Below, piece after piece: positions 1-64,000 of a stretch of DNA of 64,000 bases. The notes below the pieces were generated by a model that was not told the origin of the DNA, did no database searches, and saw only the letters and a list, made by a program, of their open reading frames with translations. Position 1 is the stretch's first letter; every line of letters starts with the position of its first letter. The translations under genes were made by a program, and so were the position numbers. The stretch is from Thermomicrobium sp. 4228-Ro. Its GTDB lineage: Bacteria > Chloroflexota > Chloroflexia > Thermomicrobiales > Thermomicrobiaceae. Location of the stretch: positions 620,001 through 684,000 of the forward strand of contig NZ_JAPFQM010000006.1 in the NCBI RefSeq assembly GCF_026241205.1. The letters are read 5' to 3'.

Positions 1-638
1 GCCAGGAGCGCTGCCAGCGGGCGGAGGTCCCGCTCGTCGGGCTCGACCGTGCCGAGCACGACCATGCCCGCGGCATCGACCGGGTCGTCCGAAAAGCGCG
101 GGACGAGCGGCTCCCGATAAGGTAGGTTGAGGTGCACCGGCCCAGGCGGGAAGGCGCGGGCGAGCGCGACAGCCCGGAGGGCCGATGTCCTGGCAGCACG
201 CTGGACGAGCGGTGTCCCATCGGGCAGGGGGACGTCGCTGAACCACTTGACGTGCGTGCCGTAGAGCCGCAGCTGGTCGATCGTCTGCGGTGCGCCGACG
301 TCGCGGAGTTCCGGCGGCCGGTCGGCCGTGAGGACGACGAGCGGTACCTGGCTGAGATTGGCCTCGACGACCGCTGGCAGCAGGTTGGCTGCCGCGGTGC
401 CCGACGTCGTTACCACCGCGACCGGCTCGTTGAGTGCGCGGGCGAGCCCCAGGGCGAAGTAACCCATCGCGCGCTCGTCGAGATGATCCCAGAGTCGAAT
501 ACGTGGCTCGCGAGCGAGGGCCAGAACGATCGGGGTCGAGCGCGATCCAGGAGCGAAGCACGCGTGGCGGATCCCGGCACTGGCCAGCGCCTGCACGAAG
601 GCGGTCACAGCGACGCCGAGTGCTTCGTGGTACTCCAT
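1..638 (-). CDS. menD: MenD, SEPHCHC synthase (N-terminal part, runs off window)
   Basis: Thiamine-diphosphate enzyme of menaquinone synthesis: joins isochorismate and 2-oxoglutarate to give SEPHCHC. Translating the minus strand from the ATG at 638 gives 212 residues without a stop before the window edge. Visible family motifs are PGSRSTP (residues 30-36), DHLDERAMG with the ThDP-activating Glu at about 55, TSGTAAANLLPAV (78-90) and TADRPPELRD. A full MenD is about 550 residues, so roughly the last 60% lies outside. It starts 4 bases after the menF stop, so menF and menD are almost certainly co-transcribed from the tetR promoter. Confidence 0.93.
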   Translation of the reverse strand, partial: MEYHEALGVAVTAFVQALASAGIRHACFAPGSRSTPIVLALAREPRIRLWDHLDERAMGYFALGLARALNEPVAVVTTSGTAAANLLPAVVEANLSQVPLVVLTADRPPELRDVGAPQTIDQLRLYGTHVKWFSDVPLPDGTPLVQRAARTSALRAVALARAFPPGPVHLNLPYREPLVPRFSDDPVDAAGMVVLGTVEPDERDLRPLAALL

Positions 639-642
639 GGTC

Positions 643-2016
643 TCAGCTTCCCGTGAGTGCCTCGAGCATCGGCCGGAGCTTTGCCTCGGCTTCGGCCCAT
701 TCGGTGAGCGGGTCGGATCCAGCCACGATCCCACAGCCGGCGTAGAGCCGAGCGGTCGTCCCACGGAGCAGTCCGGAGCGGAGTGCCACGACCAGTTCAC
801 CGTCGCCCGATGCCGCGACCCAGCCGAGTGCTCCGGCGTACCAGCCGCGCGGTACCGGTTCGTGCCCACGGATGAAGGCGAGCGCTGCTTCCCGAGGTGT
901 CCCGCCGACGGCCGGGGTCGGATGCAGGCGCGCTGCGACGTCGAGGACACCGAGCCCGTCACGGAGCACCCCGACGATCGGCGTGGCCAGATGATGGACG
1001 TTCGCCATGGAAAGCACTGTCGGCGTCTCGGGCACGGAGAGGCGGGTGCAGAGCGGTGCGAGTGCCTGCTCGATCGCCTGCACGACGAGCTCGTGCTCCG
1101 ACCGGTCCTTCGCGCTCGCGCGCAGGGCAGCGACTGTCGCCCGATCGCTCGCCGCATCCACTCCGCGTGGGATGGATCCGGCCAGGGCGACCGTCGTCAC
1201 TGTGCCAGCGGTCACGCGCGCCAGCCGTTCCGGAGTCGCCCCGAGGAAGATAGACGGCCCCACAGCGACTGCGAACAGCGTACAGGTCGGGTAGCGCTCG
1301 GCGAGTGACCGGAGAGCGCCCTCTGGGTCGAAGGGGCGGTCGGCAACGAGTTCGACCGCGCGCGCCAGGACGACTTTCTGGAGCGTGCCGTGGTCGATCG
1401 CGCGGAGTGCCGATCGGAGCATCCGTTGCCAGTCGTCCGGGGTAACGAGGTCACGCCGCGTGACACGGCGGGGTCGCTCGGCCCGCGAAACCGGCGGTTC
1501 GAGCGGGGGACAGGCTGGCAGAGACGGTGGCGCTGTCTCGCCCGGACGGACGACCGCCTGCATCGCTTGGAAGGCGAGCGTCCCCTGTTGCCGGTACACG
1601 AAGCGTGGCACGAGGAGCTGGGCGGCACCGAACGATGCCCAGTCGGCAGCGTCATCGTGTTGGTGGGGGTCGAAAGCCCAACCAGCGAAGACGAGCGGGG
1701 CCAGCGGTCCTTCCTGGAGGGCTTCCGCTGCCGCGGTACGCCAGACGCGGGCAAGCCGCTCCGGCATCGTTCCGGCTGCGGAGTCGACCGCGATCGGCAA
1801 ACGGCAACCGCCGAGCCCCACGATCGCCGTGTCGTCCTGCGGGACGTAGCAGAGCAGGCGGATCGTCTCGTCGGACCGGGCGAACAGCGCGATCGGGTCG
1901 AGCAGCTCGCGCGGCTCCGACCAGCTCAGCAGGATCGGCTGGCCAGCTGCTGCGGCGCGACGTTCGGCGACGGCCCAGAGGTCTGCGAACGCGGTACGGA
2001 GGACGTGACGGCTCAT
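643..2016 (-). CDS. menF: Isochorismate synthase MenF
   Basis: Converts chorismate to isochorismate, the first committed step of menaquinone synthesis. 457 residues. The C-terminal half is a chorismate-binding domain: VVLARAVEL, LFLGATPERLA-like (FLGATPERLARV), KDRSEHELVV, HHLATPIVG, HPTPAVGGTPR and a final YAGCGIVAGSDP, the usual order in MenF/EntC/PabB, with the TPAVGGTP segment typical of isochorismate synthases. The frame is open further upstream, but ATG 2016 overlaps the tetR stop (ATGA) and gives the conserved length. menD follows directly. The classical pathway is supported by menB, menA, menC and menE at 45.8-50.6 kb. Confidence 0.92.
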   Translation of the reverse strand: MSRHVLRTAFADLWAVAERRAAAAGQPILLSWSEPRELLDPIALFARSDETIRLLCYVPQDDTAIVGLGGCRLPIAVDSAAGTMPERLARVWRTAAAEALQEGPLAPLVFAGWAFDPHQHDDAADWASFGAAQLLVPRFVYRQQGTLAFQAMQAVVRPGETAPPSLPACPPLEPPVSRAERPRRVTRRDLVTPDDWQRMLRSALRAIDHGTLQKVVLARAVELVADRPFDPEGALRSLAERYPTCTLFAVAVGPSIFLGATPERLARVTAGTVTTVALAGSIPRGVDAASDRATVAALRASAKDRSEHELVVQAIEQALAPLCTRLSVPETPTVLSMANVHHLATPIVGVLRDGLGVLDVAARLHPTPAVGGTPREAALAFIRGHEPVPRGWYAGALGWVAASGDGELVVALRSGLLRGTTARLYAGCGIVAGSDPLTEWAEAEAKLRPMLEALTGS

Positions 2017-2666
2017 CGCGGTGTGTCGCCCTCTCGCTCGGGAACCGGCAGATCGAGCATGCGCCGGAGGAGCCGGCGAAGTTCCGGCGCTGCCTGTTCG
2101 AGGTCCGATGGGTGTCCACTCAGCACCCACTGGGTGACCACCTCGTAGAGCGCACCGAAGCAGGCGGTCGCTGCCAGGTCGGGATCGTGCGGTCCGATGA
2201 CGCCTGCGTCGCGCGCCGCGGCGAGCTCGCGCGCGATGAGCGCGGCGAAGCGACGGCGGATATCGACGAGCGCACGCTGGATAGCGGGGCCCGCGGCGAG
2301 CGCCTCGACCAGGAAGAGCCGCGCGAGGGCCCGGTGTGTACTGAAGAGCCTGAGCACGACCGCGAGCGCGGTATCCAGCTTGGCAGCAGGATCGGCTGCC
2401 TGGGCGAGCGCGTCGGCGGTGCGTTGGAGCAAGAGGTCGGCGCTCCGCTCGAGGAGCGCCAGGAAGAGCTGCTCCTTGCCGGGGAAGTGGAAGTAGACGC
2501 CGCCTTTAGAGGTGGCTGCCGCTTCAGCGACCTCGTCCATCGTCGCCTCGCGATAGCCGCGCCGGGTGAAGACCTCGAGCGCTGCGTCGAGGATCCGCTC
2601 GCGACGCTCGCGAGCGCGTGCCTGCAGGACCGGCTCCTCTGCCACTCGGTTGGTCGCCTCGGGCAT
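2013..2666 (-). CDS. TetR/AcrR-family repressor
   Basis: 217 residues. The N-terminal HTH is typical: RERILDAALEVFTRRGYREA followed by MDEVAEAAATSKGGVYFHFPGKEQLF (residues about 22-69). The C-terminal ligand domain is all-helical and diverged, so the ligand cannot be read. It is the first gene of a tetR-menF-menD unit with an ATGA overlap to menF, an unusual place for a TetR. A 24-bp palindrome lies 14-37 bases upstream of its start, so autoregulation, and with it regulation of menF/menD, is likely. Start ATG 2666 is preceded by GGGAGGG. Confidence 0.9.
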   Translation of the reverse strand: MPEATNRVAEEPVLQARARERRERILDAALEVFTRRGYREATMDEVAEAAATSKGGVYFHFPGKEQLFLALLERSADLLLQRTADALAQAADPAAKLDTALAVVLRLFSTHRALARLFLVEALAAGPAIQRALVDIRRRFAALIARELAAARDAGVIGPHDPDLAATACFGALYEVVTQWVLSGHPSDLEQAAPELRRLLRRMLDLPVPEREGDTPR

Positions 2667-2679
2667 CTGGCCCTCCCGA

Positions 2680-2703
2680 ATCCGACCGACGCGTCAGTCG
2701 GAT
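2680..2703. promoter_or_regulatory. 24-bp palindrome, probable TetR operator
   Basis: Arms ATCCGAC and GTCGGAT enclose CGACGCGTCA, itself palindromic except at its ends, so only one base pair of the 24-mer mismatches. On the minus strand it lies between a -10-like TACACT and the tetR ribosome-binding site, where repressor binding would block transcription. Assignment to the adjacent TetR is inference from position. Confidence 0.6.
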
Positions 2704-2841
2704 TGCAGTGTAGCACGAACTGACCGCGCGTGGAGGCGGCTGACTGGGAAGCTACCGGCTGGTGAGGCCTGGGCGCTACCGCTGGGCTCGGACGCGGTGA
2801 GCCACGCGGCGAGTTCCTGGCGGACGGGTTGTGCGGTCGCT

Positions 2842-3708
2842 TCACCGCGTCGTTGCGAGGCCGGTCGGGCGCTGTCTATTGAGCGCGCGCTCGATCGCCT
2901 GGCGCGTCGCTTCCGGGTAGTCGGTGATGATACCGTCGACGCCGAGTGCAGCCAGTTCCACGGCCCGATCCGGTGCATCGACGGTCCACACGTTGACGAC
3001 CAGCCCAGCCAGATAGGCCGAAGCGACGACCGCCGCGCCGTGCTCGTCGAATCCCACGTCCATCGGGTGGAAGGCGTCATAGCCGCACTCGATCGTCGAC
3101 CGGAGCTGTTCGGGCAGGGGTGCGAGCGGGATCGTGCACAGCCCGACGGGAAGTTCCGGGTCACGTGCCCGGACCGTATCCAGGACGGCGGTGTCGAACG
3201 AGGAGATCAGGAGACGCTCGCGGAGTTCGGGGCGTGCGCGGACGAGCGCGACCAGTCGCTCCGCGATAGCTTGCCCACGTCGCCGGTCGGCTGGATCCCA
3301 GGGGGCCGACTTCACCTCAGCGTCGATGCCGATGTGACTGGGTAGGGCGGCGATGACTTCCTCGAAAGACGGGATGCGCAGTCCCAAGCCGCGGAACGGA
3401 TAGGTGACACCACGGTCGAGGGTGAAGGCGTAGCCAGCGTCCAGTCGCTGGAGCTCGGCGAGCGTGTGCTCGTGGACGAAGCCGCGGCCATCGGTCGTCC
3501 GCTCGAGCGTCGCGTCGTGGCAGACGACCAGGTGTCCGTCGCGGGTGATCCGGAGATCGAGCTCGACGAAATCGGCGCCCTGTTCGGCGGCGAGGACGAA
3601 GGCGGTCAGCGTGTTCTCCGGTACCAGCCCGGAAGCACCGCGGTGGGCGATGATCCACGGTCTGCGCGGCCAGCGGCGGAAGAACGGGTGGTGGACAACT
3701 CTGTTCAT
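2842..3708 (-). CDS. ugpQ: Glycerophosphodiester phosphodiesterase
   Basis: Hydrolyses glycerophosphodiesters to glycerol-3-phosphate and an alcohol. 288 residues, single GDPD TIM barrel. Catalytic signatures: HRGASGLVPENT (His/Arg and Glu), FVELDLRITRDGHLVVCHD with the metal-binding Glu/Asp and second His, and a C-terminal VNVWTVD...GVDGIITDYPE. No signal peptide, so cytoplasmic. ATG 3708 was chosen over the longer open frame because GGAAGGGAGCC precedes it and the barrel starts about 20 residues later. It is divergent from an ABC importer of the sugar/glycerol-phosphate class, the arrangement expected for a Ugp-like uptake and breakdown unit. The symbol is by analogy. Confidence 0.85.
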   Translation of the reverse strand: MNRVVHHPFFRRWPRRPWIIAHRGASGLVPENTLTAFVLAAEQGADFVELDLRITRDGHLVVCHDATLERTTDGRGFVHEHTLAELQRLDAGYAFTLDRGVTYPFRGLGLRIPSFEEVIAALPSHIGIDAEVKSAPWDPADRRRGQAIAERLVALVRARPELRERLLISSFDTAVLDTVRARDPELPVGLCTIPLAPLPEQLRSTIECGYDAFHPMDVGFDEHGAAVVASAYLAGLVVNVWTVDAPDRAVELAALGVDGIITDYPEATRQAIERALNRQRPTGLATTR

Positions 3709-3910
3709 CGATCGGCTCCCTTCCTGCGTGCGGCGCGTTCCTCTCCATGAGTTTCGTTCGCAGAAGCTGGTCGTTCGTTGCCGATCCGTTACAGCGCGGT
3801 TGCGGCTGGGGTGTGGTCGTGTCGAATGCAACAGCCTCGCAACACGTCGCTCGGTGCAGGCGGGTATGACGGAAGCGGACGGTGGTCGAGGTGCCGTGAG
3901 GGAGAGGACG

Positions 3911-4873
3911 ATGGTGCGGACGGTCGACGTTCTCGAGAGCGAGCGGCGGGCGAGTACGCGCGCCCGGCTAGGTACCCTGGCGCGTGTCGCGTTCCTCCGG
4001 CGAGCGTTCGGCGACTGGCCGCTCTTCGTCCTGTTCGTCGCACCCAACTTGCTCTTGCTCGCCGTCTTCACCTACTGGCCGCTCGTCTACAGCGGCTACC
4101 TGAGCTTCATGCAGTGGGACCTGATCAGTCCGGTGAAGGTCTTCGTCGGACTCGAGAACTATCGATTTCTCCTGACCGATCGCGAGTTCCACGAAGTCCT
4201 GCGCAATACCGTCGTGTTCACGGTCGGTACCGTCGGCGGCACGATGGCGCTCGGGCTGGTGTTCGCGCTGCTCCTTGACCAGCCGCTGCGCGGTATCGCG
4301 GTGGCGCGTGGCTTCGTCTTCGTGCCCTACGTGCTGAGCGGTGCGGCGGTCGCGGTCTTCTGGGTCAACATGCTCAACCCGCGCTTCGGTGTCGTCGGGC
4401 AGGTCGCGAGCTGGCTCGGGACCGTCTCACCGGACTGGCTGAACCATCCGCAGCTGGCGATGGTGGCGGTGATCCTCGTCTCCATCTGGAAGAACGTCGG
4501 TTTCGCGACGATCGTCTACCTGGCCGGACTGCAGCGGATCCCGCAGGAACTCTACGAAGCGGCGACGGTCGACGGCGCTGGCGCGCTCGCCCGGTTCCGG
4601 GCGGTGACGCTGCCGCAGCTCGGGCCGATCACGCTCTTTCTCGTCGTGGTCTCGACGATCGCCTCTTTCCAGGCTTTCGACCTCATCAAAGTACTGACCG
4701 ACGGTGGCCCAGTGAACGCGACCACGACGCTGCTCTTCTCCATCTGGGAGCAGGGGTTCGTGGCCTTCGATGCGGGGCGCGCAGCGGCGGCCTCGGTGCT
4801 GCTCTTCGCGCTCCTCGCTGTCATCAGCCTCCTCCAGGTGCGTCTCGGGGAACGGAGGGTCTCCTATGACTAG
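3911..4873 (+). CDS. ABC importer permease, UgpA/MalF class
   Basis: Inner-membrane permease of a family-1 (sugar or glycerol-3-phosphate) ABC importer, 320 residues. About six membrane segments are visible, the first around LFVLFVAPNLLLLAVFTYW. The cytoplasmic EAA loop that docks on the ATPase is present: ELYEAATVDGAGALARFRAVTLPQLGP. ATG 3911 follows GGGAGAGG; an in-frame ATG at 3866 is a weaker alternative. It overlaps the next permease by 8 bases. The substrate cannot be read from the sequence; the divergent GDPD gene suggests glycerol-3-phosphate or glycerophosphodiesters. Confidence 0.87.
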   Translation: MVRTVDVLESERRASTRARLGTLARVAFLRRAFGDWPLFVLFVAPNLLLLAVFTYWPLVYSGYLSFMQWDLISPVKVFVGLENYRFLLTDREFHEVLRNTVVFTVGTVGGTMALGLVFALLLDQPLRGIAVARGFVFVPYVLSGAAVAVFWVNMLNPRFGVVGQVASWLGTVSPDWLNHPQLAMVAVILVSIWKNVGFATIVYLAGLQRIPQELYEAATVDGAGALARFRAVTLPQLGPITLFLVVVSTIASFQAFDLIKVLTDGGPVNATTTLLFSIWEQGFVAFDAGRAAAASVLLFALLAVISLLQVRLGERRVSYD

Positions 4874-5708
4874 GCGACGCGGTTGGCGCCGGGCGCTGGC
4901 GCGGCTCGGGCTGGCAGCGCTGGTGTGGCTCGTGGTGGTCGTCATGGCACTGCCGCTGTACTGGGTGGCGACCGGCGCCCTCAAGACGAACCGGGAGATC
5001 TACACCTTCCCGCCGGTCTGGATCCCACGCGATCCGCAGTGGAGCAACTTCGTGGCAGCGTGGGAGGCAGTGCCGTTCGGGCGCTTTTTCCTGAACAGTA
5101 TCGTCACGACGCTCGGTGCCGTCACGATCGAACTCGTCTTCGCGCTCTTCTCGGCCTACGCGCTGGTGTTCGTGAAGGCGCGCGGGAAGGGCATCGTCTT
5201 CGCAGTCACGGTGGCAGCGCTGCTCGTTCCGCAAACGGTGACGCTGTTGCCGAACTATCTCACGATCGCCCGCCTGGGCTGGATCGATACCTACCAGGGA
5301 CTGATCGTCCCCGTGGCGGCAGTGGCGTTCGGCGTCTTCCTGTTCCGGCAGCACTTCCTGACGCTCCCGCGTGACCTCCTCGACGCGGCACGGCTCGACG
5401 GGTGCGGGCACCTCGGGCTCTTACGCCATGTGGTCGTGCCGCTGTCGCGACCGGTGATCGTGACCTTCCTGGTGATCTACCTCGTCTCGCACTGGAACGA
5501 CTTTCTCTGGCCCCTCGTGGCCACCAACCGGTTGGAGTGGCGCACTGTCCCCATCGGCGTGGCCTACCTCTACCAGGTCGAAGGTGTCCAGAACTGGGGC
5601 CCGATCCTGGCGGGCACGGTGATGGCGCTCGCTCCCATGTTGCTCGTCTACGTGGTCGCCCAGCGGTGGATCGTCAAGGGGATCGGAGGTGGCGCGCTGA
5701 AGGGATGA
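4866..5708 (+). CDS. ABC importer permease, UgpE/MalG class
   Basis: Second permease of the importer, 280 residues. The N-terminal membrane segment is LAALVWLVVVVMALPLYWV, followed by the usual periplasmic TNREIYTFPPVWIP stretch of MalG/UgpE proteins. The EAA loop is LLDAARLDGCGHLGLLRHVVVPLSRP. The start ATG 4866 lies inside the end of the upstream permease (TATGACTAG), a translationally coupled pair. The gene is followed by the binding protein after 42 bases. No ATP-binding subunit is encoded nearby, so a shared ATPase (MsmK/UgpC-type) elsewhere in the genome is implied. Confidence 0.87.
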   Translation: MTRRRGWRRALARLGLAALVWLVVVVMALPLYWVATGALKTNREIYTFPPVWIPRDPQWSNFVAAWEAVPFGRFFLNSIVTTLGAVTIELVFALFSAYALVFVKARGKGIVFAVTVAALLVPQTVTLLPNYLTIARLGWIDTYQGLIVPVAAVAFGVFLFRQHFLTLPRDLLDAARLDGCGHLGLLRHVVVPLSRPVIVTFLVIYLVSHWNDFLWPLVATNRLEWRTVPIGVAYLYQVEGVQNWGPILAGTVMALAPMLLVYVVAQRWIVKGIGGGALKG

Positions 5709-5750
5709 ACGACGGTATCGAGGCTGGTCGGTGCATGGAGGAGGGATCGG

Positions 5751-7166
5751 ATGACACGCAGTCTGACACGGCGGCAACTGGTCCTCGCGCTCGGTGGACT
5801 CTCGGGCATGGCGCTCCTCGCGGCCTGTGGGCAGAGCGAGCCGACGCCGACGGCAGCCCCAGCGACCGGGAGTTCGGCGGCCAGCCCGACTGCTGCGCCG
5901 GTGAGCGGGTCGACCGCGAGCCCGACGGCCCCAGCAGTCGTCCAGAACCCCGGCTCCAAGGTCAAAGTGGTCTACTGGGGTTCGTTCAGCGGGAATCTGG
6001 GCGAGGCTGAACAAGGGATGGTCAAGCGGTTCAACGAGTCCCAGAACGACGTCGAAGTCGAGTACCAGTACCAAGGAAACTACGAGGAGACAGCACAGAA
6101 ACTGACTCAGGCTCTCGCCGCAGGCACGACACCGGACATCGTGCTGCTCTCGGACGTCTGGTGGTTCAAGTTCTACCTCAACGACGTCTTGCTTCCCTTG
6201 AACGAGCTCTTCGCCACGCACCAGATCGACACGAGTGACTACGTCGATCCGCTGATCGAAGAAGGGACCCGCAAGGGGGTCATCTACTGGGTGCCGTTCG
6301 CCCGGTCGACACCGCTCTTCTACTACAACAAGCAGGTCTGGCAAGAGGCTGGACTCCCGGACCGCGGCCCGGCGACGTGGGACGAGTTCGTCGAGTGGAC
6401 TGCCAAGCTCGTCAAGAAAGAGAGTGGCAACACGACGCGCTATAGCTTTGCCCACCCGGGTGCGGCCTCGTACATCGCCTGGCTCTTCCAACCCGTCGTC
6501 TGGCAGTGGGGTGGACGGTACTCGGATCCGGACTTCACGATCCGGATTCATGAGGAACCAGCGGTCGAGGCTGGACGGTTCTACCTGTCGTCGGTGCGTG
6601 ACGGCTGGGCGGTCAGTTCGAAGGATATCGTCGCGGACTTCGTCAATGGGGCTGCAGCGGCGATGATGGCGTCGACCGCGTCGCTCCGTGGCATCACCAA
6701 CTCAGCGAGTTTCCCAGTGGGAACAGCGTTCCTGCCCGAAGGCCCGAACGGCTTCGGCTGCTGCACCGGGGGCGCAGGGCTCGCCATTCTCAAGAACAAG
6801 CCGAAGGAAGTCCAGGAAGCGGCCTTCAGGTACCTGGCGTTCGCGACGTCACCCGAGAACACGATGTGGTGGTCGCAGAACACCGGCTACATGCCGGTCC
6901 GCAAGTCGGCGATCGCCAGCCAGGAGATGCAGCAGTTCTACCAGCAGAATCCCAACTTCAAGACCGCGGTCGATCAGCTGCCGAAGACGCGGCAGCAGGA
7001 CGCCGCGCGCGTCTGGATCCCGAACGGCGACCAGATCATCGGCAAGGGGCTGGAACGGGTGACGGTTCAGCAGGAAGACCCGGCGGCCGTCTTCGCCGAG
7101 GTTGCGCGAACACTCGAGCGCGAAGCGCGGCCGGTCGTCGAGCAGCTCGAGCGCCGCGAGGGCTGA
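5751..7166 (+). CDS. ABC importer substrate-binding lipoprotein, UgpB-like
   Basis: 471 residues. N-terminus: twin-arginine-like TRRQLVL, a hydrophobic stretch and lipobox LLAAC (Cys about 25), then a Ser/Pro/Thr/Ala-rich linker, so a membrane-anchored lipoprotein, possibly Tat-exported. The rest is a family-1 solute-binding protein, with KVVYWGSFSGN at the mature start, GTTPDIVLLSDVWW and PLFYYNKQVWQEAGLP in the usual order. RBS GGAGGAGGG. It is the third gene of the importer operon. Glycerol-phosphate specificity is inferred only from the adjacent GDPD; a sugar ligand is equally compatible with the sequence. Confidence 0.85.
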   Translation: MTRSLTRRQLVLALGGLSGMALLAACGQSEPTPTAAPATGSSAASPTAAPVSGSTASPTAPAVVQNPGSKVKVVYWGSFSGNLGEAEQGMVKRFNESQNDVEVEYQYQGNYEETAQKLTQALAAGTTPDIVLLSDVWWFKFYLNDVLLPLNELFATHQIDTSDYVDPLIEEGTRKGVIYWVPFARSTPLFYYNKQVWQEAGLPDRGPATWDEFVEWTAKLVKKESGNTTRYSFAHPGAASYIAWLFQPVVWQWGGRYSDPDFTIRIHEEPAVEAGRFYLSSVRDGWAVSSKDIVADFVNGAAAAMMASTASLRGITNSASFPVGTAFLPEGPNGFGCCTGGAGLAILKNKPKEVQEAAFRYLAFATSPENTMWWSQNTGYMPVRKSAIASQEMQQFYQQNPNFKTAVDQLPKTRQQDAARVWIPNGDQIIGKGLERVTVQQEDPAAVFAEVARTLEREARPVVEQLERREG

Positions 7167-7385
7167 GCGGCGCCCCGAACCGTGCCGGAGACCGCCCGAA
7201 TGGAGCGCCGGCTCCTGCTCCGCTGCAGGGGCTGGCTGCTTCGTTCCGCACCAGCACGACAGCGGTGTAGCGAGGTGGCCCGCGCGCTGATCGATGCCCC
7301 GAACGAGCGCACCGCTCGGCGGGACGTCGATCGCCGCGCAGCGCGGTCGGGTGGCACAGCGGTCGTCGTCTCGCTCGCCTGTCTG

Positions 7386-7406
7386 GCCAGGCCCGACGAG
7401 CCTGGC
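7386..7406. terminator. Hairpin between convergent genes
   Basis: GCCAGGC (7386-7392) and GCCTGGC (7400-7406) form a perfect 7-bp stem with a 7-base loop between the binding-protein gene (+) and the Nudix gene (-). Only short flanking runs of T or A are present, so termination is plausible, not certain. The remaining 7167-7442 shows nothing else recognisable. Confidence 0.35.
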
Positions 7407-7442
7407 AGGCACCGGGTGGGCGCAGCCTGCCGCTCTCGGAAC

Positions 7443-7958
7443 TCAGCTCCAGACGATCTCGACGACCGTCCCGTCGGGGGCGCAGCGAGCCACACCGAGC
7501 CGGACCGGTCCGTGTCCGGCTGGGTCATGCCTCCGGTCGGCCACGAGCAGTGGCAGGACGATCCGAGCGTTGTCGATCAAGGGGAGCCGGGACAGCTCGG
7601 CGGTCGTGACCCAGTGGAAGGTGCCTTCGCGACCCGGCGGTGGCACCACTGGCTGCGGGAGTTCCCCGGTGAAGTAGAGGAGCAGCGTGAGCTCCGAGCT
7701 TCCCGGACGGTGCTGGAGGACGACTCGGCGGAGGACGAGCGGTGGCAAGGCATCGTCCGGGAGACCTGTTTCCTCGCCGGCTTCGCGACGAGCCGCAGCG
7801 GCCAGGCCAGCCAGCTCGTGCGGCTCGACCCGGCCGCCGATACCGGTCCACTGCCCGGGAAACCGGGTCCGGTCGCGACTCCGCTCGAGCAGGAGGCAGG
7901 AGTCGCCGGCGAAGAGAAAGGTCACCGTGAAAGCTGCCAGTGCATACGGGGCGGACAT
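7443..7958 (-). CDS. Nudix hydrolase
   Basis: 171 residues. Hydrolyses a nucleoside-diphosphate-linked compound; substrate unknown. The Nudix box is recognisable as GGRVEPHE followed by AARREAGEETGLP, but the spacing between the first Glu and REAGEE is two residues longer than the GX5EX7REUXEEXGU consensus. The REAGEE metal-binding glutamates are intact. The N-terminus (AAFTVTFLFAGDSCLLLERS) is the first strand pair of the fold. ATG 7958 starts 3 bases after the stop of the upstream gene, so the two form an operon. Confidence 0.85.
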   Translation of the reverse strand: MSAPYALAAFTVTFLFAGDSCLLLERSRDRTRFPGQWTGIGGRVEPHELAGLAAAARREAGEETGLPDDALPPLVLRRVVLQHRPGSSELTLLLYFTGELPQPVVPPPGREGTFHWVTTAELSRLPLIDNARIVLPLLVADRRHDPAGHGPVRLGVARCAPDGTVVEIVWS

Positions 7959-7961
7959 CGC

Positions 7962-8357
7962 CTAGGAAGTCGGTCCGGGCGGCAGGGTCGTATCCGGCTC
8001 GGCGAAGGGATCCCAGCGCAGCGCCTCGTCGACCGAATCGAACCAGGTGATCGCCGTGCCGTTCACGACCGCGATCACGGCATCGTCCTGGAAGAAGTAC
8101 CGGAGATAGCCTGGCACGACCGCCCGGACACCCGGAGCCAGTCGCAGCAAGTCGATCAGCCCTGGTTCGTCCGGTGTGGCAACGAGCGTCTCGTCGCACG
8201 CCGAGTCCGCGTACGAGTTCGTCGCGAGATAGGCTAGGCCAGGGATCGGTGGCAAGGGCTCGCTATGGGTGACGATCCAGTACAGCGGTGGCTCGGTGAG
8301 CCATGCCAGATCCTCGTGCTCCGGGGTCCCGTCCCAAGTCTCGATCTCTCCAGCCAT
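7962..8357 (-). CDS. Conserved-looking protein of unknown function
   Basis: 131 residues from ATG 8357, which has a good GGGGAG site 4 bases upstream; a longer open frame begins at 8408. Acidic, soluble, no signal peptide, no motif I recognise. The sequence is rich in Trp/Tyr and Pro (ETWDGTPEHEDLAWLTEPPLYW). It ends 3 bases before the Nudix start and is therefore probably its operon partner. I assign no function. Confidence 0.7.
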   Translation of the reverse strand: MAGEIETWDGTPEHEDLAWLTEPPLYWIVTHSEPLPPIPGLAYLATNSYADSACDETLVATPDEPGLIDLLRLAPGVRAVVPGYLRYFFQDDAVIAVVNGTAITWFDSVDEALRWDPFAEPDTTLPPGPTS

Positions 8358-8539
8358 ACTCCCCGTCCAGACACCCGACGGGCTGCTCACGCCTCGTGCC
8401 CGGAGCATATCACCCAGACCGGTGCTCGGGAAGGGGGAAAGTCGTACTCATCGGATAGGAATCCTGGGCAGCACCACTGGGCTGGCCAGGAGCCGCGATC
8501 GCCCGGCTGGTCAGGACGGTACCGGCGAGCGGACTCCCG

Positions 8540-8923
8540 TCACCCTTCCGGTTGGGTGCGCTCTTCCTCGCGCCGGAGCGCGTCGAGCGCCAGCTTGGCG
8601 AGCCCGCCAGCGATATGGACGTTGTGCTCGCTCGGCTCCTCACCGCGCAGGCGCTCGAGCACCGCAGCCTCCGGCGCGCGGAGCAGGTGCCGGACGGCAG
8701 CGGTCGACACGCCGAGAAAGCGCGCGATCTCGTCGGCCGACCAGTGGTGCTCCTCCGAGAGGACGACAGCGTAGGACGCTTCCATGAGACTGGGAAGCCA
8801 AGTGAGGCGCTTCAGCTCGACGAGCTGGCGGGGACCTCCCACGAGCTCGATCGCCTTGAGGAAGACGCGGAGCGCTCGCTGGTCGATATCGGGTGGCTGC
8901 GGTGTCACCTCGATCGGTGTCAT
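8540..8923 (-). CDS. Helix-turn-helix protein paired with the KaiC-like ATPase
   Basis: 127 residues. The central region WSADEIARFLGVSTAAVRHL fits a helix-turn-helix, preceded by SLMEASYAVVLSEEHH and followed by a charged C-terminal helix. It starts inside the stop codon of the upstream KaiC-like gene (ATGA), so the two are translationally coupled. An ATPase of the KaiC/RadA type coupled to a small DNA-binding protein suggests a regulatory pair, but the target is unknown. The HTH call rests on pattern only. Confidence 0.7.
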   Translation of the reverse strand: MTPIEVTPQPPDIDQRALRVFLKAIELVGGPRQLVELKRLTWLPSLMEASYAVVLSEEHHWSADEIARFLGVSTAAVRHLLRAPEAAVLERLRGEEPSEHNVHIAGGLAKLALDALRREEERTQPEG

Positions 8924-9819
8924 TCCGCTTCCTCCTCTCCGGCCGTTGTCGATGATTTCCCGCGTGCGAGGTCGCTGAGTCGCGGCCCGATCCGCACCAG
9001 CCCTTCGGGAGTGATGTCGAGCAGGTGGGTCGCGGTATCGTGCCCGCTCATCCGGCAGCCGTCGATCCGGAACAGTCGCACCGTCTCGCCGATCGGTATC
9101 CGGTAGAGGCGGGCCTGCTGGGCTGTGAGCACCGGTTGCTTGGCCAGGACGAGCGAGCCGTCCAGGATGTGCCCGACCGCGAAGCCGCCGGCCGCCTCCG
9201 CGGTCAGGAGTTCGTGCCCGGACCGCTTCTGGGAGACGGCGAGTGCCGTCTGGTGCCACTTCTTGAGGAACGAATAGAGCGGGCGGACGATCTCGCGTGC
9301 CTGCATCTCGCGCGCCTCGTAGAAGCCGGTCAGCGAGTCGATGACGACCGCGCGTGCCCGGTAGGTGCGGATGGCGTAGGCGAGCGTGCTGAGCAGCGTT
9401 CCCAGGTCGTGGGCGAGGGTGGTGTGGGTGGCTGCGTCGACCAAGATAACCGCGCGATCGACGGCATCCAGCGGCACCCCCATCGCCCGAGCGCGCAGCT
9501 GCAGGCTGAGCGCGACGAAGGGGCCCGGTGCTTCGGTCGTGACGAAGACGCACGGTTCGCCGTGGCGGGCGCGCTCGACGGCGAACTGTTCGACCATGAG
9601 GCTCTTGCCGGTGTCGGAGACGCCGGTGACCTGCAGGACGGCGTAGCGCGGGATACCCCCGAGCGAGCGGCGAACGGGCTTGCCGTCCCGCCACTCGGTC
9701 ACGAAGAAGAGCTCGTCGAGCCCCGGTACACCGGTCGGAACGCCTTCCAGCTTCGGTGTCTTCTCGGCGAGTTCGGCGAGCGGTGCGACGGCCTCGACGA
9801 GCGGCTCGTGCTCGCGCAT
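8920..9819 (-). CDS. Single-domain KaiC/RecA-like ATPase
   Basis: 299 residues. One KaiC-type P-loop domain: VPTGVPGLDELFF near the N-terminus, Walker A GVSDTGKS at residues 66-73, Walker B RAVVIDSL with Asp at about 161, and a late VGHILDGSLVLAK. No second KaiC domain and no zinc finger as in RadA. Probably a signal-transducing ATPase, not a clock protein. It precedes and overlaps the HTH gene. Upstream, 9820-9936 contains only its presumed promoter region. Confidence 0.8.
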   Translation of the reverse strand: MREHEPLVEAVAPLAELAEKTPKLEGVPTGVPGLDELFFVTEWRDGKPVRRSLGGIPRYAVLQVTGVSDTGKSLMVEQFAVERARHGEPCVFVTTEAPGPFVALSLQLRARAMGVPLDAVDRAVILVDAATHTTLAHDLGTLLSTLAYAIRTYRARAVVIDSLTGFYEAREMQAREIVRPLYSFLKKWHQTALAVSQKRSGHELLTAEAAGGFAVGHILDGSLVLAKQPVLTAQQARLYRIPIGETVRLFRIDGCRMSGHDTATHLLDITPEGLVRIGPRLSDLARGKSSTTAGEEEAE

Positions 9820-9936
9820 GGCTCCTCCCTGTACCGGTACCGCTGCCAGGTAGCGGGTTTTCCCTCAGTAGCGCTCATTGTATCCGGCCGGCACGGGCAG
9901 GCAAACGCCAGCGACGAGGACGGGAATCGAGGAGAA

Positions 9937-10660
9937 GGGCGACGCGTGCGTTGCCCGCGTTTCCCTGCAGGGACGAGGCCTGCTGCGCCCGTCCGCGCCG
10001 AACGGCGCGGGAACGGGGGCGGTTGCCGGCCCTCCGGGCCGGCGGGTCAGGCACGCCTGACCCCTACAGGGACGACGCCTGTCAGGCGGTGTCGGGTGGG
10101 TGGCGTACGGTCGGCCGTTGACAGACCGTCACGCGTGATGGTCGTGAGGCCGTGGTGTGGAGGGCCCGCGCATGGCCCTGTCGGGGCGCAGCGTGCCGCG
10201 CCCGTGGGGTACCCCTCACCCCCGCCTCGCTGGCGCTCGGCAATCTGTCGGCGTCTCCCCTGTAGGGGCGAGGCGTGCGTCGCCCGTGGGACACCCCTCA
10301 CCCCCGCCGCTGATGCGGCACCCCCTCTCCCGAACCGAGCGGGAGAGGGGGACGGGGGTGAGGAGTCACACGCGTGCCGCGTCCGTCTACGCAGGATTGT
10401 GTGGGAACGGGTGCGGTTTCCCGAGGCTAGTGGAACGGCTGGGTCACGCACGCGTGACCCCTACAGGGGTGGCGGTGGGCGATGCGGGCCGGTGGGCGAC
10501 CGACGGCCACGCGCCCCGGTTTCGTAGGGGCGAGGCGTGCCTCGACCGCGGTTTCCTGGTAGGGGCGAGGCGTGCGTCGCCCGACCGCGCCGGAGGCGCG
10601 GGGAACGGTAGCGATGCCCGTGCCGCTCAGCCCCGCCAGGTCACGCACGCGCGACCCCTC
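9937..10660. repeat. Cluster of short palindromic repeats
   Basis: The stretch 9820-10864 has no credible gene. It holds repeated units of two related kinds: GTAGGGGCGAGGCGTGC(G/C)TCG(C/A)CC at 10262-10285, 10524-10547 and 10559-10582 with a relative at 9937-9956, and GGGTCA(G/C)GCACGC(C/G)TGACCC at 10044-10063 and 10441-10460 with a relative near 10639. Each is an imperfect palindrome around GCGTGC or GCACGC, often followed by CTACAGGG. Similar GC-rich palindromes are dispersed in Chloroflexota and cyanobacterial genomes. They look like REP/MITE-type elements that have piled up here. Confidence 0.75.
10297..10362. repeat. Long nested hairpin inside the repeat cluster
   Basis: Outer arms CTCACCCCCG (10297-10306) and CGGGGGTGAG (10353-10362), inner arms CCCTCTCCCG (10323-10332) and CGGGAGAGGG (10340-10349) around a 7-base loop. 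All arms are perfect complements. It has the form of a dispersed palindromic element of the CCTCACCCCC type. Confidence 0.7.
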
Positions 10661-10790
10661 CAGCGGTCGTGCACCTGCAGCGGCCGAACCGGCCCCGTCC
10701 ACTGGGTCGTCGTGGGTGTCCGTTCGACAGTGGAGGTCCAGGCGTGTCTCCCCAGCCACCGCCCGGCTCGTCCGTCCCGTTCGTTCGCCT

Positions 10791-10819
10791 TGCAGGTGTA
10801 CGTACACTGTGCTACGCTG
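10791..10819 (+). promoter_or_regulatory. Probable thyX promoter with palindromic spacer
   Basis: TTGCAG (10791-10796), exactly 17 bases, then TACGCT (10814-10819), 46 bases before the thyX start. The spacer opens with the perfect palindrome GTGTACGTACAC (10797-10808), and ACGTACACT recurs 27 bases downstream at 10828-10836. A protein bound at the palindrome would occlude RNA polymerase. The same 12-mer, also preceded by TTGCA, occurs at 14082-14093. Confidence 0.55.
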
Positions 10820-10864
10820 AGCCTGGACGTACACTCGGAGCAGCAGCGCGGGAGGAGGGCGGCG

Positions 10865-12538
10865 ATGGCGACGCGGTGGGCGGAGTCGCTGGCAGTCGAG
10901 TTTCCGTTCCGGTCACCGCCACCGACGGTGCGACTGGTGCGGAGCGAATCGGCGGAACATCCCTTCGCGCTCACCATCGCCGCTGCCTGGTCGTGTTACG
11001 GGGCTCGGCCCGCCTCGGTCGAGCGGGTGCTGGACCTGTTCGCTGGCAACGGCGACGCCGCTCGTGCTGCCCGCCGAGAGCGGGCGGCAGCGCTCTACCC
11101 GGACCTCTTCGCGGCCGGGCATCACACGACCTTCCAGCACGCGCACTTCGTCTTCGTGCTCGACGGCGTCTCGCGCCTAGCGATCTGGTCGTTCTTCCAC
11201 CATCACCCGTTCTACAACTCGGAACAAGTCTCCCAGCGCTACCGTGAGGTGACCGGTGCGACGATGGTGACGCCGGACCTTCCCGAACCGCTGGCTGCAC
11301 TGTACCGGGCAGCGGTGGAGCGGGCATTGGCCGGCTATCGCCGGTTGGTGGAACTCCTGACCCCCGATATCGCCGCGCGGTACGCGGCCGTCTTCCCCGG
11401 GCGGGCGCGGAGCCAGCGGCCCGACGTGCAGCAACGCGTCCAGACGGCGGTCCAGCGCCGGGCCCAGGAGGTGGCTCGCTACGTCCTGCCGCTGGCCACC
11501 CCAGCGCACCTCTACCACACCGTCAACGCGCTCACGCTGCTCCGCTATTACGCGCTCGCCAACCAGCTCGACGTCCCGCGCGAGGTGCGCTACGTCGTCA
11601 ACCGGATGGTCGAAGAGGTGCTGGCGGTCGATCCCAACTTTCTCGGTGCGCCGGGGCATCCGCTCGACCCGCAGGTGCTGGCGCTCGAGGACACGCTCGA
11701 GTACCGGGCGTTGCGGGCATTCAGCGAGGCGGTGGAGCGCGCGGCCAGCGAGGCGTTCTTCCGCGAGTTCGACGCGGCGCTCGGGCCCTACCATTCGCGA
11801 CTCGTAGCCTACACGCCCGATGCCGAGCGGGTGCTGGCTGACGCGGTGCGCACCGTGCTCGGGCGCGCGCGCAGCGAGCTCGACGACGACACGGCGATCG
11901 CGCTGGTGCTCGACCCGGCACGCAACCACTACCTGGGGCACCCGCTGTACCTGGCGATGCACTCCAAGCTGATGCAGACGCTCAACCACGTCTCCTTCAC
12001 GTTCCAGAAGCGGATCAGCGGGGCGGAGGATGCGCAGAACCAGCGGCATCGCGGCACGTTGAGTTCCGGGCCGGTCCTCCTGGCCCACTTGCGCGAGGAG
12101 CCGGACGTGATCGTGCCGGAGGACATCGCGCGCGTCCCGGCAGCGCTGGACGAGTACTGGGCGACGATCCGGGTGCTGTGGGAGACGAAGAACCGGTTGC
12201 TCGACGCAGGTGTGGCGCCGGAGTCTGCGCTCTATCTCCTCCCGAATGCGCACCACGTCCGGTTCTACGAGTCGGGCACGCTCCTCACCTACTTCTGGAA
12301 GTGGGTCAAGCGACTCTGCTTCGACGCGCAGCGGGAGATCTGGGAGACGGCCCGGCAGGAGACCGAGCAGGTGCGAGCGGTGTTGCCGCGGATCGGCCGC
12401 TACGTGGCGCAACCGCCTTGCGTCCTGCGCGACCAGGCTGGACTGCACCCGCCCTGTCCGGAAGGGGAACGCTACTGCGGCGTGCCGGTCTGGCGCGGTT
12501 ACGACCCGGCGACGCTCCGGGAGCGGCGGGTGCTGTAG
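10865..12538 (+). CDS. thyX: Double-length flavin-dependent thymidylate synthase
   Basis: Methylates dUMP to dTMP using flavin. 557 residues, about twice a normal ThyX (220-250), apparently two fused ThyX folds. First half: GHHTTFQHAHFVF, DGVSRLAI and SEQVSQRY (119-126), but the preceding RHR of the RHRx7S motif is replaced by HHH/HHP. Second half: NHVSFTF (374-380), QNQRHRGTLSS with RHR at 394-396, and a typical C-terminal AQREIWETA. The two signature parts are thus split between halves. ATG 10865 follows GGGAGGAGG; upstream open frame is repeat DNA. Its last 28 bases are the left boundary of the island. Confidence 0.85.
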   Translation: MATRWAESLAVEFPFRSPPPTVRLVRSESAEHPFALTIAAAWSCYGARPASVERVLDLFAGNGDAARAARRERAAALYPDLFAAGHHTTFQHAHFVFVLDGVSRLAIWSFFHHHPFYNSEQVSQRYREVTGATMVTPDLPEPLAALYRAAVERALAGYRRLVELLTPDIAARYAAVFPGRARSQRPDVQQRVQTAVQRRAQEVARYVLPLATPAHLYHTVNALTLLRYYALANQLDVPREVRYVVNRMVEEVLAVDPNFLGAPGHPLDPQVLALEDTLEYRALRAFSEAVERAASEAFFREFDAALGPYHSRLVAYTPDAERVLADAVRTVLGRARSELDDDTAIALVLDPARNHYLGHPLYLAMHSKLMQTLNHVSFTFQKRISGAEDAQNQRHRGTLSSGPVLLAHLREEPDVIVPEDIARVPAALDEYWATIRVLWETKNRLLDAGVAPESALYLLPNAHHVRFYESGTLLTYFWKWVKRLCFDAQREIWETARQETEQVRAVLPRIGRYVAQPPCVLRDQAGLHPPCPEGERYCGVPVWRGYDPATLRERRVL

Positions 12539-12539
12539 C
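12512..12539 (+). repeat. Left 28-bp direct repeat (attL-like), thyX 3' end
   Basis: Starts ACGCTCCGGGAGCGG and ends GGTGCTGTAGC. It encodes the last eight residues (TLRERRVL) and stop of thyX plus one base. A perfect copy lies at 24121-24148. Integration into the 3' end of a gene with regeneration of the coding end is the classic signature of a site-specific recombinase. Confidence 0.75.
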
Positions 12540-12661
12540 GAACCGAGAGGGGAAACCGACACCAACGGTTGCGGATCGTGTGTCCGCGTGTGCAACGGCT
12601 GTTCCGGTTCGGTTGGCTCGCGATCGGTGAGGGGTGGAGTAACGGGAGTTCGCTGTCCAGC

Positions 12662-13585
12662 TCAGGGCAGATGCGATCCGTCTCCTGTCTGTCGCTTCGG
12701 TTTCACCGGTGCTCTGTCGTAGGCACCTTGGGGTGTGTAGCGCCAGAAGTTCAGTCGACATGCCGGATCCTTCGTGCGCAGTCCTCGGCTGGTATCCAGC
12801 GCGGCGTCCAGGCCGTGCCTGGAACATGCCGCGAGCACGGCATCCAGAATGGCGAAGCGCAGGAGTGTTCGCTTCGATATCTGTGAGGCTGGATCGCTCT
12901 CGGTTGCCAAGGGCAGCCTGATCTGCCCCCGCTGTTCCTGCCGCCAGTCTCGAAAGGTCGACCACTGCTCGTACGCGAACGTTGCCAGTCCAGCGAGGAG
13001 GTCGGCGAGCATCGAGATCGGCGTGTCAGCCGACGAGACAGGTCTGAGCTCGGCGATACGCAGGAGGGTTACTGGCTCGAGCAGTTGCCCTGGCCGCTGC
13101 CGATGCCAGCCAGCGATACCGAGGCGAAGCATGCGGTGAAGGGCTTGCCAGTCGATCCCGTCCTGCTGGTCCGGATAGATCGCCCAGCACGCTTCGGCCG
13201 GCCAGCGTTGGGTCAGGACGACCTTGCAGATATGGTACAGCAGTCGCTGCAGGTTGTTGAGATCGTCGCGTCGTGGCACTTTGTGGCGGGAATCCTCGAT
13301 ATCCCAGATCAGCACATCGACACGAAGCTGGTCCTGAGCGATCAGGCGGAGAGCCGTGCGGAGGAGGTCGCGAGCTTCATCGCGATCCTGGCCACGATCG
13401 ATTTGTGACGACTTCAGTTCACTAGTAACCCCGTGTTTCGTGAGAATGTTCTGGATCATTCGCTCTATATTTGGCTGGTGCTGCGCTCCCAGTGTGACGA
13501 GCCCGATTGCCCGGTAACGGCCGGTATTGCAATGCGCCTTATCGGCGAAGGCTAGGTGCGTAGTGCTCGTCAGCGATGAATGCAT
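12662..13585 (-). CDS. DUF3800-like protein
   Basis: 307 residues. HLAFADKAHCNTGRYRAIGLVTL near the N-terminus resembles the DxxG/AH-type opening of DUF3800 proteins, and VDVLIWDIEDSRH (about residue 90) and AIYPDQQDGIDW supply further acidic residues as expected of that RNase-H-like family; the match is from memory of the family. DUF3800 genes are common on mobile and defence islands. Encoded opposite to the defence operon, just inside the left repeat. GC looks lower than in neighbouring core genes. No RBS of note. Confidence 0.55.
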   Translation of the reverse strand: MHSSLTSTTHLAFADKAHCNTGRYRAIGLVTLGAQHQPNIERMIQNILTKHGVTSELKSSQIDRGQDRDEARDLLRTALRLIAQDQLRVDVLIWDIEDSRHKVPRRDDLNNLQRLLYHICKVVLTQRWPAEACWAIYPDQQDGIDWQALHRMLRLGIAGWHRQRPGQLLEPVTLLRIAELRPVSSADTPISMLADLLAGLATFAYEQWSTFRDWRQEQRGQIRLPLATESDPASQISKRTLLRFAILDAVLAACSRHGLDAALDTSRGLRTKDPACRLNFWRYTPQGAYDRAPVKPKRQTGDGSHLP

Positions 13586-13609
13586 GAAGGGATGCCCCTC
13601 GCCCCATCA

Positions 13610-14032
13610 TCAGAATGGCAGGTCCAAGTCGAAGGAATGATCTCGGCCTGCAAGGTCGTCCCACAGGACAGTAAGTCTGCGTGGTGGCTCGGCTCCCATG
13701 AAGAGGTAAAATCGCAAGAGCGTTTCCGCCCCCGGTTCCAGCTCGCCAGGAATACGCGAAGTTATCATCATTGACCCGACAACCTGCAGGGGCTTGACAT
13801 CCTGACCGTCCAGGAGTAGGCGCAGGTTCTCGGCCTTCGCCTTGCCAGCGTTGTGCAGCTCGATGCGATAGGGGTCGCCTCGCCGGGACAACCCGGAAAC
13901 TTCCGGATACTCGACGAGCTTCGCCTGCACGAATGCCCGTCGCTGCAGGGCGCGTTCGTGCCGGTAGCGCAATGCCGTGATCGTTGTCGCGGCGGCAGTC
14001 ATGAACGCAGCGACCAATTCGAAAACGTTCAT
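13610..14032 (-). CDS. Small protein with one N-terminal membrane segment
   Basis: 140 residues from ATG 14032 (RBS GAGGAGG). An N-terminal hydrophobic helix (VFELVAAFMTAAATTITAL) is followed by a soluble domain with many strands (RIELHNAGKAKAENLRLLLDG), reminiscent of an Ig-like fold. I know no function. It lies 24 bases upstream of the DUF3800-like gene on the same strand, so the two may form a unit. The GTGTACGTACAC palindrome lies 50 bases upstream of its start. Confidence 0.65.
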   Translation of the reverse strand: MNVFELVAAFMTAAATTITALRYRHERALQRRAFVQAKLVEYPEVSGLSRRGDPYRIELHNAGKAKAENLRLLLDGQDVKPLQVVGSMMITSRIPGELEPGAETLLRFYLFMGAEPPRRLTVLWDDLAGRDHSFDLDLPF

Positions 14033-14081
14033 GCGGTACCTCCTCGTTGAGACCGTCTGCGATGGCCGGTTGCCTTGCAAT

Positions 14082-14093
14082 GTGTACGTACAC
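14082..14093. promoter_or_regulatory. Palindrome GTGTACGTACAC, second copy
   Basis: Perfect 12-bp palindrome between the minus-strand small membrane gene and the plus-strand defence operon. It matches the copy in the thyX promoter spacer (10797-10808), including the preceding TTGCA and following CT. A shared regulator is the simplest reading; no -10 box is obvious at this copy. Confidence 0.45.
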
Positions 14094-14484
14094 TCCCTCC
14101 CCGAGTCTACCGGATAATCTGTGCCACTGTCAACAAGACGCCCAACATGTGCGCTGCTGATCTGCTGCCGTGTGCTCCACACGCGCGCCTACCCCGCGCT
14201 CGAGCAAGCTGTGTAGCGGGAACCCGCTTCACTGTTGTGTCTAGTACGGAAGGGCTAGCTTCGATCGGAAACGAGCTGAGGCGGCACATTGCGTGCGGAT
14301 GTAGTGCTCCGAATGGCCAACGATCAGTCACGTGCGCTGCTGGAACGGCAGAAACCCGCTGCGTGGACAGGGTTCCTTCCGACCTCGCGCCCGTGCCGGA
14401 TCCGGTTTATCCTATCTCTACTACCGATAGGTCCTGTTCTGTGGTGTCCTACAAGGCTGCAGCGATGGTGGGGTAGGGCGGACG
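14094..14484. other. Intergenic region upstream of the defence operon
   Basis: 391 bases without a credible gene. It must contain the promoter of the DUF499 operon but I see no convincing -35/-10 pair. A CCTATC (14411-14416) and GATAGG (14426-14431) inverted repeat lies about 55 bases before the DUF499 start. Confidence 0.4.
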
Positions 14485-17400
14485 ATGGCCAAGACGCTCG
14501 CTGAACTGTGTATCCCGCGTGAATGGGTGTTCGATCCGAGCGTTCGTGACACGGTCCATGACATCGACGAGCTGGACCAACTCGACCCGGAGCGCTTCTT
14601 CGCTGAGAACTATGTGACTGAGGGGATGCGGCAACTGCTCAGCGAGGCCTTCAAGCGTCTGGAGGGGCGGACCGAGAACGCCTCCGGTATCTTCCTGCTC
14701 TCGCAGTCCATGGGTGGTGGCAAGACGCATAACCTGCTGGCACTCGGGCTCCTCGCCAAGTATCCCAAGTGGCGCGAGCCGGTCATGGGCTCCTTCTATC
14801 GACCAGGACCGCTGGGGTCGGTCCGGGTGGTTGCCTTCAGCGGACGGAAGACGAATACCCCTACGGTATCTGGGGCGAGATCGCTGAACGACTGAACCGG
14901 CGGGAGGTGTTGCGCGACTTCTACAGCCCGCTCCGGGCACCGGGTGTGGAAAACTGGGTCGAACTCTTGCGGGGTGATCCGGTTCTCCTGCTCCTCGACG
15001 AGTTGCCGCCCTATTTCCAGGCTGCGCGAGCGATTCAAGTCGGGCAAACGACGCTCGACCACCTGACTACCGTCGCTCTCGCCAATCTCCTGGTCGCCGT
15101 CGCGAGCGGGAAACTCCCGAACGTCTGTGTCGTCCTGACCGACCTGCGTGCCCAGGCCTACGAGGCGGGGAGCACGGCAATCTCGGAGGCGCTCCGCAAT
15201 CTGGAGCTGGAAGCGAACCGCACCGCAACGCGGATCGATCCCGTTCGCTTGAACACGGCCGAGTTGTACGCGATCCTGAGGCAACGACTCTTCAAGGCAC
15301 TTCCCGCGGATGCGGAGATCAGCGAGGTGGCAGACGCCTACGCCCAGGCACTGGAGCAGGCGCGCGTGCTCGACTTGACGGCGTTCCCGCCACACGCCGT
15401 GCGGAGCGAGATCCTGTCTTCGTACCCCTTCCATCCGGGGATCCGCGACCTTTCGCCCGCTTTCGCGAGAACCCGGGCTTTCAGCAAACACGCGCGCTGA
15501 TTCGCATCATGCGGATTGTCGTCGCGCAGTTGTGGTCGGCGGGCGCCGCGCGGTACAAGTTTCTGATCGGGGCTCATGACGTCGACCTCAGCCGCTCGGA
15601 CATGATCAGTGAGATCCGGCAGATCAATGCCGCACTCGAGAACGCGATCGCCCACGACATTGTCGATGAGCGGGGTGGCGCGGTTGCCCAACAGATCGAC
15701 GCTGAACTCGGTGGGAGCAGTGCTCGCGATGCGGCAACGTTGATCTTCCTCTCCTCGTTGTCGCTGGCGGTCAATCCAGTCCTCGGGTTAGATCGGTCGG
15801 AGATCTTCGGCTATCTGGCCGAACCGGGCCGTGACCTTACGCAGGTGCGAGAGGCTCTGGATCGTCTCCAGCAGCGTGCCTGGTATCTCCACCCGACGGC
15901 AGCTGGGAAGCTGCTCTTCAAGAACGTCGAGAACCTGAACGCGAAACTCGAAAGTTACGCGAGCGGGCTACGCGACGAACGCGAACTCGAGCTCCGGGAC
16001 CGCCTCCGCGAGATGTTCGCGCCGAAGGTCGGCAACTGTTATCAGGTCGTGGAACCGTTGCCAGCGCTCGATCAGATTCAGCTGAGCCCGGAACGGGTGA
16101 CGTTGATCGTCTTCCGACCACTGCCGACAGCTCTGGACGAGGTACGACGCTGGTGGGAAAACCAGCAATACAAGAACCGCGTCCTCTTCCTCACGGGAAC
16201 GCCCTCCGGTTACGAGCGCGTGATCGAGCGCGCGGCTTATCTCCGCGCCATCCGGCAGATCCTGCAGGAGTTCAAGCAGCAGAACCTTCCGGAGACCGAT
16301 CCGCAGTTCATCGAGGCGCGCAAGATCGCCGAGCGCGAGGAGAGCGCGTTCTACCTGGCTTGCCGCGAAACCTTTCAGATCCTCTACTACCCGTACCGGA
16401 CCGGGCTCGTTCAGGTCGAGCTCGACCCGCGGTACGTCGCGAACCGTTACGAGGGAGAACAGCAAATCGTGGAAGCCCTCAAGGCGGTCGGAAAGTTCCG
16501 TGAGGACACTGGCCCGGACTCGGTGGGGTTCCGGCAGCTCCTCGAGAGCCGCCTGTGGCCGGAGGGGCAAAGGAAGTGCTCTGGTCGGAAATCAAGCGGC
16601 GAGCGGCAACTGACGCCGGCTGGGTGCTCCATCACCCGCGGGCGCTCGACCACCTCAAGGACGCGCTCGTCCAGCGAGACATCTGGCGCGATATCGGCGG
16701 GGGTACATCCAGCGCGGGCCATTCCCGAAGCCGAAAACGTCGGTACAGGTCCAACGTCTCTTCCGCGACCACAACACCGGCGAAGCCAACCTCCGCATCC
16801 AACCCTTGCACGGAGACACGATCTACTATAGTTTCGACGGCCCTCCCACCACGCAATCGGCGAAGCTCGAGGGTAACCAGCTCACGACCCGAGCGTTGCG
16901 CATCTGGTTCCTCGCCGTCGACTCGCGAGGGAGCACGAGACCGGCGAGCCGGTGTGCTGGACGAACGACCTGGAGGTCAAGTATCGCTTCTACCAGCAGG
17001 GTGAGCAGCGGATGTGCGAACTCCGCGCTATCCCCGAAGGGGAGATCCGGTACACGCTCGACGGTTCCAGCCCTGAACGCAGTGGGATCCGCTATGAGGG
17101 GCCGTTTCCGGTCCCGTCGAAGACACGGACGATCCTGGCGCAAGCCGTCGCCGACGGGCTGCGGTCTCCTGTCCTCCAGATCGATGTGCCGATCGACCCG
17201 ATTGGACCGACCGTCGATCCGCGCAAGCCAGCGCTCTGGCGGCGTCGTCACAAGCTGGACGACACGGGGACACCTATCGCTTCCTCGAGTCGATCGAGCG
17301 GCACGGGGCGCGCTTGCGCGGTATCACTGCGATCGTTGCCCGGGAACAGCGCTGGGTCCAGCTGAGCGCTGACCCGCAGACCGAGTTCACCGCGTCCCAG

Positions 17401-17553
17401 ATACGGGAGATGTTGGAAGCGTTGCGCCAGTATGTCCCGAGCGGGCTGGTCACGCTGGATGCCGAGCAGGTCTGGACCGAGACGGGACAACAGCTGCTCG
17501 ATCTCGTCGCCGACTTACGGACCGAGCTCCGGCCGGAGGAGGTCCAGCAGTGA
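14485..17553 (+). pseudogene. DUF499-family P-loop ATPase, six frameshifts
   Basis: Anti-phage-associated DUF499 ATPase. Walker A SQSMGGGKTH is at residues 73-82 and Walker B LLLLDELPPYF has its Asp near corrected residue 172; the C-terminal third has repeats such as GDTIYYSFDGP and GEIRYTLDGSSPERSG. The product is continuous only if one base is restored in each of six short runs: C4 14858-14861, T3 15451-15453, G4 16564-16567, G5 16699-16703, G3 16929-16931, G4 17266-17269. The frame steps the same way each time and returns to the first frame, giving 1024 residues, a normal family length. As read, only the first 125 residues would be correct. First gene of the operon; RBS GGGTAGGGCGG. Confidence 0.85.
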
Positions 17554-18173
17554 CGCGCCGACGACAGATCTACGATTTCGGCTTCGATCCGAGCCAGGGC
17601 GGTCATCACTTCGAGCTGAGCGACGATGGCCAGTTCGTGACCCTCGTCGAATGGTTTGCCTGGAACGGCACGGAACCGGGGGACGACGAGAAGTTGCTCC
17701 CTGCTCCGGAACCGAAGGTGCATCTGGACCGCTATCGCTGGTCGCGGATCGCGGCTGCGGTGGCCGATGAGTTCAATGCTCGTCTCCGGCGAGCTGGACT
17801 GCGCCCGGCTACCTGGAAGGCGCGGACGCTGCTCGCACCGCACTTCGGGAAAGAGCTGGCCCTGTTGATGTGGGCGGTCGAGGACGTCGACCCGTCGCTC
17901 ATCCCCAATGTCATCGTGAACTGGCGGGGCTTCGCCCCGGAGGAGCGCTGGTGGCTCTACACGACGATCAACGCGACGGCCGGGCACCCGGAGCACGGGA
18001 AAGACCGCGGCTGGCGCAAGGCGATCCGGATCGCACTCGCCGAAAACCCGACCGAGGGGACGCCGTCCTCGGCGCTGCGCGAGCTGGCACCGCTGCTCGA
18101 GGCGCAGGAGCGCCGGAGTCGCCGGGAGCGGCGGCGCCCCGAACAGCCGCGCCTGCCGCTCGGTGAATCGTGA
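17550..18173 (+). CDS. DUF3780-type anti-phage-associated protein
   Basis: 207 residues, the only uninterrupted gene of the operon. Recognisable features: FGFDPSQGGHHFELSDDG at the N-terminus, a Trp-rich centre (VNWRGFAPEERWWLYTTINA) and a GHPEHGKDRGWRKAIRIAL motif; a basic Arg-rich tail follows. The biochemical role is not known to me. It starts with GTG inside the DUF499 stop (GTGA overlap) and is followed after 18 bases by the DUF1156 methyltransferase. This fixed neighbourhood is itself the main evidence for its identity. Confidence 0.8.
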   Translation: MTRRRQIYDFGFDPSQGGHHFELSDDGQFVTLVEWFAWNGTEPGDDEKLLPAPEPKVHLDRYRWSRIAAAVADEFNARLRRAGLRPATWKARTLLAPHFGKELALLMWAVEDVDPSLIPNVIVNWRGFAPEERWWLYTTINATAGHPEHGKDRGWRKAIRIALAENPTEGTPSSALRELAPLLEAQERRSRRERRRPEQPRLPLGES

Positions 18174-18191
18174 CGGCTGAGGAGGGGACGG

Positions 18192-21130
18192 ATGCAAGCA
18201 AGGGAAGGACCGAACGCTGCTCCACACCCGGCAACCGAGACGGTGCGAGCCCAGGGCGATGCGCCTGCGTTCATCGAAGTGCAGTTTCCGGTCAGCAAGC
18301 TCTCCAAGGAGTGTTACAAGGAGCGCAAGGCTGTTGTTGGCCAGACGCTTACGGCACTCGGCAAGTGGTGGGGGCGCAAGCCGCTCGTCCTGGTGCGGGC
18401 CATCCTGCTCGGACTGCTGATGCCGGCCACGGACGATCCAGCCGCTGACCGCGAGGCCTTCCTCGCCGCACTGACGATGGACGACGACGGGATGCTCCGC
18501 CGGTTCACCGGTCAAGCGAGCCCTGCCGACCTCGCTCCGTTCTGTACCCCGCGCGAGCGCGCCGAGTACTTCGTGAGCGAGAACGGGAAGCTGAGCTGGC
18601 GGCCCGGGCTCTCGGCGGCCGACCGCCAGCACCTCAAGCGGCGGGCCTTCCTCCGCATGGGCTACGACGACCGCCTGCGCTTCTGTCTCCGGCCGGAGGA
18701 GATCGATGGGCCGAGCGAGGCAGCCTGGGAGCGGATCAACCGGCACCTGGGCACGACCGCGCGGAGCCTGCCCGACCTCGTCCGCCAGCTGGGTGCACGA
18801 CGCTTCGGGCACGTGCCGCGGGTCGGTGATGCCTTCTGCGGTGGCGGCAGCATCCCGTTCGAGGCGGCCCGGCTCGGCTGCGAGGCCTACGCCTCGGACT
18901 TGAACCCGGTCGCGGTGCTGCTCACCTGGGGCGCGCTGGCGCTCACCGGCGGCGGGCCGGAGGTCGTCGAGCGCGTCACGGCGGCCCAGCGCCGCGTCTT
19001 CGAGGACGTGCGGCGGCAGGTCGAGGCCTGGGGGATCGAGCGGAACGAGGAGGGCTGGGTCGCCGATGCCTACCTGTACTGCCATGAGGTGCGCGACCCG
19101 CTGACCGGCTGGTGGGTACCGCTGGCGCCGACCTGGGTGATCTCGAAGAAGCGGCGGGTGGTGGCGAAACTGGTGCCCGATCCGGCAACCAAGCGGTTCG
19201 CCATCGAGATCCACGAAGGAGTGAGCGAGGCCGAACTCCGCCGGGCCGAGGAGGACGGAACCTGGGCCAGCGGCGTGCGCTGTCCGGTCGACCGTGACGG
19301 GAACTGGCTGCCGCCGGCCCAGCGGCAGGTGACGAGCGCCGAGCAACTCCGCGGCCGGACCGGCCTGCGGCCGTGGGAGAACGACGACCTGGTACCGCGT
19401 CCGGACGACGTCTTCCAGGAGCGACTCTACTGCATCCGCTGGATCGATCCCGAGACGGGCGAACGGTTCTACCGGGCGCCGACCGCGGCCGACCTGGCCC
19501 GGGAGCAGCGGGTGCTGGAACTCTTGCGCGCGCGCTTCGCCGAGTGGCAGGACAAGGGCTACCTGCCGAGCGCCCGAATCGAACCAGGAGACAAGACCGA
19601 GGAACCGATCCGGACGCGTGGCTGGACGCACTGGCACCACCTGTTCAACCCCCGGCAGCTCTTGCTGCACGGCCTCTTGGCCGAGCGCGCGGCCCAGGAA
19701 GCCGGGCTGGAGGCGGCAGCGCTCCTCTTGATGCTCGGAAGGGTAGCAGACTGGAATAGTCGTTTATCTCTATGGGAACCAAGTCAAGAGGGCGTCAAAA
19801 ATACCTTTTATAATCAAGCTCTAAATGTTCCCGTCAATTATGGGACACGGGCACTGTCATCATTATCTACAACATTCTGTATAAACATCAATGCATCAAC
19901 GGTGCAAGGAAGCTGGAAAGTTGAGCCTATCGATGCGCGCGCCGTGGACTGGGAGGCCGATCTCTGGATCACCGATCCCGGGTATGGCGACAACGTAAAC
20001 TACCACGAACTCTCCGAGTTCTTCCTGGCCTGGTACGAGAAGCGGCTTCCCCAGCTCTTCCCCGGCTGGTACGCCGAGAGCAAGCGAGCGCTCGCGGTGA
20101 AGGGCGAGGGGAGACGTTCCGCCTGGCGCTCGCGGAGTGCTACCGGAACCTGGCGCGCCGCATGCCGGACGACGGCTACCAGGTGGTCCTGTTCGTCCAC
20201 CAGGATCCGGAGATGTGGGTCGACCTCACCCTCGTGCTGTGGGCAGCGGGCCTCCAGGTCACTGCCGCCTGGACGGTGCTGACCGAGACCACGAGCGGGA
20301 TCCGCTCCGGCAACTACGTCCAGGGGACGGTGCTCCTCGTCCTGCGGAAGCGTCAGGGCGACCGCCGTGGGGAACTGGTCGACCTGTACCCGGAGATTCG
20401 AGCCGAGGTCGAGCGCCAGCTGGAGACGATGCTCGCGCTCGACCCGAAGGAGGACCCGAACTTCGGCGACGCCGACTACCAGCTCGCCGCCTACGCGGCT
20501 GCCCTGCGCGTCCTGACGAGCTACAGCGCGATCGCTGATATCGACGTCGAGCGCGAGTTGCGGCGTCCCCGGAGCCCGGGCGAGGTCACACCGATCGGCC
20601 GGATCATCGAGCAGGCCGTACGGATCGCGACCGACTACCTGGTGCCCGATGGACTCGAGCGGACCGTCTGGCGGCAACTCGGCCCGGAGGAGAGGCTGTA
20701 CCTCAAGGGGATCGAGATCGAAGCCCACGGCGAGGCACGCGAAGGGGTCTACCAGGAGTTCGCCCGGACCTACGGCGCGCGGGAGTTCCGTTCGCTGCTC
20801 GCGAGCCGGTCTGCCAACCGCGCGCGTCTCAAGACACCGTCGGAGTTCGCCAACCGTGAGCTGCGCCCGATCGGGCAGAGCGGGTTCGGTGGGACGCTCC
20901 TCCGCCATGTGCTGTTCGCGATCTACCGGACGGCGAGCGACCCCGAACAGGACCCGCGTCCAGCGCGCCAGTACCTCCGGCAGGAGGTGCCCGACTACTG
21001 GCAGGCGCGGCAGACGATCGTCGCGCTCCTGCAGTATCTCGGTACCAAACCGATGGGCCTGGCGCACTGGCAGCCCGACGTGCAGGCGGCGCGACGGCTA
21101 CGGGCTGTCGTGGAAGCGGATACCCTCTAA
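18192..21130 (+). pseudogene. DUF1156 DNA methyltransferase, one frameshift
   Basis: Probable adenine DNA methyltransferase of the defence operon, 979 residues if corrected. The N-terminal DUF1156 region (ECYKERKAVVGQTLTALGKW) and SAM-binding motif I DAFCGGGSIPFEAARLG from residue 213 are intact. Motif IV is DPGYGDNVNYHELSEFF at 595-611, with Gly where DPPY is usual. One G is missing from the run 20108-20111, after residue about 640; the second half continues in the next frame to 21130 (VVLFVHQDPEMW). Bases 19741-19920 are AT-rich with foreign codon use. It would modify host DNA so that the helicase/nuclease partners spare it (inference). Confidence 0.85.
19741..19920 (+). other. AT-rich patch inside the methyltransferase gene
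   Basis: By hand count 75 of 180 bases are G or C (42%), in a gene that is otherwise clearly above 60%. The reading frame stays open, but codons switch to TTA, CTA, AGT, ATA and AAT, rare elsewhere in the window. It encodes about 60 residues (from near SLWEPSQEGVKNTFYN) directly before catalytic motif IV. This looks like a segment recombined in from a lower-GC homologue. Confidence 0.7.
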
Positions 21131-21142
21131 CGGAGGCTGCCG

Positions 21143-23842
21143 GTGCTGTTGCGCTATTCCTCCCGACGCGCACCGCTCCGTGCCTTTCTCACCGAGGCCC
21201 TGGACGGTGCACTGGCATACGATCGGATCGCTGGTTTCTTCAGTTCCTCGATCCTCGAGGTCGCTGGAGAGCCGCTGGAGCGGATGGCACCCGGTGCGCG
21301 GGTGCGTGTCGTCGCCAACTCCGCGTTGCAGCCGCTGGACGTCGCGACGGCACGGGCGGCGAAGGCCGCGATGTACGCCGAGTGGTGCCGGTCGCTTCCG
21401 GAGTACCTCCCACCCCGGTTGAAGGAGCGGCTCCGTCGCCTCTACACGTTTCTGGCGAGCGGTCAACTCCAGGTGCGCGTCTTGCCCGATGCCTATTTCG
21501 GTCTCATCCACGGGAAGGCCGGCGTGATCACGCGAGCCGATGGCTCGCGGATCGCGTTTCTGGGAAGCGTCAACGAGTCACGGGAAGCGTGGGAGGTCAA
21601 CTACGAACTCCTCTGGGCTGACGACTCGGAAGCCGGTGTCTCCTGGACGATAGAGGAGTTCGAGGCGCTCTGGCACCACGCTGGTGCCGTCGATCTGGCT
21701 GATGCCGTGGTTCGGGATATCGAGCGCCTGACGCGCCGGATCGTGGTACCGAGTATCGCCGAGTGGCGTGAGCAGTACCGAGCGGAGCCGGCTGCTGCAG
21801 TGGTGGAGCTGCCGGTCGCTCGCCAGGGAACCGGCTTGTGGGCGCACCAGAAGTACTTCGTCAAGCTCGCGTTCGACCTGCATCGCCAGCGTGGGGCCCG
21901 GCTCCTCCTGGCGGACGAGGTTGGGCTCGGCAAGACGGTCCAGCTCGGGCTCGCGGCCAAATTGATGGCCCTCTGGGGTGGTGGGAATGTCCTGGTGCTC
22001 GTCCCCAAGCCCCTCCTCTGGCAGTGGCAAGACGAACTGTGGGACTTGCTCGCGGTGCCCTCGGCGGTGTGGACAGGCCGGGGTTGGACCGACGAGAACG
22101 GCGTGGACTATCCGGCGAATGGGCTAGAGGGACTGCGCCGCTGCCCACGAAAGGTGGGAATCGTCTCGGCTGGGCTCATCACGCAGTCCGATGAGGCTGC
22201 CGAGATCCTGGCTAGCCTCCGCTACGAGTGTGTGATCCTCGACGAGGCACACCGGGCGCGACGCCGAAACCTCGGTCCATCGCATCGCAACGAGAAGGCC
22301 GATCCGAATAACTTGCTCCGCTTCCTGCAGCGTGTGGCCGAGCGGACGCGGAGCCTGCTCCTCGCGACGGCGACACCCGTGCAACTCGACCCGATCGAGG
22401 CCTGGGATTTGCTGGAAGCACTCAATCGCGGTAACGAGACCGTCCTCGGAAGCCGGTACAGTCGATGGCTCACTCGCCCGCGTGAGGGGCTGGACTACGT
22501 GCTCGACCGGGCGAGTCCGCCGGACGACGTGCGGGAAGTCTGGGAGTGGGTCCGCGATCCGTTGCCGCCGGCGAGCGAGGGACCAGTCTTCGCTATCCTC
22601 CGCCGGTCACTCGGGATGAACGAGACGGAAAGCTGGGCACCGCCGGAAGCGTTCGATCGTCTCGCTCCACCAGCGCAGCACCAGCTCGAGCGTCTCGGCC
22701 GCGAGTTCTTCCGGAACCACAATCCCTTCGTTCGACATATTGTCCGGCGAACGCGCGAGTTCTTGGAGCAGACCATCGACCCCGAGACGGGTGAGCCCTA
22801 TCTCACGCCGGTACGGGTCCGCCTGTTCGGTGAAGGCGAGCACGATGCGCTCTTGTTGCCGCCGATTCTCAAGGATGCCTACAAGACTGCTGAAGAATTT
22901 TGTCAGGAAGTGGCATCGCGCCCTGGGCTCAATTCGGGTTTTCTCAAGACGCTCCTCCTGCGCCGGGTGGGGAGCACGATCGAGGCGGGGAGGTTGACCG
23001 CACTGCGACTCCTCGAAGGAGGTGAGCAGGCCGATGAAGATGAGGAGGAGGAACGCCCCTCGCTCCTCTATCCCCTCACCGAACGGGAGCGGGACTTGCT
23101 CGAGCGCTTTCTCCGGTTGCTGGAAGCGGCGAGGGAGGAAGACCCAAAGTTGCAAGCGGTCACCGATTTGCTCTGCCACGGTGTCGACGATACCGGACCG
23201 TGGCGGTCTCTCGGCTGTATCGTCTTCAGTCAATATTATGACTCGGCGCAGTGGCTAGCGCGACGCCTCTCCGAGCAGCTTCCCGAGGAGGAGATCGGCC
23301 TGTATGCTGGCTCGGGCAAGTCGCAGCTCTTCCAAGGGGAACTGCGACGCGCGTTGGCCGGGATGTACTCAAGGAGCGTGTGCAGCGGGGGAATTGCGCA
23401 TTTTGGTCGGGACGGACGCTGCCTCGGAAGGGCTCAATCTGCAGCGACTCGGGACACTCATCAATGTGGATCTGCCGTGGAATCCGACCCGTCTCGAGCA
23501 GCGTAAGGGGCGAATCCAGCGGATCGGTCAGCCTCGGGCGGTCGTTTTTCTCGCCAACCTGCGCTATCGGGGATCGGTGGAGGATCGGGTGCACCAGCTT
23601 CTCTCGGACCGGTTCCGTGCGATTCACGATATGTTCGGTCAGCTCCCGAGACACTGGAAGATGTATGGATCGCGGTCGCCCTGCACGAGGAAGAGAAGGC
23701 TCGGCACCTCATCGATGCCGTACCCCGGAAGCATCCCTTCGCGCTTCGCTACCATCAGATCACGCCCGTTTCGTGGGAGACTTGTGCAGCCGTGCTGGAG
23801 CGAGAGAGCCAGCTGGAGTTGCTGCGTCAGGGCTGGCAGTGA
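21143..23842 (+). pseudogene. PLD-nuclease/SNF2 helicase, three frameshifts
   Basis: Effector-type protein of the operon, 900 residues if corrected. N-terminal phospholipase-D-like domain (HGKAGVI...LGSVNES), then a superfamily-2 helicase: ADEVGLGKT Walker A at 257-265, DEAH at 367-370, SAT-like LATATP, and C-terminal TDAASEGLNLQR and QRKGRIQRIGQ. One base is missing at each of G3 23360-23362, G5 23387-23391 and C3 23645-23647; restoring them joins three frames into one ending at TGA 23842. As read, the product loses the second helicase lobe. Start GTG 21143 follows GGAGG, 12 bases after the methyltransferase. PLD-helicase plus methylase recalls DISARM-like logic. Confidence 0.85.
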
Positions 23843-23844
23843 AG

Positions 23845-23868
23845 AGCGCGTCGAACAAGCGACGCGCT
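23845..23868 (+). terminator. Hairpin just after the defence operon
   Basis: AGCGCGTCG (23845-23853) and CGACGCGCT (23860-23868) form a perfect 9-bp stem with a 6-base loop, two bases after the helicase stop. There is no T tract, so it may terminate weakly or protect the transcript end. Confidence 0.45.
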
Positions 23869-24259
23869 GAGGCTTCTGCATCGTTCGAGGTATCTCCCTG
23901 CACTGTGGGGTGGAGCGCAGGGGCGCCACCACGGAGAACTCCCGCCCCGTATCGCGCCGCAAACGCAAGCGCTACAGCAGAGTGGCGTCAGCGTCGCGGA
24001 TCCAAACCTCCCTTCGTACCATGCCGCAGACGCTCGTCTCAGGCAGCGCACCCCTGGGGAGCGACGGGTGGGGCGATGCTGGTGCGGCGGCGACCACGCT
24101 GCTCGATGAAGAGCCCCGCTACGCTCCGGGAGCGGCGGGTGCTGTAGCCAAAGAGGCGCGGTCGCCTCGCTGTCCTCGCGAACGACGCCAGGCGACGGGC
24201 GCTGCCGAGGCAGCGGGCGGGGCGGGAAGCCTGCCGATCGCCCAGCCCCTCGGCGTCTC
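23869..24259. other. Right margin of the island, no gene seen
   Basis: About 390 bases containing the right 28-bp repeat. I looked on both strands for remains of an integrase or transposase and saw none; the open frames here have no recognisable content. The part right of 24148 would directly follow thyX in an island-free chromosome. Confidence 0.4.
24121..24148 (+). repeat. Right 28-bp direct repeat (attR-like)
   Basis: Perfect copy of the thyX end at 12512-12539. Sequence on both sides differs from that at the left copy apart from scattered matches in the preceding eight bases. There is no thyX coding sequence upstream of this copy, so it is not a gene duplication but a boundary repeat. 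Confidence 0.75.
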
Positions 24260-24697
24260 CTACCGACCGCGTCCGACCAGTCCCGCCCCGAGTGCGAGCA
24301 GCGCGAGGGCGAACCAGCCGCGCACGACCGGTATGGGGAGGGCGAGCGGGTCGGTGAACGGCTCGAAGGTGAACGTGCCGATCGCCGGCCAGGCGCCCCA
24401 GGCCGAGCGGAGCGGGAGCGCCAGCCACGCCGCGACGGCGATCAGGCTCACGAGATGCCAGGGGACGGAGGTGGCGGTCGCGAGGAGGATGGCGACCGCG
24501 AGCGTCGCCAGGGCACTCGCGAGCAGCCACGTCGCGCATTCCAGGCGCCCGAGCGGTGTGTCGGGGAGATAGGCCATGGGTGGGTCGGCCAGCAGGTAGC
24601 CGAACCAGACCAGCTGGCTGGCCGCCCAGAGGAGGAGCAGCAGGACGAGGAGATACAGGACGAGGAAGCGGAGCGACGCAGCGGACACCTTCCGCAT
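24260..24697 (-). CDS. Membrane protein of unknown function
   Basis: 145 residues, four probable membrane segments: RFLVLYLLVLLLLLWAAS, ATWLLASALATLAVAILLA, LVSLIAVAAWLALPL and GWFALALLALGAGLV. No motif recognised. ATG 24697 is 2 bases after the stop of the upstream gene; together with that gene and the broken membrane gene at 25603 it forms a three-gene minus-strand operon. It is the first gene right of the island and is convergent with it. Confidence 0.7.
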   Translation of the reverse strand: MRKVSAASLRFLVLYLLVLLLLLWAASQLVWFGYLLADPPMAYLPDTPLGRLECATWLLASALATLAVAILLATATSVPWHLVSLIAVAAWLALPLRSAWGAWPAIGTFTFEPFTDPLALPIPVVRGWFALALLALGAGLVGRGR

Positions 24698-24699
24698 CG

Positions 24700-25602
24700 T
24701 CAGGACTCCTCGGCACGGCCGAGTTGGACGGTGATGGTCCCGCTACTGCTTTCCGTGCCCCAGCCGAGTTGGAACGAGCAGGGTTCCGCCGTGAGCCGCT
24801 CGAGCTGCAGCCGCACGGTGGTCGCCTGGGTGAGATCCGACCAGGCGAGCGACGACGCACCGCTGGCGCTCCGCACGCACGGTGACGGGAGGAGTTCGAG
24901 CCGGGCCCGGCGCGGTGGTGTGCGCCCGCGCGGTGCCAGGTGCACGCGCAGCTCGAACGGCGCGCCGACCGGAGGCGGGTCCCGTGGTGCGGCGACCGAC
25001 ACCCAGAGGGAGGGGAGACCGCGCCGGGCGATCTCGATGCCCGAGTCGGGGTAGACGAGCACGCTGCGGACGCGGACCGGTCCTTCACGCTCGAAGTGCA
25101 GCGTCAAAGGAGCAGTCCCGGGTTGGCGCCAACCGTCCGGGACGATGTTGGCCAGGACGAGTTCGACCGCAGGACCGAGGACGAAACCCTGTCGTGGGCC
25201 AGCGAAGAGGTCGAGCGTGTCCCACTCGAGGATGCCGCCGGTCGGCTCGGGTGACCAGCGGACCCGCAACAAGAGCGCGCTGCCGCCGGCGCGCTGGTCC
25301 CACACCGAGAGCGTGCCGGGTGGGCCAGCTGGATCGAGTTCGACGCGGAGGTGGAGGAAGAGCGTGACGACCGGACCGGGCGTCGGCGGCAAGTCGAGCG
25401 GGAAGAGCTCGAGCTGGCTCGGCAACGGGTCGCTCAGCTGGACCGTCCGCAGTCCGTAGTCGGCGAAGGAGCGGAACCCCACCGCTGCCGCCGGACCGAA
25501 CCGGGTGAAGGAGACGAGGGGCACGAGCAGCGCGGCGAGCAGGAGGGGGAGGAACACGGTCGTCAACCGGTCTGCCACGGTGCTCCTCCCGCCGGTCATC
25601 AC
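24700..25602 (-). CDS. Secreted or membrane-anchored protein, unknown function
   Basis: 300 residues from GTG 25602 (ATG 25599 is an equal alternative). One N-terminal hydrophobic segment (VFLPLLLAALLVPLVSF), then a strand-rich extracytoplasmic region with several Pro-rich repeats (SQLELFPLDLPPTPGP, APRGRTPPRRARLELLPSP). No catalytic motif. It starts immediately after the stop of the upstream membrane gene and ends 2 bases before the next, so all three are one operon, perhaps a cell-surface assembly of unknown role. Confidence 0.65.
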   Translation of the reverse strand: MMTGGRSTVADRLTTVFLPLLLAALLVPLVSFTRFGPAAAVGFRSFADYGLRTVQLSDPLPSQLELFPLDLPPTPGPVVTLFLHLRVELDPAGPPGTLSVWDQRAGGSALLLRVRWSPEPTGGILEWDTLDLFAGPRQGFVLGPAVELVLANIVPDGWRQPGTAPLTLHFEREGPVRVRSVLVYPDSGIEIARRGLPSLWVSVAAPRDPPPVGAPFELRVHLAPRGRTPPRRARLELLPSPCVRSASGASSLAWSDLTQATTVRLQLERLTAEPCSFQLGWGTESSSGTITVQLGRAEES

Positions 25603-26112
25603 TCAACGGTCCTCGCTGCCTGGAACCTGGCGCTGGCTGCGGTACACCCAGAAGGTGAAGAGTGCCAGGACGAGACAGCCGTAGAGCACCGCGTGGTGGA
25701 CGAAGAAGGGCGGACCGTAGAACAATCGGAGATCGCGGAAGAGACTCTCCGGATGGGATTCCCCGGTGTGTACCCAATTAAACAGGGACTGGAGTATGAA
25801 GTAGAGGGAAGGCAGCAGGAACCCGACGCATGATACCAGCGGGAGCCAGAGCCGGACACGGCCGCGCGAGAGCGCCCACGCCGAGACCGCGAAGAGCGAG
25901 CCGTAACCGAAGAGCAGGATGGCCAGGACGCGCAAGTCGAACCGCAGTTCCGGGTAGTCTTCGCGGAAGGAGCGCCAGAGCTAAAAGAGCGTCGCTCCGT
26001 AGAACAGTGCTCCCAGGAGCGCGAGCCCGAGTGCGACACCCTTGCGCAGGGACTCGGGGATGGGGTGGCACGTTGGCAAGCCAGGCACGGCACCGGTGCG
26101 TTCCGTCGGCAT
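25603..26112 (-). pseudogene. Membrane protein with an in-frame stop
   Basis: From ATG 26112 (RBS GAGGGGG) the frame runs 43 codons, meets TAG at 25983-25981, and then continues to 25603 in the same frame. Both parts read as one membrane protein of 169 residues: GVALGLALLGALFYGATLF before the stop, LWRSFREDYPELRF right after it, then three more hydrophobic segments ending FWVYRSQRQVPG. The stop sits at the end of the first membrane helix. A nonsense mutation or a read error would both fit. ATG 25935 could restart translation and give a 110-residue product. Confidence 0.6.
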
Positions 26113-26122
26113 GAGCACCCCC

Positions 26123-26179
26123 TCAGGGTAGGACGACGATCGTCGCGTAGCCGTTGCTCAGGTAGAAGTTGCGGTTACC
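26123..26179 (-). pseudogene. Possible gene remnant
   Basis: Nineteen codons reading GNRNFYLSNGYATIVVLP and stop, preceded in frame by TAA at 26182-26180 and by further coding-like residues (PLPVPYDLRL). It sits just upstream of the broken membrane gene. It may be the tail of a decayed gene in the same operon. Very short, so weak. Confidence 0.25.
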
Positions 26180-26214
26180 TTAAAGCCGAAGATCGTACGG
26201 TACGGGCAACGGCG

Positions 26215-26790
26215 TTACGCCCCGACGAGATCGTCGACCGCCAGCGACATGTCCGGGAACGCCTGGGGGCTGACCAGCTCACCGGGGCGATGGACTGATG
26301 AGTACCGGTATCCGCCCGCATCCGGTAAGCGGAACGCGAGCACTTGCTCGCCCGCGAGGTCGACGAGCCAGACTTCCGGGATCCCAGCCCGGGCGTACAG
26401 GGGGACTTTGATGTCCCGGTCGTAGGCGAGTGTCGTGTCGCTCACTTCGACGAGGAGCAGGACGTCGGCAGGGCCTGGTCCGGAGCGGGCGTAGAAGTCG
26501 GCGCGAGGGCGCAAGAGGGCGAGGTCGGGCTGCGGTAGCGAGCGGTCGCTCAGCCGGACCGGTCCCTGTGGCTGGACGATCGCTCGACCGTGCAGGGCAC
26601 GGACGAACAGCTCCGTCAGCCGGTTCACGCAGGCCTGGTGCGCCCAGCCGATCGGGTTCATGTCGTAGAGTTCTCCTTCGATGAGCTCGACTCGCGCGTC
26701 TTCGCGCAGGATGCCCGCCCGGACCATTCGTTCCAGGTCGTCGACGGTGAAGCGGTGGGTAGTGGGGAGCCGGCCGGTTGCCTGTGCCAT
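26215..26790 (-). CDS. Uma2-family (DUF820) endonuclease-like protein, copy 1
   Basis: 191 residues. Uma2 signatures: HRFTVDDLERMVRAGIL, VELIEGELYDMNPIGWAHQ, and the PD-(D/E)XK core SLPQPDLALLRP and DVLLLVEVSDTTL, then KVPLYARAGIPEVWLVDL. Family members have a restriction-nuclease fold; few have been tested and their role is unsettled. Start ATG 26790 with GGACGAG upstream. A close paralogue lies directly upstream on the same strand, 48 bases apart. Confidence 0.85.
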   Translation of the reverse strand: MAQATGRLPTTHRFTVDDLERMVRAGILREDARVELIEGELYDMNPIGWAHQACVNRLTELFVRALHGRAIVQPQGPVRLSDRSLPQPDLALLRPRADFYARSGPGPADVLLLVEVSDTTLAYDRDIKVPLYARAGIPEVWLVDLAGEQVLAFRLPDAGGYRYSSVHRPGELVSPQAFPDMSLAVDDLVGA

Positions 26791-26838
26791 CGCTCGTCCT
26801 AGCGAGTACGCCGTGCGGCGCGGTCGGAGATGCGTCGA

Positions 26839-27414
26839 TCACGTGCCCAGCAAAGCCGCGACGTCGATCAAGAGATCCGGAAATGCGAGCGGGCTCACCA
26901 GCTCGCCGGGGCGCACCACTACGCTCGCGCGGTATTTGCCTGCATCCGGCGCTCGGAACACGAGCACCTGTCCGCCCGCGAGGTCGACGAGCCAGACTTC
27001 CGGAATCCCTGCCCGGGCGTACAGGGGGACTTTGATGTCCCGGTCGTAGGCGAGGGAGGTGTCGGCGACCTCGACGAGCAAGAGCACGTCGCTGGCTGCC
27101 GGCCCCTCGTGCCGGTAGTAGTCCGGTCGCGGTCTGAGCAGCGTCAGATCGGGCTGTGGAAGCGAGCGGTCACCCACGCGGATGGGACCCTGGGCCCGGA
27201 CGATCGCGCGGTCGCCGAGTTGCCGCACGAAGAACGCCGTGAGCCAGTCGACACAGGCCTGGTGCGCCCAGCCGATCGGGTTCATGTCGTAGAGTTCTCC
27301 TTCGATGAGTTCGACCCGCGCGTCTTCGCGCAGGATGCCGGAGCGCACCATGCGCTCGAGGTCGTCGACCGTGAAGCGGTGCCGCGTCGGTACCTGTGGG
27401 ACTGTCTGCTGCAT
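26839..27414 (-). CDS. Uma2-family (DUF820) endonuclease-like protein, copy 2
   Basis: 191 residues from ATG 27414 (RBS GGGGAGGGCGG); an open frame extends to 27540 without support. Same order of motifs as copy 1 (HRFTVDDLERMVRSGIL, PQPDLTLLRP, LLLVEVADTSLAYDRDIK) and long identical stretches, with most differences in the middle and at the C-terminus. A recent tandem duplication is the simplest explanation. Confidence 0.85.
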   Translation of the reverse strand: MQQTVPQVPTRHRFTVDDLERMVRSGILREDARVELIEGELYDMNPIGWAHQACVDWLTAFFVRQLGDRAIVRAQGPIRVGDRSLPQPDLTLLRPRPDYYRHEGPAASDVLLLVEVADTSLAYDRDIKVPLYARAGIPEVWLVDLAGGQVLVFRAPDAGKYRASVVVRPGELVSPLAFPDLLIDVAALLGT

Positions 27415-27570
27415 GGTACCGCCCTCCCCGCTGGCGTCGTCTGGTCGTGGCAAGCGTAGCATGCCAGCGCGATCGTCGCTCGGCGGGACAGGTGGGCTCT
27501 CCTGCGGGGCGCACGCCGCTCGCCCCGAGATGCCCTGCACGGCTCCAGCCTACTCAGCGACTGGGGCGCA

Positions 27571-28392
27571 TCACCGTTCCGTCATGGTCGCGATGAGCGC
27601 TGCGCCGTAGAGCGTCAGTACGGCGGCGAGGTTCGCGGCGACGAGTATTCCGGTGACCGCGCCGAGTAGGCCGTACACCGCGCTCCCGTTGCCGAGCCAC
27701 TGGACTGCTGCGATGATCGCGAACTTCGTGGCTTCCCAAGCGAGTGCGGTGGCGAGAGCGCTGCTGCTGACGAGACGCCAAGAGGGTGACGGCGCAGGCA
27801 GGAGAAAACGGTAGAGGAGCGCGAACAGTACGAAGGAGGTGAGCAGACCGCTCCCGAAGCGGAGCGCAGCCGGTAAGGCCAGGACGAGGCCACTCACGAT
27901 GCCACCAGCCGTGAACCAGATGAGCGCCAGCCCGACCGCTCCGACAGTCGCACCGATGCCGTAGAGGCGCTCGCGGACGAACGAGGCTGGTCGTTCCGGC
28001 GCCGCTACGGCACGGAGCCCGCGTCGCAGCGCTGCACCGAGTGCACTCGCTGACCAAAGGCAGAGCAGTATGCTCACCAGTGCCAGCGGCCCGCTCGCGG
28101 TGTCTGCGTGTCTGGTGAGGATACCGCGGAGTTCCGGCTCCAGTGGTGCGGCTTGCGGCACCTCGGTCAGGAGGAACCGGAGAACGAGGTCGGGCGGGAT
28201 CGTCCTGCGCAAGAGCGTGCTCGTCACGGTGGCGAGGAGGAGCAGGAGCGGTCCGAGTGCGAGCATCGCGTTGTAGGCGATGGCTGCCGCGTGGAGAGCC
28301 CCGTCGTGCGAACGGAAACGCAGGAAGGCACGCCAGAAAACCGTCTGTCGGACAGATCGGTAGGCTGCACGCAGGAACCAGCGGCCTGACAT
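27571..28392 (-). CDS. YihY/BrkB-family membrane protein
   Basis: 273 residues, about six membrane helices. Begins with the family's SHDGALHAAAIAYNAMLALGPLLLLL segment (the 'ALHAAAIAYN' stretch is typical of YihY), then ALVSILLCLWSASALGAALRRGL and a C-terminal GAVTGILVAANLAAVLTLYGA. Family function is unclear; it is often misnamed ribonuclease BN. ATG 28392 was chosen over the upstream open frame because the conserved region begins about 25 residues later. The next gene upstream ends 98 bases away. Confidence 0.85.
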   Translation of the reverse strand: MSGRWFLRAAYRSVRQTVFWRAFLRFRSHDGALHAAAIAYNAMLALGPLLLLLATVTSTLLRRTIPPDLVLRFLLTEVPQAAPLEPELRGILTRHADTASGPLALVSILLCLWSASALGAALRRGLRAVAAPERPASFVRERLYGIGATVGAVGLALIWFTAGGIVSGLVLALPAALRFGSGLLTSFVLFALLYRFLLPAPSPSWRLVSSSALATALAWEATKFAIIAAVQWLGNGSAVYGLLGAVTGILVAANLAAVLTLYGAALIATMTER

Positions 28393-28490
28393 CGTCCCTC
28401 TCCGATCGGACGCCTGGCTCCGCCCCGCAGGTCGCAGGCGCGTTCGCGGTCGCCTGCCAGGTAGGCGTCGGCCCTGAGAAGGCGGGACGT

Positions 28491-30173
28491 TCAACCGGTT
28501 GCCTGCGCACCGGTCTCCCCGCTGGCCGGTACGATCTCGACCTCCACCTCGTCGAAGCGGATCGTCACGGGTGTCGTGTCGAGCCGGTGCGCCAGCAGCC
28601 CGACCCTTCCCTCGCCGATGAGCGGGTCTTCCAGGTCGGCAACCGTCTGCCCGGCAACGCGGAAGGTGAGATGCGTGTCCTGAACGGTCAGGTCGAGTTC
28701 GAGCGGATCGGAGGCCGAGACACCGGCCGAGAGCGGTGTTGCAGGCACGAGGTCGATGCCTTCGCCAGCCAGTGCGAGTGCGCAGCGCGCGAGCAGTTGC
28801 CCTCCGGTGCGGACGACCGAGCAGAGATAGAAGCTCGCCGTCCCGTCGTCCTCCTGGCTGAAGCGGACGACCAGTCCGGCTTCCGACTCCTCCGGCAGGC
28901 GCACCAGGGCGCGGATCCGCTGGTCCGTCCCAGGGGGAACGGAAGACGGCCAGACGATCTCCCAGCCCTGGGGTCGGTTCAACGTGTACTGGTAGGAGCC
29001 TTCGGAAATCGCCCGGCTGGCCCGTTCGTCAGCGCCGGTCGGCCAGTCGGCGCTCGCTGCGTCGTCGAATGTCCACCGCTCGTGCTGCGGTGTGGGGACG
29101 GGGCGGGCAGGACGCGGCTCGACGCGGAGAACCGTGGGCTGACTCTGACTCGGCTCGCCGACCCGCACCTGCGTGCGCAGGACGACGGTCCCCTCCGGCC
29201 GAGGATCGCGGAGTTCGGCCGTGAGATCGTCTCCTTGCCGGTGTTGCCGGAGAAGCGCACAGACTTGCGCGAAACGGGAGACCTCCTGCTCGTCCAGCCG
29301 GGTGAGCAGCATCCCTGGGCGAATCCCGGCGGTCGCTGCTGGCCCACTCGAGGTTGCTTCGATGACGACTAGGCCGGAGGGAGTGCCGAAGCGGGCGGGA
29401 TTCCGGTGCTCGCTCAATCCGAGGCCGAGCCAGAGGAGCCCACGTCCTTCAGCGAGCGACTGGGCGATCTCCAAAGCCGCCCCCGCTGGGAGAAAGCTGC
29501 CAGTGGGGAGCAAGATCCCGATGACCGCCCCGAAACGATCGGCCATGAGGGCACCCGGGGCGAGGTCGCCGACCGCGACGTTGACGCTCACGACGTCCCG
29601 CTCGCGGCTGCGGTCCGGTACGGCTCCGGTCGCAGCCGCCGGTAGGCTGACGGGTGGTTTCTCCGGTGCGGCTGCCGAAAAGCCATAGACGATGACATCC
29701 TCGCCGATATCGGGAACCTTGTCGACCGCCAGCGGGGCCAACGCGAGTCGCTCGGGGGGTGTGACGCGGACGACGGCGACACCGTCGCAGAGACTGGCAC
29801 CGAGGAGTTCCGCTGGTTGCGGATCGCTGCCCTCGGGCAGGCGAACCTGCACGCCGCTCGGGGGGCGCTCGTCGATCGGCGGGGCGCTGGTCAGGATGAG
29901 GCCCGGAGCGTAGGCGACGCCGGTCGTCGCGAACGGCTCGCCGTCCCCCATCAGGTACTGGACGAGGACGGTCGCTGGCCGCAAGCGCTCCTCCACCTCG
30001 GGCCAGGCGAGCGGCTGATCGCTCGCCTGCGGCACAGTCGGCGTCGGAGTCGGCTGGTTGCGGAAGGGCATGCCCCGGCATGCTGCAGACAGGAAGACGA
30101 GCGCGAGCACGAGCGTAGGGAGCGACGCCACCAACCACCGTCTGCGACTCGTCTGGTCTGGGGTTCGCACCAT
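28491..30173 (-). CDS. Lipoprotein with inactive trypsin-like, PDZ and LamG-like domains
   Basis: 560 residues. Signal RRRWLVASLPTLVLALVFL and lipobox SAAC (Cys about 32), then a Pro/Thr linker. Residues about 55-240 follow the HtrA fold order (TGVAYAPGLILTS, CDGVAVVRV, APGALMADRFGAVIGI) but the catalytic His after ILTS and the GNSGG serine are absent, so it should not cut peptides. A PDZ-like segment follows (GLVVIEATSSGPAATAGIRPGM), then a concanavalin/LamG-like beta domain (WTFDDAASADWPTG to VTIRFDEVEVEI). Likely a surface sensor or scaffold (inference). Divergent from the chemoreceptor pair. Confidence 0.75.
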   Translation of the reverse strand: MVRTPDQTSRRRWLVASLPTLVLALVFLSAACRGMPFRNQPTPTPTVPQASDQPLAWPEVEERLRPATVLVQYLMGDGEPFATTGVAYAPGLILTSAPPIDERPPSGVQVRLPEGSDPQPAELLGASLCDGVAVVRVTPPERLALAPLAVDKVPDIGEDVIVYGFSAAAPEKPPVSLPAAATGAVPDRSRERDVVSVNVAVGDLAPGALMADRFGAVIGILLPTGSFLPAGAALEIAQSLAEGRGLLWLGLGLSEHRNPARFGTPSGLVVIEATSSGPAATAGIRPGMLLTRLDEQEVSRFAQVCALLRQHRQGDDLTAELRDPRPEGTVVLRTQVRVGEPSQSQPTVLRVEPRPARPVPTPQHERWTFDDAASADWPTGADERASRAISEGSYQYTLNRPQGWEIVWPSSVPPGTDQRIRALVRLPEESEAGLVVRFSQEDDGTASFYLCSVVRTGGQLLARCALALAGEGIDLVPATPLSAGVSASDPLELDLTVQDTHLTFRVAGQTVADLEDPLIGEGRVGLLAHRLDTTPVTIRFDEVEVEIVPASGETGAQATG

Positions 30174-30275
30174 CGTCTCAGCCGGTTCCGTTTCGCAGCC
30201 CAGTGTAGTGCAGCCACAGAAAATGCGCAAGACGCGCACTCCGGGGGCTCTTTGGTCGGCTACCCGCACCGAGAT

Positions 30276-30290
30276 GGTCACAATGTGACC
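30276..30290. promoter_or_regulatory. Inverted repeat GGTCACAATGTGACC
   Basis: Six-base perfect arms around AAT, in the 207-base gap between the divergent lipoprotein and chemoreceptor genes. It resembles a CRP/FNR-class half-site arrangement turned inside out. It could serve both promoters; no regulator is assigned. Confidence 0.4.
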
Positions 30291-30380
30291 TCGTGCTCCT
30301 ATGGAGCAGCAGACACCTTGCCGATATCTCGGAGGAGGACTGAGTGAACGTGTTCCCAGCGACGAAGGCGAGGTGCTGTG

Positions 30381-32105
30381 ATGGTGCGCGAGGAAAGTGC
30401 CGGCCAGCGAATGACGGGGATCGATCTGCCGCCCGAGTCTCGGGGCCTGACCGCGCGCTCGCTTTGGGAGTTCTTGCGCGATGGATTCGGGCAGGGCGTG
30501 TCCTGGTTCAGCCGACCGATCAGGTTAGAGTGCGATGAGTCGGCGGCCCGAGCTCTGGCTCGCGCGCTCGAGCGCTTCCGAGATGACCTCTTGGCGACGA
30601 TGCGGGCGCTCGAGACAGCGGTGCGGCGCTCGGCAATCGGAGTCGCGCGGAGCGCGCTGCGCATCCAGGCGGTAACGACGGAGATCGATCGGACGCGCCA
30701 GCGGGCCGAGGCCGTGACGCGGGCCTTGCGCGAGGTGCAGGCCGGCGTGGAGGAAGTGGCCCAGGCGACAGCGAGTGCTGCAGCGGCGGCACGGGCAGTC
30801 GACGAGCACGCTGCTCGAGGCCGCGAGACGAGCGCGCGAGCCGCGAGCGAGGTCGCTGCCCTCCGGGCGCAGGTGCAGGAGGTCGCCGAGCGCCTGCACG
30901 CTTTGCTCGGCGATGTGGCGGCGATCACCCGGGTGAGCGAGCTCATCGCCGGGATCGCGAAACAGACCAATCTGCTGGCGCTGAACGCGGCGATCGAGGC
31001 AGCGCGAGCAGGTGAGCATGGCCGTGGCTTTGCCGTGGTCGCCGAGGAGGTGCGCAAGCTGGCCGAACACGCAGCGACCCAGACGCGGGAGATCCGCGCG
31101 CTGACCGATGCCGTTGCTGCCCAGCTAGCACCGGCCCGCGAGGCGTTGCTGGAGAGCGTCGCGTCCGCGGAAGCCGCGGCGACTGCCACAGCGGACCTCC
31201 AGCAGGTCTGGCAGGCGACCAGTCAGCTGGCCGCGACCGCTGCCGAGGCTGCTGAGGCGATCGCGACAGCGGTGCAGCAACAGACCGCGGCACTGGAACG
31301 AGCGACGAGTTCGCTCGGGGACATCGTCGCGAGTATCGGCGCGGTCGAACAGCAGGCCCAGAAGGTCGCGCAGGAGACGTTCGCACTCGCGCAGCTGGCC
31401 TCGGATGCCTATGGCCAGCTGGCCAAGGTCGATACCGGCACCACGTTCCACCGGGCACTCGTTGCCTGCCGCGAACTCGCCGAACGGTGTCAACGGGTCT
31501 TCGAGCGGGCGATCGACGAGCGGCGGGTCCGCCTCGAGGACGTGCTGGAACTCCGGTACAGCGAGATCAAGGGTCCAGCGATCCGTTCGCTGGCGCGCCT
31601 CTTCGACGTGAGTCGTGTCCCACCGGAGGGGTTCCAGCCACCGAAGTACAGCACGGCCTACGATGCTGTCGTCGACCTCGAGCTGTCCGAGGAGATGGAA
31701 GACATCATCCGCCGGGAACCGAAACTGGTCTTCGCGCTGCCGATCGATCTCAACACCTATGCGCCGATGCACAACCGGGCCTTCTGCAAGGACTGGACCG
31801 GGATTCCGGAACGAGACCTTGCGGGTAACCGGGTGAAGCGCTTCTTCTGGGATCAACGTGTGCTGGTGCGCGGTGCACGGGTCGGCCTGGGCGAGGCAGC
31901 GGAACGCTTGCCGAACATGGCGACACGCGCCGACTTCCTGCGCGCCGGGTGCGATCTGCGTGAATCGCCGCAGCAGCGGGAAGCGTTCCTCGTGCAGACC
32001 TATGCCCGCGATACTGGCGAGGTGATGACCGTGATCACGGTGCCGATTTTCGTCAAAGGGCAACGCTGGGGTGCCGCACTGGTCGGATGGAAGGAAGAGG
32101 ACTGA
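30381..32105 (+). CDS. Cytoplasmic methyl-accepting chemotaxis protein with C-terminal sensor
   Basis: 574 residues from ATG 30381 (a GTG precedes it in frame). No membrane segment. Long Ala/Arg/Glu coiled coil, then the MCP hairpin tip with [20 protein letters not shown] and [19 protein letters not shown] (about residues 190-240). The C-terminal 170 residues form a separate domain ([58 protein letters not shown]) that looks PAS/Cache-like and probably senses a cytoplasmic signal. Followed after 6 bases by a second receptor, so the two are co-expressed. No che genes lie nearby. Confidence 0.87.
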
Positions 32106-32111
32106 GATCCT

Positions 32112-33620
32112 GTGCTCAAGGACGCGCACTCTCTTGCCGAAGAAAGAGATCGAGTGCGCGCTGAGCGGTATCGATCGGTGGGAGCGTGGCCGATGAGTGC
32201 GGGATCGATCGGGAACGGGAATTTGGGAACCATGCACTCGATGCGTACGCGAGAGCGGGTGGGCATGCTCGACGGGAACGGAGTGGACGAGGCGAACTGG
32301 GTGGCGGCTCTCGATGAACTCGCGGTGGCGCTCGCCCGTGGCGACCTCCTTGCAGCGGAACAGGCGGTGATGCACCTGCCACCAGCGATGCAGACGCAGT
32401 GGAGCGGTGTGGTGGCGGCCTGGCGGGATCGGATCGCCGAACTCCTGGTCGCCGCGTCCGGCGCCGTGGCGGAAGGGCTGCGTCCAGTGCGGGCCGCCGA
32501 CGAGTTCTCGCGGGCGTTCCGCGAGCAGAAGGAGCAACTGAGCCAGGCTGCGAGCGTGGCGCGGGAACTCGCCCGGGCGGTCGAGCTCGTGTTCGGAAGC
32601 GTCGGTCAGGTCTCCGACGCGGCGCGTGGGGCGGCGGAGCGCGCCGAAGCAGGTATCGGGCGAGTGGACGAGGCGTTGCGCGCGCTCGCGGACGTCGCAC
32701 GCTCGGTCAGTGAATTGCAGAACCGGATCGAGGAACTCTCCAAGGCAGTTAACCCGATCACGCAGGTCCTGGGAACGATCGCGACCATCGCCAAGCAGAC
32801 GAACCTCCTGGCGTTGAACGCTGCGATCGAGGCGGCGCGAGCCGGTGAACACGGACGGGGTTTCGCCGTCGTTGCCGAGGAGGTGCGGCGGCTCGCGGTC
32901 TCGACGCAAGAGGCAGTGGCAGGTATCCGGGAACAAGTACAGGCCTTGTCCGAGGGGATGCAGCGTGTCGGCGAGGCGATGGGCGTCGTTGCCGAACAGG
33001 TCGAGAACGGCGCGCTCGTCGCAGCCGGCGGTCAGGAAGCGCTCGCGTCCATTCGGAAGAGTATCGATGCAATCGTTGCCCCGCTGCACGATATCGCCTC
33101 GGCGGCAGAAGAGCAGGCCCAGTCGGTCAGTCAGCTTGCCCGGAACGTCGAATCGGTGGCGGAACTCGCTGAGTCGGTCGGGAAGCGAGCGGACGAGCTG
33201 ACAGTCGGGGTCATCGAGCAGATGCAGCGGCTCCGTGCGATGCGCGAGCTGATCGCGCAGACAACGCTGACGCTTTCCGATGCGCAGCTGGTCCAGGTCG
33301 CCAAAGCGGACCATCTCCTCTGGGTACAGCGGTTGCTGGCGATGCTGCACGGCAAGGAACAGCTCCAGCCCGAGCAGGTGGCCGATTGGACGGCGTGCCG
33401 CTTGGGGCGCTGGTACTACGGACGCGGGCGCGAGCGCTACGGACACTCCAGCGTGTACCGGCAACTCGAGCAACCGCACCAGCGCTTGCACCAGACGGCT
33501 GCTGAAGCCGTGCGGGCCTGGAATCGCGGTGATCGGGAGCGGGCCCGCGAGTTGGTCGAAGAGGTCCGGCGCATCTCGAAGGACATAGTCTCGCTCCTGG
33601 AGGCGTTGCGCACGGCTTGA
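32112..33620 (+). CDS. Cytoplasmic chemoreceptor with CZB zinc-binding domain
   Basis: 502 residues from GTG 32112; ATG 32193 is a possible later start because the first 27 residues look unstructured. No membrane segment. MCP signalling tip [20 protein letters not shown] and [18 protein letters not shown]. The last 110 residues match the chemoreceptor zinc-binding (CZB) pattern: [16 protein letters not shown] and PHQRLHQ supply the 3 His and 1 Cys ligands. CZB receptors respond to zinc or, through the zinc-bound Cys, to oxidants such as hypochlorite. Operon partner of the preceding receptor. Confidence 0.88.
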
Positions 33621-33678
33621 GGGAGTGATCCGCGAGCGCATCGCTCGCTCGTACGGTGCCGAAGGACGAAATACCCGG

Positions 33679-34821
33679 TCAGGTTGGCTGTGCCGCGAGT
33701 TCGGTCGCTGCTGCCATGAGCTTCGGCGACTCGATCGGGGCTCGTGGGTCGTGCGTCCGCTCGAGCAGGCAGAGTTCGAGCGAGTATTCCCACATTCGCC
33801 GTACCCGATCGAAACGGCGCTCGACGTAGGCCGTGAGAGCCGCCTCCAGGTCGCTGTGGCGGTCGAGTTCCTCAGCCAGTACGACAGCATCCTCGATCGC
33901 CATGGCACCGCCCTGTGCGGTGTGTGCGGTGAGTGTATGCGCTGCATCGCCGACGAGGACGATCTGGCCACGGTGCCACGGCTTGGGAACGAGGATCGTC
34001 TCGAAGGGTCGCAAGACCACTCTGGCTGGATCCGTCATCGCTTCAGCGAGCGCGGCCAGTGCTGGGACATGGCGATACCCGTCGAGACGCTTCCGCATCT
34101 CCTCGGCCAGCTGCTCCTCCGGATAGCGGAGTGGTTTGCCGGGCGCCCCTTCGGTGATGAATATGTACATGGCGTCCTGCGCCATCGGTGCGACACCGAC
34201 CTTCGGGTCGCCCAAGTAGATCCAGCTCGCATCGAGTCCCTCGGCTCGGAAGGGAAACGCGTACCGCCAGACCATCTGGTCTTCGTAGCGCGGTGGTGGT
34301 ACTTCGGGGAAAGCGAGGTGTCTCACCCGCGAGCGGAGACCGTCGGCCCCGACGACGAGATCGTACGTCGCCTGGCGGCCGTCGCTGAACTGCACGACGA
34401 CGTGGTCACCCGCCTGCTCGATCCTATCGACCGTGATACCGAGGGTGACGCTGACAGCAGCTTCGCGGATCGCGGCTTGCAAGATCCGGTGGAGGACTGG
34501 GCGCGCGATACCGAGGATCGAGGGATAAGAGGTTCCGGCGATCGGCGGGGTAACGAGTTCACCGATCCGTGCACCGTTGGGGGCGAAGAGAATCGTGGAC
34601 GGTGATGGGTACCCTCCCGCAATCACCCGGTCGGCGAGTCCGATAGTGTCCAGGGCGCGGAGCGCGTTGGCAGCGAGGAGGATGCCAGCCCCATAGACAT
34701 CCCACTTCGGATTGATCTCGGCGATGTCGATTTCCATCGCGATGCCGCGCTCGCGGAGCGCCAGTGCCGTACACATACCAGCGATACCACCACCGACGAT
34801 CAACACGCGCCCGAGTCGCAT
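33679..34821 (-). CDS. FAD-dependent aromatic-ring monooxygenase
   Basis: 380 residues, salicylate/hydroxybenzoate hydroxylase family. N-terminal Rossmann motif VLIVGGGIAGMCTALALRERG (GxGxxG, residues about 5-25), mid DLVVGADGLRSRVR and C-terminal VLVGDAAHTLTAHTAQGGAMAIEDA, the three FAD-binding fingerprints in order. Introduces a hydroxyl into an aromatic ring with NAD(P)H and O2; substrate not readable. ATG 34821 chosen because the Rossmann motif begins at residue 5. Last gene of the minus-strand catabolic cluster, 4 bases after the FAH-family gene. Confidence 0.88.
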   Translation of the reverse strand: MRLGRVLIVGGGIAGMCTALALRERGIAMEIDIAEINPKWDVYGAGILLAANALRALDTIGLADRVIAGGYPSPSTILFAPNGARIGELVTPPIAGTSYPSILGIARPVLHRILQAAIREAAVSVTLGITVDRIEQAGDHVVVQFSDGRQATYDLVVGADGLRSRVRHLAFPEVPPPRYEDQMVWRYAFPFRAEGLDASWIYLGDPKVGVAPMAQDAMYIFITEGAPGKPLRYPEEQLAEEMRKRLDGYRHVPALAALAEAMTDPARVVLRPFETILVPKPWHRGQIVLVGDAAHTLTAHTAQGGAMAIEDAVVLAEELDRHSDLEAALTAYVERRFDRVRRMWEYSLELCLLERTHDPRAPIESPKLMAAATELAAQPT

Positions 34822-34825
34822 GACT

Positions 34826-35902
34826 TCACTCCTTTCCGCGTTGCACGGCTGGACGGTTGGCCGAGCGATCGAGATCGACCGGATCGAGGTCTCGTTCGGC
34901 AGCGCACGTGATCCGCTGCGTGCCGAGCCCGGTGACCGTCCCTTCGAGGACGTCGCCCGGACGGAGGTACCGGTTGTAGTGCGCACCATTGCCAGCTGGT
35001 GAGCCGGTGCAGATCAGGTCGCCCGGGAGGAGCTGGACATGACGCGAGATGTATTCGATGAGGCGTGCGACGTCGAAGATCATGTCGCTGGTCGATTCGT
35101 GTTGCATGACCTCACCGTTGAGGGTGAGGGTGAGCGTGAGCTTCTGGGGGTCAGGGACGAACGGTGCTGGCGTCAGGTAAGGGCCCATCGGGAGGAAACC
35201 AGGTGCGCACTTGGCAGCGAGCCAGTCCATACCCATTTCCGGGATATCTGGACGGTACACGAGATCGCGTGCCGTGATGTCGTTCACGATGACGTATCCC
35301 GCAACGTACTCGAGGGCACGTTCGCGCGGGACACGCCGGGCCGGTCGGCCGATGATCACACCCAGTTCGAGTTCCCAGTCCACTTGCGTCGATTCGGGCG
35401 GCAGGAACAGCGTTTCGTAGGGGCCGATGACGGTGGAGGGTGCTTTCAGGAAGACGAACGGCTTTCCATGCTCTGCACGCTCGTCCATCATCCGCCAGGC
35501 CCATTCGTACCGCTCTTCCGGTTTCAGGTGCGCGACGTGTGGTCCGGACTGCGCGACGACCAGCTCGACGACGTGTCGCTTGTAGTTCGCACCGGAGCAG
35601 AAGATCTGACGTGGAAGATACACGGGCGGTAAGACCTGGAGCGCTGAGACCGGTAAGAACGGAAGGTCAGCGTCTTTCCCCGCTCGGATGACCTCGACGG
35701 CTGCGAGGAGCGCTTCCAGATTTTGCGGCCAGTGATCGAGCAGCCCCAGTACACTGTGCGGTTCCCGCAGGGGCTGACCGAGCGACGCACACAATGGCTC
35801 GAGTGCAGTGACCGCGATCACCTTGTCGTCCAGAACCAGCCCAGCGAACGGCGGGCTACCAGCGGCCCGAAAGGTTCCGAGTCGAAAAGACGGTTCCGTC
35901 AT
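34826..35902 (-). CDS. Fumarylacetoacetate-hydrolase-family enzyme, copy 1
   Basis: 358 residues. FAH fold signatures: IFCSGANYKRHVVE, FLKAPSTVIGPYE, DWELELGVIIGRPARRV with the metal-binding acidic residues, VNDITARDL and LLPGDLICTGSPAGNG. Such enzymes cleave or decarboxylate the diketo acids formed after ring opening. Longer at the N-terminus (about 100 residues) than minimal family members. ATG 35902 follows GAGAGGT. Lies 22 bases after a distinct FAH paralogue and 4 bases before the monooxygenase. Confidence 0.86.
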   Translation of the reverse strand: MTEPSFRLGTFRAAGSPPFAGLVLDDKVIAVTALEPLCASLGQPLREPHSVLGLLDHWPQNLEALLAAVEVIRAGKDADLPFLPVSALQVLPPVYLPRQIFCSGANYKRHVVELVVAQSGPHVAHLKPEERYEWAWRMMDERAEHGKPFVFLKAPSTVIGPYETLFLPPESTQVDWELELGVIIGRPARRVPRERALEYVAGYVIVNDITARDLVYRPDIPEMGMDWLAAKCAPGFLPMGPYLTPAPFVPDPQKLTLTLTLNGEVMQHESTSDMIFDVARLIEYISRHVQLLPGDLICTGSPAGNGAHYNRYLRPGDVLEGTVTGLGTQRITCAAERDLDPVDLDRSANRPAVQRGKE

Positions 35903-35924
35903 ACCTCTCAACTCCCTCGATCGG

Positions 35925-36935
35925 TCATTCCATGTCGTGGTCGCGACGCTTCTTGGGCGTAGGAAGCCATCCTGCACGGGTTGGGTGACCGATCCGGTTG
36001 CGCAGAGTGCCGATACCCTCGACCTCCAACTCGACCGTATCGCCCGGCTGGAGTTCACGCCCGAGTTCGGCACCACTGCCGAAGCCGACGGTTCCCGACC
36101 CGAGCAAGGCACCGGCAGGGAGGAGTTCGCCCGTCGAGGCCCAGGCAACGAGTTCGGCGATGCTCCACAGCATGGTGCCGCTCTGTCCTTCCGACCAGAC
36201 CACGCCGTTGACGCGCGCGATCATCCGGAGGTCGAGCGAGGGTAACTCGTCGAGGGTGACGATGACTGGCCCGATGGCCGTACAGAAACTCTTCGCCTTC
36301 GGTGGGCCGAGCCGGGATTCCATCTCGCGTGCCTGGATGTCGCGGGCAGTGAAGTCGTTGAGAATCGTGAGGCCGAACACGAGGTCGAGTGCATGCTCTG
36401 GATCGACATCACGCCCGGTCTTCCCGATGACCAGGCCGAGCTCGAGTTCGTAATCCATCCCGGAGTGCGCATACGGTGGCCAGGGGACTTCCGCGTCAGG
36501 TCCCACGACGGTATGGTGGTTACCGATGTAGTGCACGGGGAGCTCGTAGAGCACTGGTGCGACCGGCTTGCCGGTCACCCGTGCCATATTCACGAAGTGC
36601 CGCTCGAAGGAGACGAAGTCCCGGTACATTGTCGGATCGAGTGGCGCCACCAGCTGTCCTCCCGGTGGAAGCAGCGCGTCGCCGCTCGTGTCCCGGCTGG
36701 CTTCGCGCAAGATGTCGAGGAACGCCTCGCCGTACTCGAATGCCTGGCTGAGGCTCTCCGGGACGAGGAGCCTGGCGAGACGCTGGGCGGCGTCCCGGGT
36801 GGCACCGCGCCGCTCGGCCTGCAGGCGCGCGAACCGGCGCACGTCGATCCAGCGTTCGGGTACGAGCGTCGAGGCCACGGCGATGCGGACTTCTGGGCCA
36901 TCGGGGGTCTCGTAGCGGAAGCGAGCGACCTTCAT
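35925..36935 (-). CDS. Fumarylacetoacetate-hydrolase-family enzyme, copy 2
   Basis: 336 residues, closer to true FAH/fumarylpyruvate hydrolases: MYRDFVSFERHFVN, YELPVHYIGNHHTVVGPD, DYELELGLVIGKTGRDV (metal site), LNDFTARDIQARE, KAKSFCTAIGP and GTVGFGSGAELGR in family order. Likely hydrolyses the ring-fission diketo acid while copy 1 performs a further step, but the division of labour is guesswork. Start overlaps the upstream amidohydrolase stop (ATGA). Confidence 0.87.
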   Translation of the reverse strand: MKVARFRYETPDGPEVRIAVASTLVPERWIDVRRFARLQAERRGATRDAAQRLARLLVPESLSQAFEYGEAFLDILREASRDTSGDALLPPGGQLVAPLDPTMYRDFVSFERHFVNMARVTGKPVAPVLYELPVHYIGNHHTVVGPDAEVPWPPYAHSGMDYELELGLVIGKTGRDVDPEHALDLVFGLTILNDFTARDIQAREMESRLGPPKAKSFCTAIGPVIVTLDELPSLDLRMIARVNGVVWSEGQSGTMLWSIAELVAWASTGELLPAGALLGSGTVGFGSGAELGRELQPGDTVELEVEGIGTLRNRIGHPTRAGWLPTPKKRRDHDME

Positions 36936-37864
36936 CGTCCCAACCTCTCGAACAACCGCGGTACGAGGACGCGCGCGTTTTCTCCCTCGATCGCGGGGCG
37001 TGCATGTGGCCAGCGATCGAGTTCCGGTGCAGGATCCGGGCCATCGGGAAGGGCCGCGTAAGGCCAATCGGTGCCGAAGACAATGCGTTCCGCGGGTAAA
37101 AGCCGGAACGTGGCTTCGAGCACGGCCGTGTAGTTGGACAGTGCTGTGTCGTAGAAGAGCGACCGCAACGTTTCGACAGGATCGCGTCGAAGGTGCCCGG
37201 CCAGGGACGGTTCGCGCTGCCGCACCGAAGCGATGCGATAGGCGAGGAAGGGTACCGTTCCGCCGAGGTGGGCGAACTGCCAGCGGATCGCGCCATAGCG
37301 CTCGAAGATACCGGAGAAGAGCAGCGAAACGATGGCACGGGTCGTCTCGAAGGGAAACTCGAGCACCCAGGGTGGGACGCCTGGTAGGGGGCCAGGATAG
37401 ACCGGCATCGTCGGGTGCACGAAGACGTAGCAGCCCCGGGAGTCGAGGACAGCGAAGAGCGGTTCGAGTCGGGGATCACCGAGGTACATGGTGCCGGTGT
37501 TGGTCAGGAGTGTGACGCCATCGAGCTGCAAGTGGTCGAGCGCGTAGTCCAGCTCGACGAGCGCAGCCTCGATATCGGGAAGGGGCAGCGTCGCGAGTGC
37601 GGCGAAGCGTGCCGGGTAGCGCTGCACGAGTTCAGCCGCGAACTCGTTCACTACCCGTGCGAGTGCGCGCGCTTGCGCTCCGTCGCCGAAAAACACCCCG
37701 GGTGGCGGAAGAGAGACGACTGTGGCCGTGATACCGTACTGGTCCATGACAGCGAGCAGTTGCTCGACCGACCATGGTGGTACCGGCGTCGGCATACCGG
37801 CACGCTCGAGTGCTGCCCAGTAGGGCGGCGGTGCGATGTGCCCGTGAAGATCGATACGCACCAT
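36932..37864 (-). CDS. Amidohydrolase-2 family enzyme, ACMSD-like
   Basis: 310 residues. Metal-dependent TIM barrel: RIDLHGHIAPPPYW (HxH metal site, residues 5-8), VFVHPTMPVYPG (His), WQFAHLGGTVPF (His) and FGTDWPYAAL with the catalytic Asp. Members include aminocarboxymuconate-semialdehyde decarboxylase and gamma-resorcylate decarboxylase, so a non-oxidative decarboxylation or hydrolysis in ring catabolism is likely. Cytoplasmic. 3 bases after the cyclase gene, ATGA overlap with the FAH-family gene. Confidence 0.85.
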   Translation of the reverse strand: MVRIDLHGHIAPPPYWAALERAGMPTPVPPWSVEQLLAVMDQYGITATVVSLPPPGVFFGDGAQARALARVVNEFAAELVQRYPARFAALATLPLPDIEAALVELDYALDHLQLDGVTLLTNTGTMYLGDPRLEPLFAVLDSRGCYVFVHPTMPVYPGPLPGVPPWVLEFPFETTRAIVSLLFSGIFERYGAIRWQFAHLGGTVPFLAYRIASVRQREPSLAGHLRRDPVETLRSLFYDTALSNYTAVLEATFRLLPAERIVFGTDWPYAALPDGPDPAPELDRWPHARPAIEGENARVLVPRLFERLGR

Positions 37865-37867
37865 ACC

Positions 37868-38629
37868 CTACTCCAGGATCGCGACGACACGGGCTGGTGC
37901 GGCGCTGCCGCCCACGATGCGCAGCGGGAAGCAGGCAACCGTGAAGCCGCGCGACGGCAGTGCCGCGAGGTTGCACAGTCGCTCGATCTGGGCATACGGG
38001 AGATCGACCTGGTGCGCTGCCCAGAGGATGCCAGGCTGTCGCTTCTCGAGCGCCTCGCGTGCCTGGAGATGGAGGGGGCGATCCCAGCCCCACGCGTCGA
38101 TTCCCATGACGCGGATACCGCGCTCGTAGAGCCAGCGTGTCGCCTCGGGCGTCACTCCGGGGCCGCGGAGCCAGTAGTCGGGTTGACCGTAGAAAGCATC
38201 CCGACCTGTCTCGACCAGGACGATCTCCCCAGGGGCGAGCGTGTGGCCGATGCGGGAGAGTTCGGCCGCGATGTCCTCGACAGTGATGGCATCCCCGTCT
38301 GCCTTGCGGTGGAAGTCGAGCTTGACTCCAGGAGCGAAGAACCACTCGAGCGGCAGCTGGTCGATCGTCGGTGCCGGCTCGCCAGCGATGACCGAGTTGT
38401 AGTGCCATGGCGCGTCCACGTGCGTCGTACTGTGGGTGCCCATGAAGGTGATCGTCTCCCCAGCCGGCCCCTCGCCGTTGCGGAGTAGATTGCGATCGAT
38501 GCCGAAAAGCTGCTCGAATTCGCGTGCACCGGCCTCGTGACCCGAGAACGTGATCGTCACCCGTTGGAAGGGTGGCACGTCCGGCGGTGTGTTCACGATC
38601 GGTGCCGATAGATCGACGAAGCGGGGCAT
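37868..38629 (-). CDS. Cyclase-family (kynurenine formamidase-like) metal hydrolase
   Basis: 253 residues. Family motif HxGTHxDxPxH appears as MGTHSTTHVDAPWH (about residues 63-76), with the later PGEIVLVETGRDAF and MGIDAWGWDRP. Members hydrolyse N-formyl amides or enol lactones using a binuclear metal centre. In this operon a role on a formamide or lactone intermediate is plausible. ATG 38629 follows AGGAGGAGG. Confidence 0.85.
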   Translation of the reverse strand: MPRFVDLSAPIVNTPPDVPPFQRVTITFSGHEAGAREFEQLFGIDRNLLRNGEGPAGETITFMGTHSTTHVDAPWHYNSVIAGEPAPTIDQLPLEWFFAPGVKLDFHRKADGDAITVEDIAAELSRIGHTLAPGEIVLVETGRDAFYGQPDYWLRGPGVTPEATRWLYERGIRVMGIDAWGWDRPLHLQAREALEKRQPGILWAAHQVDLPYAQIERLCNLAALPSRGFTVACFPLRIVGGSAAPARVVAILE

Positions 38630-38656
38630 CGCCTCCTCCTCTCGGCTGAGCCGGGG

Positions 38657-39664
38657 TTAGCGATACGGGTTCGGTTGCTGCGTATCGGCGACGAGGCCGA
38701 GGTCGGCTGCGAAGGCGGGATGCGTGGCGGGTGGGAAACACTCGAGCATCGAGTCGGGCATCGGCGTGTTCCGGAAGAAGATGTTGGAACCTTGCGATGG
38801 GCGCCAGCGAACAGGCTCCCAGTCGGGAACGTAATTCCGGGTCCCACCACTGTTGAGCTCTAACCGGAGCCCGCTCGGCTCGCGGAAGTAGAGGTAACTC
38901 TGCTCGCCCATCCCGTGGACACCGGGACCGAACTCGATGGCGTAGCCTGCCTCCAGGAGAAGGTCCGCGGCGCGAAAGAGTGCCTCGCGGGTGTCGACGT
39001 AGAACGACACATGGTTGAGCCGGCCGGGGATGGGTGACGTGTCCTTGACGAAGGCCAGGTCATGGTCCTTCTCGTTGGTGGTGACCATGGCGAAGACGAT
39101 GAAGTCGGGGTCTTCCTCCAGACCGTTGTAGCACATGAACCGGAAACCGAGAGTATCGCGGAACCAGTGGGCATCACGCAGGACGTCGCTCGTGGCGACC
39201 GTGACATGGTCGAGATGACGCGGCTCGAGTCCTCCACCGCGGAATTTTTGGGGTCGCTCTGGGAAGGTCGAGGCCAGCTCGGGGGGAGCAGTATAGCGCT
39301 CGATCTCCCAGAGGATCTCGATCGTATGGCCACCGGGAGCGCGAAACCGGTAGGCGCGGCCATGGCCGAAATCTCCGTCGATCCATGCGCCCTGAATCCC
39401 GCTGGCCTCGATATTCCGGACGGCCTGCTCGAGGTCCTCTGGACTCCAGGCTCGCCAGGCAGCGTGCCCGAGGCCGGGGTAGTCGGCGGCAGTGAGAACG
39501 ATGCTGTAGGTGTAGTGATCACCCCAGCAGCGCAGGTAGGCTCGGCCGTTCGTCTCGTGGACGACCGACAACCCGACGATCTCGGTGAAGAAGCGCCGCG
39601 AGGCGTGGTAATCGGGCGTCAGGAGTTCGACGTGGACCAGTTGTGCGAGCAGCGGGCGCGGCAT
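38657..39664 (-). CDS. Extradiol (VOC-family) ring-cleavage dioxygenase
   Basis: 335 residues, two vicinal-oxygen-chelate modules as in type I catechol 2,3-dioxygenases. Expected Fe(II) ligands are present in the second module: LDHVTVAT (His), RLNHVSFYVD (His) and GLRLELNSG (Glu). The final YFREPSGLRLE is the family signature. Opens a catecholic ring next to a hydroxyl. First enzyme gene of the cluster; RBS GAAAGGAG. 235 bases separate it from the binding-protein gene, enough for an internal promoter. Confidence 0.88.
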   Translation of the reverse strand: MPRPLLAQLVHVELLTPDYHASRRFFTEIVGLSVVHETNGRAYLRCWGDHYTYSIVLTAADYPGLGHAAWRAWSPEDLEQAVRNIEASGIQGAWIDGDFGHGRAYRFRAPGGHTIEILWEIERYTAPPELASTFPERPQKFRGGGLEPRHLDHVTVATSDVLRDAHWFRDTLGFRFMCYNGLEEDPDFIVFAMVTTNEKDHDLAFVKDTSPIPGRLNHVSFYVDTREALFRAADLLLEAGYAIEFGPGVHGMGEQSYLYFREPSGLRLELNSGGTRNYVPDWEPVRWRPSQGSNIFFRNTPMPDSMLECFPPATHPAFAADLGLVADTQQPNPYR

Positions 39665-39899
39665 GTTCGGCTCCTTTCGATCGAAAATAGCGCTCTGTTG
39701 CGAACCCTTCCGTCGGTCGAACCGATCGGCCCTCGCACCGGCGGAGCACGGTCGACTGATCGGGGTGACTGGCTGGCGCCTACCGTACCGACCTCATCGC
39801 GCATCATTCCGAGCCAGCGCACTATGCGTTCCTGGGCTGGTCGGCCGTTCATCGCTCCTCTCGCTCGCATCGAGGGCCAGCCACGGTCATGTGACATCA

Positions 39900-41228
39900 T
39901 CACCGGCTCCAGTGCGGCTTGGGCACGAGGGGTGAGGCGGCAGCGACCTCGGGTGGCCAGACGACGAGGAATTCGAACGCATCGCGGTACCGCTGCCATT
40001 GGCCGACTTGCCAGCGGTGGAAGAAGATGTTCTCCTGGAACCGGACCGTGCCGATGATCGTATCGAACGATCCGGAAGCGATCTCGCGGATCAGGGCTTG
40101 TCGGTCGATCCGGCCGACCCGTTGCAGGGCTTGCTGGAGGACCTGCAGGGAGGCGTAGCAGATCGGACTGGCTGATCGATCCGGCTCCCGCCCGGTCTGT
40201 TCCTGATGGCGGCGGTAGTAGTCCACCAGGCCAGGTTGACGCGGGTCGACACCGCCGATTCCGATGATTCCTTCGATGTTGGTAGCGAACTGATCGCGGA
40301 AGACAGGAAGCGCGGGGCCGAGTGCGCTGATGTAGACGGGAGGATTGAAATCGAGCAGGATTGCGACCTGGGCCAAGGCGAAGGCATCGTTCGGGTAGCT
40401 GCAGGCGAGGAAGATAGCGGGCTGTCGCTGCTGGATCGTCGTGATGATCGGCTGAAAGTCGGTCGTGCCGGCGGGATAGCTCTCGTCGTAAACGAGCTCG
40501 AAGTTGCTTTTGGCCAGAGTGCGGCGTAAGGCAGCCGACAGCTCCAGACCGAAGGCGTCGTCGACCGCGATCAGGGCGACACGGCGGTCGATCGATCCTT
40601 GGCTCGCGAGGCCATCCAAGAGGCTGGTGAGGTTCTCGGCGGCCCAGCTGGATGTACCGAACGTAAAATAGCCGGGCCACTGCTTGGCCAGGTCGGGTGA
40701 CTTGTCGCTCACGTCGGTCACCGCCAGCTGGGGGAAACCGAACTGGTGGAACAACGGCGCAGTCGCGAGGTTGATCGCAGTGCCGTACGGAGCGAGGAGG
40801 AGGTCGACCTTGTCCTCGTTGACGAGACGCTGGATGGCCTTGATCGCCTCTTCCGGGTTGCTCTGGTCGTCGTATTCGACGAACTCGATCGTATAGATCC
40901 CGTCGATGAGTTCCAACCCACCGGCGTCGTTCACGTCCTTGGCCCACAGCAGGTAGTTAGGGTAGACGATGATCGATGCGGCCGCGGCATAGGGGCCGGT
41001 CTTCGAGATCGCGAAGCCGACGCGCAGCGTCTTGTGGGGTTTCGTCACGACAGTAGCCGGCGTTCCCGTTTCCCGCATACCGGTCGGGGTCGCTGCTTGC
41101 CCCGCGGTCGTGGGTGTCGGGCGCACGGTCGGTGTCGGTTGGTTGGTACTGCAGGCAGCGAGGAGGCTGGAAACGAAGCCCGTTCCCGTTAACGCGAGAA
41201 AACGGCGCCGGCTGAACCGGAGAGCCAT
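39900..41228 (-). CDS. LivK-type substrate-binding lipoprotein
   Basis: 442 residues. Twin-arginine FSRRRFLALTG, hydrophobic core and lipobox LLAAC, then a Thr/Pro linker, so an exported lipoprotein. The mature part is a type I periplasmic binding protein of the branched-chain amino acid family (LRVGFAISKTGPYAAA, LLLAPYGTAINLATAPLF). No permease or ATPase genes accompany it. It heads the catabolic cluster and is divergent from a GntR regulator, so it probably captures the aromatic substrate or acts as a sensor. ATG 41228 preferred over the in-frame GTG. Confidence 0.85.
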   Translation of the reverse strand: MALRFSRRRFLALTGTGFVSSLLAACSTNQPTPTVRPTPTTAGQAATPTGMRETGTPATVVTKPHKTLRVGFAISKTGPYAAAASIIVYPNYLLWAKDVNDAGGLELIDGIYTIEFVEYDDQSNPEEAIKAIQRLVNEDKVDLLLAPYGTAINLATAPLFHQFGFPQLAVTDVSDKSPDLAKQWPGYFTFGTSSWAAENLTSLLDGLASQGSIDRRVALIAVDDAFGLELSAALRRTLAKSNFELVYDESYPAGTTDFQPIITTIQQRQPAIFLACSYPNDAFALAQVAILLDFNPPVYISALGPALPVFRDQFATNIEGIIGIGGVDPRQPGLVDYYRRHQEQTGREPDRSASPICYASLQVLQQALQRVGRIDRQALIREIASGSFDTIIGTVRFQENIFFHRWQVGQWQRYRDAFEFLVVWPPEVAAASPLVPKPHWSR

Positions 41229-41375
41229 CACTCGACCCCTTTCGTCTCGTCGCCGAGCGACAGTGCGCTATCCTGCCGAGTCCCGATCGCCTGTCGCGCA
41301 CTCAGACCGCGTCTCTGGCGCTGCTACGACACGTTTTTGTGTGCGATAGCGACGTCCGTCGACTGATGGTCATAT

Positions 41376-41383
41376 TGTATACA
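41376..41383. promoter_or_regulatory. TGTATACA palindrome, candidate GntR/FCD operator
   Basis: Perfect 8-bp palindrome in an AT-richer patch (CATATTGTATACACTTG) in the 202-base gap between the binding-protein gene and gntR. FCD-type GntR regulators commonly bind short TnGTnnACnA-like palindromes of this kind. Position suits control of both divergent promoters. Confidence 0.5.
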
Positions 41384-41430
41384 CTTGCTGTGTCTGCGTC
41401 AAGCAGTTAGGATTGGGTGCGGGGTGGACG

Positions 41431-42147
41431 ATGGAGACGAACGATCACGGGACGAGCGTTCTCAGCGTACACGACGCGATCCGGTCAGCGATCCTGCGCG
41501 GTGCGCTGGAACCGGGTCGGGTCGTGAGCCAGCTGCAGCTGGCCCGCGAGCTCGGTGTCGGTCGCACACCGCTCCGCGAGGCGCTCCGGTTGCTGCAGCG
41601 CGAGGGACTGGTGACGCTCGAGCCCAACCGGAGAGTGCGGATCGCCCAACTGTCCGTTGCTGATGCCGAGGAAATCTACACGATGCGGATCACGCTCGAG
41701 GCGGTCGCGATCCGACTCACGATCCCCAACCTAACCGCGGAAGACTTCGCTGAGCTGGAGGGGCTGTATGCGCAAATGGACTATTTTACCCGGCTCAACG
41801 ACGTCGAGCGGCTGAACGCCCCGCACCGAGCTTTCCACCTCGGTTTCGTTCGTGGCGCTGGACAGCGTTGGGTGGACTTGATCGGTCAGCTGTTCGATCA
41901 CGCAGAGCGCTATCGCCTCCGTTTCGTGCGGATCTCTCCAGATGGCGGTGCGCCGCGTCAGGCCGAGCACCGCGCCATGCTCGATGCAGCGCTGGCTGGC
42001 GACGTCGAGCGCACGGTCACCTGTATGGCTCGGCACTATGCGCACACGGCGACCGTCGTGCTGTCCTCACTGCAGCCAGGGTATCGTTCGGCGCGTCTGG
42101 CGGCTGTCCTCGACATGGTGGCTCCCCAGGCGCGGATCGCCCAGTGA
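41431..42147 (+). CDS. GntR-family regulator, FCD type
   Basis: 238 residues from ATG 41431 (RBS GGGGTGG). N-terminal winged helix with VHDAIRSAILRGALEPGRVV and LARELGVGRTPLREALRLLQREGLV; C-terminal all-helical FCD domain with the metal-binding His pattern (HRAFHLGFVRG, AEHRAMLDAAL, MARHYAHT). FCD regulators bind small carboxylic acids. Divergent from the catabolic cluster and therefore its probable local repressor. Confidence 0.88.
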   Translation: METNDHGTSVLSVHDAIRSAILRGALEPGRVVSQLQLARELGVGRTPLREALRLLQREGLVTLEPNRRVRIAQLSVADAEEIYTMRITLEAVAIRLTIPNLTAEDFAELEGLYAQMDYFTRLNDVERLNAPHRAFHLGFVRGAGQRWVDLIGQLFDHAERYRLRFVRISPDGGAPRQAEHRAMLDAALAGDVERTVTCMARHYAHTATVVLSSLQPGYRSARLAAVLDMVAPQARIAQ

Positions 42148-42370
42148 AGGGCTCGTGGGCGTGCTGGTTCTCACCGGCTACCCTGGCATCGGGGCGCGTG
42201 GAGGGTCGGGCGAGTGAGGTGTGTGGCCAGAGCTGCGAGGCCATCGACTCCTGGCACTCGACGCGCTGTACTCCCCGCATTTGCCAACCATCCGGAGCGT
42301 GCTTGCGCGGATTTCGGTCTCTCGGTACAGTTCGCCGCGTACGGCTCGGAAAAGGGGAAGGAGGTTGGGC

Positions 42371-43822
42371 GTGAGCGAGCGGGCGGTCGGCGCGGGGACA
42401 CAGGTCGGTGAGAGCTGGCTCGAGCGGTTCTTCCACCTGCGCGAACTGGGTACCAATGTGCGTACGGAGGTGCTCGCCGGTTTCACGACCTTCATCGTGA
42501 TGGCGTACATCATCTTCGTCAACCCGCAGATTCTCAGCACCCCCGATGTCCCGGACAAGCTCCCGATCTCGGCTGTCACGACGGCGACCGCACTCGTCGC
42601 TGGAGTGATGACCATCGCGATGGGCCTGGCCACCAACCGGGCCTACGCGATGGCGCCTGGAATGGGGCTCAACGCGGTGGTCGCCTTTCAGCTCATGGGC
42701 GCACTGGGCCTGACGGCCGCCGAAGCGATGGGGGTGATCGTCGCCGAGGGGATCGTGATCACGGTCCTCGTGCTGCTCGGCATCCGTCGCTACGTGATGG
42801 AGGCGATCCCGCTCGAGCTCAAGCAGGCGATTTCGGTCGGTATCGGTCTCTTCATTCTCTTCATCGGGTTGGTCAACGGCGGGATCGTGGTAGCCGATCC
42901 GGCGACGCTCGTCCGGCTCGGTGACTTGCGCGGCGTCCCCGTCTTCGTGACCGGGGTGGGGCTCCTGATCACCCTCTTTCTCCTGGCACGCGGTGTGCGC
43001 GGCGCGTTGCTTTTGGGCATCTTGCTGACGACGGTCGTGGCCATCATCGCACGTGCGGTCACCGGGACGGAGGCGTTCCCACCGGGTGTGGCGCAGCTCC
43101 CGACCCAGTGGATCGCAGTACCCGACTTCAGCCGGATCGGCGACTTCAGTTTCGGCTTCATCACCAAGCTCGGTGTGTTGACCGCTCTTCTGGTCGTCTT
43201 CTCGATCATGCTCGCCGACTTTTTCGACACGATGGGGACGTTGATCGGAGTCGGTCGCCAGGCCGGCTACCTCAACGAGCGCGGTGAGTTCCCCCAGGCC
43301 CAGCGTGCGCTCCTCGTCGATTCGCTCGGTGCCGTGATGGGTGGCGTCTGCAGCGCCTCGTCGGCGACGACCTACATCGAGTCGGCGGCTGGAATCAGCG
43401 TGGGGGGCCGGAGCGGGCTGGTCTCCGTCGTGACCGGTATCCTGTTCCTCCTGTCGATGCCCTTCTGGCCGGTCGTCGGGATCGTTCCCGCGCAGGCGAC
43501 AGCGCCAGCACTCATCATCGTCGGGTGGATGATGATGGGCGTGCTCAGTGAGGCGGAGGCGGAAGCGGAGGCCAGGCCGTCACGGATCCGCGTCGGGGGA
43601 ATCGACTTCGCCAATATCGAGGTCGGCCTTCCGGTGACGATGACGATGCTGATGATGCCGTTCACCTACAGCATCACCGACGGGATCGGTGCGGGGTTCA
43701 TCACCTACACGCTGATCAAGGTCTTCCGCGGGAAGTTCCGCGAGGTGCACCCGGTACTCTACGTGGTCAGCGCGGCGTTCATCGTGTACTTCCTGCGGCA
43801 TGCGCTCGGCCTGGTCGTCTAG
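42371..43822 (+). CDS. AzgA-type purine (NCS2) permease
   Basis: 483 residues from GTG 42371, preceded by GGAAGGAGG. About twelve membrane segments. Family motifs: GFTTFIVMAYIIFVNPQIL, AYAMAPGMGLNAVVAF, SIMLADFFDTMGTLIGVGRQAG and SSATTYIESAAGI, the arrangement of AzgA/PurP-like hypoxanthine-guanine-adenine proton symporters. An internal acidic repeat (SEAEAEAEA) lies in a loop near residue 395. No purine genes accompany it. Confidence 0.87.
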   Translation: MSERAVGAGTQVGESWLERFFHLRELGTNVRTEVLAGFTTFIVMAYIIFVNPQILSTPDVPDKLPISAVTTATALVAGVMTIAMGLATNRAYAMAPGMGLNAVVAFQLMGALGLTAAEAMGVIVAEGIVITVLVLLGIRRYVMEAIPLELKQAISVGIGLFILFIGLVNGGIVVADPATLVRLGDLRGVPVFVTGVGLLITLFLLARGVRGALLLGILLTTVVAIIARAVTGTEAFPPGVAQLPTQWIAVPDFSRIGDFSFGFITKLGVLTALLVVFSIMLADFFDTMGTLIGVGRQAGYLNERGEFPQAQRALLVDSLGAVMGGVCSASSATTYIESAAGISVGGRSGLVSVVTGILFLLSMPFWPVVGIVPAQATAPALIIVGWMMMGVLSEAEAEAEARPSRIRVGGIDFANIEVGLPVTMTMLMMPFTYSITDGIGAGFITYTLIKVFRGKFREVHPVLYVVSAAFIVYFLRHALGLVV

Positions 43823-43826
43823 GCGC

Positions 43827-44048
43827 TCAGCTGGCAGCCAGCGTCGGCCGGGTGACCGCGATGAGGAGGGCGAGCAAGGCAAGTCCGACGGCGTAGGCGC
43901 TCAGGAGCGCTGCGAGCGTCCAGGCGAGTGCCATGAGCGGGTCGCCGGCGGCCTCGTGCTGCTCGGCCAGTCCCAGGCAGCGCTGTAACCAGTGTGGGAC
44001 GAGCACGATAGCCGTGAGCGCCAGGAGCACCGTCAGTGTCTCGCTCAT
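43827..44048 (-). CDS. Small two-helix membrane protein
   Basis: 73 residues: VLLALTAIVLVPHWLQ and a longer C-terminal hydrophobic stretch (LAWTLAALLSAYAVGLALLALLIAV). No family recognised. It ends 4 bases after the convergent permease stop and starts 21 bases after another tiny membrane gene on the same strand; the pair may be expressed together. Confidence 0.6.
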   Translation of the reverse strand: MSETLTVLLALTAIVLVPHWLQRCLGLAEQHEAAGDPLMALAWTLAALLSAYAVGLALLALLIAVTRPTLAAS

Positions 44049-44069
44049 CGCGATGCTCCTGGATCCTCG

Positions 44070-44243
44070 CTAGCTCTGCGCGCGCTGGCGTGCCGCGACC
44101 GCTGCCACGATGACGACGAGTGCGGCGAGCGCGACGAACAGGATCGCTGCGATCGCGCCGCTGACCCAGCCAGCGAAGGTGAGCAGCGCCAGCAGCGCGA
44201 ACAGCGGCAGGAGGAACCAGATCAGGACTTGCAGCCGTGGCAT
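44070..44243 (-). CDS. Small membrane protein, 57 residues
   Basis: ATG 44243 has a strong GGAAGGAG site. The product MPRLQVLIWFLLPLF... is almost wholly hydrophobic, with two membrane segments (to LALLTFAGWV, then AAILFVALAALVVIVAAV) and a short basic tail. Operon partner of the 73-residue membrane protein downstream. Function unknown. Confidence 0.6.
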   Translation of the reverse strand: MPRLQVLIWFLLPLFALLALLTFAGWVSGAIAAILFVALAALVVIVAAVAARQRAQS

Positions 44244-44401
44244 GGCTGGACTCCTTCCGCAGCGACGGACGACGAGACCGCCCGTCCCGCTGCTCCGCTT
44301 TTTCGGGATCTACCTCCAGCATACCATGCATGGCCGCATGCCCGTGGGCTGGCACCGGCTGGCTCATGTGCCTCTGACGCTCTCGTGAGGACAGTGGCGG
44401 G

Positions 44402-45307
44402 TCATTCCATCCAGACGCGGTAACCACGCGTCGCGCGCAGGTGTTCGGGTAGCGCGGGCTCGACATGGACCGTCACGTCGGCCGGCTGACCGATCGCCTC
44501 TTCGACGACGCGCGCGACGGTGCTGGCGATGTCGTGCGCAGCTCGGACACTGAGGTCAGGATCGACCTGGATATGGAGGTCGACCCAGACGAGCCCGTCT
44601 CCGCCACGCGTGCGGACGTTATGGACACCCTGCACACCGGTGACCCCCAGCACGGCACGCTCGATCACTTCGACGGGAACGGCGGCCGTATCGGACAATG
44701 TGAGCGCGGCGTCGCGGATGATCGTCCAGGCACCCCACCCGATCACCCCCGCGATGCCGATCGCCAGGAGCGGGTCGACGAGCGGGTACCCGAGGCGGAC
44801 AGCGACCAGGCCGGCGATGACCGCGATGGAGACGAGTGCGTCGGCAGCGGTGTGCTTGGCGTCGGCGCTCAAGATCGGGCTGCGCAGCTGGCGACCGCGA
44901 CGCCGTTCCCAGGCGCTCACACCGATGTTGATCAGAAGGGTTGCGGTCATGACGGCGAACGAGAGGCCGCTTGCCTCTGGTCGCACTGCATGCTGCAGGC
45001 GCTGCCAGGCTTCCTGGAGGATCTGCACGACCAGCAGTCCCATCGCGCCGGCGATGACGAGCGCTGTCAACGCTTCGAAGCGCCGGTGCCCGTAGGGATG
45101 CTCCGGATCGGGTGGCCGGGTAGCGACCGCCATGCCGATCAGACCGACGACATTGGCTGAGGCGTCGAGGAGCGAGTTCAGCCCGTCGGAGAGGATCGCC
45201 AGGCTGCCGGAGAGCAGGCCGACGACGAGCTTGGCGACCGCAACCGTGAGGTTGAGCGCCAGTACCACCAGCAGCGTGTTCCGGATCGCGCGGCTGCGTG
45301 ACGACAT
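44402..45307 (-). CDS. Cation diffusion facilitator (CDF) metal exporter
   Basis: 301 residues, six membrane helices. Metal-binding site residues are visible in SDGLNSLLDASANVVG (DxxxD in helix 2) and SADAKHTAADALVSI (HxxxD in helix 5); a His-containing loop HPYGHRRFEALTAL follows helix 2. The C-terminal cytoplasmic domain (VHNVRTRGGDGLVWVDLHI) is the usual dimerisation domain. Exports Zn2+/Fe2+/Mn2+-type ions against protons; the exact metal is not readable. ATG 45307. Confidence 0.9.
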   Translation of the reverse strand: MSSRSRAIRNTLLVVLALNLTVAVAKLVVGLLSGSLAILSDGLNSLLDASANVVGLIGMAVATRPPDPEHPYGHRRFEALTALVIAGAMGLLVVQILQEAWQRLQHAVRPEASGLSFAVMTATLLINIGVSAWERRRGRQLRSPILSADAKHTAADALVSIAVIAGLVAVRLGYPLVDPLLAIGIAGVIGWGAWTIIRDAALTLSDTAAVPVEVIERAVLGVTGVQGVHNVRTRGGDGLVWVDLHIQVDPDLSVRAAHDIASTVARVVEEAIGQPADVTVHVEPALPEHLRATRGYRVWME

Positions 45308-45834
45308 GTTCGCCCTATGTCTCCTGGCACGAGCGACCGTGCCCGAGCCAACTCTACGCTGCGTGAGCCCGTGCGGAGAAGGACAAGAAACGAGTTCACA
45401 GCAGCAAAAATGCGAAGAGCAGAATCGTGACAGTAGGGCCGCCCGGCATCGCGGAGCGGTGCAGCGGGCGGAGGGGAGGGACGTGTGATCCAGCGGCGGG
45501 GTGTGGGGTACCTCGGCGTTCGACGGCACGCAGTGTGGCGCGAACAGTCGCCGCGAGTCCGGCCGTCCTCTTCAGCTCTTCTCGGCTCGCTGAGCGCGCT
45601 CCCGCGCGGATGTGACGAGTGACACGAGTTCGTCCATCGAGCGTACCGGATATGGTTCGGATCGGGCTGGTTCGAGCTGAGGCGCGAGGTCGCACCTGCG
45701 AGGTCGCGGGACGCGGGCGGGCCTTTCTCGTTCGAGTCACGGGGAAGCCCCCACGTGCGCGCTCGCTCTGCTCGCTATGATTGTCGAGCGTGTGAGTTGC
45801 GTGAGCGCAGGCGACCGGAACCGAAGGAGGCACG
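45308..45834. other. Intergenic region between CDF gene and menB
   Basis: 527 bases without a convincing gene. A -10-like TATGAT (45776-45781) lies 54 bases before menB but has no good -35. GCGAGGTCGC occurs twice at 45684-45693 and 45698-45707 with ACCTGCGAGGT overlapping, a possible regulatory repeat. A 17-codon hydrophobic open frame at 45449-45396 (-) lacks an RBS. Confidence 0.4.
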
Positions 45835-46662
<828 letters not shown>

Positions 46663-46676
46663 TCGAGGAGCTGGCG

Positions 46677-47600
46677 ATGGCGAAGGCAGCGCGCAGTGCG
46701 ACTGGTCAGGGTGTGCTGCATCCAGGTTGGCGTGTCTGGTGGCTGGGCACACGCCCGGCGACACTCGTCGCTGCGGTCGGTCCGGTGCTGGTCGGTACCG
46801 CCGTCGGGGTGCGCGAGGCCGGCGCAGTCCGCTGGCTCCCGTTTCTGGCCGCACTCGCGGCAGCGATCCTCATCCAGGTCGGGACGAACTATGCCAACGA
46901 CCTTTTCGACTACCTGAAGGGAGCGGATCGGCCGGAGCGTGTCGGGCCAGCCCGCATCACAGCGCGCGGCCTGGTCACGGCCGGTCAGATGCGCTGGGCA
47001 GTGGGACTGACCTTCGGCGCCGCCGCCCTGCTCGGGCTCTACCTCGTTTGGGTCGGTGGCTGGCCGATCCTCGCGATCGGACTGGCCTCGATCGCGGCTG
47101 GGATCCTGTACACTGCCGGTCCATGGCCGCTCGGCTACATCGGCCTCGGCGACTTGTTCGTCTTCGTCTTCTTCGGTCTCGTCGCGGTCGGTGGGAGCGC
47201 GTACCTGCAGACAGGATCGTTGTCGGTGCTGGCGCTCGCTGCAGCCGTACCGGTGGGTGCGCTCATCACGGCCATCCTGGTCGTGAACAACTTGCGGGAC
47301 ATCCCAACGGATCGCGCTGCCGGCAAGCGCACGCTGGCAGTGCGGATCGGCGAGCGAGCGACGCGCTGGCAATATACCGTGCTGGTGCTCGGTGCCTATC
47401 TCGTTCCGCTGCTGTTATGGATCTCCGGTTGGACCGGTCCGACGCCGCTGCTGGCTTGGCTGACGCTGCCGCTCGCGGTGCGGCTCGTTCGCGTCGTGCT
47501 GAGCGGCGTGCAGGGGGCAGCGCTCAATCCGGTGCTCAAGCGGACTGGCCAGCTCCAGCTGCTCTTCGCAGCGCTGTTCGCCGTGGGGCTGCTCTGGTGA
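46677..47600 (+). CDS. menA: 1,4-dihydroxy-2-naphthoate prenyltransferase MenA
   Basis: Attaches the polyprenyl tail to DHNA in the membrane. 307 residues, eight to nine hydrophobic segments. Allylic-diphosphate motifs: NYANDLFDYLKGAD (NxxxDxxxD type) and NNLRDIPTDRAAGKRTLAV. RPATL near the N-terminus is typical of MenA. ATG 46677 (RBS GAGGAG) preferred; GTG 46659 overlapping the menB stop is possible. Confidence 0.92.
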   Translation: MAKAARSATGQGVLHPGWRVWWLGTRPATLVAAVGPVLVGTAVGVREAGAVRWLPFLAALAAAILIQVGTNYANDLFDYLKGADRPERVGPARITARGLVTAGQMRWAVGLTFGAAALLGLYLVWVGGWPILAIGLASIAAGILYTAGPWPLGYIGLGDLFVFVFFGLVAVGGSAYLQTGSLSVLALAAAVPVGALITAILVVNNLRDIPTDRAAGKRTLAVRIGERATRWQYTVLVLGAYLVPLLLWISGWTGPTPLLAWLTLPLAVRLVRVVLSGVQGAALNPVLKRTGQLQLLFAALFAVGLLW

Positions 47601-48670
47601 GCGCGTGGCGGTTGCAGTGGAGGCCGTACGAGCTCCTGCTGCGCGAGCCGCTCGAGACAGCGGGTGGAACAGTGCGCGTGCGCCACGGACTGCTCGTCGC
47701 TCTGGAGAGCGCGGATGGCTGCGTCGGCTCCGGTGATGTTGCCTTCTGGCCAGGTACGGAGGAGACTGGATTGCCAGAGGCAGTCGTTTGGCTGGAGCAG
47801 GCAGCGACAGCGCTGCGTATCGCCGCTCACCCGGCAAGCGTGCTCGCCAACTTCACCGCACGCACCCCAGCTGCGCTGGCTGCGCGGACCGGCCTGGAGA
47901 CAGCGCTCCTCGACTGGCAGGCACGGCAGGCTGGTGTACCGCTCGCCCGCTGGTTGCGGTCCGATGCGACCGATCGCCTTCCGGTCAATGCGTTGCTCGG
48001 CCGCGCCGGGTGGGAGGCGATGGTCGCTCAGGCACGGGCCGCGGTGGCGGCGGGCTTTCGTACCCTCAAGCTCAAGGTGACGCTCTCGCCAGCTGATGCG
48101 GAACTCGTTGCTGCCGTGCGGGCGACGGTCGGGCGTGAAATCGCGCTCCGTCTGGATGCGAACGGGAGGGGCGATCCCGAAAGCGCGCTCGCTTTCGCGC
48201 GCGTGGTCGCCCGGTTCGACATCGAGTATCTGGAGCAGCCAGTTGCAACCTTGGAGGAACTGGCCGTGCTGCGGCGGTGCTCACCGATTCCGGTCGCAGC
48301 GGACGAAGCGCTCACGGGGGCGGATGCGGTCGAGCGGGCGCTGGCGCTGGAGGCGGCCGATGTCCTGGTGCTGAAGTTGCCGCTGCTGGGTGGTCCCCGC
48401 GCGGTCCTCGCGGCAGCCGAGCGAGCCGGTAAGCGGGGCGTGGACGTCGTGGTGACCAGTATGCTGGAATCGGGAGTCGGCCTGGCGGCAGCCGTGCACA
48501 CGGCCGCGGCGCTCGGTGCGGCGCGGGCGCACGGTCTGGCCACGGGACAGCTCCTCGCATCGCTCGGGATCGTCGAGTCGCTGGAACCGGTCGAGGGCGC
48601 GCTTTCCGTACCGGCTGGGCAGGGACTCGGGGTGACCGTGCAGCTGGCAGGTGGTGAGGGGGTAGCATGA
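47597..48670 (+). CDS. menC: o-Succinylbenzoate synthase MenC
   Basis: Dehydrates SHCHC to o-succinylbenzoate. 357 residues, enolase superfamily. GTG 47597 overlaps the menA stop (GTGA). Catalytic Lys motif TLKLKV (KxK), metal ligands in [21 protein letters not shown] and PVAADEAL, and the second-base Lys in [21 protein letters not shown] at the N-terminus is the substrate loop region. The frame is open far upstream but only this start fits. Confidence 0.9.
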
Positions 48671-49065
48671 GCACACGACGCGGTGCGCCACGGGTGTTCG
48701 CTGCGGGCGTCGCCACCGTACTGGTTGGGTTCGTGCTCGGCACGATGACGGTCCCGTGGCTCGCTCCGCTGTCGCGTGTCGCGGCGAATCTCGCTGTGGT
48801 CGCTGGTATGGCGATAGTCGCTGCCGGATGGGCGCTCGCCGGGGTGGGGTTGGTCGGTGTCGGTCGTCGCTGGCGGGGTGCGCTCCTGGGCCTTCTCGCG
48901 TATTGCGTCGCCGGTGCGATCTGGACGGCAGTCTTTGTCCTGCTCGATCCCTGGGCCGTGGACTACGGGCGCATCGATCTCGCGCGCTTCGTCGTCTACT
49001 CGGTGCTGCTCTGGCCCTATGCGCTCGCCTACGCTGCCGGATGGTTCGGCCTCGGAGGCCTGTAG
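48667..49065 (+). CDS. Membrane protein embedded in the men operon
   Basis: 132 residues, four membrane helices ([84 protein letters not shown]). ATG overlaps the menC stop (ATGA) and menE begins 11 bases after its stop, so it is translated with the pathway. No homology recognised. It might help place the pathway at the membrane, but that is speculation. Confidence 0.7.
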
Positions 49066-49076
49066 GGGGAAGGGCC

Positions 49077-50582
49077 ATGCGGTTACCCGAATGGCTCGCC
49101 TGGCGGGCAGCGGTGACGCCGGAACGCATCGCGCTGGTGTGGCACGACCGGCAGTGGACGTTCGCCGAACTCGCTGCTGAAGCGGACGGTGTTGCGCGGC
49201 GTCTCGCTGGGCTCGGTGTCCGCACCGGCGACCGAGTAGCTGCCTGTCTGACGAACCGGCCGGAGCTGGTGGTTCTCGTCCATGCCGTGAGCCGGCTCGG
49301 GGCGGTGCTCGTCCCGCTCAACGTGCGCTTGACCAGCCAGGAACTCGCTGGGCAGCTGACTGACGCGGAGCCGCGTCTCGTGCTGGTCGAGCGTCCGACG
49401 CGGGAGCGGATCGCCGGATGGCCGGGGTTGATCGTCGATATCGACGAGGAATTCTCGGGACTCCCTGAACCACCGGTCACGCTCCGGCGGGAGGTTACCC
49501 TGGACGATGTCCACACGCTCGTCTACACGTCGGGGACGACCGACCGGCCCAAGGGGGTCGTGCTCACCTACGGGAACCACTGGTGGAGCGCGCTCGGCTC
49601 GCAGCTCAACATCGGCGTCGCGCCGACCGATCGCTGGCTGTTCTGTCTTCCATTGTTCCATGTGGGTGGTCTGTCTATCGTGTTCCGGAGCGTGATCGGT
49701 GGGTTCGCCGTCGAGCTGCACGAGCGGTTCGACCCTGGCGCGGCGAATCGGGCGATCGAGGCAGGGGTGACGCTGGTGTCTGTCGTCGGGACGATGCTCT
49801 GGCGGATGCTCGACGAGTGGGGAGACCGGCCGTATCCAGTGCATCTCCGTGCGGTGCTGCTCGGGGGCGGGCCGGCCCCCCGTCCGTTGCTCGAGCGAGC
49901 CGTCGCGCTCGGCCTGCCGGTGCTGCAGACCTATGGCCTAACCGAAACGGCCTCGCAGCTGGCGACGCTCGCCCCCGAGGACGTGCTGCGGCGACTCGGC
50001 TCAGCGGGCAAGCCGCTCTATCCGAACCGGTTGCGCATCGTGCGGTCGGATGGGGCGCTGGCTGCGCCCGGTGAGCCCGGCGAGATAGAGGTGCAGGGAC
50101 CGGTCGTGACACCGGGATACTGGCGCCAGCCGGAGCGCACCGCTCGGGCGTTCCATGACGGCTGGTTCCGCACCGGTGATGTCGGTTACCTGGACGACGA
50201 GGGGTACCTCTACGTGCTCGACCGGCGCGATGACCTGATCGTCACCGGTGGAGAAAACGTGTACCCGGCCGAGGTCGAAGCGGTGCTCCTCGCTCATCCG
50301 GCAGTCGCTGAAGCCGCGGTGATCGGTGTACCGGACATCGAGTGGGGACAGCGGGTCGCCGCGGTGGTCGTGCTCCGGCCGGGACGATCGGTCACCGAAG
50401 CGGAACTCGTCGACTGGTGCCGACAGCGCCTGGCCGGGTTCAAGGTGCCGCGGGCAGTTCGGTTCGCTCGCACGCTTCCCCGCACGGTGAGCGGCAAACT
50501 CCAGCGCTGGCAGGTGCGTGAGCAGTGGGCGGCGATGCAACGAGCGGGCGAAGGTCTGGCCACGGAGCCCAGCACGACGTGA
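49077..50582 (+). CDS. menE: o-Succinylbenzoate-CoA ligase MenE
   Basis: Activates OSB with ATP and CoA. 501 residues, ANL superfamily. P-loop-like A3 motif [16 protein letters not shown]5 [14 protein letters not shown]7 [22 protein letters not shown]8 [17 protein letters not shown] and the C-terminal catalytic Lys in [24 protein letters not shown]. Last gene of the men cluster. The pathway order MenF-D-(H)-C-E-B-A is covered here except MenH, the thioesterase and the final methylase. Confidence 0.9.
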
Positions 50583-50680
50583 GGCCGATCGGTCACGGCG
50601 GAGTATCCCGGCGGCGTCGGAGACCGTGTACAATGCGCGAAGACGGCAGTGGCGTCCGTGCATGCTGAACGGGGTGGGGC

Positions 50681-53194
50681 ATGTATCTGCTCGATCAGCC
50701 AGATGCGGCGTTAGCGTACCGGCGACAGTATCGCGGGCTGATCGGCATCGCCAGCAAAGTGCCGTTGCGTGACCGAGCGATGCTCAGCCTCGTCTACACG
50801 CCGGGTGTCGCTGAGGCCTGCCGGGTGATCAGCCAGGACGAGGTCGCTTCGTTCGATCTCACTGGCCGGGGGAACACGGTCGCCATCCTGACCGATGCAT
50901 CGGATCTTTTCGGTCCGACGAGGGCGCCGGTCGAGGCAGCCTTGCCGCTCCTCGAAGCCAAGGCGGTGCTGTTCAAGACGTTCGCTGGCGTCGACGCCGT
51001 GCCGATCGGCGTCGATCTCGCCGATCCGCTCGCGATCGTCGAAGTGGCCCGCTCGTTGATTCCGACCTTCGGTGCCATCTGCCTCGACCATATCCGCGCG
51101 CCGCACAGTTTCACGATCCAGGACCACCTCGAGAAGGCAGCGCCGATTCCGGTGTTTTCCAACCAGCATCACGGGACGGCTATCCTGGTTTTCGGTGCCC
51201 TCAAGAACGCGCTGGAAGTGGTCGGCAAGCGCCTGGATCAGGTGCGTGTCGTCATCGCGGGGGCGGGGCTGGCTGGTATCGGTGTGGCTCGCCTGTTGAC
51301 CCGCGTCGGGGTGAAGGATCTCATCGTCTGCGACCGCGCCGGTGCCATCTATCTCGGTCGGCCTTATCGCATGAACTGGGCGAAGGCCTATCTGGCCAAG
51401 GAGACGAACCCGGAACGACGACAAGGCTCGCTCGCCGAGGTGCTGGAGGGAGCCGACGTTTTCATCGGACTGGCCCGCGGCAACATCCTGACACCGGAGA
51501 TGGTGTCCAGGATGGCACCCGATCCGATCGTCTTTGCGCTCGCATTGCCGACGCCGGAGATCGATCCGGTTCTGGCGCGTCAGGCTGGAGCTGCAGTCGT
51601 CGCGACTGGGCGCTCCGACTACCCGAACATGATGGACGTCTCGCTCGTCTTCCCCGGGGTCTTCCGCGGCCTGTTGGATTCGGGCGCGCGGAACATCCGC
51701 CTGCGTACTTTGATCTACGCCGCGGAGGCGTTGGCGAGCCTCGTGCCGCCGGAGCAGCGCGGGCCTGACCACATCGTTCCGCAGATCTTCGACTTCCGCG
51801 TCGCACCAGCGATCGCAGCGGCGGTGGTGCAGGCGGCGCTCGAGACGGGCGAAGCCACACGACCGGTCGATCCGCAGCAAGTTGCCGAAAATACCCGTCG
51901 TTACATCTACGAGGGGGCCTTCGAGCCACCGCGACCGACCAACCGCCGGCCGCGTTCGCTGGCGGAGCAGGCGCTGGACTTGCGGCGGCGCTATCGCGGT
52001 GTGTTGGAGATCCGAAGCAAGTTGCCGGTACGCGATCACCACATCCTGAACCTCCTCTACTTGCCGCCCGCAGCACTGGTACCGGTCGAGGAAGTGCGAC
52101 AGCGCCGCGAAGCGGTCTACGACCTGACAGTCAAGGGAAACCTGGTCGCGATCGTGACCGATGGGAGCGCGGTGCTCGGGTTAGGCGATATCGGCCCGCA
52201 GGCCGCATTACCGGTCATGGAGGGGAAGGCAGTCCTGTTCCAGTCGCTCGGCGGTGTGGAGGCCTTCCCGATCTGTATCGCCGAGCGTGACCCGGAACGC
52301 ATCGTCGACATCGTCGCAGCGATCGCGCCCTCGTTCGGGGGGATCAACCTCGAGGACATCTCGGCACCCCGCTGCTTCGAGATCGAGTCGGCGCTCAAGG
52401 AACGGGTCGATATGCCGGTCTTCCACGACGACCAGCACGGTACGGCGATCGTCGTGCTGGCTGGGCTCATCAACGCGTTCAAGCTGCGGGGCACGCCGTT
52501 GAGCGAGGCGCGGATCGTCATCAATGGGGCGGGGGCTGCAGGGATTGCGACTGCCAAGCTGCTGCTGGTGTACGGTGTGGGCGACATTATCCTCTGCGAT
52601 CGACACGGCGCGATCTACCGTGAACGTGAAGCAGGGATGAACCGGTACAAGATGGAGATCGCGCGCCTGACCAACAAGGCTGGCGTGCGCGGCGGGCTCG
52701 CCGAGGCGCTCGTGGGTGCTGATGTGTTCATCGGCCTCTCGAGCCCGAATATCCTGACACCGGAGATGATCCGGACGATGGCACCCGATCCGATCATCTT
52801 CGCATTGGCCAATCCCGACCCGGAAATCCACCCCGATCTGGCACTGGAGGCGGGCGCACTGGTGGTGGCGACCGGGCGCTCCGACTTCCCGAACCAGGTG
52901 AACAACTCGCTGGCGTTTCCTGGTGTGTTCCGTGGCGCCCTCGACGTGCGGGCGCGCGACATCAACGATGCGATGAAGCTCGCTGCTGCCCAGGCGATCG
53001 CCGATCTGGTGCCAGCCCGCCAGCTCTCACCGCAGTACATCATCCCCGACAGCCTCGATCTGAAGGTGCCGCCAGCGGTAGCGGCTGCAGTCGCCCGAGC
53101 TGCGATCGAGACGGGTGTGGCGCGCGTGCAGCTCGATCCGGAAGAGGTCGCTGCGCGGACGCAGGAACTGCTGTACGAAGGTGCCCGGCGCTAG
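50681..53194 (+). CDS. Tandem-duplicated malic enzyme
   Basis: 837 residues: two head-to-tail malic enzyme units (about 1-410 and 425-837). Family reaction: malate to pyruvate and CO2 with NAD(P). Unit 1 keeps VYTPGVAEA (39-44 YTPGVA), Lys94 (EAKA) and Rossmann GAGLAG, but its metal site is altered: LDHIRAP for LEDISAP, FSNQHHGTA for FHDDQHGTA, and PNMMDV for PNQVNN. Unit 2 keeps LEDISAP (557-563), FHDDQHGTA (581-589), GAGAAG and PNQVNN, but has YLPPAA for YTPGVA (Tyr460 retained) and LFQSLGGVEAFP for the FKxFAGxDA segment. Probably a covalent pseudo-dimer. GTGTACAAT about 50 bases upstream may be its -10 region. Confidence 0.85.
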   Translation: MYLLDQPDAALAYRRQYRGLIGIASKVPLRDRAMLSLVYTPGVAEACRVISQDEVASFDLTGRGNTVAILTDASDLFGPTRAPVEAALPLLEAKAVLFKTFAGVDAVPIGVDLADPLAIVEVARSLIPTFGAICLDHIRAPHSFTIQDHLEKAAPIPVFSNQHHGTAILVFGALKNALEVVGKRLDQVRVVIAGAGLAGIGVARLLTRVGVKDLIVCDRAGAIYLGRPYRMNWAKAYLAKETNPERRQGSLAEVLEGADVFIGLARGNILTPEMVSRMAPDPIVFALALPTPEIDPVLARQAGAAVVATGRSDYPNMMDVSLVFPGVFRGLLDSGARNIRLRTLIYAAEALASLVPPEQRGPDHIVPQIFDFRVAPAIAAAVVQAALETGEATRPVDPQQVAENTRRYIYEGAFEPPRPTNRRPRSLAEQALDLRRRYRGVLEIRSKLPVRDHHILNLLYLPPAALVPVEEVRQRREAVYDLTVKGNLVAIVTDGSAVLGLGDIGPQAALPVMEGKAVLFQSLGGVEAFPICIAERDPERIVDIVAAIAPSFGGINLEDISAPRCFEIESALKERVDMPVFHDDQHGTAIVVLAGLINAFKLRGTPLSEARIVINGAGAAGIATAKLLLVYGVGDIILCDRHGAIYREREAGMNRYKMEIARLTNKAGVRGGLAEALVGADVFIGLSSPNILTPEMIRTMAPDPIIFALANPDPEIHPDLALEAGALVVATGRSDFPNQVNNSLAFPGVFRGALDVRARDINDAMKLAAAQAIADLVPARQLSPQYIIPDSLDLKVPPAVAAAVARAAIETGVARVQLDPEEVAARTQELLYEGARR

Positions 53195-53254
53195 CGCCTC
53201 CCGTGCCGACCACCAGTTGTTTGTCTGTACCCGGTAACGAGAGGGGAGAGTGCG

Positions 53255-54241
53255 ATGTGGGGGACGCTCGTTGTGTTCGTGCTCAGCGCCAGCCTGGTGG
53301 TTCTGGCTGGCTGGGAGCTGACACGGCGAGCCGAAGACCTGGCGGAACGTACCGGGCTCGGACATGCCTGGATCGGTGCCATCGTCCTCGCTGGAGCGAC
53401 CTCTCTTCCGGAACTCTCGGTCGATCTCGTCGCTGTCCGGACGAATAATGCGAACTTCGCGATCGGCGACCTATTCGGTTCGTGCATGGTCAACATGCTC
53501 GTCCTGGCGGTCGCCGATATCCTGACGCTACAGGTACGAATCCTGACACGCGTCGTCATCGACCAGGCGCTGGCCGGTGTCCTGGCGATCATTGTGTTGA
53601 CACTCGCGGCGCTCGTTGTGGTGACCGGTTCCTCCCTTGCATTCGGCGGAGTCGGGTGGGCGACGCTCCTCATCGGGATTGTCTATGTGTGGGGTGCTTG
53701 GCTCCTGCACGTCACGCGGCAGGCTCGTCTATGGCCGGTTCCGGTCGAATCACCGACTCGTCCGCTCGCTGGTCTCGTGCCGAGCGTCGCACGTTTTGGA
53801 GTGGCCACGCTCGGCCTGGTCGGTGCGGCCTGGTTCCTGATCAGCTCGGCTGAGCAGCTGGTTGGATCGTTGGGGGTGACGAAGGGCTTCTTCGGTATGG
53901 CTGTTCTCGCCATCGTCACGTCGCTGCCCGAGATCGTCGTTTCGCTGGCCGGTATCCGCGCCGGTTCTTACGATCTCGTGGTCGGCAATTTGCTCGGCAG
54001 CAACGCTTTCAATATGGTGATCCTGCTGGTTCTCGACCTGGCGGACAGGGGTGGCCCGCTCCTGGCGCTCGCTGAGCCTGGTGTTCTGGTCGGCAATCTC
54101 TTCGCGATCGTCCTGACCGGATTGGTCGTTCTGGGGATGCTGACGCAAGCGGAACCACGTTTTCGGTTTCTCGATCCGGGGGGTATTCCTGTCGTCTTCG
54201 CGTATGGACTCGGCCTGCTCCTCAGCTTTCGCTTCATGTAG
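53255..54241 (+). CDS. Ca2+/cation antiporter (CaCA family)
   Basis: 328 residues, about ten membrane helices. Two inverted alpha repeats carry the ion-binding acids: GATSLPELSVDLVAVRT followed by AIGDLFGS, and VTSLPEIVVSLAGIRAG followed by VVGNLLGSNAFNM. Exchanges Ca2+ (or another cation) for Na+/H+. RBS GAGGGGAGAG. Its 3' end overlaps the convergent P-type ATPase gene by 8 bases; the two products may serve the same ion. Confidence 0.88.
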   Translation: MWGTLVVFVLSASLVVLAGWELTRRAEDLAERTGLGHAWIGAIVLAGATSLPELSVDLVAVRTNNANFAIGDLFGSCMVNMLVLAVADILTLQVRILTRVVIDQALAGVLAIIVLTLAALVVVTGSSLAFGGVGWATLLIGIVYVWGAWLLHVTRQARLWPVPVESPTRPLAGLVPSVARFGVATLGLVGAAWFLISSAEQLVGSLGVTKGFFGMAVLAIVTSLPEIVVSLAGIRAGSYDLVVGNLLGSNAFNMVILLVLDLADRGGPLLALAEPGVLVGNLFAIVLTGLVVLGMLTQAEPRFRFLDPGGIPVVFAYGLGLLLSFRFM

Positions 54242-57014
54242 TCGTCTGTGGTGCCTGGCTGGAAAGCTCCCATGAGGGATACGGCCAACGCCGGCGAACG
54301 GCCTTATGCAGTTCTACTGCCAAGACGATGGTCGTGGCGACGAGGATCATCCGTGGCCAGAGCTCCCACGGGATCGGCTGAACACGGAGGACGAACTGAA
54401 AGAAGGGCACGTGCAACGCCACGATGTGCAGGGCGAGCGCTGCGGCTGTCGCGAGGAAGAGGAAGCGATTCGAGAGTGGCGGGATCCGGAAGAGCGACTG
54501 GGTACTCGAGCGGGCGTTGCCGACTTGGAACGTCTGATAGAGCACCATCGTCGTGAGCGCGACGGTCCGGGCGAGGTCGAGCGAGCCGAACGCCGCGAGC
54601 GTGTGTTCGAAGATCCACAGTGTGCCGATCGCCAGAACGATGCCACTCAGCGCGATGCGCTCCCACAACAGTGTCGAGAGGATCCCCTCGCGACGCGGAC
54701 GGGGTCGGCGCTGCATGAGATCCCGTTCCTTTGGCTCGACCGCGAGCGCGATGTCCTGGGTGCCGTTCGTGACGAGATTGACCCAGAGGAGCTGTGCCGG
54801 ATAGAAGGGGAGCGGGAGCCCGAGGAAGAGCGCGGTCGGAAGGATGAGAGCGGTTGCCGCACCGGTCGAGAGGAGAAAGAACGTCGCCTTGCGCAGGTTG
54901 TCGGCTGCCGCCCGTCCCTCTTCGACCGCTGCCGCGATCGTGACGAAGTTGTCGTCAGCGAGGACGATATCCGCTGCCTCGCGGGCAACGTCAGTGCCGC
55001 TCCGTCCCATGGCGACGCCGACATCGGCGGCGCGAAGCGCGGGAGCATCGTTCACGCCGTCACCAGTAACGGCGACTGTCTCACCGAGCGACTGAAGTGC
55101 TCGGACGATGCGGAGCTTCTGCTCCGGTTCGACACGTGCATAGACATTGACTGTGCGGACACGCTCACGGAGTGTCTGGTCGTCGAGACGAGCGAGATCG
55201 CGGCCGGTCAGGACCGGGCTGTCCGGAGACGCGATGCCGAGGTCCGCTGCAATGGCCACTGCCGTCCCCGCATGGTCGCCGGTGATCATGAGGACGCGGA
55301 TCCCGGCGGCGTGGCAGCGGGCGATCGCTTCCTTCACCCCGGCACGCGGTGGGTCCCAGAGCGCGACGAGGCCGAGGAAGACGAGTCCCCCGAGATTCGC
55401 GAACGCACTCTCGTCCTGCTGCTCAGTCTCGCCGGCGGCGACACCGAGTACGCGGAAGCCTCGCTGGGCCAGAGCAGCCGCAGCGTCCGCGATCACCTGG
55501 CGGTCGATCGGTGCGAGGCCGTGCTCGCTCAGCCAGTGAGAGCACATTTCCAGGACCCGTTCGGGTGCCCCCTTGACGAACAGGATCGGTCGCTCGTCGC
55601 TCGCACAGAGTGCTGCCGCGAAGCGCCGTTCGGGCTCGAAGGGCAGCATGGCCAGGATCGGGAAGCGGCGCCGCAGGGCTGCCACGTCAGCCAGCGCCTG
55701 TTGCGCTGCGACCAGGAGCGCGACATCGGTCGGATCGCCGATACCGGCCGGCTGGTCGGTTCCCTCGCTGGCCAGTTGCGCCTCGTTGGCGAGCGTGCCT
55801 CCCAGGAGTACGAGTTCGTGCGGTGCCAGCTGCTCCAGGAGCGTCGCGAGCGAAGCCCGTTTCGGAATCTTTACCGCACTGTCGACGGGATCTGCGGTGG
55901 TCGAGACAGCGGGGAGTTCGTGTTCGTGCCCCGCTGCCCAGACGAGGCGGGCCGTCATCCGGTTTTCGGTGAGCGTACCCGTCTTGTCCGACCCGATGAC
56001 CGTCGTGCTCCCCAATGTCTCGACGGCCGGGAGGTGGCGGACGATCGCGTTACGGCGTGCCATCCGCTGGACGCTCACCGCGAGCACGATCGTCAAAATG
56101 ACCGGGAGGTCTTCCGGAACGATGGCGACCGCCGCACCGACTGCGAACGTGAGGAGCAGAGAGAGGTCGTCTCCGCGGAGGAGACCGATTGCACTGATCG
56201 CGACGATGCCGGTGAGAACGAAGAGGGCGACTGTGCGCGCGAAGCGTGCGAGCTGTTGCTGGAGCGGTGTAACGGGTGCGCTTTCTCGCTGAGCGACTGT
56301 GGCGATACGACCTACTTCGGTGCGTGCACCAGTGGCGACCACGACACCGCGGCCACGCCCGCTCGTCACCACGGTGCCGAGATACGCCATGCACGTCCGG
56401 TCAGCGAGGGGCGTCTCCACGGGGACTGGATCGGTGCGCTTGGCGACCGGCACGGACTCGCCGGTGAGGACCGACTCGTCGACCATGAGGGCGATCGTCG
56501 TGAGTAAGCGCAGGTCGGCAGGTACCCGCATGCCCGATTCGAGGAGCACGATGTCGCCGGGAACCAGTTCCTCACTTTCGACGATCTGCTCGACACCATC
56601 TCGCAGCACTCGGGCCTTGGGCGAGAGATACCGCAGGAGCGAGCGGATCGCGGATTCGGCTCGCCATTCCTGGACGAAGCCGAAGAGGGCATTGATGGCG
56701 AGTGCGGCGAGAATGACTCCGGCGTCGATCCATTCGCCGAGGAGAGCTGCGACGACGGCGGCGAGCCCCAGCGCGACGATGAGCGGGCTCGCGAACTGGT
56801 GCACGAGGATCCGGAGCGGGTTGGGAGGCGGAATCTCCGCCAGGCGATTGGGACCGAAGTGCGCCAGACGGCGGCGTGCCTCCGCTGCCGAAAGGCCGTC
56901 CAGCGTCGTCGCGAGCGCACGCAGGACTGCATCGACGGAGAGCGCGTGCCAGGGGCGATCGAGCTGGAGCTCTGCTGCCGAGTGATCGCTGCTGCGCGCG
57001 CTCACCGGTCTCAT
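54234..57014 (-). CDS. P-type cation ATPase, SERCA/PMR1-like
   Basis: 926 residues from ATG 57014 (GTG 57029 is an alternative). N-terminal cation-ATPase domain GLSAAEARRRLAHFGPNRL, actuator TGES (VLTGESVPV), phosphorylation site GSDKTGTLTENRMT, KGAPERVLEMC nucleotide-binding segment and hinge VTGDGVNDAPALRAADVGVAMG. Ten membrane segments. The TM4 ion-site motif reads PEDLP where Ca2+ pumps usually have PEGLP. TM6 LLWVNLVTNGTQDIALAVEP (N..D) fits Ca2+-type pumps. Operon with the upstream USP-CBS gene. Confidence 0.88.
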   Translation of the reverse strand: MRPVSARSSDHSAAELQLDRPWHALSVDAVLRALATTLDGLSAAEARRRLAHFGPNRLAEIPPPNPLRILVHQFASPLIVALGLAAVVAALLGEWIDAGVILAALAINALFGFVQEWRAESAIRSLLRYLSPKARVLRDGVEQIVESEELVPGDIVLLESGMRVPADLRLLTTIALMVDESVLTGESVPVAKRTDPVPVETPLADRTCMAYLGTVVTSGRGRGVVVATGARTEVGRIATVAQRESAPVTPLQQQLARFARTVALFVLTGIVAISAIGLLRGDDLSLLLTFAVGAAVAIVPEDLPVILTIVLAVSVQRMARRNAIVRHLPAVETLGSTTVIGSDKTGTLTENRMTARLVWAAGHEHELPAVSTTADPVDSAVKIPKRASLATLLEQLAPHELVLLGGTLANEAQLASEGTDQPAGIGDPTDVALLVAAQQALADVAALRRRFPILAMLPFEPERRFAAALCASDERPILFVKGAPERVLEMCSHWLSEHGLAPIDRQVIADAAAALAQRGFRVLGVAAGETEQQDESAFANLGGLVFLGLVALWDPPRAGVKEAIARCHAAGIRVLMITGDHAGTAVAIAADLGIASPDSPVLTGRDLARLDDQTLRERVRTVNVYARVEPEQKLRIVRALQSLGETVAVTGDGVNDAPALRAADVGVAMGRSGTDVAREAADIVLADDNFVTIAAAVEEGRAAADNLRKATFFLLSTGAATALILPTALFLGLPLPFYPAQLLWVNLVTNGTQDIALAVEPKERDLMQRRPRPRREGILSTLLWERIALSGIVLAIGTLWIFEHTLAAFGSLDLARTVALTTMVLYQTFQVGNARSSTQSLFRIPPLSNRFLFLATAAALALHIVALHVPFFQFVLRVQPIPWELWPRMILVATTIVLAVELHKAVRRRWPYPSWELSSQAPQTTT

Positions 57015-57029
57015 CGCACTCCCGTGCAC

Positions 57030-58400
57030 TCAGCCATGTGACGATCGGAAGCGGGCGACTGCTTTCAATATGTCATGCCTGGTGACGATACCGACCAGCC
57101 GACCGTCGCGGACAACCGGGACGTGCCGGACGTCATGCTCGACCATCCGTTCGGCGAGCTCGCTCAGCGGCGTGTCTTCCGTGGCCGTGATCACCGGTTC
57201 ACGAGCAATGTCACCAGCCTTCAGGGTGCGCGCTTCAGCATAGAGCTGCTCGAGCCGCTCCGGGTCGATCCAACGCCCGAACAGGTGCGGTGCCTGGAAG
57301 GCGGAAAACGGGATCGGGCGTTCCTCCATCAGGAAATCTTCCTCGCGAATCAGCCCGAGGAGCGTGCCGTCGGGGGTAACGACGGGGATCGCGCCGATCT
57401 GGTGCTCGAGCATGAGGCCGGCGACCTGTTCGAGCGTCGCGTCGGGACCGACCGTGACGGGGTCGGGCGTCATGATATCGCGAACGCGCAAGGGTCCAGG
57501 AGTCTCTGTCGTTTCCTCTACGACCCGACGGGCTGCCAGCGGTCGGTGCAGGAGCAACGGCACAGCGCTCGCGTGGAGGACATGCTCGGCTGTGGATCCG
57601 AGGAGCACGCGGCGTACCCCGCTCCGGCCGTGCGTGCCCATCGCGGTGAGGCCGGCGTGCCGGCGCACCGCTTCGGCTGCGATCGTCTCGGCTACCGGGC
57701 CGCGGGTGAGGCTCCAGTCGACGCGAAGACCGCGAGAACGGACACGTTGGGCAACGCTTTCTAAGTAGCGCTCCCATTCCGCGGGTTCCTCGTCGTCGCT
57801 GAGGACGTGCAAGAGGTGTAGCTCCAGCGGTTCGGTCCCGGCTCCGAGGAGCTGAAGGGCGGTGTCGATCGCTTCCTCGGCGAGCGAAGAACCGTCGAGC
57901 GGGACCAGCACCGGCGACAGCTGCACGACCGTGTTCGGCGCTGGCACCGGAACGCGCCCGCGGACGACAACGAGTGGCTGGCGAGCCCGCTGTGCGACGG
58001 AGAACGTGATGCTCCCGACGAGCAACCTGGCAATGCCGGTACGACCATGGCTGCTCATCACCAGCGCGGTGGCCTGGCGTTCGTCGGCGAATGCGACGAT
58101 TTCCTTCGCTGGCTCGCCGATCCGTACTTCGACGTGGTAAGGAACATCCGTTATGGTCTGTGCCAGTTTTTCGATCGCTTCCCGCCGCTGGCTCAGCCAA
58201 CGCTGGACGAGTTGGTCGACTTGTTCGCCCTCCGCTTCGAGATAGCTCTGCAAGGATTCCGTGATCTCCACGACGGAGAACAACACGATGCCGGTGCCGA
58301 GGCGTTGGGCGATCGCCCGGCCGTAGGGGATCGCGCAGTGCGTCACGCGCTCGGGATCGAGATAAGTCGGCAGTACCGGAACGACGACAGGCCCAGCCAT
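57030..58400 (-). CDS. USP-USP-CBS domain protein
   Basis: 456 residues from ATG 58400. Two universal-stress domains (about 1-145 and 155-285), each ending with the ATP-binding pattern: VMSSHGRTGIARLLVGSITF and AMGTHGRSGVRRVLLGSTAE (GxnGxxxxxxxGS). Then a CBS pair (about 300-456): VRDIMTPDPVTVGPDATLEQ and DIAREPVITATEDTPLSEL...GIVTRHDILK. Likely an adenine-nucleotide sensor. Its stop directly precedes the P-type ATPase start, so it may tune the pump (inference). Confidence 0.87.
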   Translation of the reverse strand: MAGPVVVPVLPTYLDPERVTHCAIPYGRAIAQRLGTGIVLFSVVEITESLQSYLEAEGEQVDQLVQRWLSQRREAIEKLAQTITDVPYHVEVRIGEPAKEIVAFADERQATALVMSSHGRTGIARLLVGSITFSVAQRARQPLVVVRGRVPVPAPNTVVQLSPVLVPLDGSSLAEEAIDTALQLLGAGTEPLELHLLHVLSDDEEPAEWERYLESVAQRVRSRGLRVDWSLTRGPVAETIAAEAVRRHAGLTAMGTHGRSGVRRVLLGSTAEHVLHASAVPLLLHRPLAARRVVEETTETPGPLRVRDIMTPDPVTVGPDATLEQVAGLMLEHQIGAIPVVTPDGTLLGLIREEDFLMEERPIPFSAFQAPHLFGRWIDPERLEQLYAEARTLKAGDIAREPVITATEDTPLSELAERMVEHDVRHVPVVRDGRLVGIVTRHDILKAVARFRSSHG

Positions 58401-58524
58401 CAGTTTGCCCCTCCCCTGCCCAGTCGACTCTTCTGCGCTGTAGCCTAGCACGTTTCGGCCCAGCCGTCGCAGGGGATGCAAGACGCCGTGCAGCCGGTAG
58501 GCGACGGCTTCCGCACGGTCCCGC

Positions 58525-58558
58525 TTGCCGCACGCGTGTTTTTCTGTAATACTGTAAT
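58525..58558 (+). promoter_or_regulatory. Promoter with tandem CTGTAAT
   Basis: TTGCCG (58525-58530), 16 bases, TAATAC (58547-58552). CTGTAAT occurs twice (58544-58550 and 58552-58558), overlapping the -10 and start region. Ribbon-helix-helix repressors often bind such short tandem repeats, and the downstream gene has an RHH-like tail. Confidence 0.45.
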
Positions 58559-58585
58559 CATCGCAATTGACGGAAGGAGGGGGAC

Positions 58586-59110
58586 ATGGAGCGGGATCCG
58601 TTCGCGGCGGAGATCCAGGCCTGGTTCACCGGCCGGTTGCCGGAAGGCTGGTTCGTCGAGCCGCCGGAGGTGCGCTACGACCGGGACGAGATTCTCGTCG
58701 TCGGTCGGTTGCCCGAACCGGCGCTTCCGGAGGGGGTAACCGAGGAGCAGAAGCAGGCTGCCTGCACGGCTCGGATCCAGCGCTTCCGCGAGGAAACACG
58801 CGGGCAGCGCATGCGGATCGCGAGCGAGGCCGAGTACCGGTTCGGGCGAAAAGTGTCGTGGGGTGCAGTCTGTGGTCCGGTCCGCCAGCTCTTCACCGTC
58901 CTGAGCGTGCCGGTGATGACGCGACTGCGGCTTCCGGAACGGCAAGTGCTCGACACGCTCGTGGAAGCGGGAATCGCGCGGAGTCGGAGCGAGGCGCTCG
59001 CCTGGTGCGTGCGCCTGGTCGGTCGTCATCAAGCGGAGTGGCTCGAGGAGCTCCGGCAGGCGCTCGTCCGGGTGCAGGAACTCCGGCAGGCCGGGCCGGA
59101 CGTCGATTGA
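58586..59110 (+). CDS. Protein with C-terminal ribbon-helix-helix-like region
   Basis: 174 residues. N-terminal acidic region (PFAAEIQAWFTGRLPEGWFV) and a middle FRxET-type segment (ARIQRFREETRGQRMRIASEAEYRFGRKV). The C-terminal VMTRLRLPERQVLDTLVEAGIARSRSEAL (about 110-138) fits a strand-helix-helix RHH DNA-binding unit (RLRLPERQ as strand), followed by an amphipathic helix. RBS GGAAGGAGGGGG. Family known to me only as conserved hypothetical. Precedes the HtrA gene by 64 bases. Confidence 0.6.
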   Translation: MERDPFAAEIQAWFTGRLPEGWFVEPPEVRYDRDEILVVGRLPEPALPEGVTEEQKQAACTARIQRFREETRGQRMRIASEAEYRFGRKVSWGAVCGPVRQLFTVLSVPVMTRLRLPERQVLDTLVEAGIARSRSEALAWCVRLVGRHQAEWLEELRQALVRVQELRQAGPDVD

Positions 59111-59174
59111 GCTGGACGGTCAGAATCCTCCGGCCAGGCTCCGAGAAACGGCAAGTGAGGGAGGGAACGATTCG

Positions 59175-60215
59175 ATGGTGCGCAAGCTGTACGACGTTCA
59201 GCCGGTCGTGCATGAGGGTGATCGATTCGGGACTGAGGACACCGTAACTCCGGTCGAGCCCGAGACGCTGCTCGATGCGTTCTCGCAGGCCGTCGTCCGG
59301 GTCGTTCAGCGAGTGGCACCGGCCGTCGTCGGCCTGCAAGTCGTGCGCTCGCTCGGCCTGCCCCAGCGGGTGGCCGAGGTGCCGGGTGCTGGCTCTGGGT
59401 TCCTCATCGCACCGGACGGCTATGTTTTGACGAACAGTCATGTCGTCCATCGGGCTCGCCGTATCGTCGTGTCGCTCGCCGACGGGACCGAGTTGCCGGC
59501 CCAGCTGGTCGGCGAGGACCCGGCGACCGATCTGGCGGTCGTGCGGGTTCAGGCCTCCGGGTTGCCGGTTGCCGAGCTGGGTGACTCGGATCGCTTGCAG
59601 GTCGGGCAGCTGGTGATCGCGATCGGCAATCCGCTCGGTCTCCAGGCCAGCGTGGTCACCGGCGTGGTTTCGGCGCTCGGCCGCTCCTTGCGTGGTCCGG
59701 ATGGGCGGCTGATCGAGAACGTGATCCAGACCGATGCGCCGCTTAACCCAGGGAATTCCGGCGGGCCACTTGTCGACACGCGTGGCAAGGTGATCGGTGT
59801 CAATACCGCGATCGTCGCCGGCGCACAGGGGCTGAGTTTCGCCGTTCCAGCGAACACCGCCCAGTGGGTGGTCGGGCAACTGCTCCGGGAGGGGCGTGTC
59901 CGCCGGGCCTGGCTCGGTATCGTCGGTGAGCTCCGTTCGGTGCCCGGTCGCTACGTGCCTGAGCGCGGCGAGCCACGTGCCGCCGGCGTGGCTGTCCTTC
60001 AGGTGGTCGAGGGAAGCCCGGCGGCGCGCGCCGGATTGCGGGCGGGTGACATCATCGTGAGCTTGGACGGCGTGCCGCTTCGCTCGCCAACTGACCTCCA
60101 GCGAGTGCTGAGCCGTACCCCAGTCGGGAGTACCGTCACGCTCGGAGTGGTGCGGCAGGGCAAGTTACTTACGCTCGAAGCCGAACTCGCAGCGGAGCCA
60201 GCCACGAACCGCTAA
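59175..60215 (+). CDS. HtrA/DegP-type S1C serine protease with PDZ domain
   Basis: 346 residues. Catalytic triad visible: GYVLTNSHVVHRA (His), DPATDLAVVRV (Asp) and NPGNSGGPLVD (Ser). One C-terminal PDZ domain (VVEGSPAARAGLRAGDIIVSLDG). No signal peptide or membrane segment is visible, so it may be cytoplasmic or use another route; a later start would not add one. Degrades misfolded proteins. Its stop overlaps the convergent MFS gene stop. Confidence 0.9.
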   Translation: MVRKLYDVQPVVHEGDRFGTEDTVTPVEPETLLDAFSQAVVRVVQRVAPAVVGLQVVRSLGLPQRVAEVPGAGSGFLIAPDGYVLTNSHVVHRARRIVVSLADGTELPAQLVGEDPATDLAVVRVQASGLPVAELGDSDRLQVGQLVIAIGNPLGLQASVVTGVVSALGRSLRGPDGRLIENVIQTDAPLNPGNSGGPLVDTRGKVIGVNTAIVAGAQGLSFAVPANTAQWVVGQLLREGRVRRAWLGIVGELRSVPGRYVPERGEPRAAGVAVLQVVEGSPAARAGLRAGDIIVSLDGVPLRSPTDLQRVLSRTPVGSTVTLGVVRQGKLLTLEAELAAEPATNR

Positions 60216-61480
60216 GTCAGGCGATAGACCTCGGGGAACAGCCGGCGACCGACGAGCGTGAAGCCGAGCGCGATCGCAGCGGCGACTGCGACGGTGAGCG
60301 GCACACCGACCAGGTCACCGATCCCACCGAGGGCCATGGTGCCGAGCGGCATGAACCCCATCGGGATCACGGTGTAGAGCGCCATGACGCGACCGCGGAA
60401 CTCGTCCGTCACGATCAACTGCAGGAGCGTGTTCGTGAATGCCATGAGCAGGGTCTGGCTCGCACCGATGAGGAAGAGCAAGGCGGCCGAGAGCGTAACC
60501 CATTGCGACAGCGCGAAGGCGACGAGCGTGCTCGCGAAGACGATATTGACGAAAAACAGGAGCTTGCCCCGTCGTCCTCGTTCGCTCAGCGTGCCGACGA
60601 GGAGGGCGCCGCTGAGCGCTCCGGCGCCGTTGATCCCCATGAGCAACCCATAGCCAGCGGCACCGGTGTGCAGGACATCACGGGCGAAGACCGGCATGAG
60701 CTGGAGATAGGGCCGGCCGAGAAAGGTGGGAACGGCGAGGAGCGTCAGGAGGCCGAGGAGTCGCCGATCCTGCCGCACCGCCTGCAGGCCCAGCCGCACC
60801 TGCGCCACGATCGGAACCTGACCGCGGTCGTGCCTCGGCGGAGCAGGCTCGAGCGTCCAGACAGCCCAGAGCACGGGTAGATAACTCAACCCGTTCAGGA
60901 CGAAGGCCCAGCCAGTTCCGGCGGCGGCCACCAGCAGTCCGGCCAGGGAAGGGCCGACGACTGCGGCTGCGTTCCAGGCGGCAGAGTTGAGCCCGACAGC
61001 CGAGGCGACGCGCTCGCTCCCGACGAGTCCCGGGACCATCGCCTGGCGAGCCGGATTGTCGAACGCCATGACCGTGGCGGTGGCGAACGCGATGAGAAGG
61101 ATGTGCCACGGGCGGACAAGCCCGGTGAGGTCGAGCACGCCGAGAAGCATGGCGAGGACAGCGGCTGCCGACTGGGTGACGAGCAGAATGCGTCTTCGGT
61201 CGACTCGGTCAGCGACAGCACCACCCACCAGTGTGATGGTCAGCGTCGGTACCGAACGCAAGAGGCCGTAGAGCCCGAGATAGGCCGGTGAGTCAGTGAG
61301 CGCCAGGATGAGCCAACCCTGGGCGACGAGTTGCAGCCAGCTGCCGACGTTCGAGACGAGCATGCTTGCCCAGAAGCGCCGGTAGGCTGGGACAGCCAAG
61401 GCGCTGCGCTCGAACGCCAGGCGGAGGCGAGCTGAGAGGGACGAGGCTTGAGCGGATACAGCCGGCTGTCGCCGTGCCAT
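60212..61480 (-). CDS. MFS exporter, EntS-like
   Basis: 422 residues from ATG 61480, twelve membrane helices. MFS-3/EntS-type features: RRFWASMLVSNVGSWLQLVAQGWL, GGAVADRVDRRRILLVTQ (motif A), AFDNPARQAMVPGLVG and the later GTLSERGRRGKLLF. Typical members export siderophores, macrolides or other small molecules. No biosynthetic genes nearby to indicate the cargo. Confidence 0.86.
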   Translation of the reverse strand: MARRQPAVSAQASSLSARLRLAFERSALAVPAYRRFWASMLVSNVGSWLQLVAQGWLILALTDSPAYLGLYGLLRSVPTLTITLVGGAVADRVDRRRILLVTQSAAAVLAMLLGVLDLTGLVRPWHILLIAFATATVMAFDNPARQAMVPGLVGSERVASAVGLNSAAWNAAAVVGPSLAGLLVAAAGTGWAFVLNGLSYLPVLWAVWTLEPAPPRHDRGQVPIVAQVRLGLQAVRQDRRLLGLLTLLAVPTFLGRPYLQLMPVFARDVLHTGAAGYGLLMGINGAGALSGALLVGTLSERGRRGKLLFFVNIVFASTLVAFALSQWVTLSAALLFLIGASQTLLMAFTNTLLQLIVTDEFRGRVMALYTVIPMGFMPLGTMALGGIGDLVGVPLTVAVAAAIALGFTLVGRRLFPEVYRLT

Positions 61481-61831
61481 AGTCGGTCTCCCGGTTCCCG
61501 CCCGCGAGCGAGTCACAGCGAGGCTGGAAAAGAGTCGGACTCGCGTGCCAGCCGGCAATCATAACAGCAGTCCAGCATCGGGGGAGCGGTTCGGCGAGTT
61601 CGGTCGGGGCGTGCCGGGCATCCCGTGCCGGTCGTTCGTCGATGCCGCTACGTGGCGTACCGCTCTTGGAGACCGAAGACTGGAGCGGGGCGCGTAGCCG
61701 TTGGGAGACGATGGCGTGGTGGACAGCGACGGGAGCCGATTTGGGCGGAGAGCGCGAGGCGTGCCGTGCCGTTCTCGACCGGCTCGCGGTTCGACTCGTT
61801 CCGAGGTGGAGGGACCGAGGAGGCTCGTCCA
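61481..61831. other. Intergenic region between MFS and carboxypeptidase genes
   Basis: 351 bases; both flanking genes point to the minus strand, so this holds the MFS promoter and the 3' end of the carboxypeptidase transcript. I see no gene, no clear promoter and no strong hairpin. Confidence 0.35.
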
Positions 61832-62803
61832 CTACGGAATCGGCTGGCTTCCAGTTGCGGCAGCGACCCACTGGATGACGGTACGCAGGTCGCTGTAGCG
61901 GTCCTGGCTGCCGAGCAGCACGGCGACGAAGAGGCGTTCGTCGACCGTGCGCCAGGCGGCGACGAGACACTGGCCCGCAGCTGGCGTGGTTCCCGTCTTC
62001 ACACCGATGATGCCCAGCTGGCCCAGCAGTTCGTTCGTGTTCTCGAGTTCCAGGACACGGGCATTGGGTCCGCCGACGCGGACTGAGGCCTGGCGCAGCG
62101 CGACGATCGCTGACAGCTCAGGATCAGCCAGGACAGCCCGTGCCAAACGCACGAGATCGGCTGCGCTGGTCGTCTGCTCTGGTACGTCGTCGCCGTCCGG
62201 TGTCCGCACGACCGTCTGCTCGAGCCCGAGCGCACGAGCTTTTTCCTGCATGGCTGAGAGGAAACGTTCCTGTGGTGACCGATCAGCTGGCTCGGCGAGT
62301 CGTTCGCCAGCGACCCGGGCCAGAGTCCGGGCCGCGTCGTTGCCGGAGGGCAGTAAAAGACCGATCAGAAGGTCATGGACCGTGATCGTATCTCCTGCTG
62401 CCAACCCCATGGACGATTCGACAGCCGGATCGACGACATCCTCGCGGGCCACTGTCACGATCTCCTCCGAGGAGAGGATGTCCTTCACGGTCAGGGCGGT
62501 CAGCAGTTTCAGCGTACTCGCCGGTGGCAGTGGTGTTCGGCTCTCTCGTTCGAGCAGGACGTGGTCTTCGGAGAGGTCGACAACGAGGATAGCCCGTGCG
62601 CCGAGCGGTGGTGGCGTCGGTGTCGGTAGCGGGGTAGGGGTCGGTGTTGGTGTTGCAGGAGGTTCCATCGTCAGTGTGGCCGACGGCGTCGGAGCGGAGG
62701 ACGCAGCGAAGCGCGCGAGCGTGATACCGGCGATCGCGATACTCGACACCAGGAGCAGGAGCGCAAGACCGAACTCCCGACCCAGTTTCCTCGGTCCGCT
62801 CAC
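61832..62803 (-). CDS. D-alanyl-D-alanine carboxypeptidase (peptidase S11)
   Basis: 323 residues. One N-terminal membrane anchor (FGLALLLLVSSIAIAGITL), a Thr-Pro repeat linker (PTPTPTPLPTPTPPP), then the penicillin-binding catalytic domain with SxxK (ASTLKLLTAL), SxN (LPSGNDAA) and KTG (GVKTGTT). Trims peptidoglycan pentapeptides outside the membrane. Lacks the C-terminal DacA amphipathic helix. Starts 2 bases after the DUF2236 gene stop, so co-transcribed with it. Confidence 0.9.
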   Translation of the reverse strand: MSGPRKLGREFGLALLLLVSSIAIAGITLARFAASSAPTPSATLTMEPPATPTPTPTPLPTPTPPPLGARAILVVDLSEDHVLLERESRTPLPPASTLKLLTALTVKDILSSEEIVTVAREDVVDPAVESSMGLAAGDTITVHDLLIGLLLPSGNDAARTLARVAGERLAEPADRSPQERFLSAMQEKARALGLEQTVVRTPDGDDVPEQTTSAADLVRLARAVLADPELSAIVALRQASVRVGGPNARVLELENTNELLGQLGIIGVKTGTTPAAGQCLVAAWRTVDERLFVAVLLGSQDRYSDLRTVIQWVAAATGSQPIP

Positions 62804-62805
62804 CG

Positions 62806-63654
62806 TTACGCTCCGACGCGAACGATTCGGTCAGGGGGAACCGGGAGCGGAAGACCAGCTCGCGCTTCGGGCCAATGGCGCACCCGCGTCGGGAGTGCCC
62901 GCCACACCGTGCAAAAGATGCGGCACCAGCGGTCGAAGCGTTGCTGGTCGCGCTCCGTCCAGCTGAGGGCATAGGCCTCGCGGAGCCAAGCAGGGAGGAG
63001 TCCCAGCGTCAGCCAGCGCCAGGCACGGGCCGCCGGACCGAGCCACCAGGGCTGGGGCGGGTTCAGGACCGCTGCGGCCAGGCGTCGTGCCAGGGGCGTG
63101 ACGACGATGGCTCCGGAGCGCTGGACTCGCGCGATCGTGTCCTCCAGCTCGGCCCAGCTGCGCGGGAACGTGCCCGGTGGGGCACCGAGCCAGCGCTCCA
63201 TCGCAGTCGCTTCTGCGCAGTACTGGTCGCGGGCTCGGACATCGAGCGGCGCGACGAACCGCTCGTACGCGACGAGCGTCGCTTCGATCGTCGTCACGTG
63301 AACCCAGGTGAGGAGTTCCGGGTCATGTGCTGAATAGCGTGTTCCAGCTGGGTAGGGACCGAGGGGCTCCGGAAGGATACCGTGGACACGGTCGTGGGTA
63401 CGTGCGATCCGTTCGGCAACAGCGATCGCTCGTGCTGGTGGGCCGAACGTGAGCGCACGCATAGCGTCGACGGTCGCGCGGAACCGGCAGAGGGCCGAGC
63501 GCCAGTCGGTGGCGAAACGCGAATGATCGGCGACGCCAGCAGCGACGAGCGGGTGGGCGAGTTGCGCCAGGATCGCTCGCCCCCAGCCCAGCACGACGAT
63601 CCGTTCCGCGTTGATGACTTGCACGAGCGGTCGCTCGCTCACTCGTTCCGTCAT
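62806..63654 (-). CDS. DUF2236 (MpaB/latex-clearing-like) oxygenase-family protein
   Basis: 282 residues. Family features: VLGWGRAILAQLAHPLVAAGVADHS with the conserved HPxVAxGV, FRATVDAMRALTFG, RTHDRVHG and LLTWVHVTTIEATLVAYERF (WVH, His candidate haem/metal ligands). Relatives include rubber oxygenase Lcp and MpaB; substrate here unknown. ATG overlaps the upstream methyltransferase stop (ATGA). Confidence 0.82.
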   Translation of the reverse strand: MTERVSERPLVQVINAERIVVLGWGRAILAQLAHPLVAAGVADHSRFATDWRSALCRFRATVDAMRALTFGPPARAIAVAERIARTHDRVHGILPEPLGPYPAGTRYSAHDPELLTWVHVTTIEATLVAYERFVAPLDVRARDQYCAEATAMERWLGAPPGTFPRSWAELEDTIARVQRSGAIVVTPLARRLAAAVLNPPQPWWLGPAARAWRWLTLGLLPAWLREAYALSWTERDQQRFDRWCRIFCTVWRALPTRVRHWPEARAGLPLPVPPDRIVRVGA

Positions 63655-64000
63655 GTCCTCTCGCTCCGCGTTTCGCCCACAACGAGCGGTTCAGCCGGTC
63701 CGCTTTCGGTCCGCGCGATCACGAGTAGCCGCGGTGACCACAGGTTGTACGGTGTTCCATCGTCGTCGCCCCAACACTCGGTCGCAACGTAGCCGAGCTG
63801 TCGGCAGAGCCGAGTGACCTCGCTCGCGGTATAGAGGCGCAACGCGCGCTCGTGCCTGTCTCGTGTACCGTTCGGCCAGACGAGCTGCCACTCGACCCGG
63901 AGTATCCCACTGGGGAGGTCCCAGCGCTCGTGCACGAGCACGAGGAGCCCATTGAGTTCGCCCCAGAGCCGCTCGACGAAATCGCGTGCCAAAAGTTCCC
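63651..64000 (-). CDS. Class I methyltransferase, C-terminal part (runs off window)
   Basis: The frame is open to the right edge, so the start lies beyond 64000. The visible 116 residues (DFVERLWGELNGLLVLVHER, VEWQLVWPNGTRDRHERALRLY, EVTRLCRQLGYVATECWGD, LLVIAR) match the C-terminal strands of SAM-dependent methyltransferases that end with a YTxxEl..ll..aGF motif. No SAM-binding motif is in view, so the class is inferred. Operon with the DUF2236 and carboxypeptidase genes. Confidence 0.65.
   Translation of the reverse strand, partial: ELLARDFVERLWGELNGLLVLVHERWDLPSGILRVEWQLVWPNGTRDRHERALRLYTASEVTRLCRQLGYVATECWGDDDGTPYNLWSPRLLVIARTESGPAEPLVVGETRSERT

Follow-up and report, generated by a model that had tools for sequence, protein, structure and literature searches.

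The window, by which we mean the whole stretch of 64,000 nucleotides that was analysed, encodes a protein of 557 residues in an open reading frame with an ATG start (Table 1). Its nearest annotated relative is a gene of 557 codons in Thermomicrobium roseum, located on the 918-kb megaplasmid (NC_011961.1) and flanked by a KaiC-domain gene; the orthologous product, WP_012643046.1 ('FAD-dependent thymidylate synthase'), is of equal annotated length. A KaiC-domain gene lies near the gene of the window too (8920–9819). Around the latter gene, no Rfam match and no biosynthetic cluster were found. Three ORFs in different frames (14485–16831) correspond to consecutive segments of the DUF499 model. The DUF499 gene is intact in T. 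roseum, where it forms one CDS, and the split ORFs may represent a frameshifted gene or assembly indels. They are followed at 18192–23506 by a DUF1156 methyltransferase (two overlapping ORFs) and a PLD-helicase. This DUF499/DUF1156/PLD-helicase island beside the ThyX gene is a candidate anti-phage locus.

Profile searches showed matches of PF02511 (Thy1) to two stretches of the 557-residue protein, with 194.5 bits for the whole protein at a cut-off of 24.8. The N-half match spans residues 31–258. In the genome search each half passed this cut-off singly (110 and 86 bits). TIGR02170 reached 99.2 bits for the whole protein over two stretches (cut-off 87.9), and no match of PF00303 (ThyA) to the protein was obtained. 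A single-chain AlphaFold2 model computed from 58 family sequences had a mean pLDDT of 87.9 and a pTM of 0.88, and the order of helices and strands was identical in both halves. Using VIA-align, the C-half was superimposed on Mycobacterium tuberculosis (Mtb) ThyX 3gwc_B with a Z-score of 14.3 and an rmsd of 2.1 over 200 residues, and the N-half on PolB 4p5b_C with a Z-score of 13.4 and an rmsd of 2.3 over 199 residues; unrelated structures in the same alignment list remained below 6. The 50 best Foldseek matches listed were exclusively ThyX-type structures. The preliminary description of this DNA had proposed two ThyX-like halves, and both the profile matches and the predicted folds bear this out. 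A C-terminal cysteine motif, recognized by its invariance, may bind a metal.

Table 1. Features of the two-half ThyX gene. Roles A, B and C refer to the three subunits that build one active site in solved ThyX structures (see text).
Feature	Position	Strand	Remarks
Two-half ThyX gene	10865..12538	+	557 aa plus stop
N-half, ThyX fold, ~residues 16-270	10910..11674	+	AF2 model vs PolB 4p5b_C; Pfam
GHHTTFQH, residues 85-92, TM0449 H53/T55 equivalents, role B	11117..11140	+	H86, T88 81/81; search seed
GVSR 101-104; R104 = Mtb Arg87, role C	11165..11176	+	R104 81/81
N-half HHH 112-114 replacing RHR	11198..11206	+	H112, H114 81/81; partly seed
SEQVSQRY 119-126 = S88, R90, Y91 equivalents, role C	11219..11242	+	alignment and conservation counts
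N-half R205 = R147 equivalent, role C	11477..11479	+	81/81; PolB Arg166' comparison
N-half R227 at N169 position	11543..11545	+	81/81
Linker between halves, ~residues 271-304	11675..11776	+	AF2 secondary structure, pLDDT
C-half, ThyX fold, ~residues 305-557	11777..12535	+	VIA-align vs 3gwc_B
C-half Q391 = Q75 equivalent, role A	12035..12037	+	81/81; PBCV-1 Gln75 monomer A
C-half RHR 394-396, role A, FAD phosphates and flavin ring	12044..12052	+	81/81; non-seed
C-half R483 = R174 equivalent, role A	12311..12313	+	80/80
C-terminal cysteine motif C519...C531PEG...C538G	12419..12478	+	invariant across family

In the solved ThyX enzymes each active site combines parts of three subunits: RHR and R174 from A, SxRY and R147 from C, and T/S55 and R165 from B. 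Residues are given here in Thermotoga maritima (TM0449) numbering, which was confirmed against the chain sequence; the original account of such a three-monomer site is reportedly that of Leduc in 2004. In Mtb ThyX, subunit A provides RHR (95–97) and Arg199, subunit C provides Arg87, which binds dUMP, Ser105, Arg107, Tyr108 and a backbone contact of Gln103, and subunit B provides Ser71 and Arg190 (PMC6514825). In the PBCV-1 enzyme, monomer A contributes Gln75 and Arg182, and monomer B contributes Ser88 and Gln89 (PMC3498832). PolB carries Arg82/His83 on one monomer, and Ser96', Arg98' and Arg166', which we infer to be equivalent to R147, together on its neighbour (PMC5003785). R174 activates N3 of dUMP (PMC8316439).

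The residues of both halves were mapped by alignment onto TM0449 and Mtb ThyX, and conservation was counted over 81 family members. The C-half retained Q75, R78, H79 and R80 in every member and R174 in 80 of 80, and lost R90 (mostly A), R147 (mostly L), T55 (K) and the GxSR arginine (H or G); its Y91 and E58 positions are variable. Conversely, the N-half retained S88, R90, R147, the GxSR arginine, H53 and T55 in all 81 members and Y91 in 80, that is, S123 and R125 of SEQVSQRY are invariant and Y126 nearly so. Here the R78 and R80 positions are occupied by H, with S (66), H (14) or A (1) at position 113 between them, and the R174 position (232) by C, A, V or S. In the protein as a whole, the dUMP residues are thus complete, with R394 and R483 in the C-half (R78, R174) and S123, R125, Y126 and R205 in the N-half (S88, R90, Y91, R147). 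In canonical ThyX, ten residues separate RHR from SxRY. Here they lie in different halves: in the 81 members RHR is confined to the C-half and SxRY to the N-half, and no single ThyX domain has a contiguous RHR...SxRY. The search seeds AGHHTTF and IWSFxHxH, both from the N-half, bias the 81-sequence set toward their own conservation. The C-half positions as well as S123, R125, Y126, R205 and R104 are non-seed positions, and loci fetched via Pfam, for which the two motifs did not serve as seeds, showed motifs identical to those of the 81-member set. The split of the motifs is not due to chance, since RHR in the C-half, and SxRY and HxH in the N-half, show little or no variation among the relatives.

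In the alignment, residue losses track the crystallographic subunit roles and not sequence proximity. The preliminary description had placed GVSR, HHH and SEQVSQRY in the N-half and an RHR without SxRY in the C-half, which holds at exactly these positions, LSSGPVLLAH standing at the SxRY place. It had also suggested that the halves are complementary, and the division proved to be wider than claimed: it also takes in R174, R147, the GxSR arginine, H53 and T55, following the roles seen in the M. tuberculosis, PBCV-1 and PolB structures. One FAD contact, R165 (Mtb Arg190), is lost in both halves (the N-half has L, I or V there and the C-half mostly L), and N163 is present in a minority of N-halves only, so that FAD binding must differ somewhat. 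A candidate substitute for R165 is the invariant R227 of the N-half, which lies one helical turn from it.

Judging from sequence and homology, it is likely that the sole thymidylate synthase of this organism is a ThyX of two halves which hold complementary roles and form composite sites between them. Like ThyX, such an enzyme would use FAD and methylenetetrahydrofolate to methylate dUMP. Each chain joins two ThyX folds, as modelled, and two chains would assemble into a pseudo-tetramer. In canonical ThyX the four chains are equivalent; A gives RHR and R174, C the SxRY loop, the GxSR arginine and R147, and B the T/S55–R165 pair. Under 222 symmetry the sites, written in the order of the chains giving RHR, SxRY and T55, are (A,C,B), (B,D,A), (C,A,D) and (D,B,C). 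The C-half would supply role A only, and the N-half would supply role C and, of role B, T55/H53. With C-halves as A and D and N-halves as B and C, all roles would be filled at two sites and none at the other two. Because two of the four positions get every part and two get none, each chain should account for one live site. In a two-chain pseudo-tetramer two sites would then be complete and two entirely dead, and we predict this tetramer geometry together with FAD bound 1:1 per chain and catalytic activity.

Alternatively, the N-half alone might be the enzyme, with sites formed between N-halves, HxH and R227 replacing RHR and R174, and the C-half being structural. Most dUMP-binding residues are indeed present in the N-half, its Thy1 profile score is above that of the C-half, and H112, H114 and R227 are invariant. 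However, a merely structural half would not retain the exact catalytic set of subunit A, and the C-half has kept Q75, RHR and R174 without exception among the relatives while its other site residues have decayed. RHR and R174 are found in the C-half of two other divergent two-half groups as well. We consider this explanation unlikely.

The protein is probably the sole thymidylate synthase of the organism, as deduced from the gene content of the genome. In the own genome, which is 99.89% complete, no second Thy1, no ThyA, no DHFR and no thymidine kinase were found, which leaves the two-half ThyX as the only recognizable source of dTMP. A second ThyX or a ThyA, named in the preliminary description as what could make the protein dispensable, is thus lacking. 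Among 50 genomes bearing the family, 49 are devoid of ThyA, the exception having a weak partial ThyA-like match (26.6 bits), and 49 are devoid of a further Thy1. Two genomes, which are exceptions to a sole synthase, encode a two-half and a single-domain ThyX together. In 120 Chloroflexia genomes, Thy1 was present in 94 and ThyA in 11 with zero overlap, and approximately 15, many of them incomplete, had neither. Two of the family-f1 genomes are 98% complete and have neither Thy1 nor ThyA; contigs may be missing or another route may be used. Two ThyA matches from Chloroflexia lie in frames of about 500 residues and cover only profile positions 84–257 (59–76 bits), representing a long, divergent ThyA.

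This distribution also bears on the idea that the protein is another flavin-dependent pyrimidine methyltransferase, acting on UMP like PolB, or a regulator, and that dTMP is made by salvage or an unknown enzyme. In its favour, the N-half matches best in structure to PolB, which methylates UMP and dUMP, and the canonical FAD contacts are gone from both halves. Against it, the 99.9%-complete genome yielded no ThyA, no other ThyX, no DHFR and no thymidine kinase, the distribution relative to ThyA is nearly exclusive over the 50 and 120 genomes, and no biosynthetic cluster surrounds the gene. We consider such a function very improbable.

Searching one genome per species, relatives of the two-half ThyX were found to be encoded by 183 stretches, of which 80 were retained. 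These belong to Thermomicrobiota, Chloroflexota, Elusimicrobiota, Omnitrophota, Myxococcota, Acidobacteriota, Sumerlaeota, Bacteroidota, Nitrospirota, Planctomycetota and other phyla. The upstream frame is open to 10157, and frame length alone is hence weak evidence, but the length and architecture are identical in T. roseum and in relatives over many phyla and the two-domain model is confident, so that an ordinary ThyX with two paralogues joined by an assembly or frameshift artefact can be dismissed as extremely improbable. No relatives were confirmed on viral contigs, and phages and plasmids, apart from the T. roseum megaplasmid copy, yielded only single-domain ThyX. In two Thermomicrobiales genomes, the single-domain ThyX contains an intein-like insert of about 440 residues with an HNH-like stretch, which sits between RHRT and S(V/A)NE(L/I)SxRY.

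Two divergent groups of two-half ThyX in Chloroflexia are split as in the window family. The Chloroflexales-like proteins (about 550 residues) were not detected by the window protein at E 0.001. STRY, R147 and S55 are present in their N-half, from which RHR and R174 are missing; the C-half has kept RHR, R174 and N163/R165, but Q replaces R147 and R replaces S88. Here the split is slightly less clean, since R90 of the C-half is R, G or P. An AlphaFold2 model of this type was poor owing to too few sequences (pLDDT 59.8, pTM 0.51). The Herpetosiphon-like proteins have the identical polarity, with R174 read from one complete sequence. In a tree of the halves, the A-type N-halves, the A-type C-halves and the B/H-type N-halves jointly each formed a clade, and the N-halves were already grouped with a support of 62/17. 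No joint clade was rejected in AU tests, from which the long-branched H-type C-half was left out; P was 0.35 for uniting the C-halves, 0.32 for uniting the A halves and 0.44 for uniting the B/H halves. The two-half gene may have originated from tandem duplication or from fusion of two paralogues. That the complementary split arose more than once, in the window family and in the Chloroflexales and Herpetosiphon-like groups, as a repeated and directional outcome, is a tentative reading that we regard as somewhat doubtful. If true, the change from a symmetric three-subunit site to an asymmetric enzyme with half the sites would be a case of recurrent evolution.

ThyX is essential where no other thymidylate synthase exists, and its absence from humans makes it a drug target. 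In this family a homotetramer with three-subunit sites has apparently become an asymmetric enzyme, in which the losses match the subunit roles seen in crystals. It represents a natural mutational test of which residue acts in which subunit, and a clear, bench-testable case of interdependence between duplicated parts. The phyla concerned are many and poorly sampled in culture, and the database label 'FAD-dependent thymidylate synthase' omits the architecture.

In the open-access literature, duplicated or asymmetric ThyX was found only in the study of Valas and Bourne (2009), and neither a role partition nor later work on mechanism was found. These authors reported that Chloroflexi except Dehalococcoides have only a domain-duplicated, uncharacterised ThyX, and touched on its occurrence outside Chloroflexi only as 'a few other species' (PMC3224940). 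Their genomes probably include the divergent Chloroflexales group besides the window family. The architecture was thus already noted in 2009, whereas residue analysis and mechanism are lacking there; the role partition, the prediction of two live and two dead sites and the breadth of the family are new here. Compared with canonical ThyX (TM0449, Mtb, PBCV-1; PF02511/TIGR02170), the fold of the halves, the full presence of the catalytic residues of roles A and C and the genomic distribution as an alternative to ThyA are shared. In contrast, one chain here comprises two halves with an incomplete motif each, R165 is lost in both, and the four equal sites of canonical ThyX are expected to be replaced by two live and two dead ones. 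PolB (4p5a/4p5b, PMC5003785), the top structural match of the N-half, is likewise a homotetramer of ThyX fold, but it is a single-domain protein of the polyoxin pathway with all catalytic residues in one chain type. Finally, as in heteromers that evolved from homomers by complementary loss, the duplicated parts hold complementary subsets of an intersubunit site; unlike in those cases, both parts reside in one chain and it is a three-subunit site that is partitioned.

Follow-up and report, generated by a model that had tools for sequence, protein, structure and literature searches.

In Herbaspirillum seropedicae, FdeE begins naringenin degradation by 8-hydroxylation (PMC11303751, PMC11069340). 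For the ifc pathway of isoflavone catabolism, a hydroxypyranone (m/z 203.035) was identified following A-ring cleavage, and the published passages name no gene for the X2 to X3 step (PMC11069340). Degradation of C-glycosides in soil bacteria has been characterised as far as aglycone release, the later fate of the aglycone not being addressed in the passages concerned. We describe here a gene block from Thermomicrobium sp. 4228-Ro that lies in a stretch of 64,000 nucleotides of contig NZ_JAPFQM010000006.1 (the window). The best reading of its pathway is a variant of the fde/ifc pathways for flavonoid- or chromone-type A-ring degradation, and on balance we consider it probable that the block serves as a catabolic island acting on the A ring of a polyphenol of the 5,7-dihydroxy-chromone type (a flavone-like aglycone).

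The block and its predicted route

Checking the sequence confirmed a ring-catabolism cluster at 33679-42147, with ORFs, order and strands as first described. All six enzyme families are clustered in the window, FAH1 being present with AMH and without POP, an alpha/beta hydrolase of related loci. The features are:

33621-42318, no strand: block absent between the aligned flanks of genome G001 (nearly the same limits in G003)
33679-34821, minus: FMO, group A FAD monooxygenase (Pfam FAD_binding_3)
34826-35902, minus: FAH1, FAH-superfamily enzyme, acylpyruvase-type (Pfam FAA_hydrolase; motifs NYxxHxxE and FxKxP)
35925-36935, minus: FAH2, FAH-superfamily enzyme (Pfam FAA_hydrolase; fumarylacetoacetase-like DFxxFxxH segment)
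36932-37864, minus: AMH, ACMSD-like amidohydrolase (Pfam Amidohydro_2)
37868-38629, minus: CYC, cyclase family (Pfam Cyclase, PF04199)
38657-39664, minus: VOC, type I extradiol dioxygenase (Pfam Glyoxalase/Diox-like_N)
39900-41228, minus: SBP, LivK-type binding protein with no permease gene nearby (Pfam Peripla_BP_6)
41376-41383, no strand: candidate operator, palindrome TGTATACA, sole copy in the 64 kb window
41431-42147, plus: GntR/FCD regulator, transcribed divergently from the rest of the block (Pfam GntR and FCD; a TTG at 41413 opens the ORF, whose first ATG is at 41431)

The sequence-only reading had packed these enzymes together with a GntR/FCD regulator; the ORFs and Pfam families showed this cluster to be real, and every enzyme call was upheld. 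Active-site motifs are in place. FMO carries GGGIAG, GADG and GDAAH and scored above the cut-off for the PRK06847 subfamily (profile search, among the best 25 of 73 models). AMH has HxH, H150, H199 and D266, CYC has STTHVDAPWH, and the 2-His-1-Glu triad of VOC is His153/His218/Glu269. The structural top match of AMH was the uncharacterised 2f6k (Z 34.4), after which the nearest named structures were decarboxylases (Z 30–33), with LigY and LigJ at 27–28.

The AMH and FAH2 ORFs overlap by 4 bp, and purine-rich stretches precede most start codons. Comparison of seven genus genomes showed a discrete block of about 8.7 kb, found in two of the seven and with an empty site in two others. HRbin27 retains the block genes at 82–98% identity (on two contigs, with FMO cut at a contig end), and the order VOC-cyclase-amidohydrolase-FAH2-FAH1-monooxygenase is also seen in Meiothermus, so the clustering is not due to chance. 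The GntR/FCD protein is likely the local regulator of the block; the HRbin27 counterpart of the palindrome is AGTGTATACACT.

The binding protein had been described as lacking transporter partners, which is true locally, as a genome search gave five LivH matches, all elsewhere in the genome and none within the window. At another place in the genome, a binding protein with 64% identity to SBP adjoins a LivHMGF transporter, and SBP probably hands its substrate to a LivHMGF permease encoded away from the block. An NCS2-type permease gene (42221-43822) was ruled out as the cluster transporter, as it is present in all seven genus genomes, including those without the block.

When the route was worked for apigenin, the computed atom balance allowed one step per enzyme. 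FMO would hydroxylate the A ring beside the phenol OH (C8 in apigenin), and VOC would cleave C8-C8a to give a 3-acylpyruvoyl-4-hydroxy-6-aryl-2-pyrone. FAH1, as an acylpyruvate hydrolase, would release pyruvate and leave the pyrone 3-carboxylate, a hydroxypyrone carboxylate that AMH would decarboxylate to 4-hydroxy-6-aryl-2-pyrone and CO2; for the apigenin route the formula of this predicted pyrone is computed to be that of the ifc hydroxypyranone (m/z 203.035). CYC would then open the pyrone lactone to 5-aryl-3,5-dioxopentanoate, an aroyl-acetoacetate analogous to fumarylacetoacetate, which FAH2 may cut to an aryl carboxylate and acetoacetate. Against this fumarylacetoacetase-like role, the best window model for FAH2 was HpaG-C, not fumarylacetoacetase, and its fold ranking placed YisK first, a ranking that is not decisive (model pLDDT 77, with residues 108–140 poor).

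In other bacteria POP alone would stand in for FAH1 and AMH, cutting the ring-carbonyl bond with release of oxaloacetate. Its closest solved relative is 2,6-dihydroxypseudooxynicotine hydrolase (DHPONH), and the bond cut by DHPONH is the ring-carbonyl bond. This relatedness, and the C-C cleavage described for DHPONH (PMC11069340), are as replacement of FAH1 and AMH requires; the same paper reports that disrupting the DHPONH-like gene in Variovorax left daidzein degradation unaffected, which counts against it. Because the window AMH is only 27–30% identical to actinobacterial AMHs, and CYC and the actinobacterial CYCb have only their Pfam family in common, equal roles are assumed for these enzymes.

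Two variants of the module

The module families recur together in many Actinomycetota. From 84 plasmid and genome loci (L036-L119) one was excluded (L039), and 63 of the remaining 83 qualified by having FMO, VOC and either FAH2 or CYC. With no identity threshold, 48 of these carried FAH1 and AMH, 14 POP only, one neither, and none was discordant; three (L038, L042, L052) enter this count and the tree through weak matches to FAH2 (28–30%) or, in L052, to POP (28%). Identity thresholds, chosen after the map was viewed, gave 61 qualifying loci (48 with FAH1 and AMH, 11 with POP, two with neither), and CYC and FAH2, common to both variants, were each found in 58 of the 61. That FAH1 with AMH never occurs alongside POP in these loci is what one would predict if the two were different ways of reaching one hydroxypyrone.

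The 20 non-qualifying loci lacked FMO, lacked both FAH2 and CYC, or were truncated. Among them L050 has POP and a weak FAH1 match (34%), L086, which ends 409 bases before VOC, has FAH1 and FAH2 without AMH, the short L097 and L040 show FAH1 alone or AMH alone, and six (L047, L049, L062, L066-L068) have VOC without any other module gene. A counter-example was found on a Paraburkholderia plasmid, where L175 carries FAH1 but no AMH, and a distinct cluster with POP lies nearby. Four of four further loci agreed with the exclusive pattern; of the six later loci, a near-copy of L041 (L153) and one on the contig of L040 (L146) were left uncounted, and two other matches were already present as L051 and L052. 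A quick VOC tree with SH-aLRT support only (68 rows: the 63 loci, the window and the four later loci) showed at least six changes of state between FAH1 with AMH and POP, with L038, L042, L045 and L052 on long branches of unsure placement.

Meiothermus sp. KatS3mg071 (L041) has the same six genes as the window in the same order, at about 59–74% identity (GntR 70%); it differs in that its cluster further contains SBP-LivH-LivMG-LivF and genes of the oxidase, dehydrogenase, SMP-30 and epimerase types. Within the phylum of the window, a search with CYC as bait and an E-value limit of 1e-40 matched 14 of 301 genomes, its own included, and inspection of all 14 other places showed neither FMO nor VOC beside the CYC relatives. 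A VOC search around the genome of L044 returned only the seed genome among 398 at E 1e-80.

We tentatively propose, as a possibility that falls somewhat short of an even chance, that the two-enzyme route (acylpyruvate hydrolase and ACMSD-like hydroxypyrone-carboxylate decarboxylase) can be exchanged for the one-enzyme route (DHPONH-like ring-acyl hydrolase), both leading to one hydroxypyrone, whose breakdown a lactonase of the PF04199 family and an enzyme resembling fumarylacetoacetase would finish. This would be a widespread, unrecognised polyphenol-aglycone pathway, which would take flavonoid A-ring cleavage well beyond Proteobacteria (to Meiothermus and the lineage of the window) and fill in the half of C-glycoside degradation in soil that is still missing, that of the aglycone.

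C-glycoside genes and the choice of substrate

Module relatives sit with genes for deglycosylation of C-glycosides (flavonoid, xanthone, anthraquinone). In A. globiformis NBRC 12137, P. siccitolerans 4J27 and M. trichothecenolyticum the module lies close to CarB/CarC/GMC genes, which are tied to the characterised CGD and G3Ox proteins by strain; C-glycoside enzymes described from these bacteria have C-glycosyl flavonoids and/or mangiferin as substrates (PMC8563793, PMC10646112). GMC of 74% or more identity was found in 12 of 30 genomes (hand-picked, non-randomly, from 80 genome loci, eight of them already with GMC nearby), each time on the contig of VOC and 7.9–32.5 kb away; copies of 35–46% identity also occur in the tested genomes, some on other contigs. 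The genome of the window gave no match to D. aetherius CarB (CGD alpha), an empty answer that alone shows nothing, and one weak 63-residue GMC match, so that the C-glycoside link is a property of the relatives. A term search of the main text of four papers found no mention of the module genes; term searches of PMC10807413 and PMC12724307 gave no match.

The same enzyme logic, with other intermediates, could serve another fused or acylated polyphenol aglycone, such as a xanthone (norathyriol), an anthraquinone (kermesic acid) or an acylphloroglucinol. Linked or related strains have C-glycoside enzymes that accept mangiferin or carminic acid in addition to flavonoids (PMC8563793, PMC10646112), and the structural neighbours of AMH suggest that it could directly decarboxylate an aromatic acid. 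CYC and FAH2, retained in both variants, would nevertheless best fit opening of a pyrone to a 3,5-diketo acid, as from a flavone-type C ring, and we regard these other aglycones as unlikely substrates. Simple phenol meta-cleavage (of catechol or homoprotocatechuate) with extra hydrolases recruited is a quite improbable reading: VOC matched the catechol 2,3-dioxygenase model (TIGR03211, catechol_2_3) at 253.6 bits and HpaD at 161.1, and an HpaB, VOC and Liv cluster lies elsewhere in the genome, but both scores are below the cut-offs (320.2, curated, and 321.4) and Pfam gave no aldehyde dehydrogenase or aldolase family match among the eight proteins of the block. These sub-cut-off scores and missing genes disfavour a catechol/HPA meta pathway.

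The sequence-only reading had raised a nitrogen-containing aromatic. Substrates of this kind, whether of the hydroxynicotinate, the anthranilate or the kynurenine type, would be in keeping with the ACMSD-like AMH, the isatin hydrolases that are the closest solved relatives of CYC, and the resemblance of FMO to 6-hydroxynicotinate 3-monooxygenase among others. The arylformamidase model (trp_arylform) did give a weak score, but at 28.3 bits it is far below the cut-off of 223.05, and the families overlap with those of fde-like operons. As the module also stands beside C-glycoside oxidase and deglycosidase genes in three soil bacteria, model scores and genomic context disfavour nitrogen-heteroaromatic and kynurenine-type substrates alike, and we give them very little credence.

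Comparison with the fde, ifc and C-glycoside systems

For the A-ring pathway that we prefer, the nearest operons are on plasmids of Burkholderia anthina (L173), Diaphorobacter (L176) and Azospirillum (L172), which we take to be fde operons from the fde gene order of Herbaspirillum seropedicae. They share the FMO, VOC dioxygenase, PF04199 cyclase and FAH families with the window; its FMO is 42.5% identical to that of L173 over 355 aa and its CYC 43%, whereas its VOC, at only 27% over 127 aa, may belong to another branch. The plasmid operons differ in encoding POP along with a Rieske protein and a LysR regulator and, in two of the three, a cupin, while the window has FAH1 with AMH and GntR, and no POP match between 28001 and 50000. 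Two other plasmid regions do not hold the full fde-like set, L174 having no FMO or Rieske match and L177 lacking both cyclase and FAH over a distance of 10 kb. The earlier view that the combination matches no single textbook pathway stands. The FMO, VOC, cyclase and FAH families are shared, but the FAH1 and AMH pair was not seen in fde-like operons; comparison with these operons revealed no described cluster to which all of the enzymes are orthologous.

As published, the pathway of the ifc cluster of Variovorax sp. V35, which acts on isoflavones, resembles the proposed route in that 8-hydroxylation is followed by dioxygenation of the A ring and a hydroxypyranone occurs as intermediate, and differs in that the cupins IfcD1 and IfcD2 act on the pyranone (PMC11069340). 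For the X2 to X3 step of isoflavone catabolism the module points to possible enzyme types, and it supplies candidate hydroxypyrone decarboxylases and lactonases. Soil actinobacteria and Deinococcus have C-glycoside clusters with a GMC C-glycoside oxidase and CarB/CarC, to which the six-family module, or the variant with POP, is physically linked, whereas GMC, CarB and CarC are all absent from the window block; for these clusters the module offers a complete, testable list of enzymes for the proposed breakdown of the aglycone.

Gene content and boundaries of the island

All of the genes that the sequence-only reading had named as a ring-catabolism cluster were found at 33679-42147, and the island is real. 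Reading away from the divergent GntR/FCD regulator, the minus strand carries a LivK-type binding protein (SBP), an extradiol dioxygenase (VOC), a PF04199 cyclase (CYC), an ACMSD-like amidohydrolase (AMH), two FAH-superfamily enzymes (FAH2, then FAH1) and an FAD monooxygenase (FMO), tightly packed from VOC onward. The island and nearby genes are as follows.

30378-33620, plus strand: two genes for chemoreceptors with an MCP signalling domain (the second also has a zinc-binding CZB domain), directly abutting the island as its left boundary
33621-42318: the island
45835-46662, plus strand, outside the island: MenB-like 1,4-dihydroxy-2-naphthoyl-CoA synthase, over the curated cut-off

Each enzyme has its catalytic motifs. 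VOC is similar to catechol 2,3-dioxygenase and HpaD, but falls below the curated cut-off of either model. FAH1 carries NYxxHxxE and FxKxP, as in other acylpyruvase/HpaG-type members, and a DFxxFxxH segment of FAH2 aligned with fumarylacetoacetase 5ti1. The fumarylacetoacetase model gave FAH2 69, 74 and 80 bits (window, Meiothermus and Arthrobacter, respectively) versus 21 or no match for FAH1, although for FAH2 of the window and Meiothermus HpaG-C or other models score equally or higher.

Among seven genus genomes (G003 and G005 incomplete), a VOC of this kind (>43% identity) was found only in the window's own genome and in G005, whose contig bears the end of the block with the regulator. Between the window flanks (33455-33620; from 42319 on) there are 209 bp in G001, and between the corresponding flanks of G003 697 bp, whilst G006, G002 and G004 aligned to the right flank only. 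The NCS2-type permease to the right is present in 7/7 genomes, and the block is thus a discrete gain or loss. The closest relative found outside the genus was in Meiothermus (VOC 74%), suggesting horizontal transfer. In this Meiothermus cluster (L041:5382-9238 and 15936-18660) there are also an FAD-linked oxidase, a histidinol-dehydrogenase-like enzyme, SDRs, an SMP-30 lactonase-like protein and an epimerase, several of which recur in Deinococcus, Rhizobium K84 and Anaerolineae loci.

A putative flavonoid A-ring route

We infer that the island encodes a variant of flavonoid-type A-ring degradation, which assigns a coherent role to each of the six enzymes; the substrate is deduced rather than proven, as is each enzymatic step of the window proteins. 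A 5,7-dihydroxyflavone would be hydroxylated at C8 and cleaved extradiol at C8-C8a, giving a hydroxypyrone that bears an acylpyruvate. FAH1 and then AMH would take off the acylpyruvate in two steps, or POP, an alpha/beta hydrolase whose closest solved relative is 2,6-dihydroxypseudooxynicotine hydrolase (DHPONH), in one. Opening of the pyrone and cleavage of the 3,5-diketo acid thus formed would fall to CYC and FAH2, each present at 58/61 loci (identity thresholds applied). The computed atom balance holds for all steps. For the predicted AMH structure (pLDDT 88.7), the top match was an uncharacterised amidohydrolase (Z 34.4), followed at Z 31-33 by 5-carboxyvanillate decarboxylase, ACMSD, isoorotate decarboxylase and 2,6-dihydroxybenzoate decarboxylase; LigY and LigJ scored lower, at Z 27-28.

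One result speaks against this route: disruption of a DHPONH-like gene in Variovorax left daidzein degradation unaffected (PMC11069340), although daidzein is without the 5-OH needed for an acylpyruvate to form. The hydroxypyranone identified in the Variovorax isoflavone pathway has the formula predicted here (PMC11069340).

Distribution of the FAH1-AMH and POP variants

Plasmids and one genome-contig scan (best 80 of 258 relatives) yielded 83 mapped loci. Of the 63 with FMO, VOC and FAH2 or CYC, 48 had FAH1 and AMH, 14 had POP and one had neither; FAH1 and AMH never occurred singly, nor either alongside POP (AMH versus POP, Fisher p 4e-13, relatedness ignored). Further loci, from genomes drawn by phylum, were consistent (4/4, all FAH1 with AMH). 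Well-supported branches of a quick VOC tree (68 rows) required at least six state changes, and on it AMH and POP changed oppositely in 6/6 independent pairs (sign test p 0.031). Both variants are present in Deinococcota, in Actinomycetota and in the genus Leifsonia. A counter-example, however, is Paraburkholderia hospita plasmid L175 (17992-36978), where FAH1, FAH2, FMO and VOC occur without AMH and a separate POP-type cluster follows ~7 kb away, a natural setting for comparing the two routes.

Transport genes and links to known flavonoid systems

A paralogue of the window SBP (64% identical, C1:769406) lies beside a further VOC, an HpaB-type hydroxylase and genes of the LivH, LivMG and LivF types; most probably the window SBP delivers to the permease encoded there. 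The Meiothermus cluster contains its own SBP and permease genes. Between SBP and GntR lies TGTATACA, a candidate operator present once in the window and conserved in the relative HRbin27, but not found in the three Meiothermus-type loci examined. The window's genome has six VOC homologues, further ones adjoining LivKHMGF-type transporters (C1:757-776 kb and C11), one beside a Pfam-confirmed HpaB-type hydroxylase, which suggests a broad use of phenolics.

In many Actinomycetota VOC, FAH1, FMO, AMH and FAH2 neighbour a PF04199 cyclase of a different branch from the window CYC, often with an MFS transporter and a GMC oxidase. In Deinococcus aetherius the POP variant follows sugar-transport genes, the C-glycoside deglycosidase genes CarB and CarC (Pfam CGDB) and GMC. 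Among 30 picked genomes, 12 (8 known beforehand) encoded a GMC oxidase with 74% or higher identity to the one in the Arthrobacter cluster, and in 12/12 it lay within 33 kb of VOC on the same contig. Arthrobacter globiformis NBRC 12137, P. siccitolerans 4J27 and M. trichothecenolyticum each have CarB/CarC homologues and a pair of GMC genes in the same region as the six-gene module. C-glycoside enzymes active on homoorientin, orientin or mangiferin are described from the same strains of the first two and the same species as the third (PMC8563793, PMC10646112). Under the terms searched, the main text of four papers on the subject contained no mention of the module genes, and the word 'dioxygenase' was absent from PMC8563793.

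Plasmid operons with POP, VOC, Rieske, FMO, cyclase and FAH genes (cupin in 2/3) were also found. From their gene order, we take these to resemble the flavonoid-degrading fde operon of Herbaspirillum seropedicae. Against one such operon (Burkholderia anthina plasmid, L173), identity is 42.5% for the window FMO and 43% for CYC, but only 27% for VOC.
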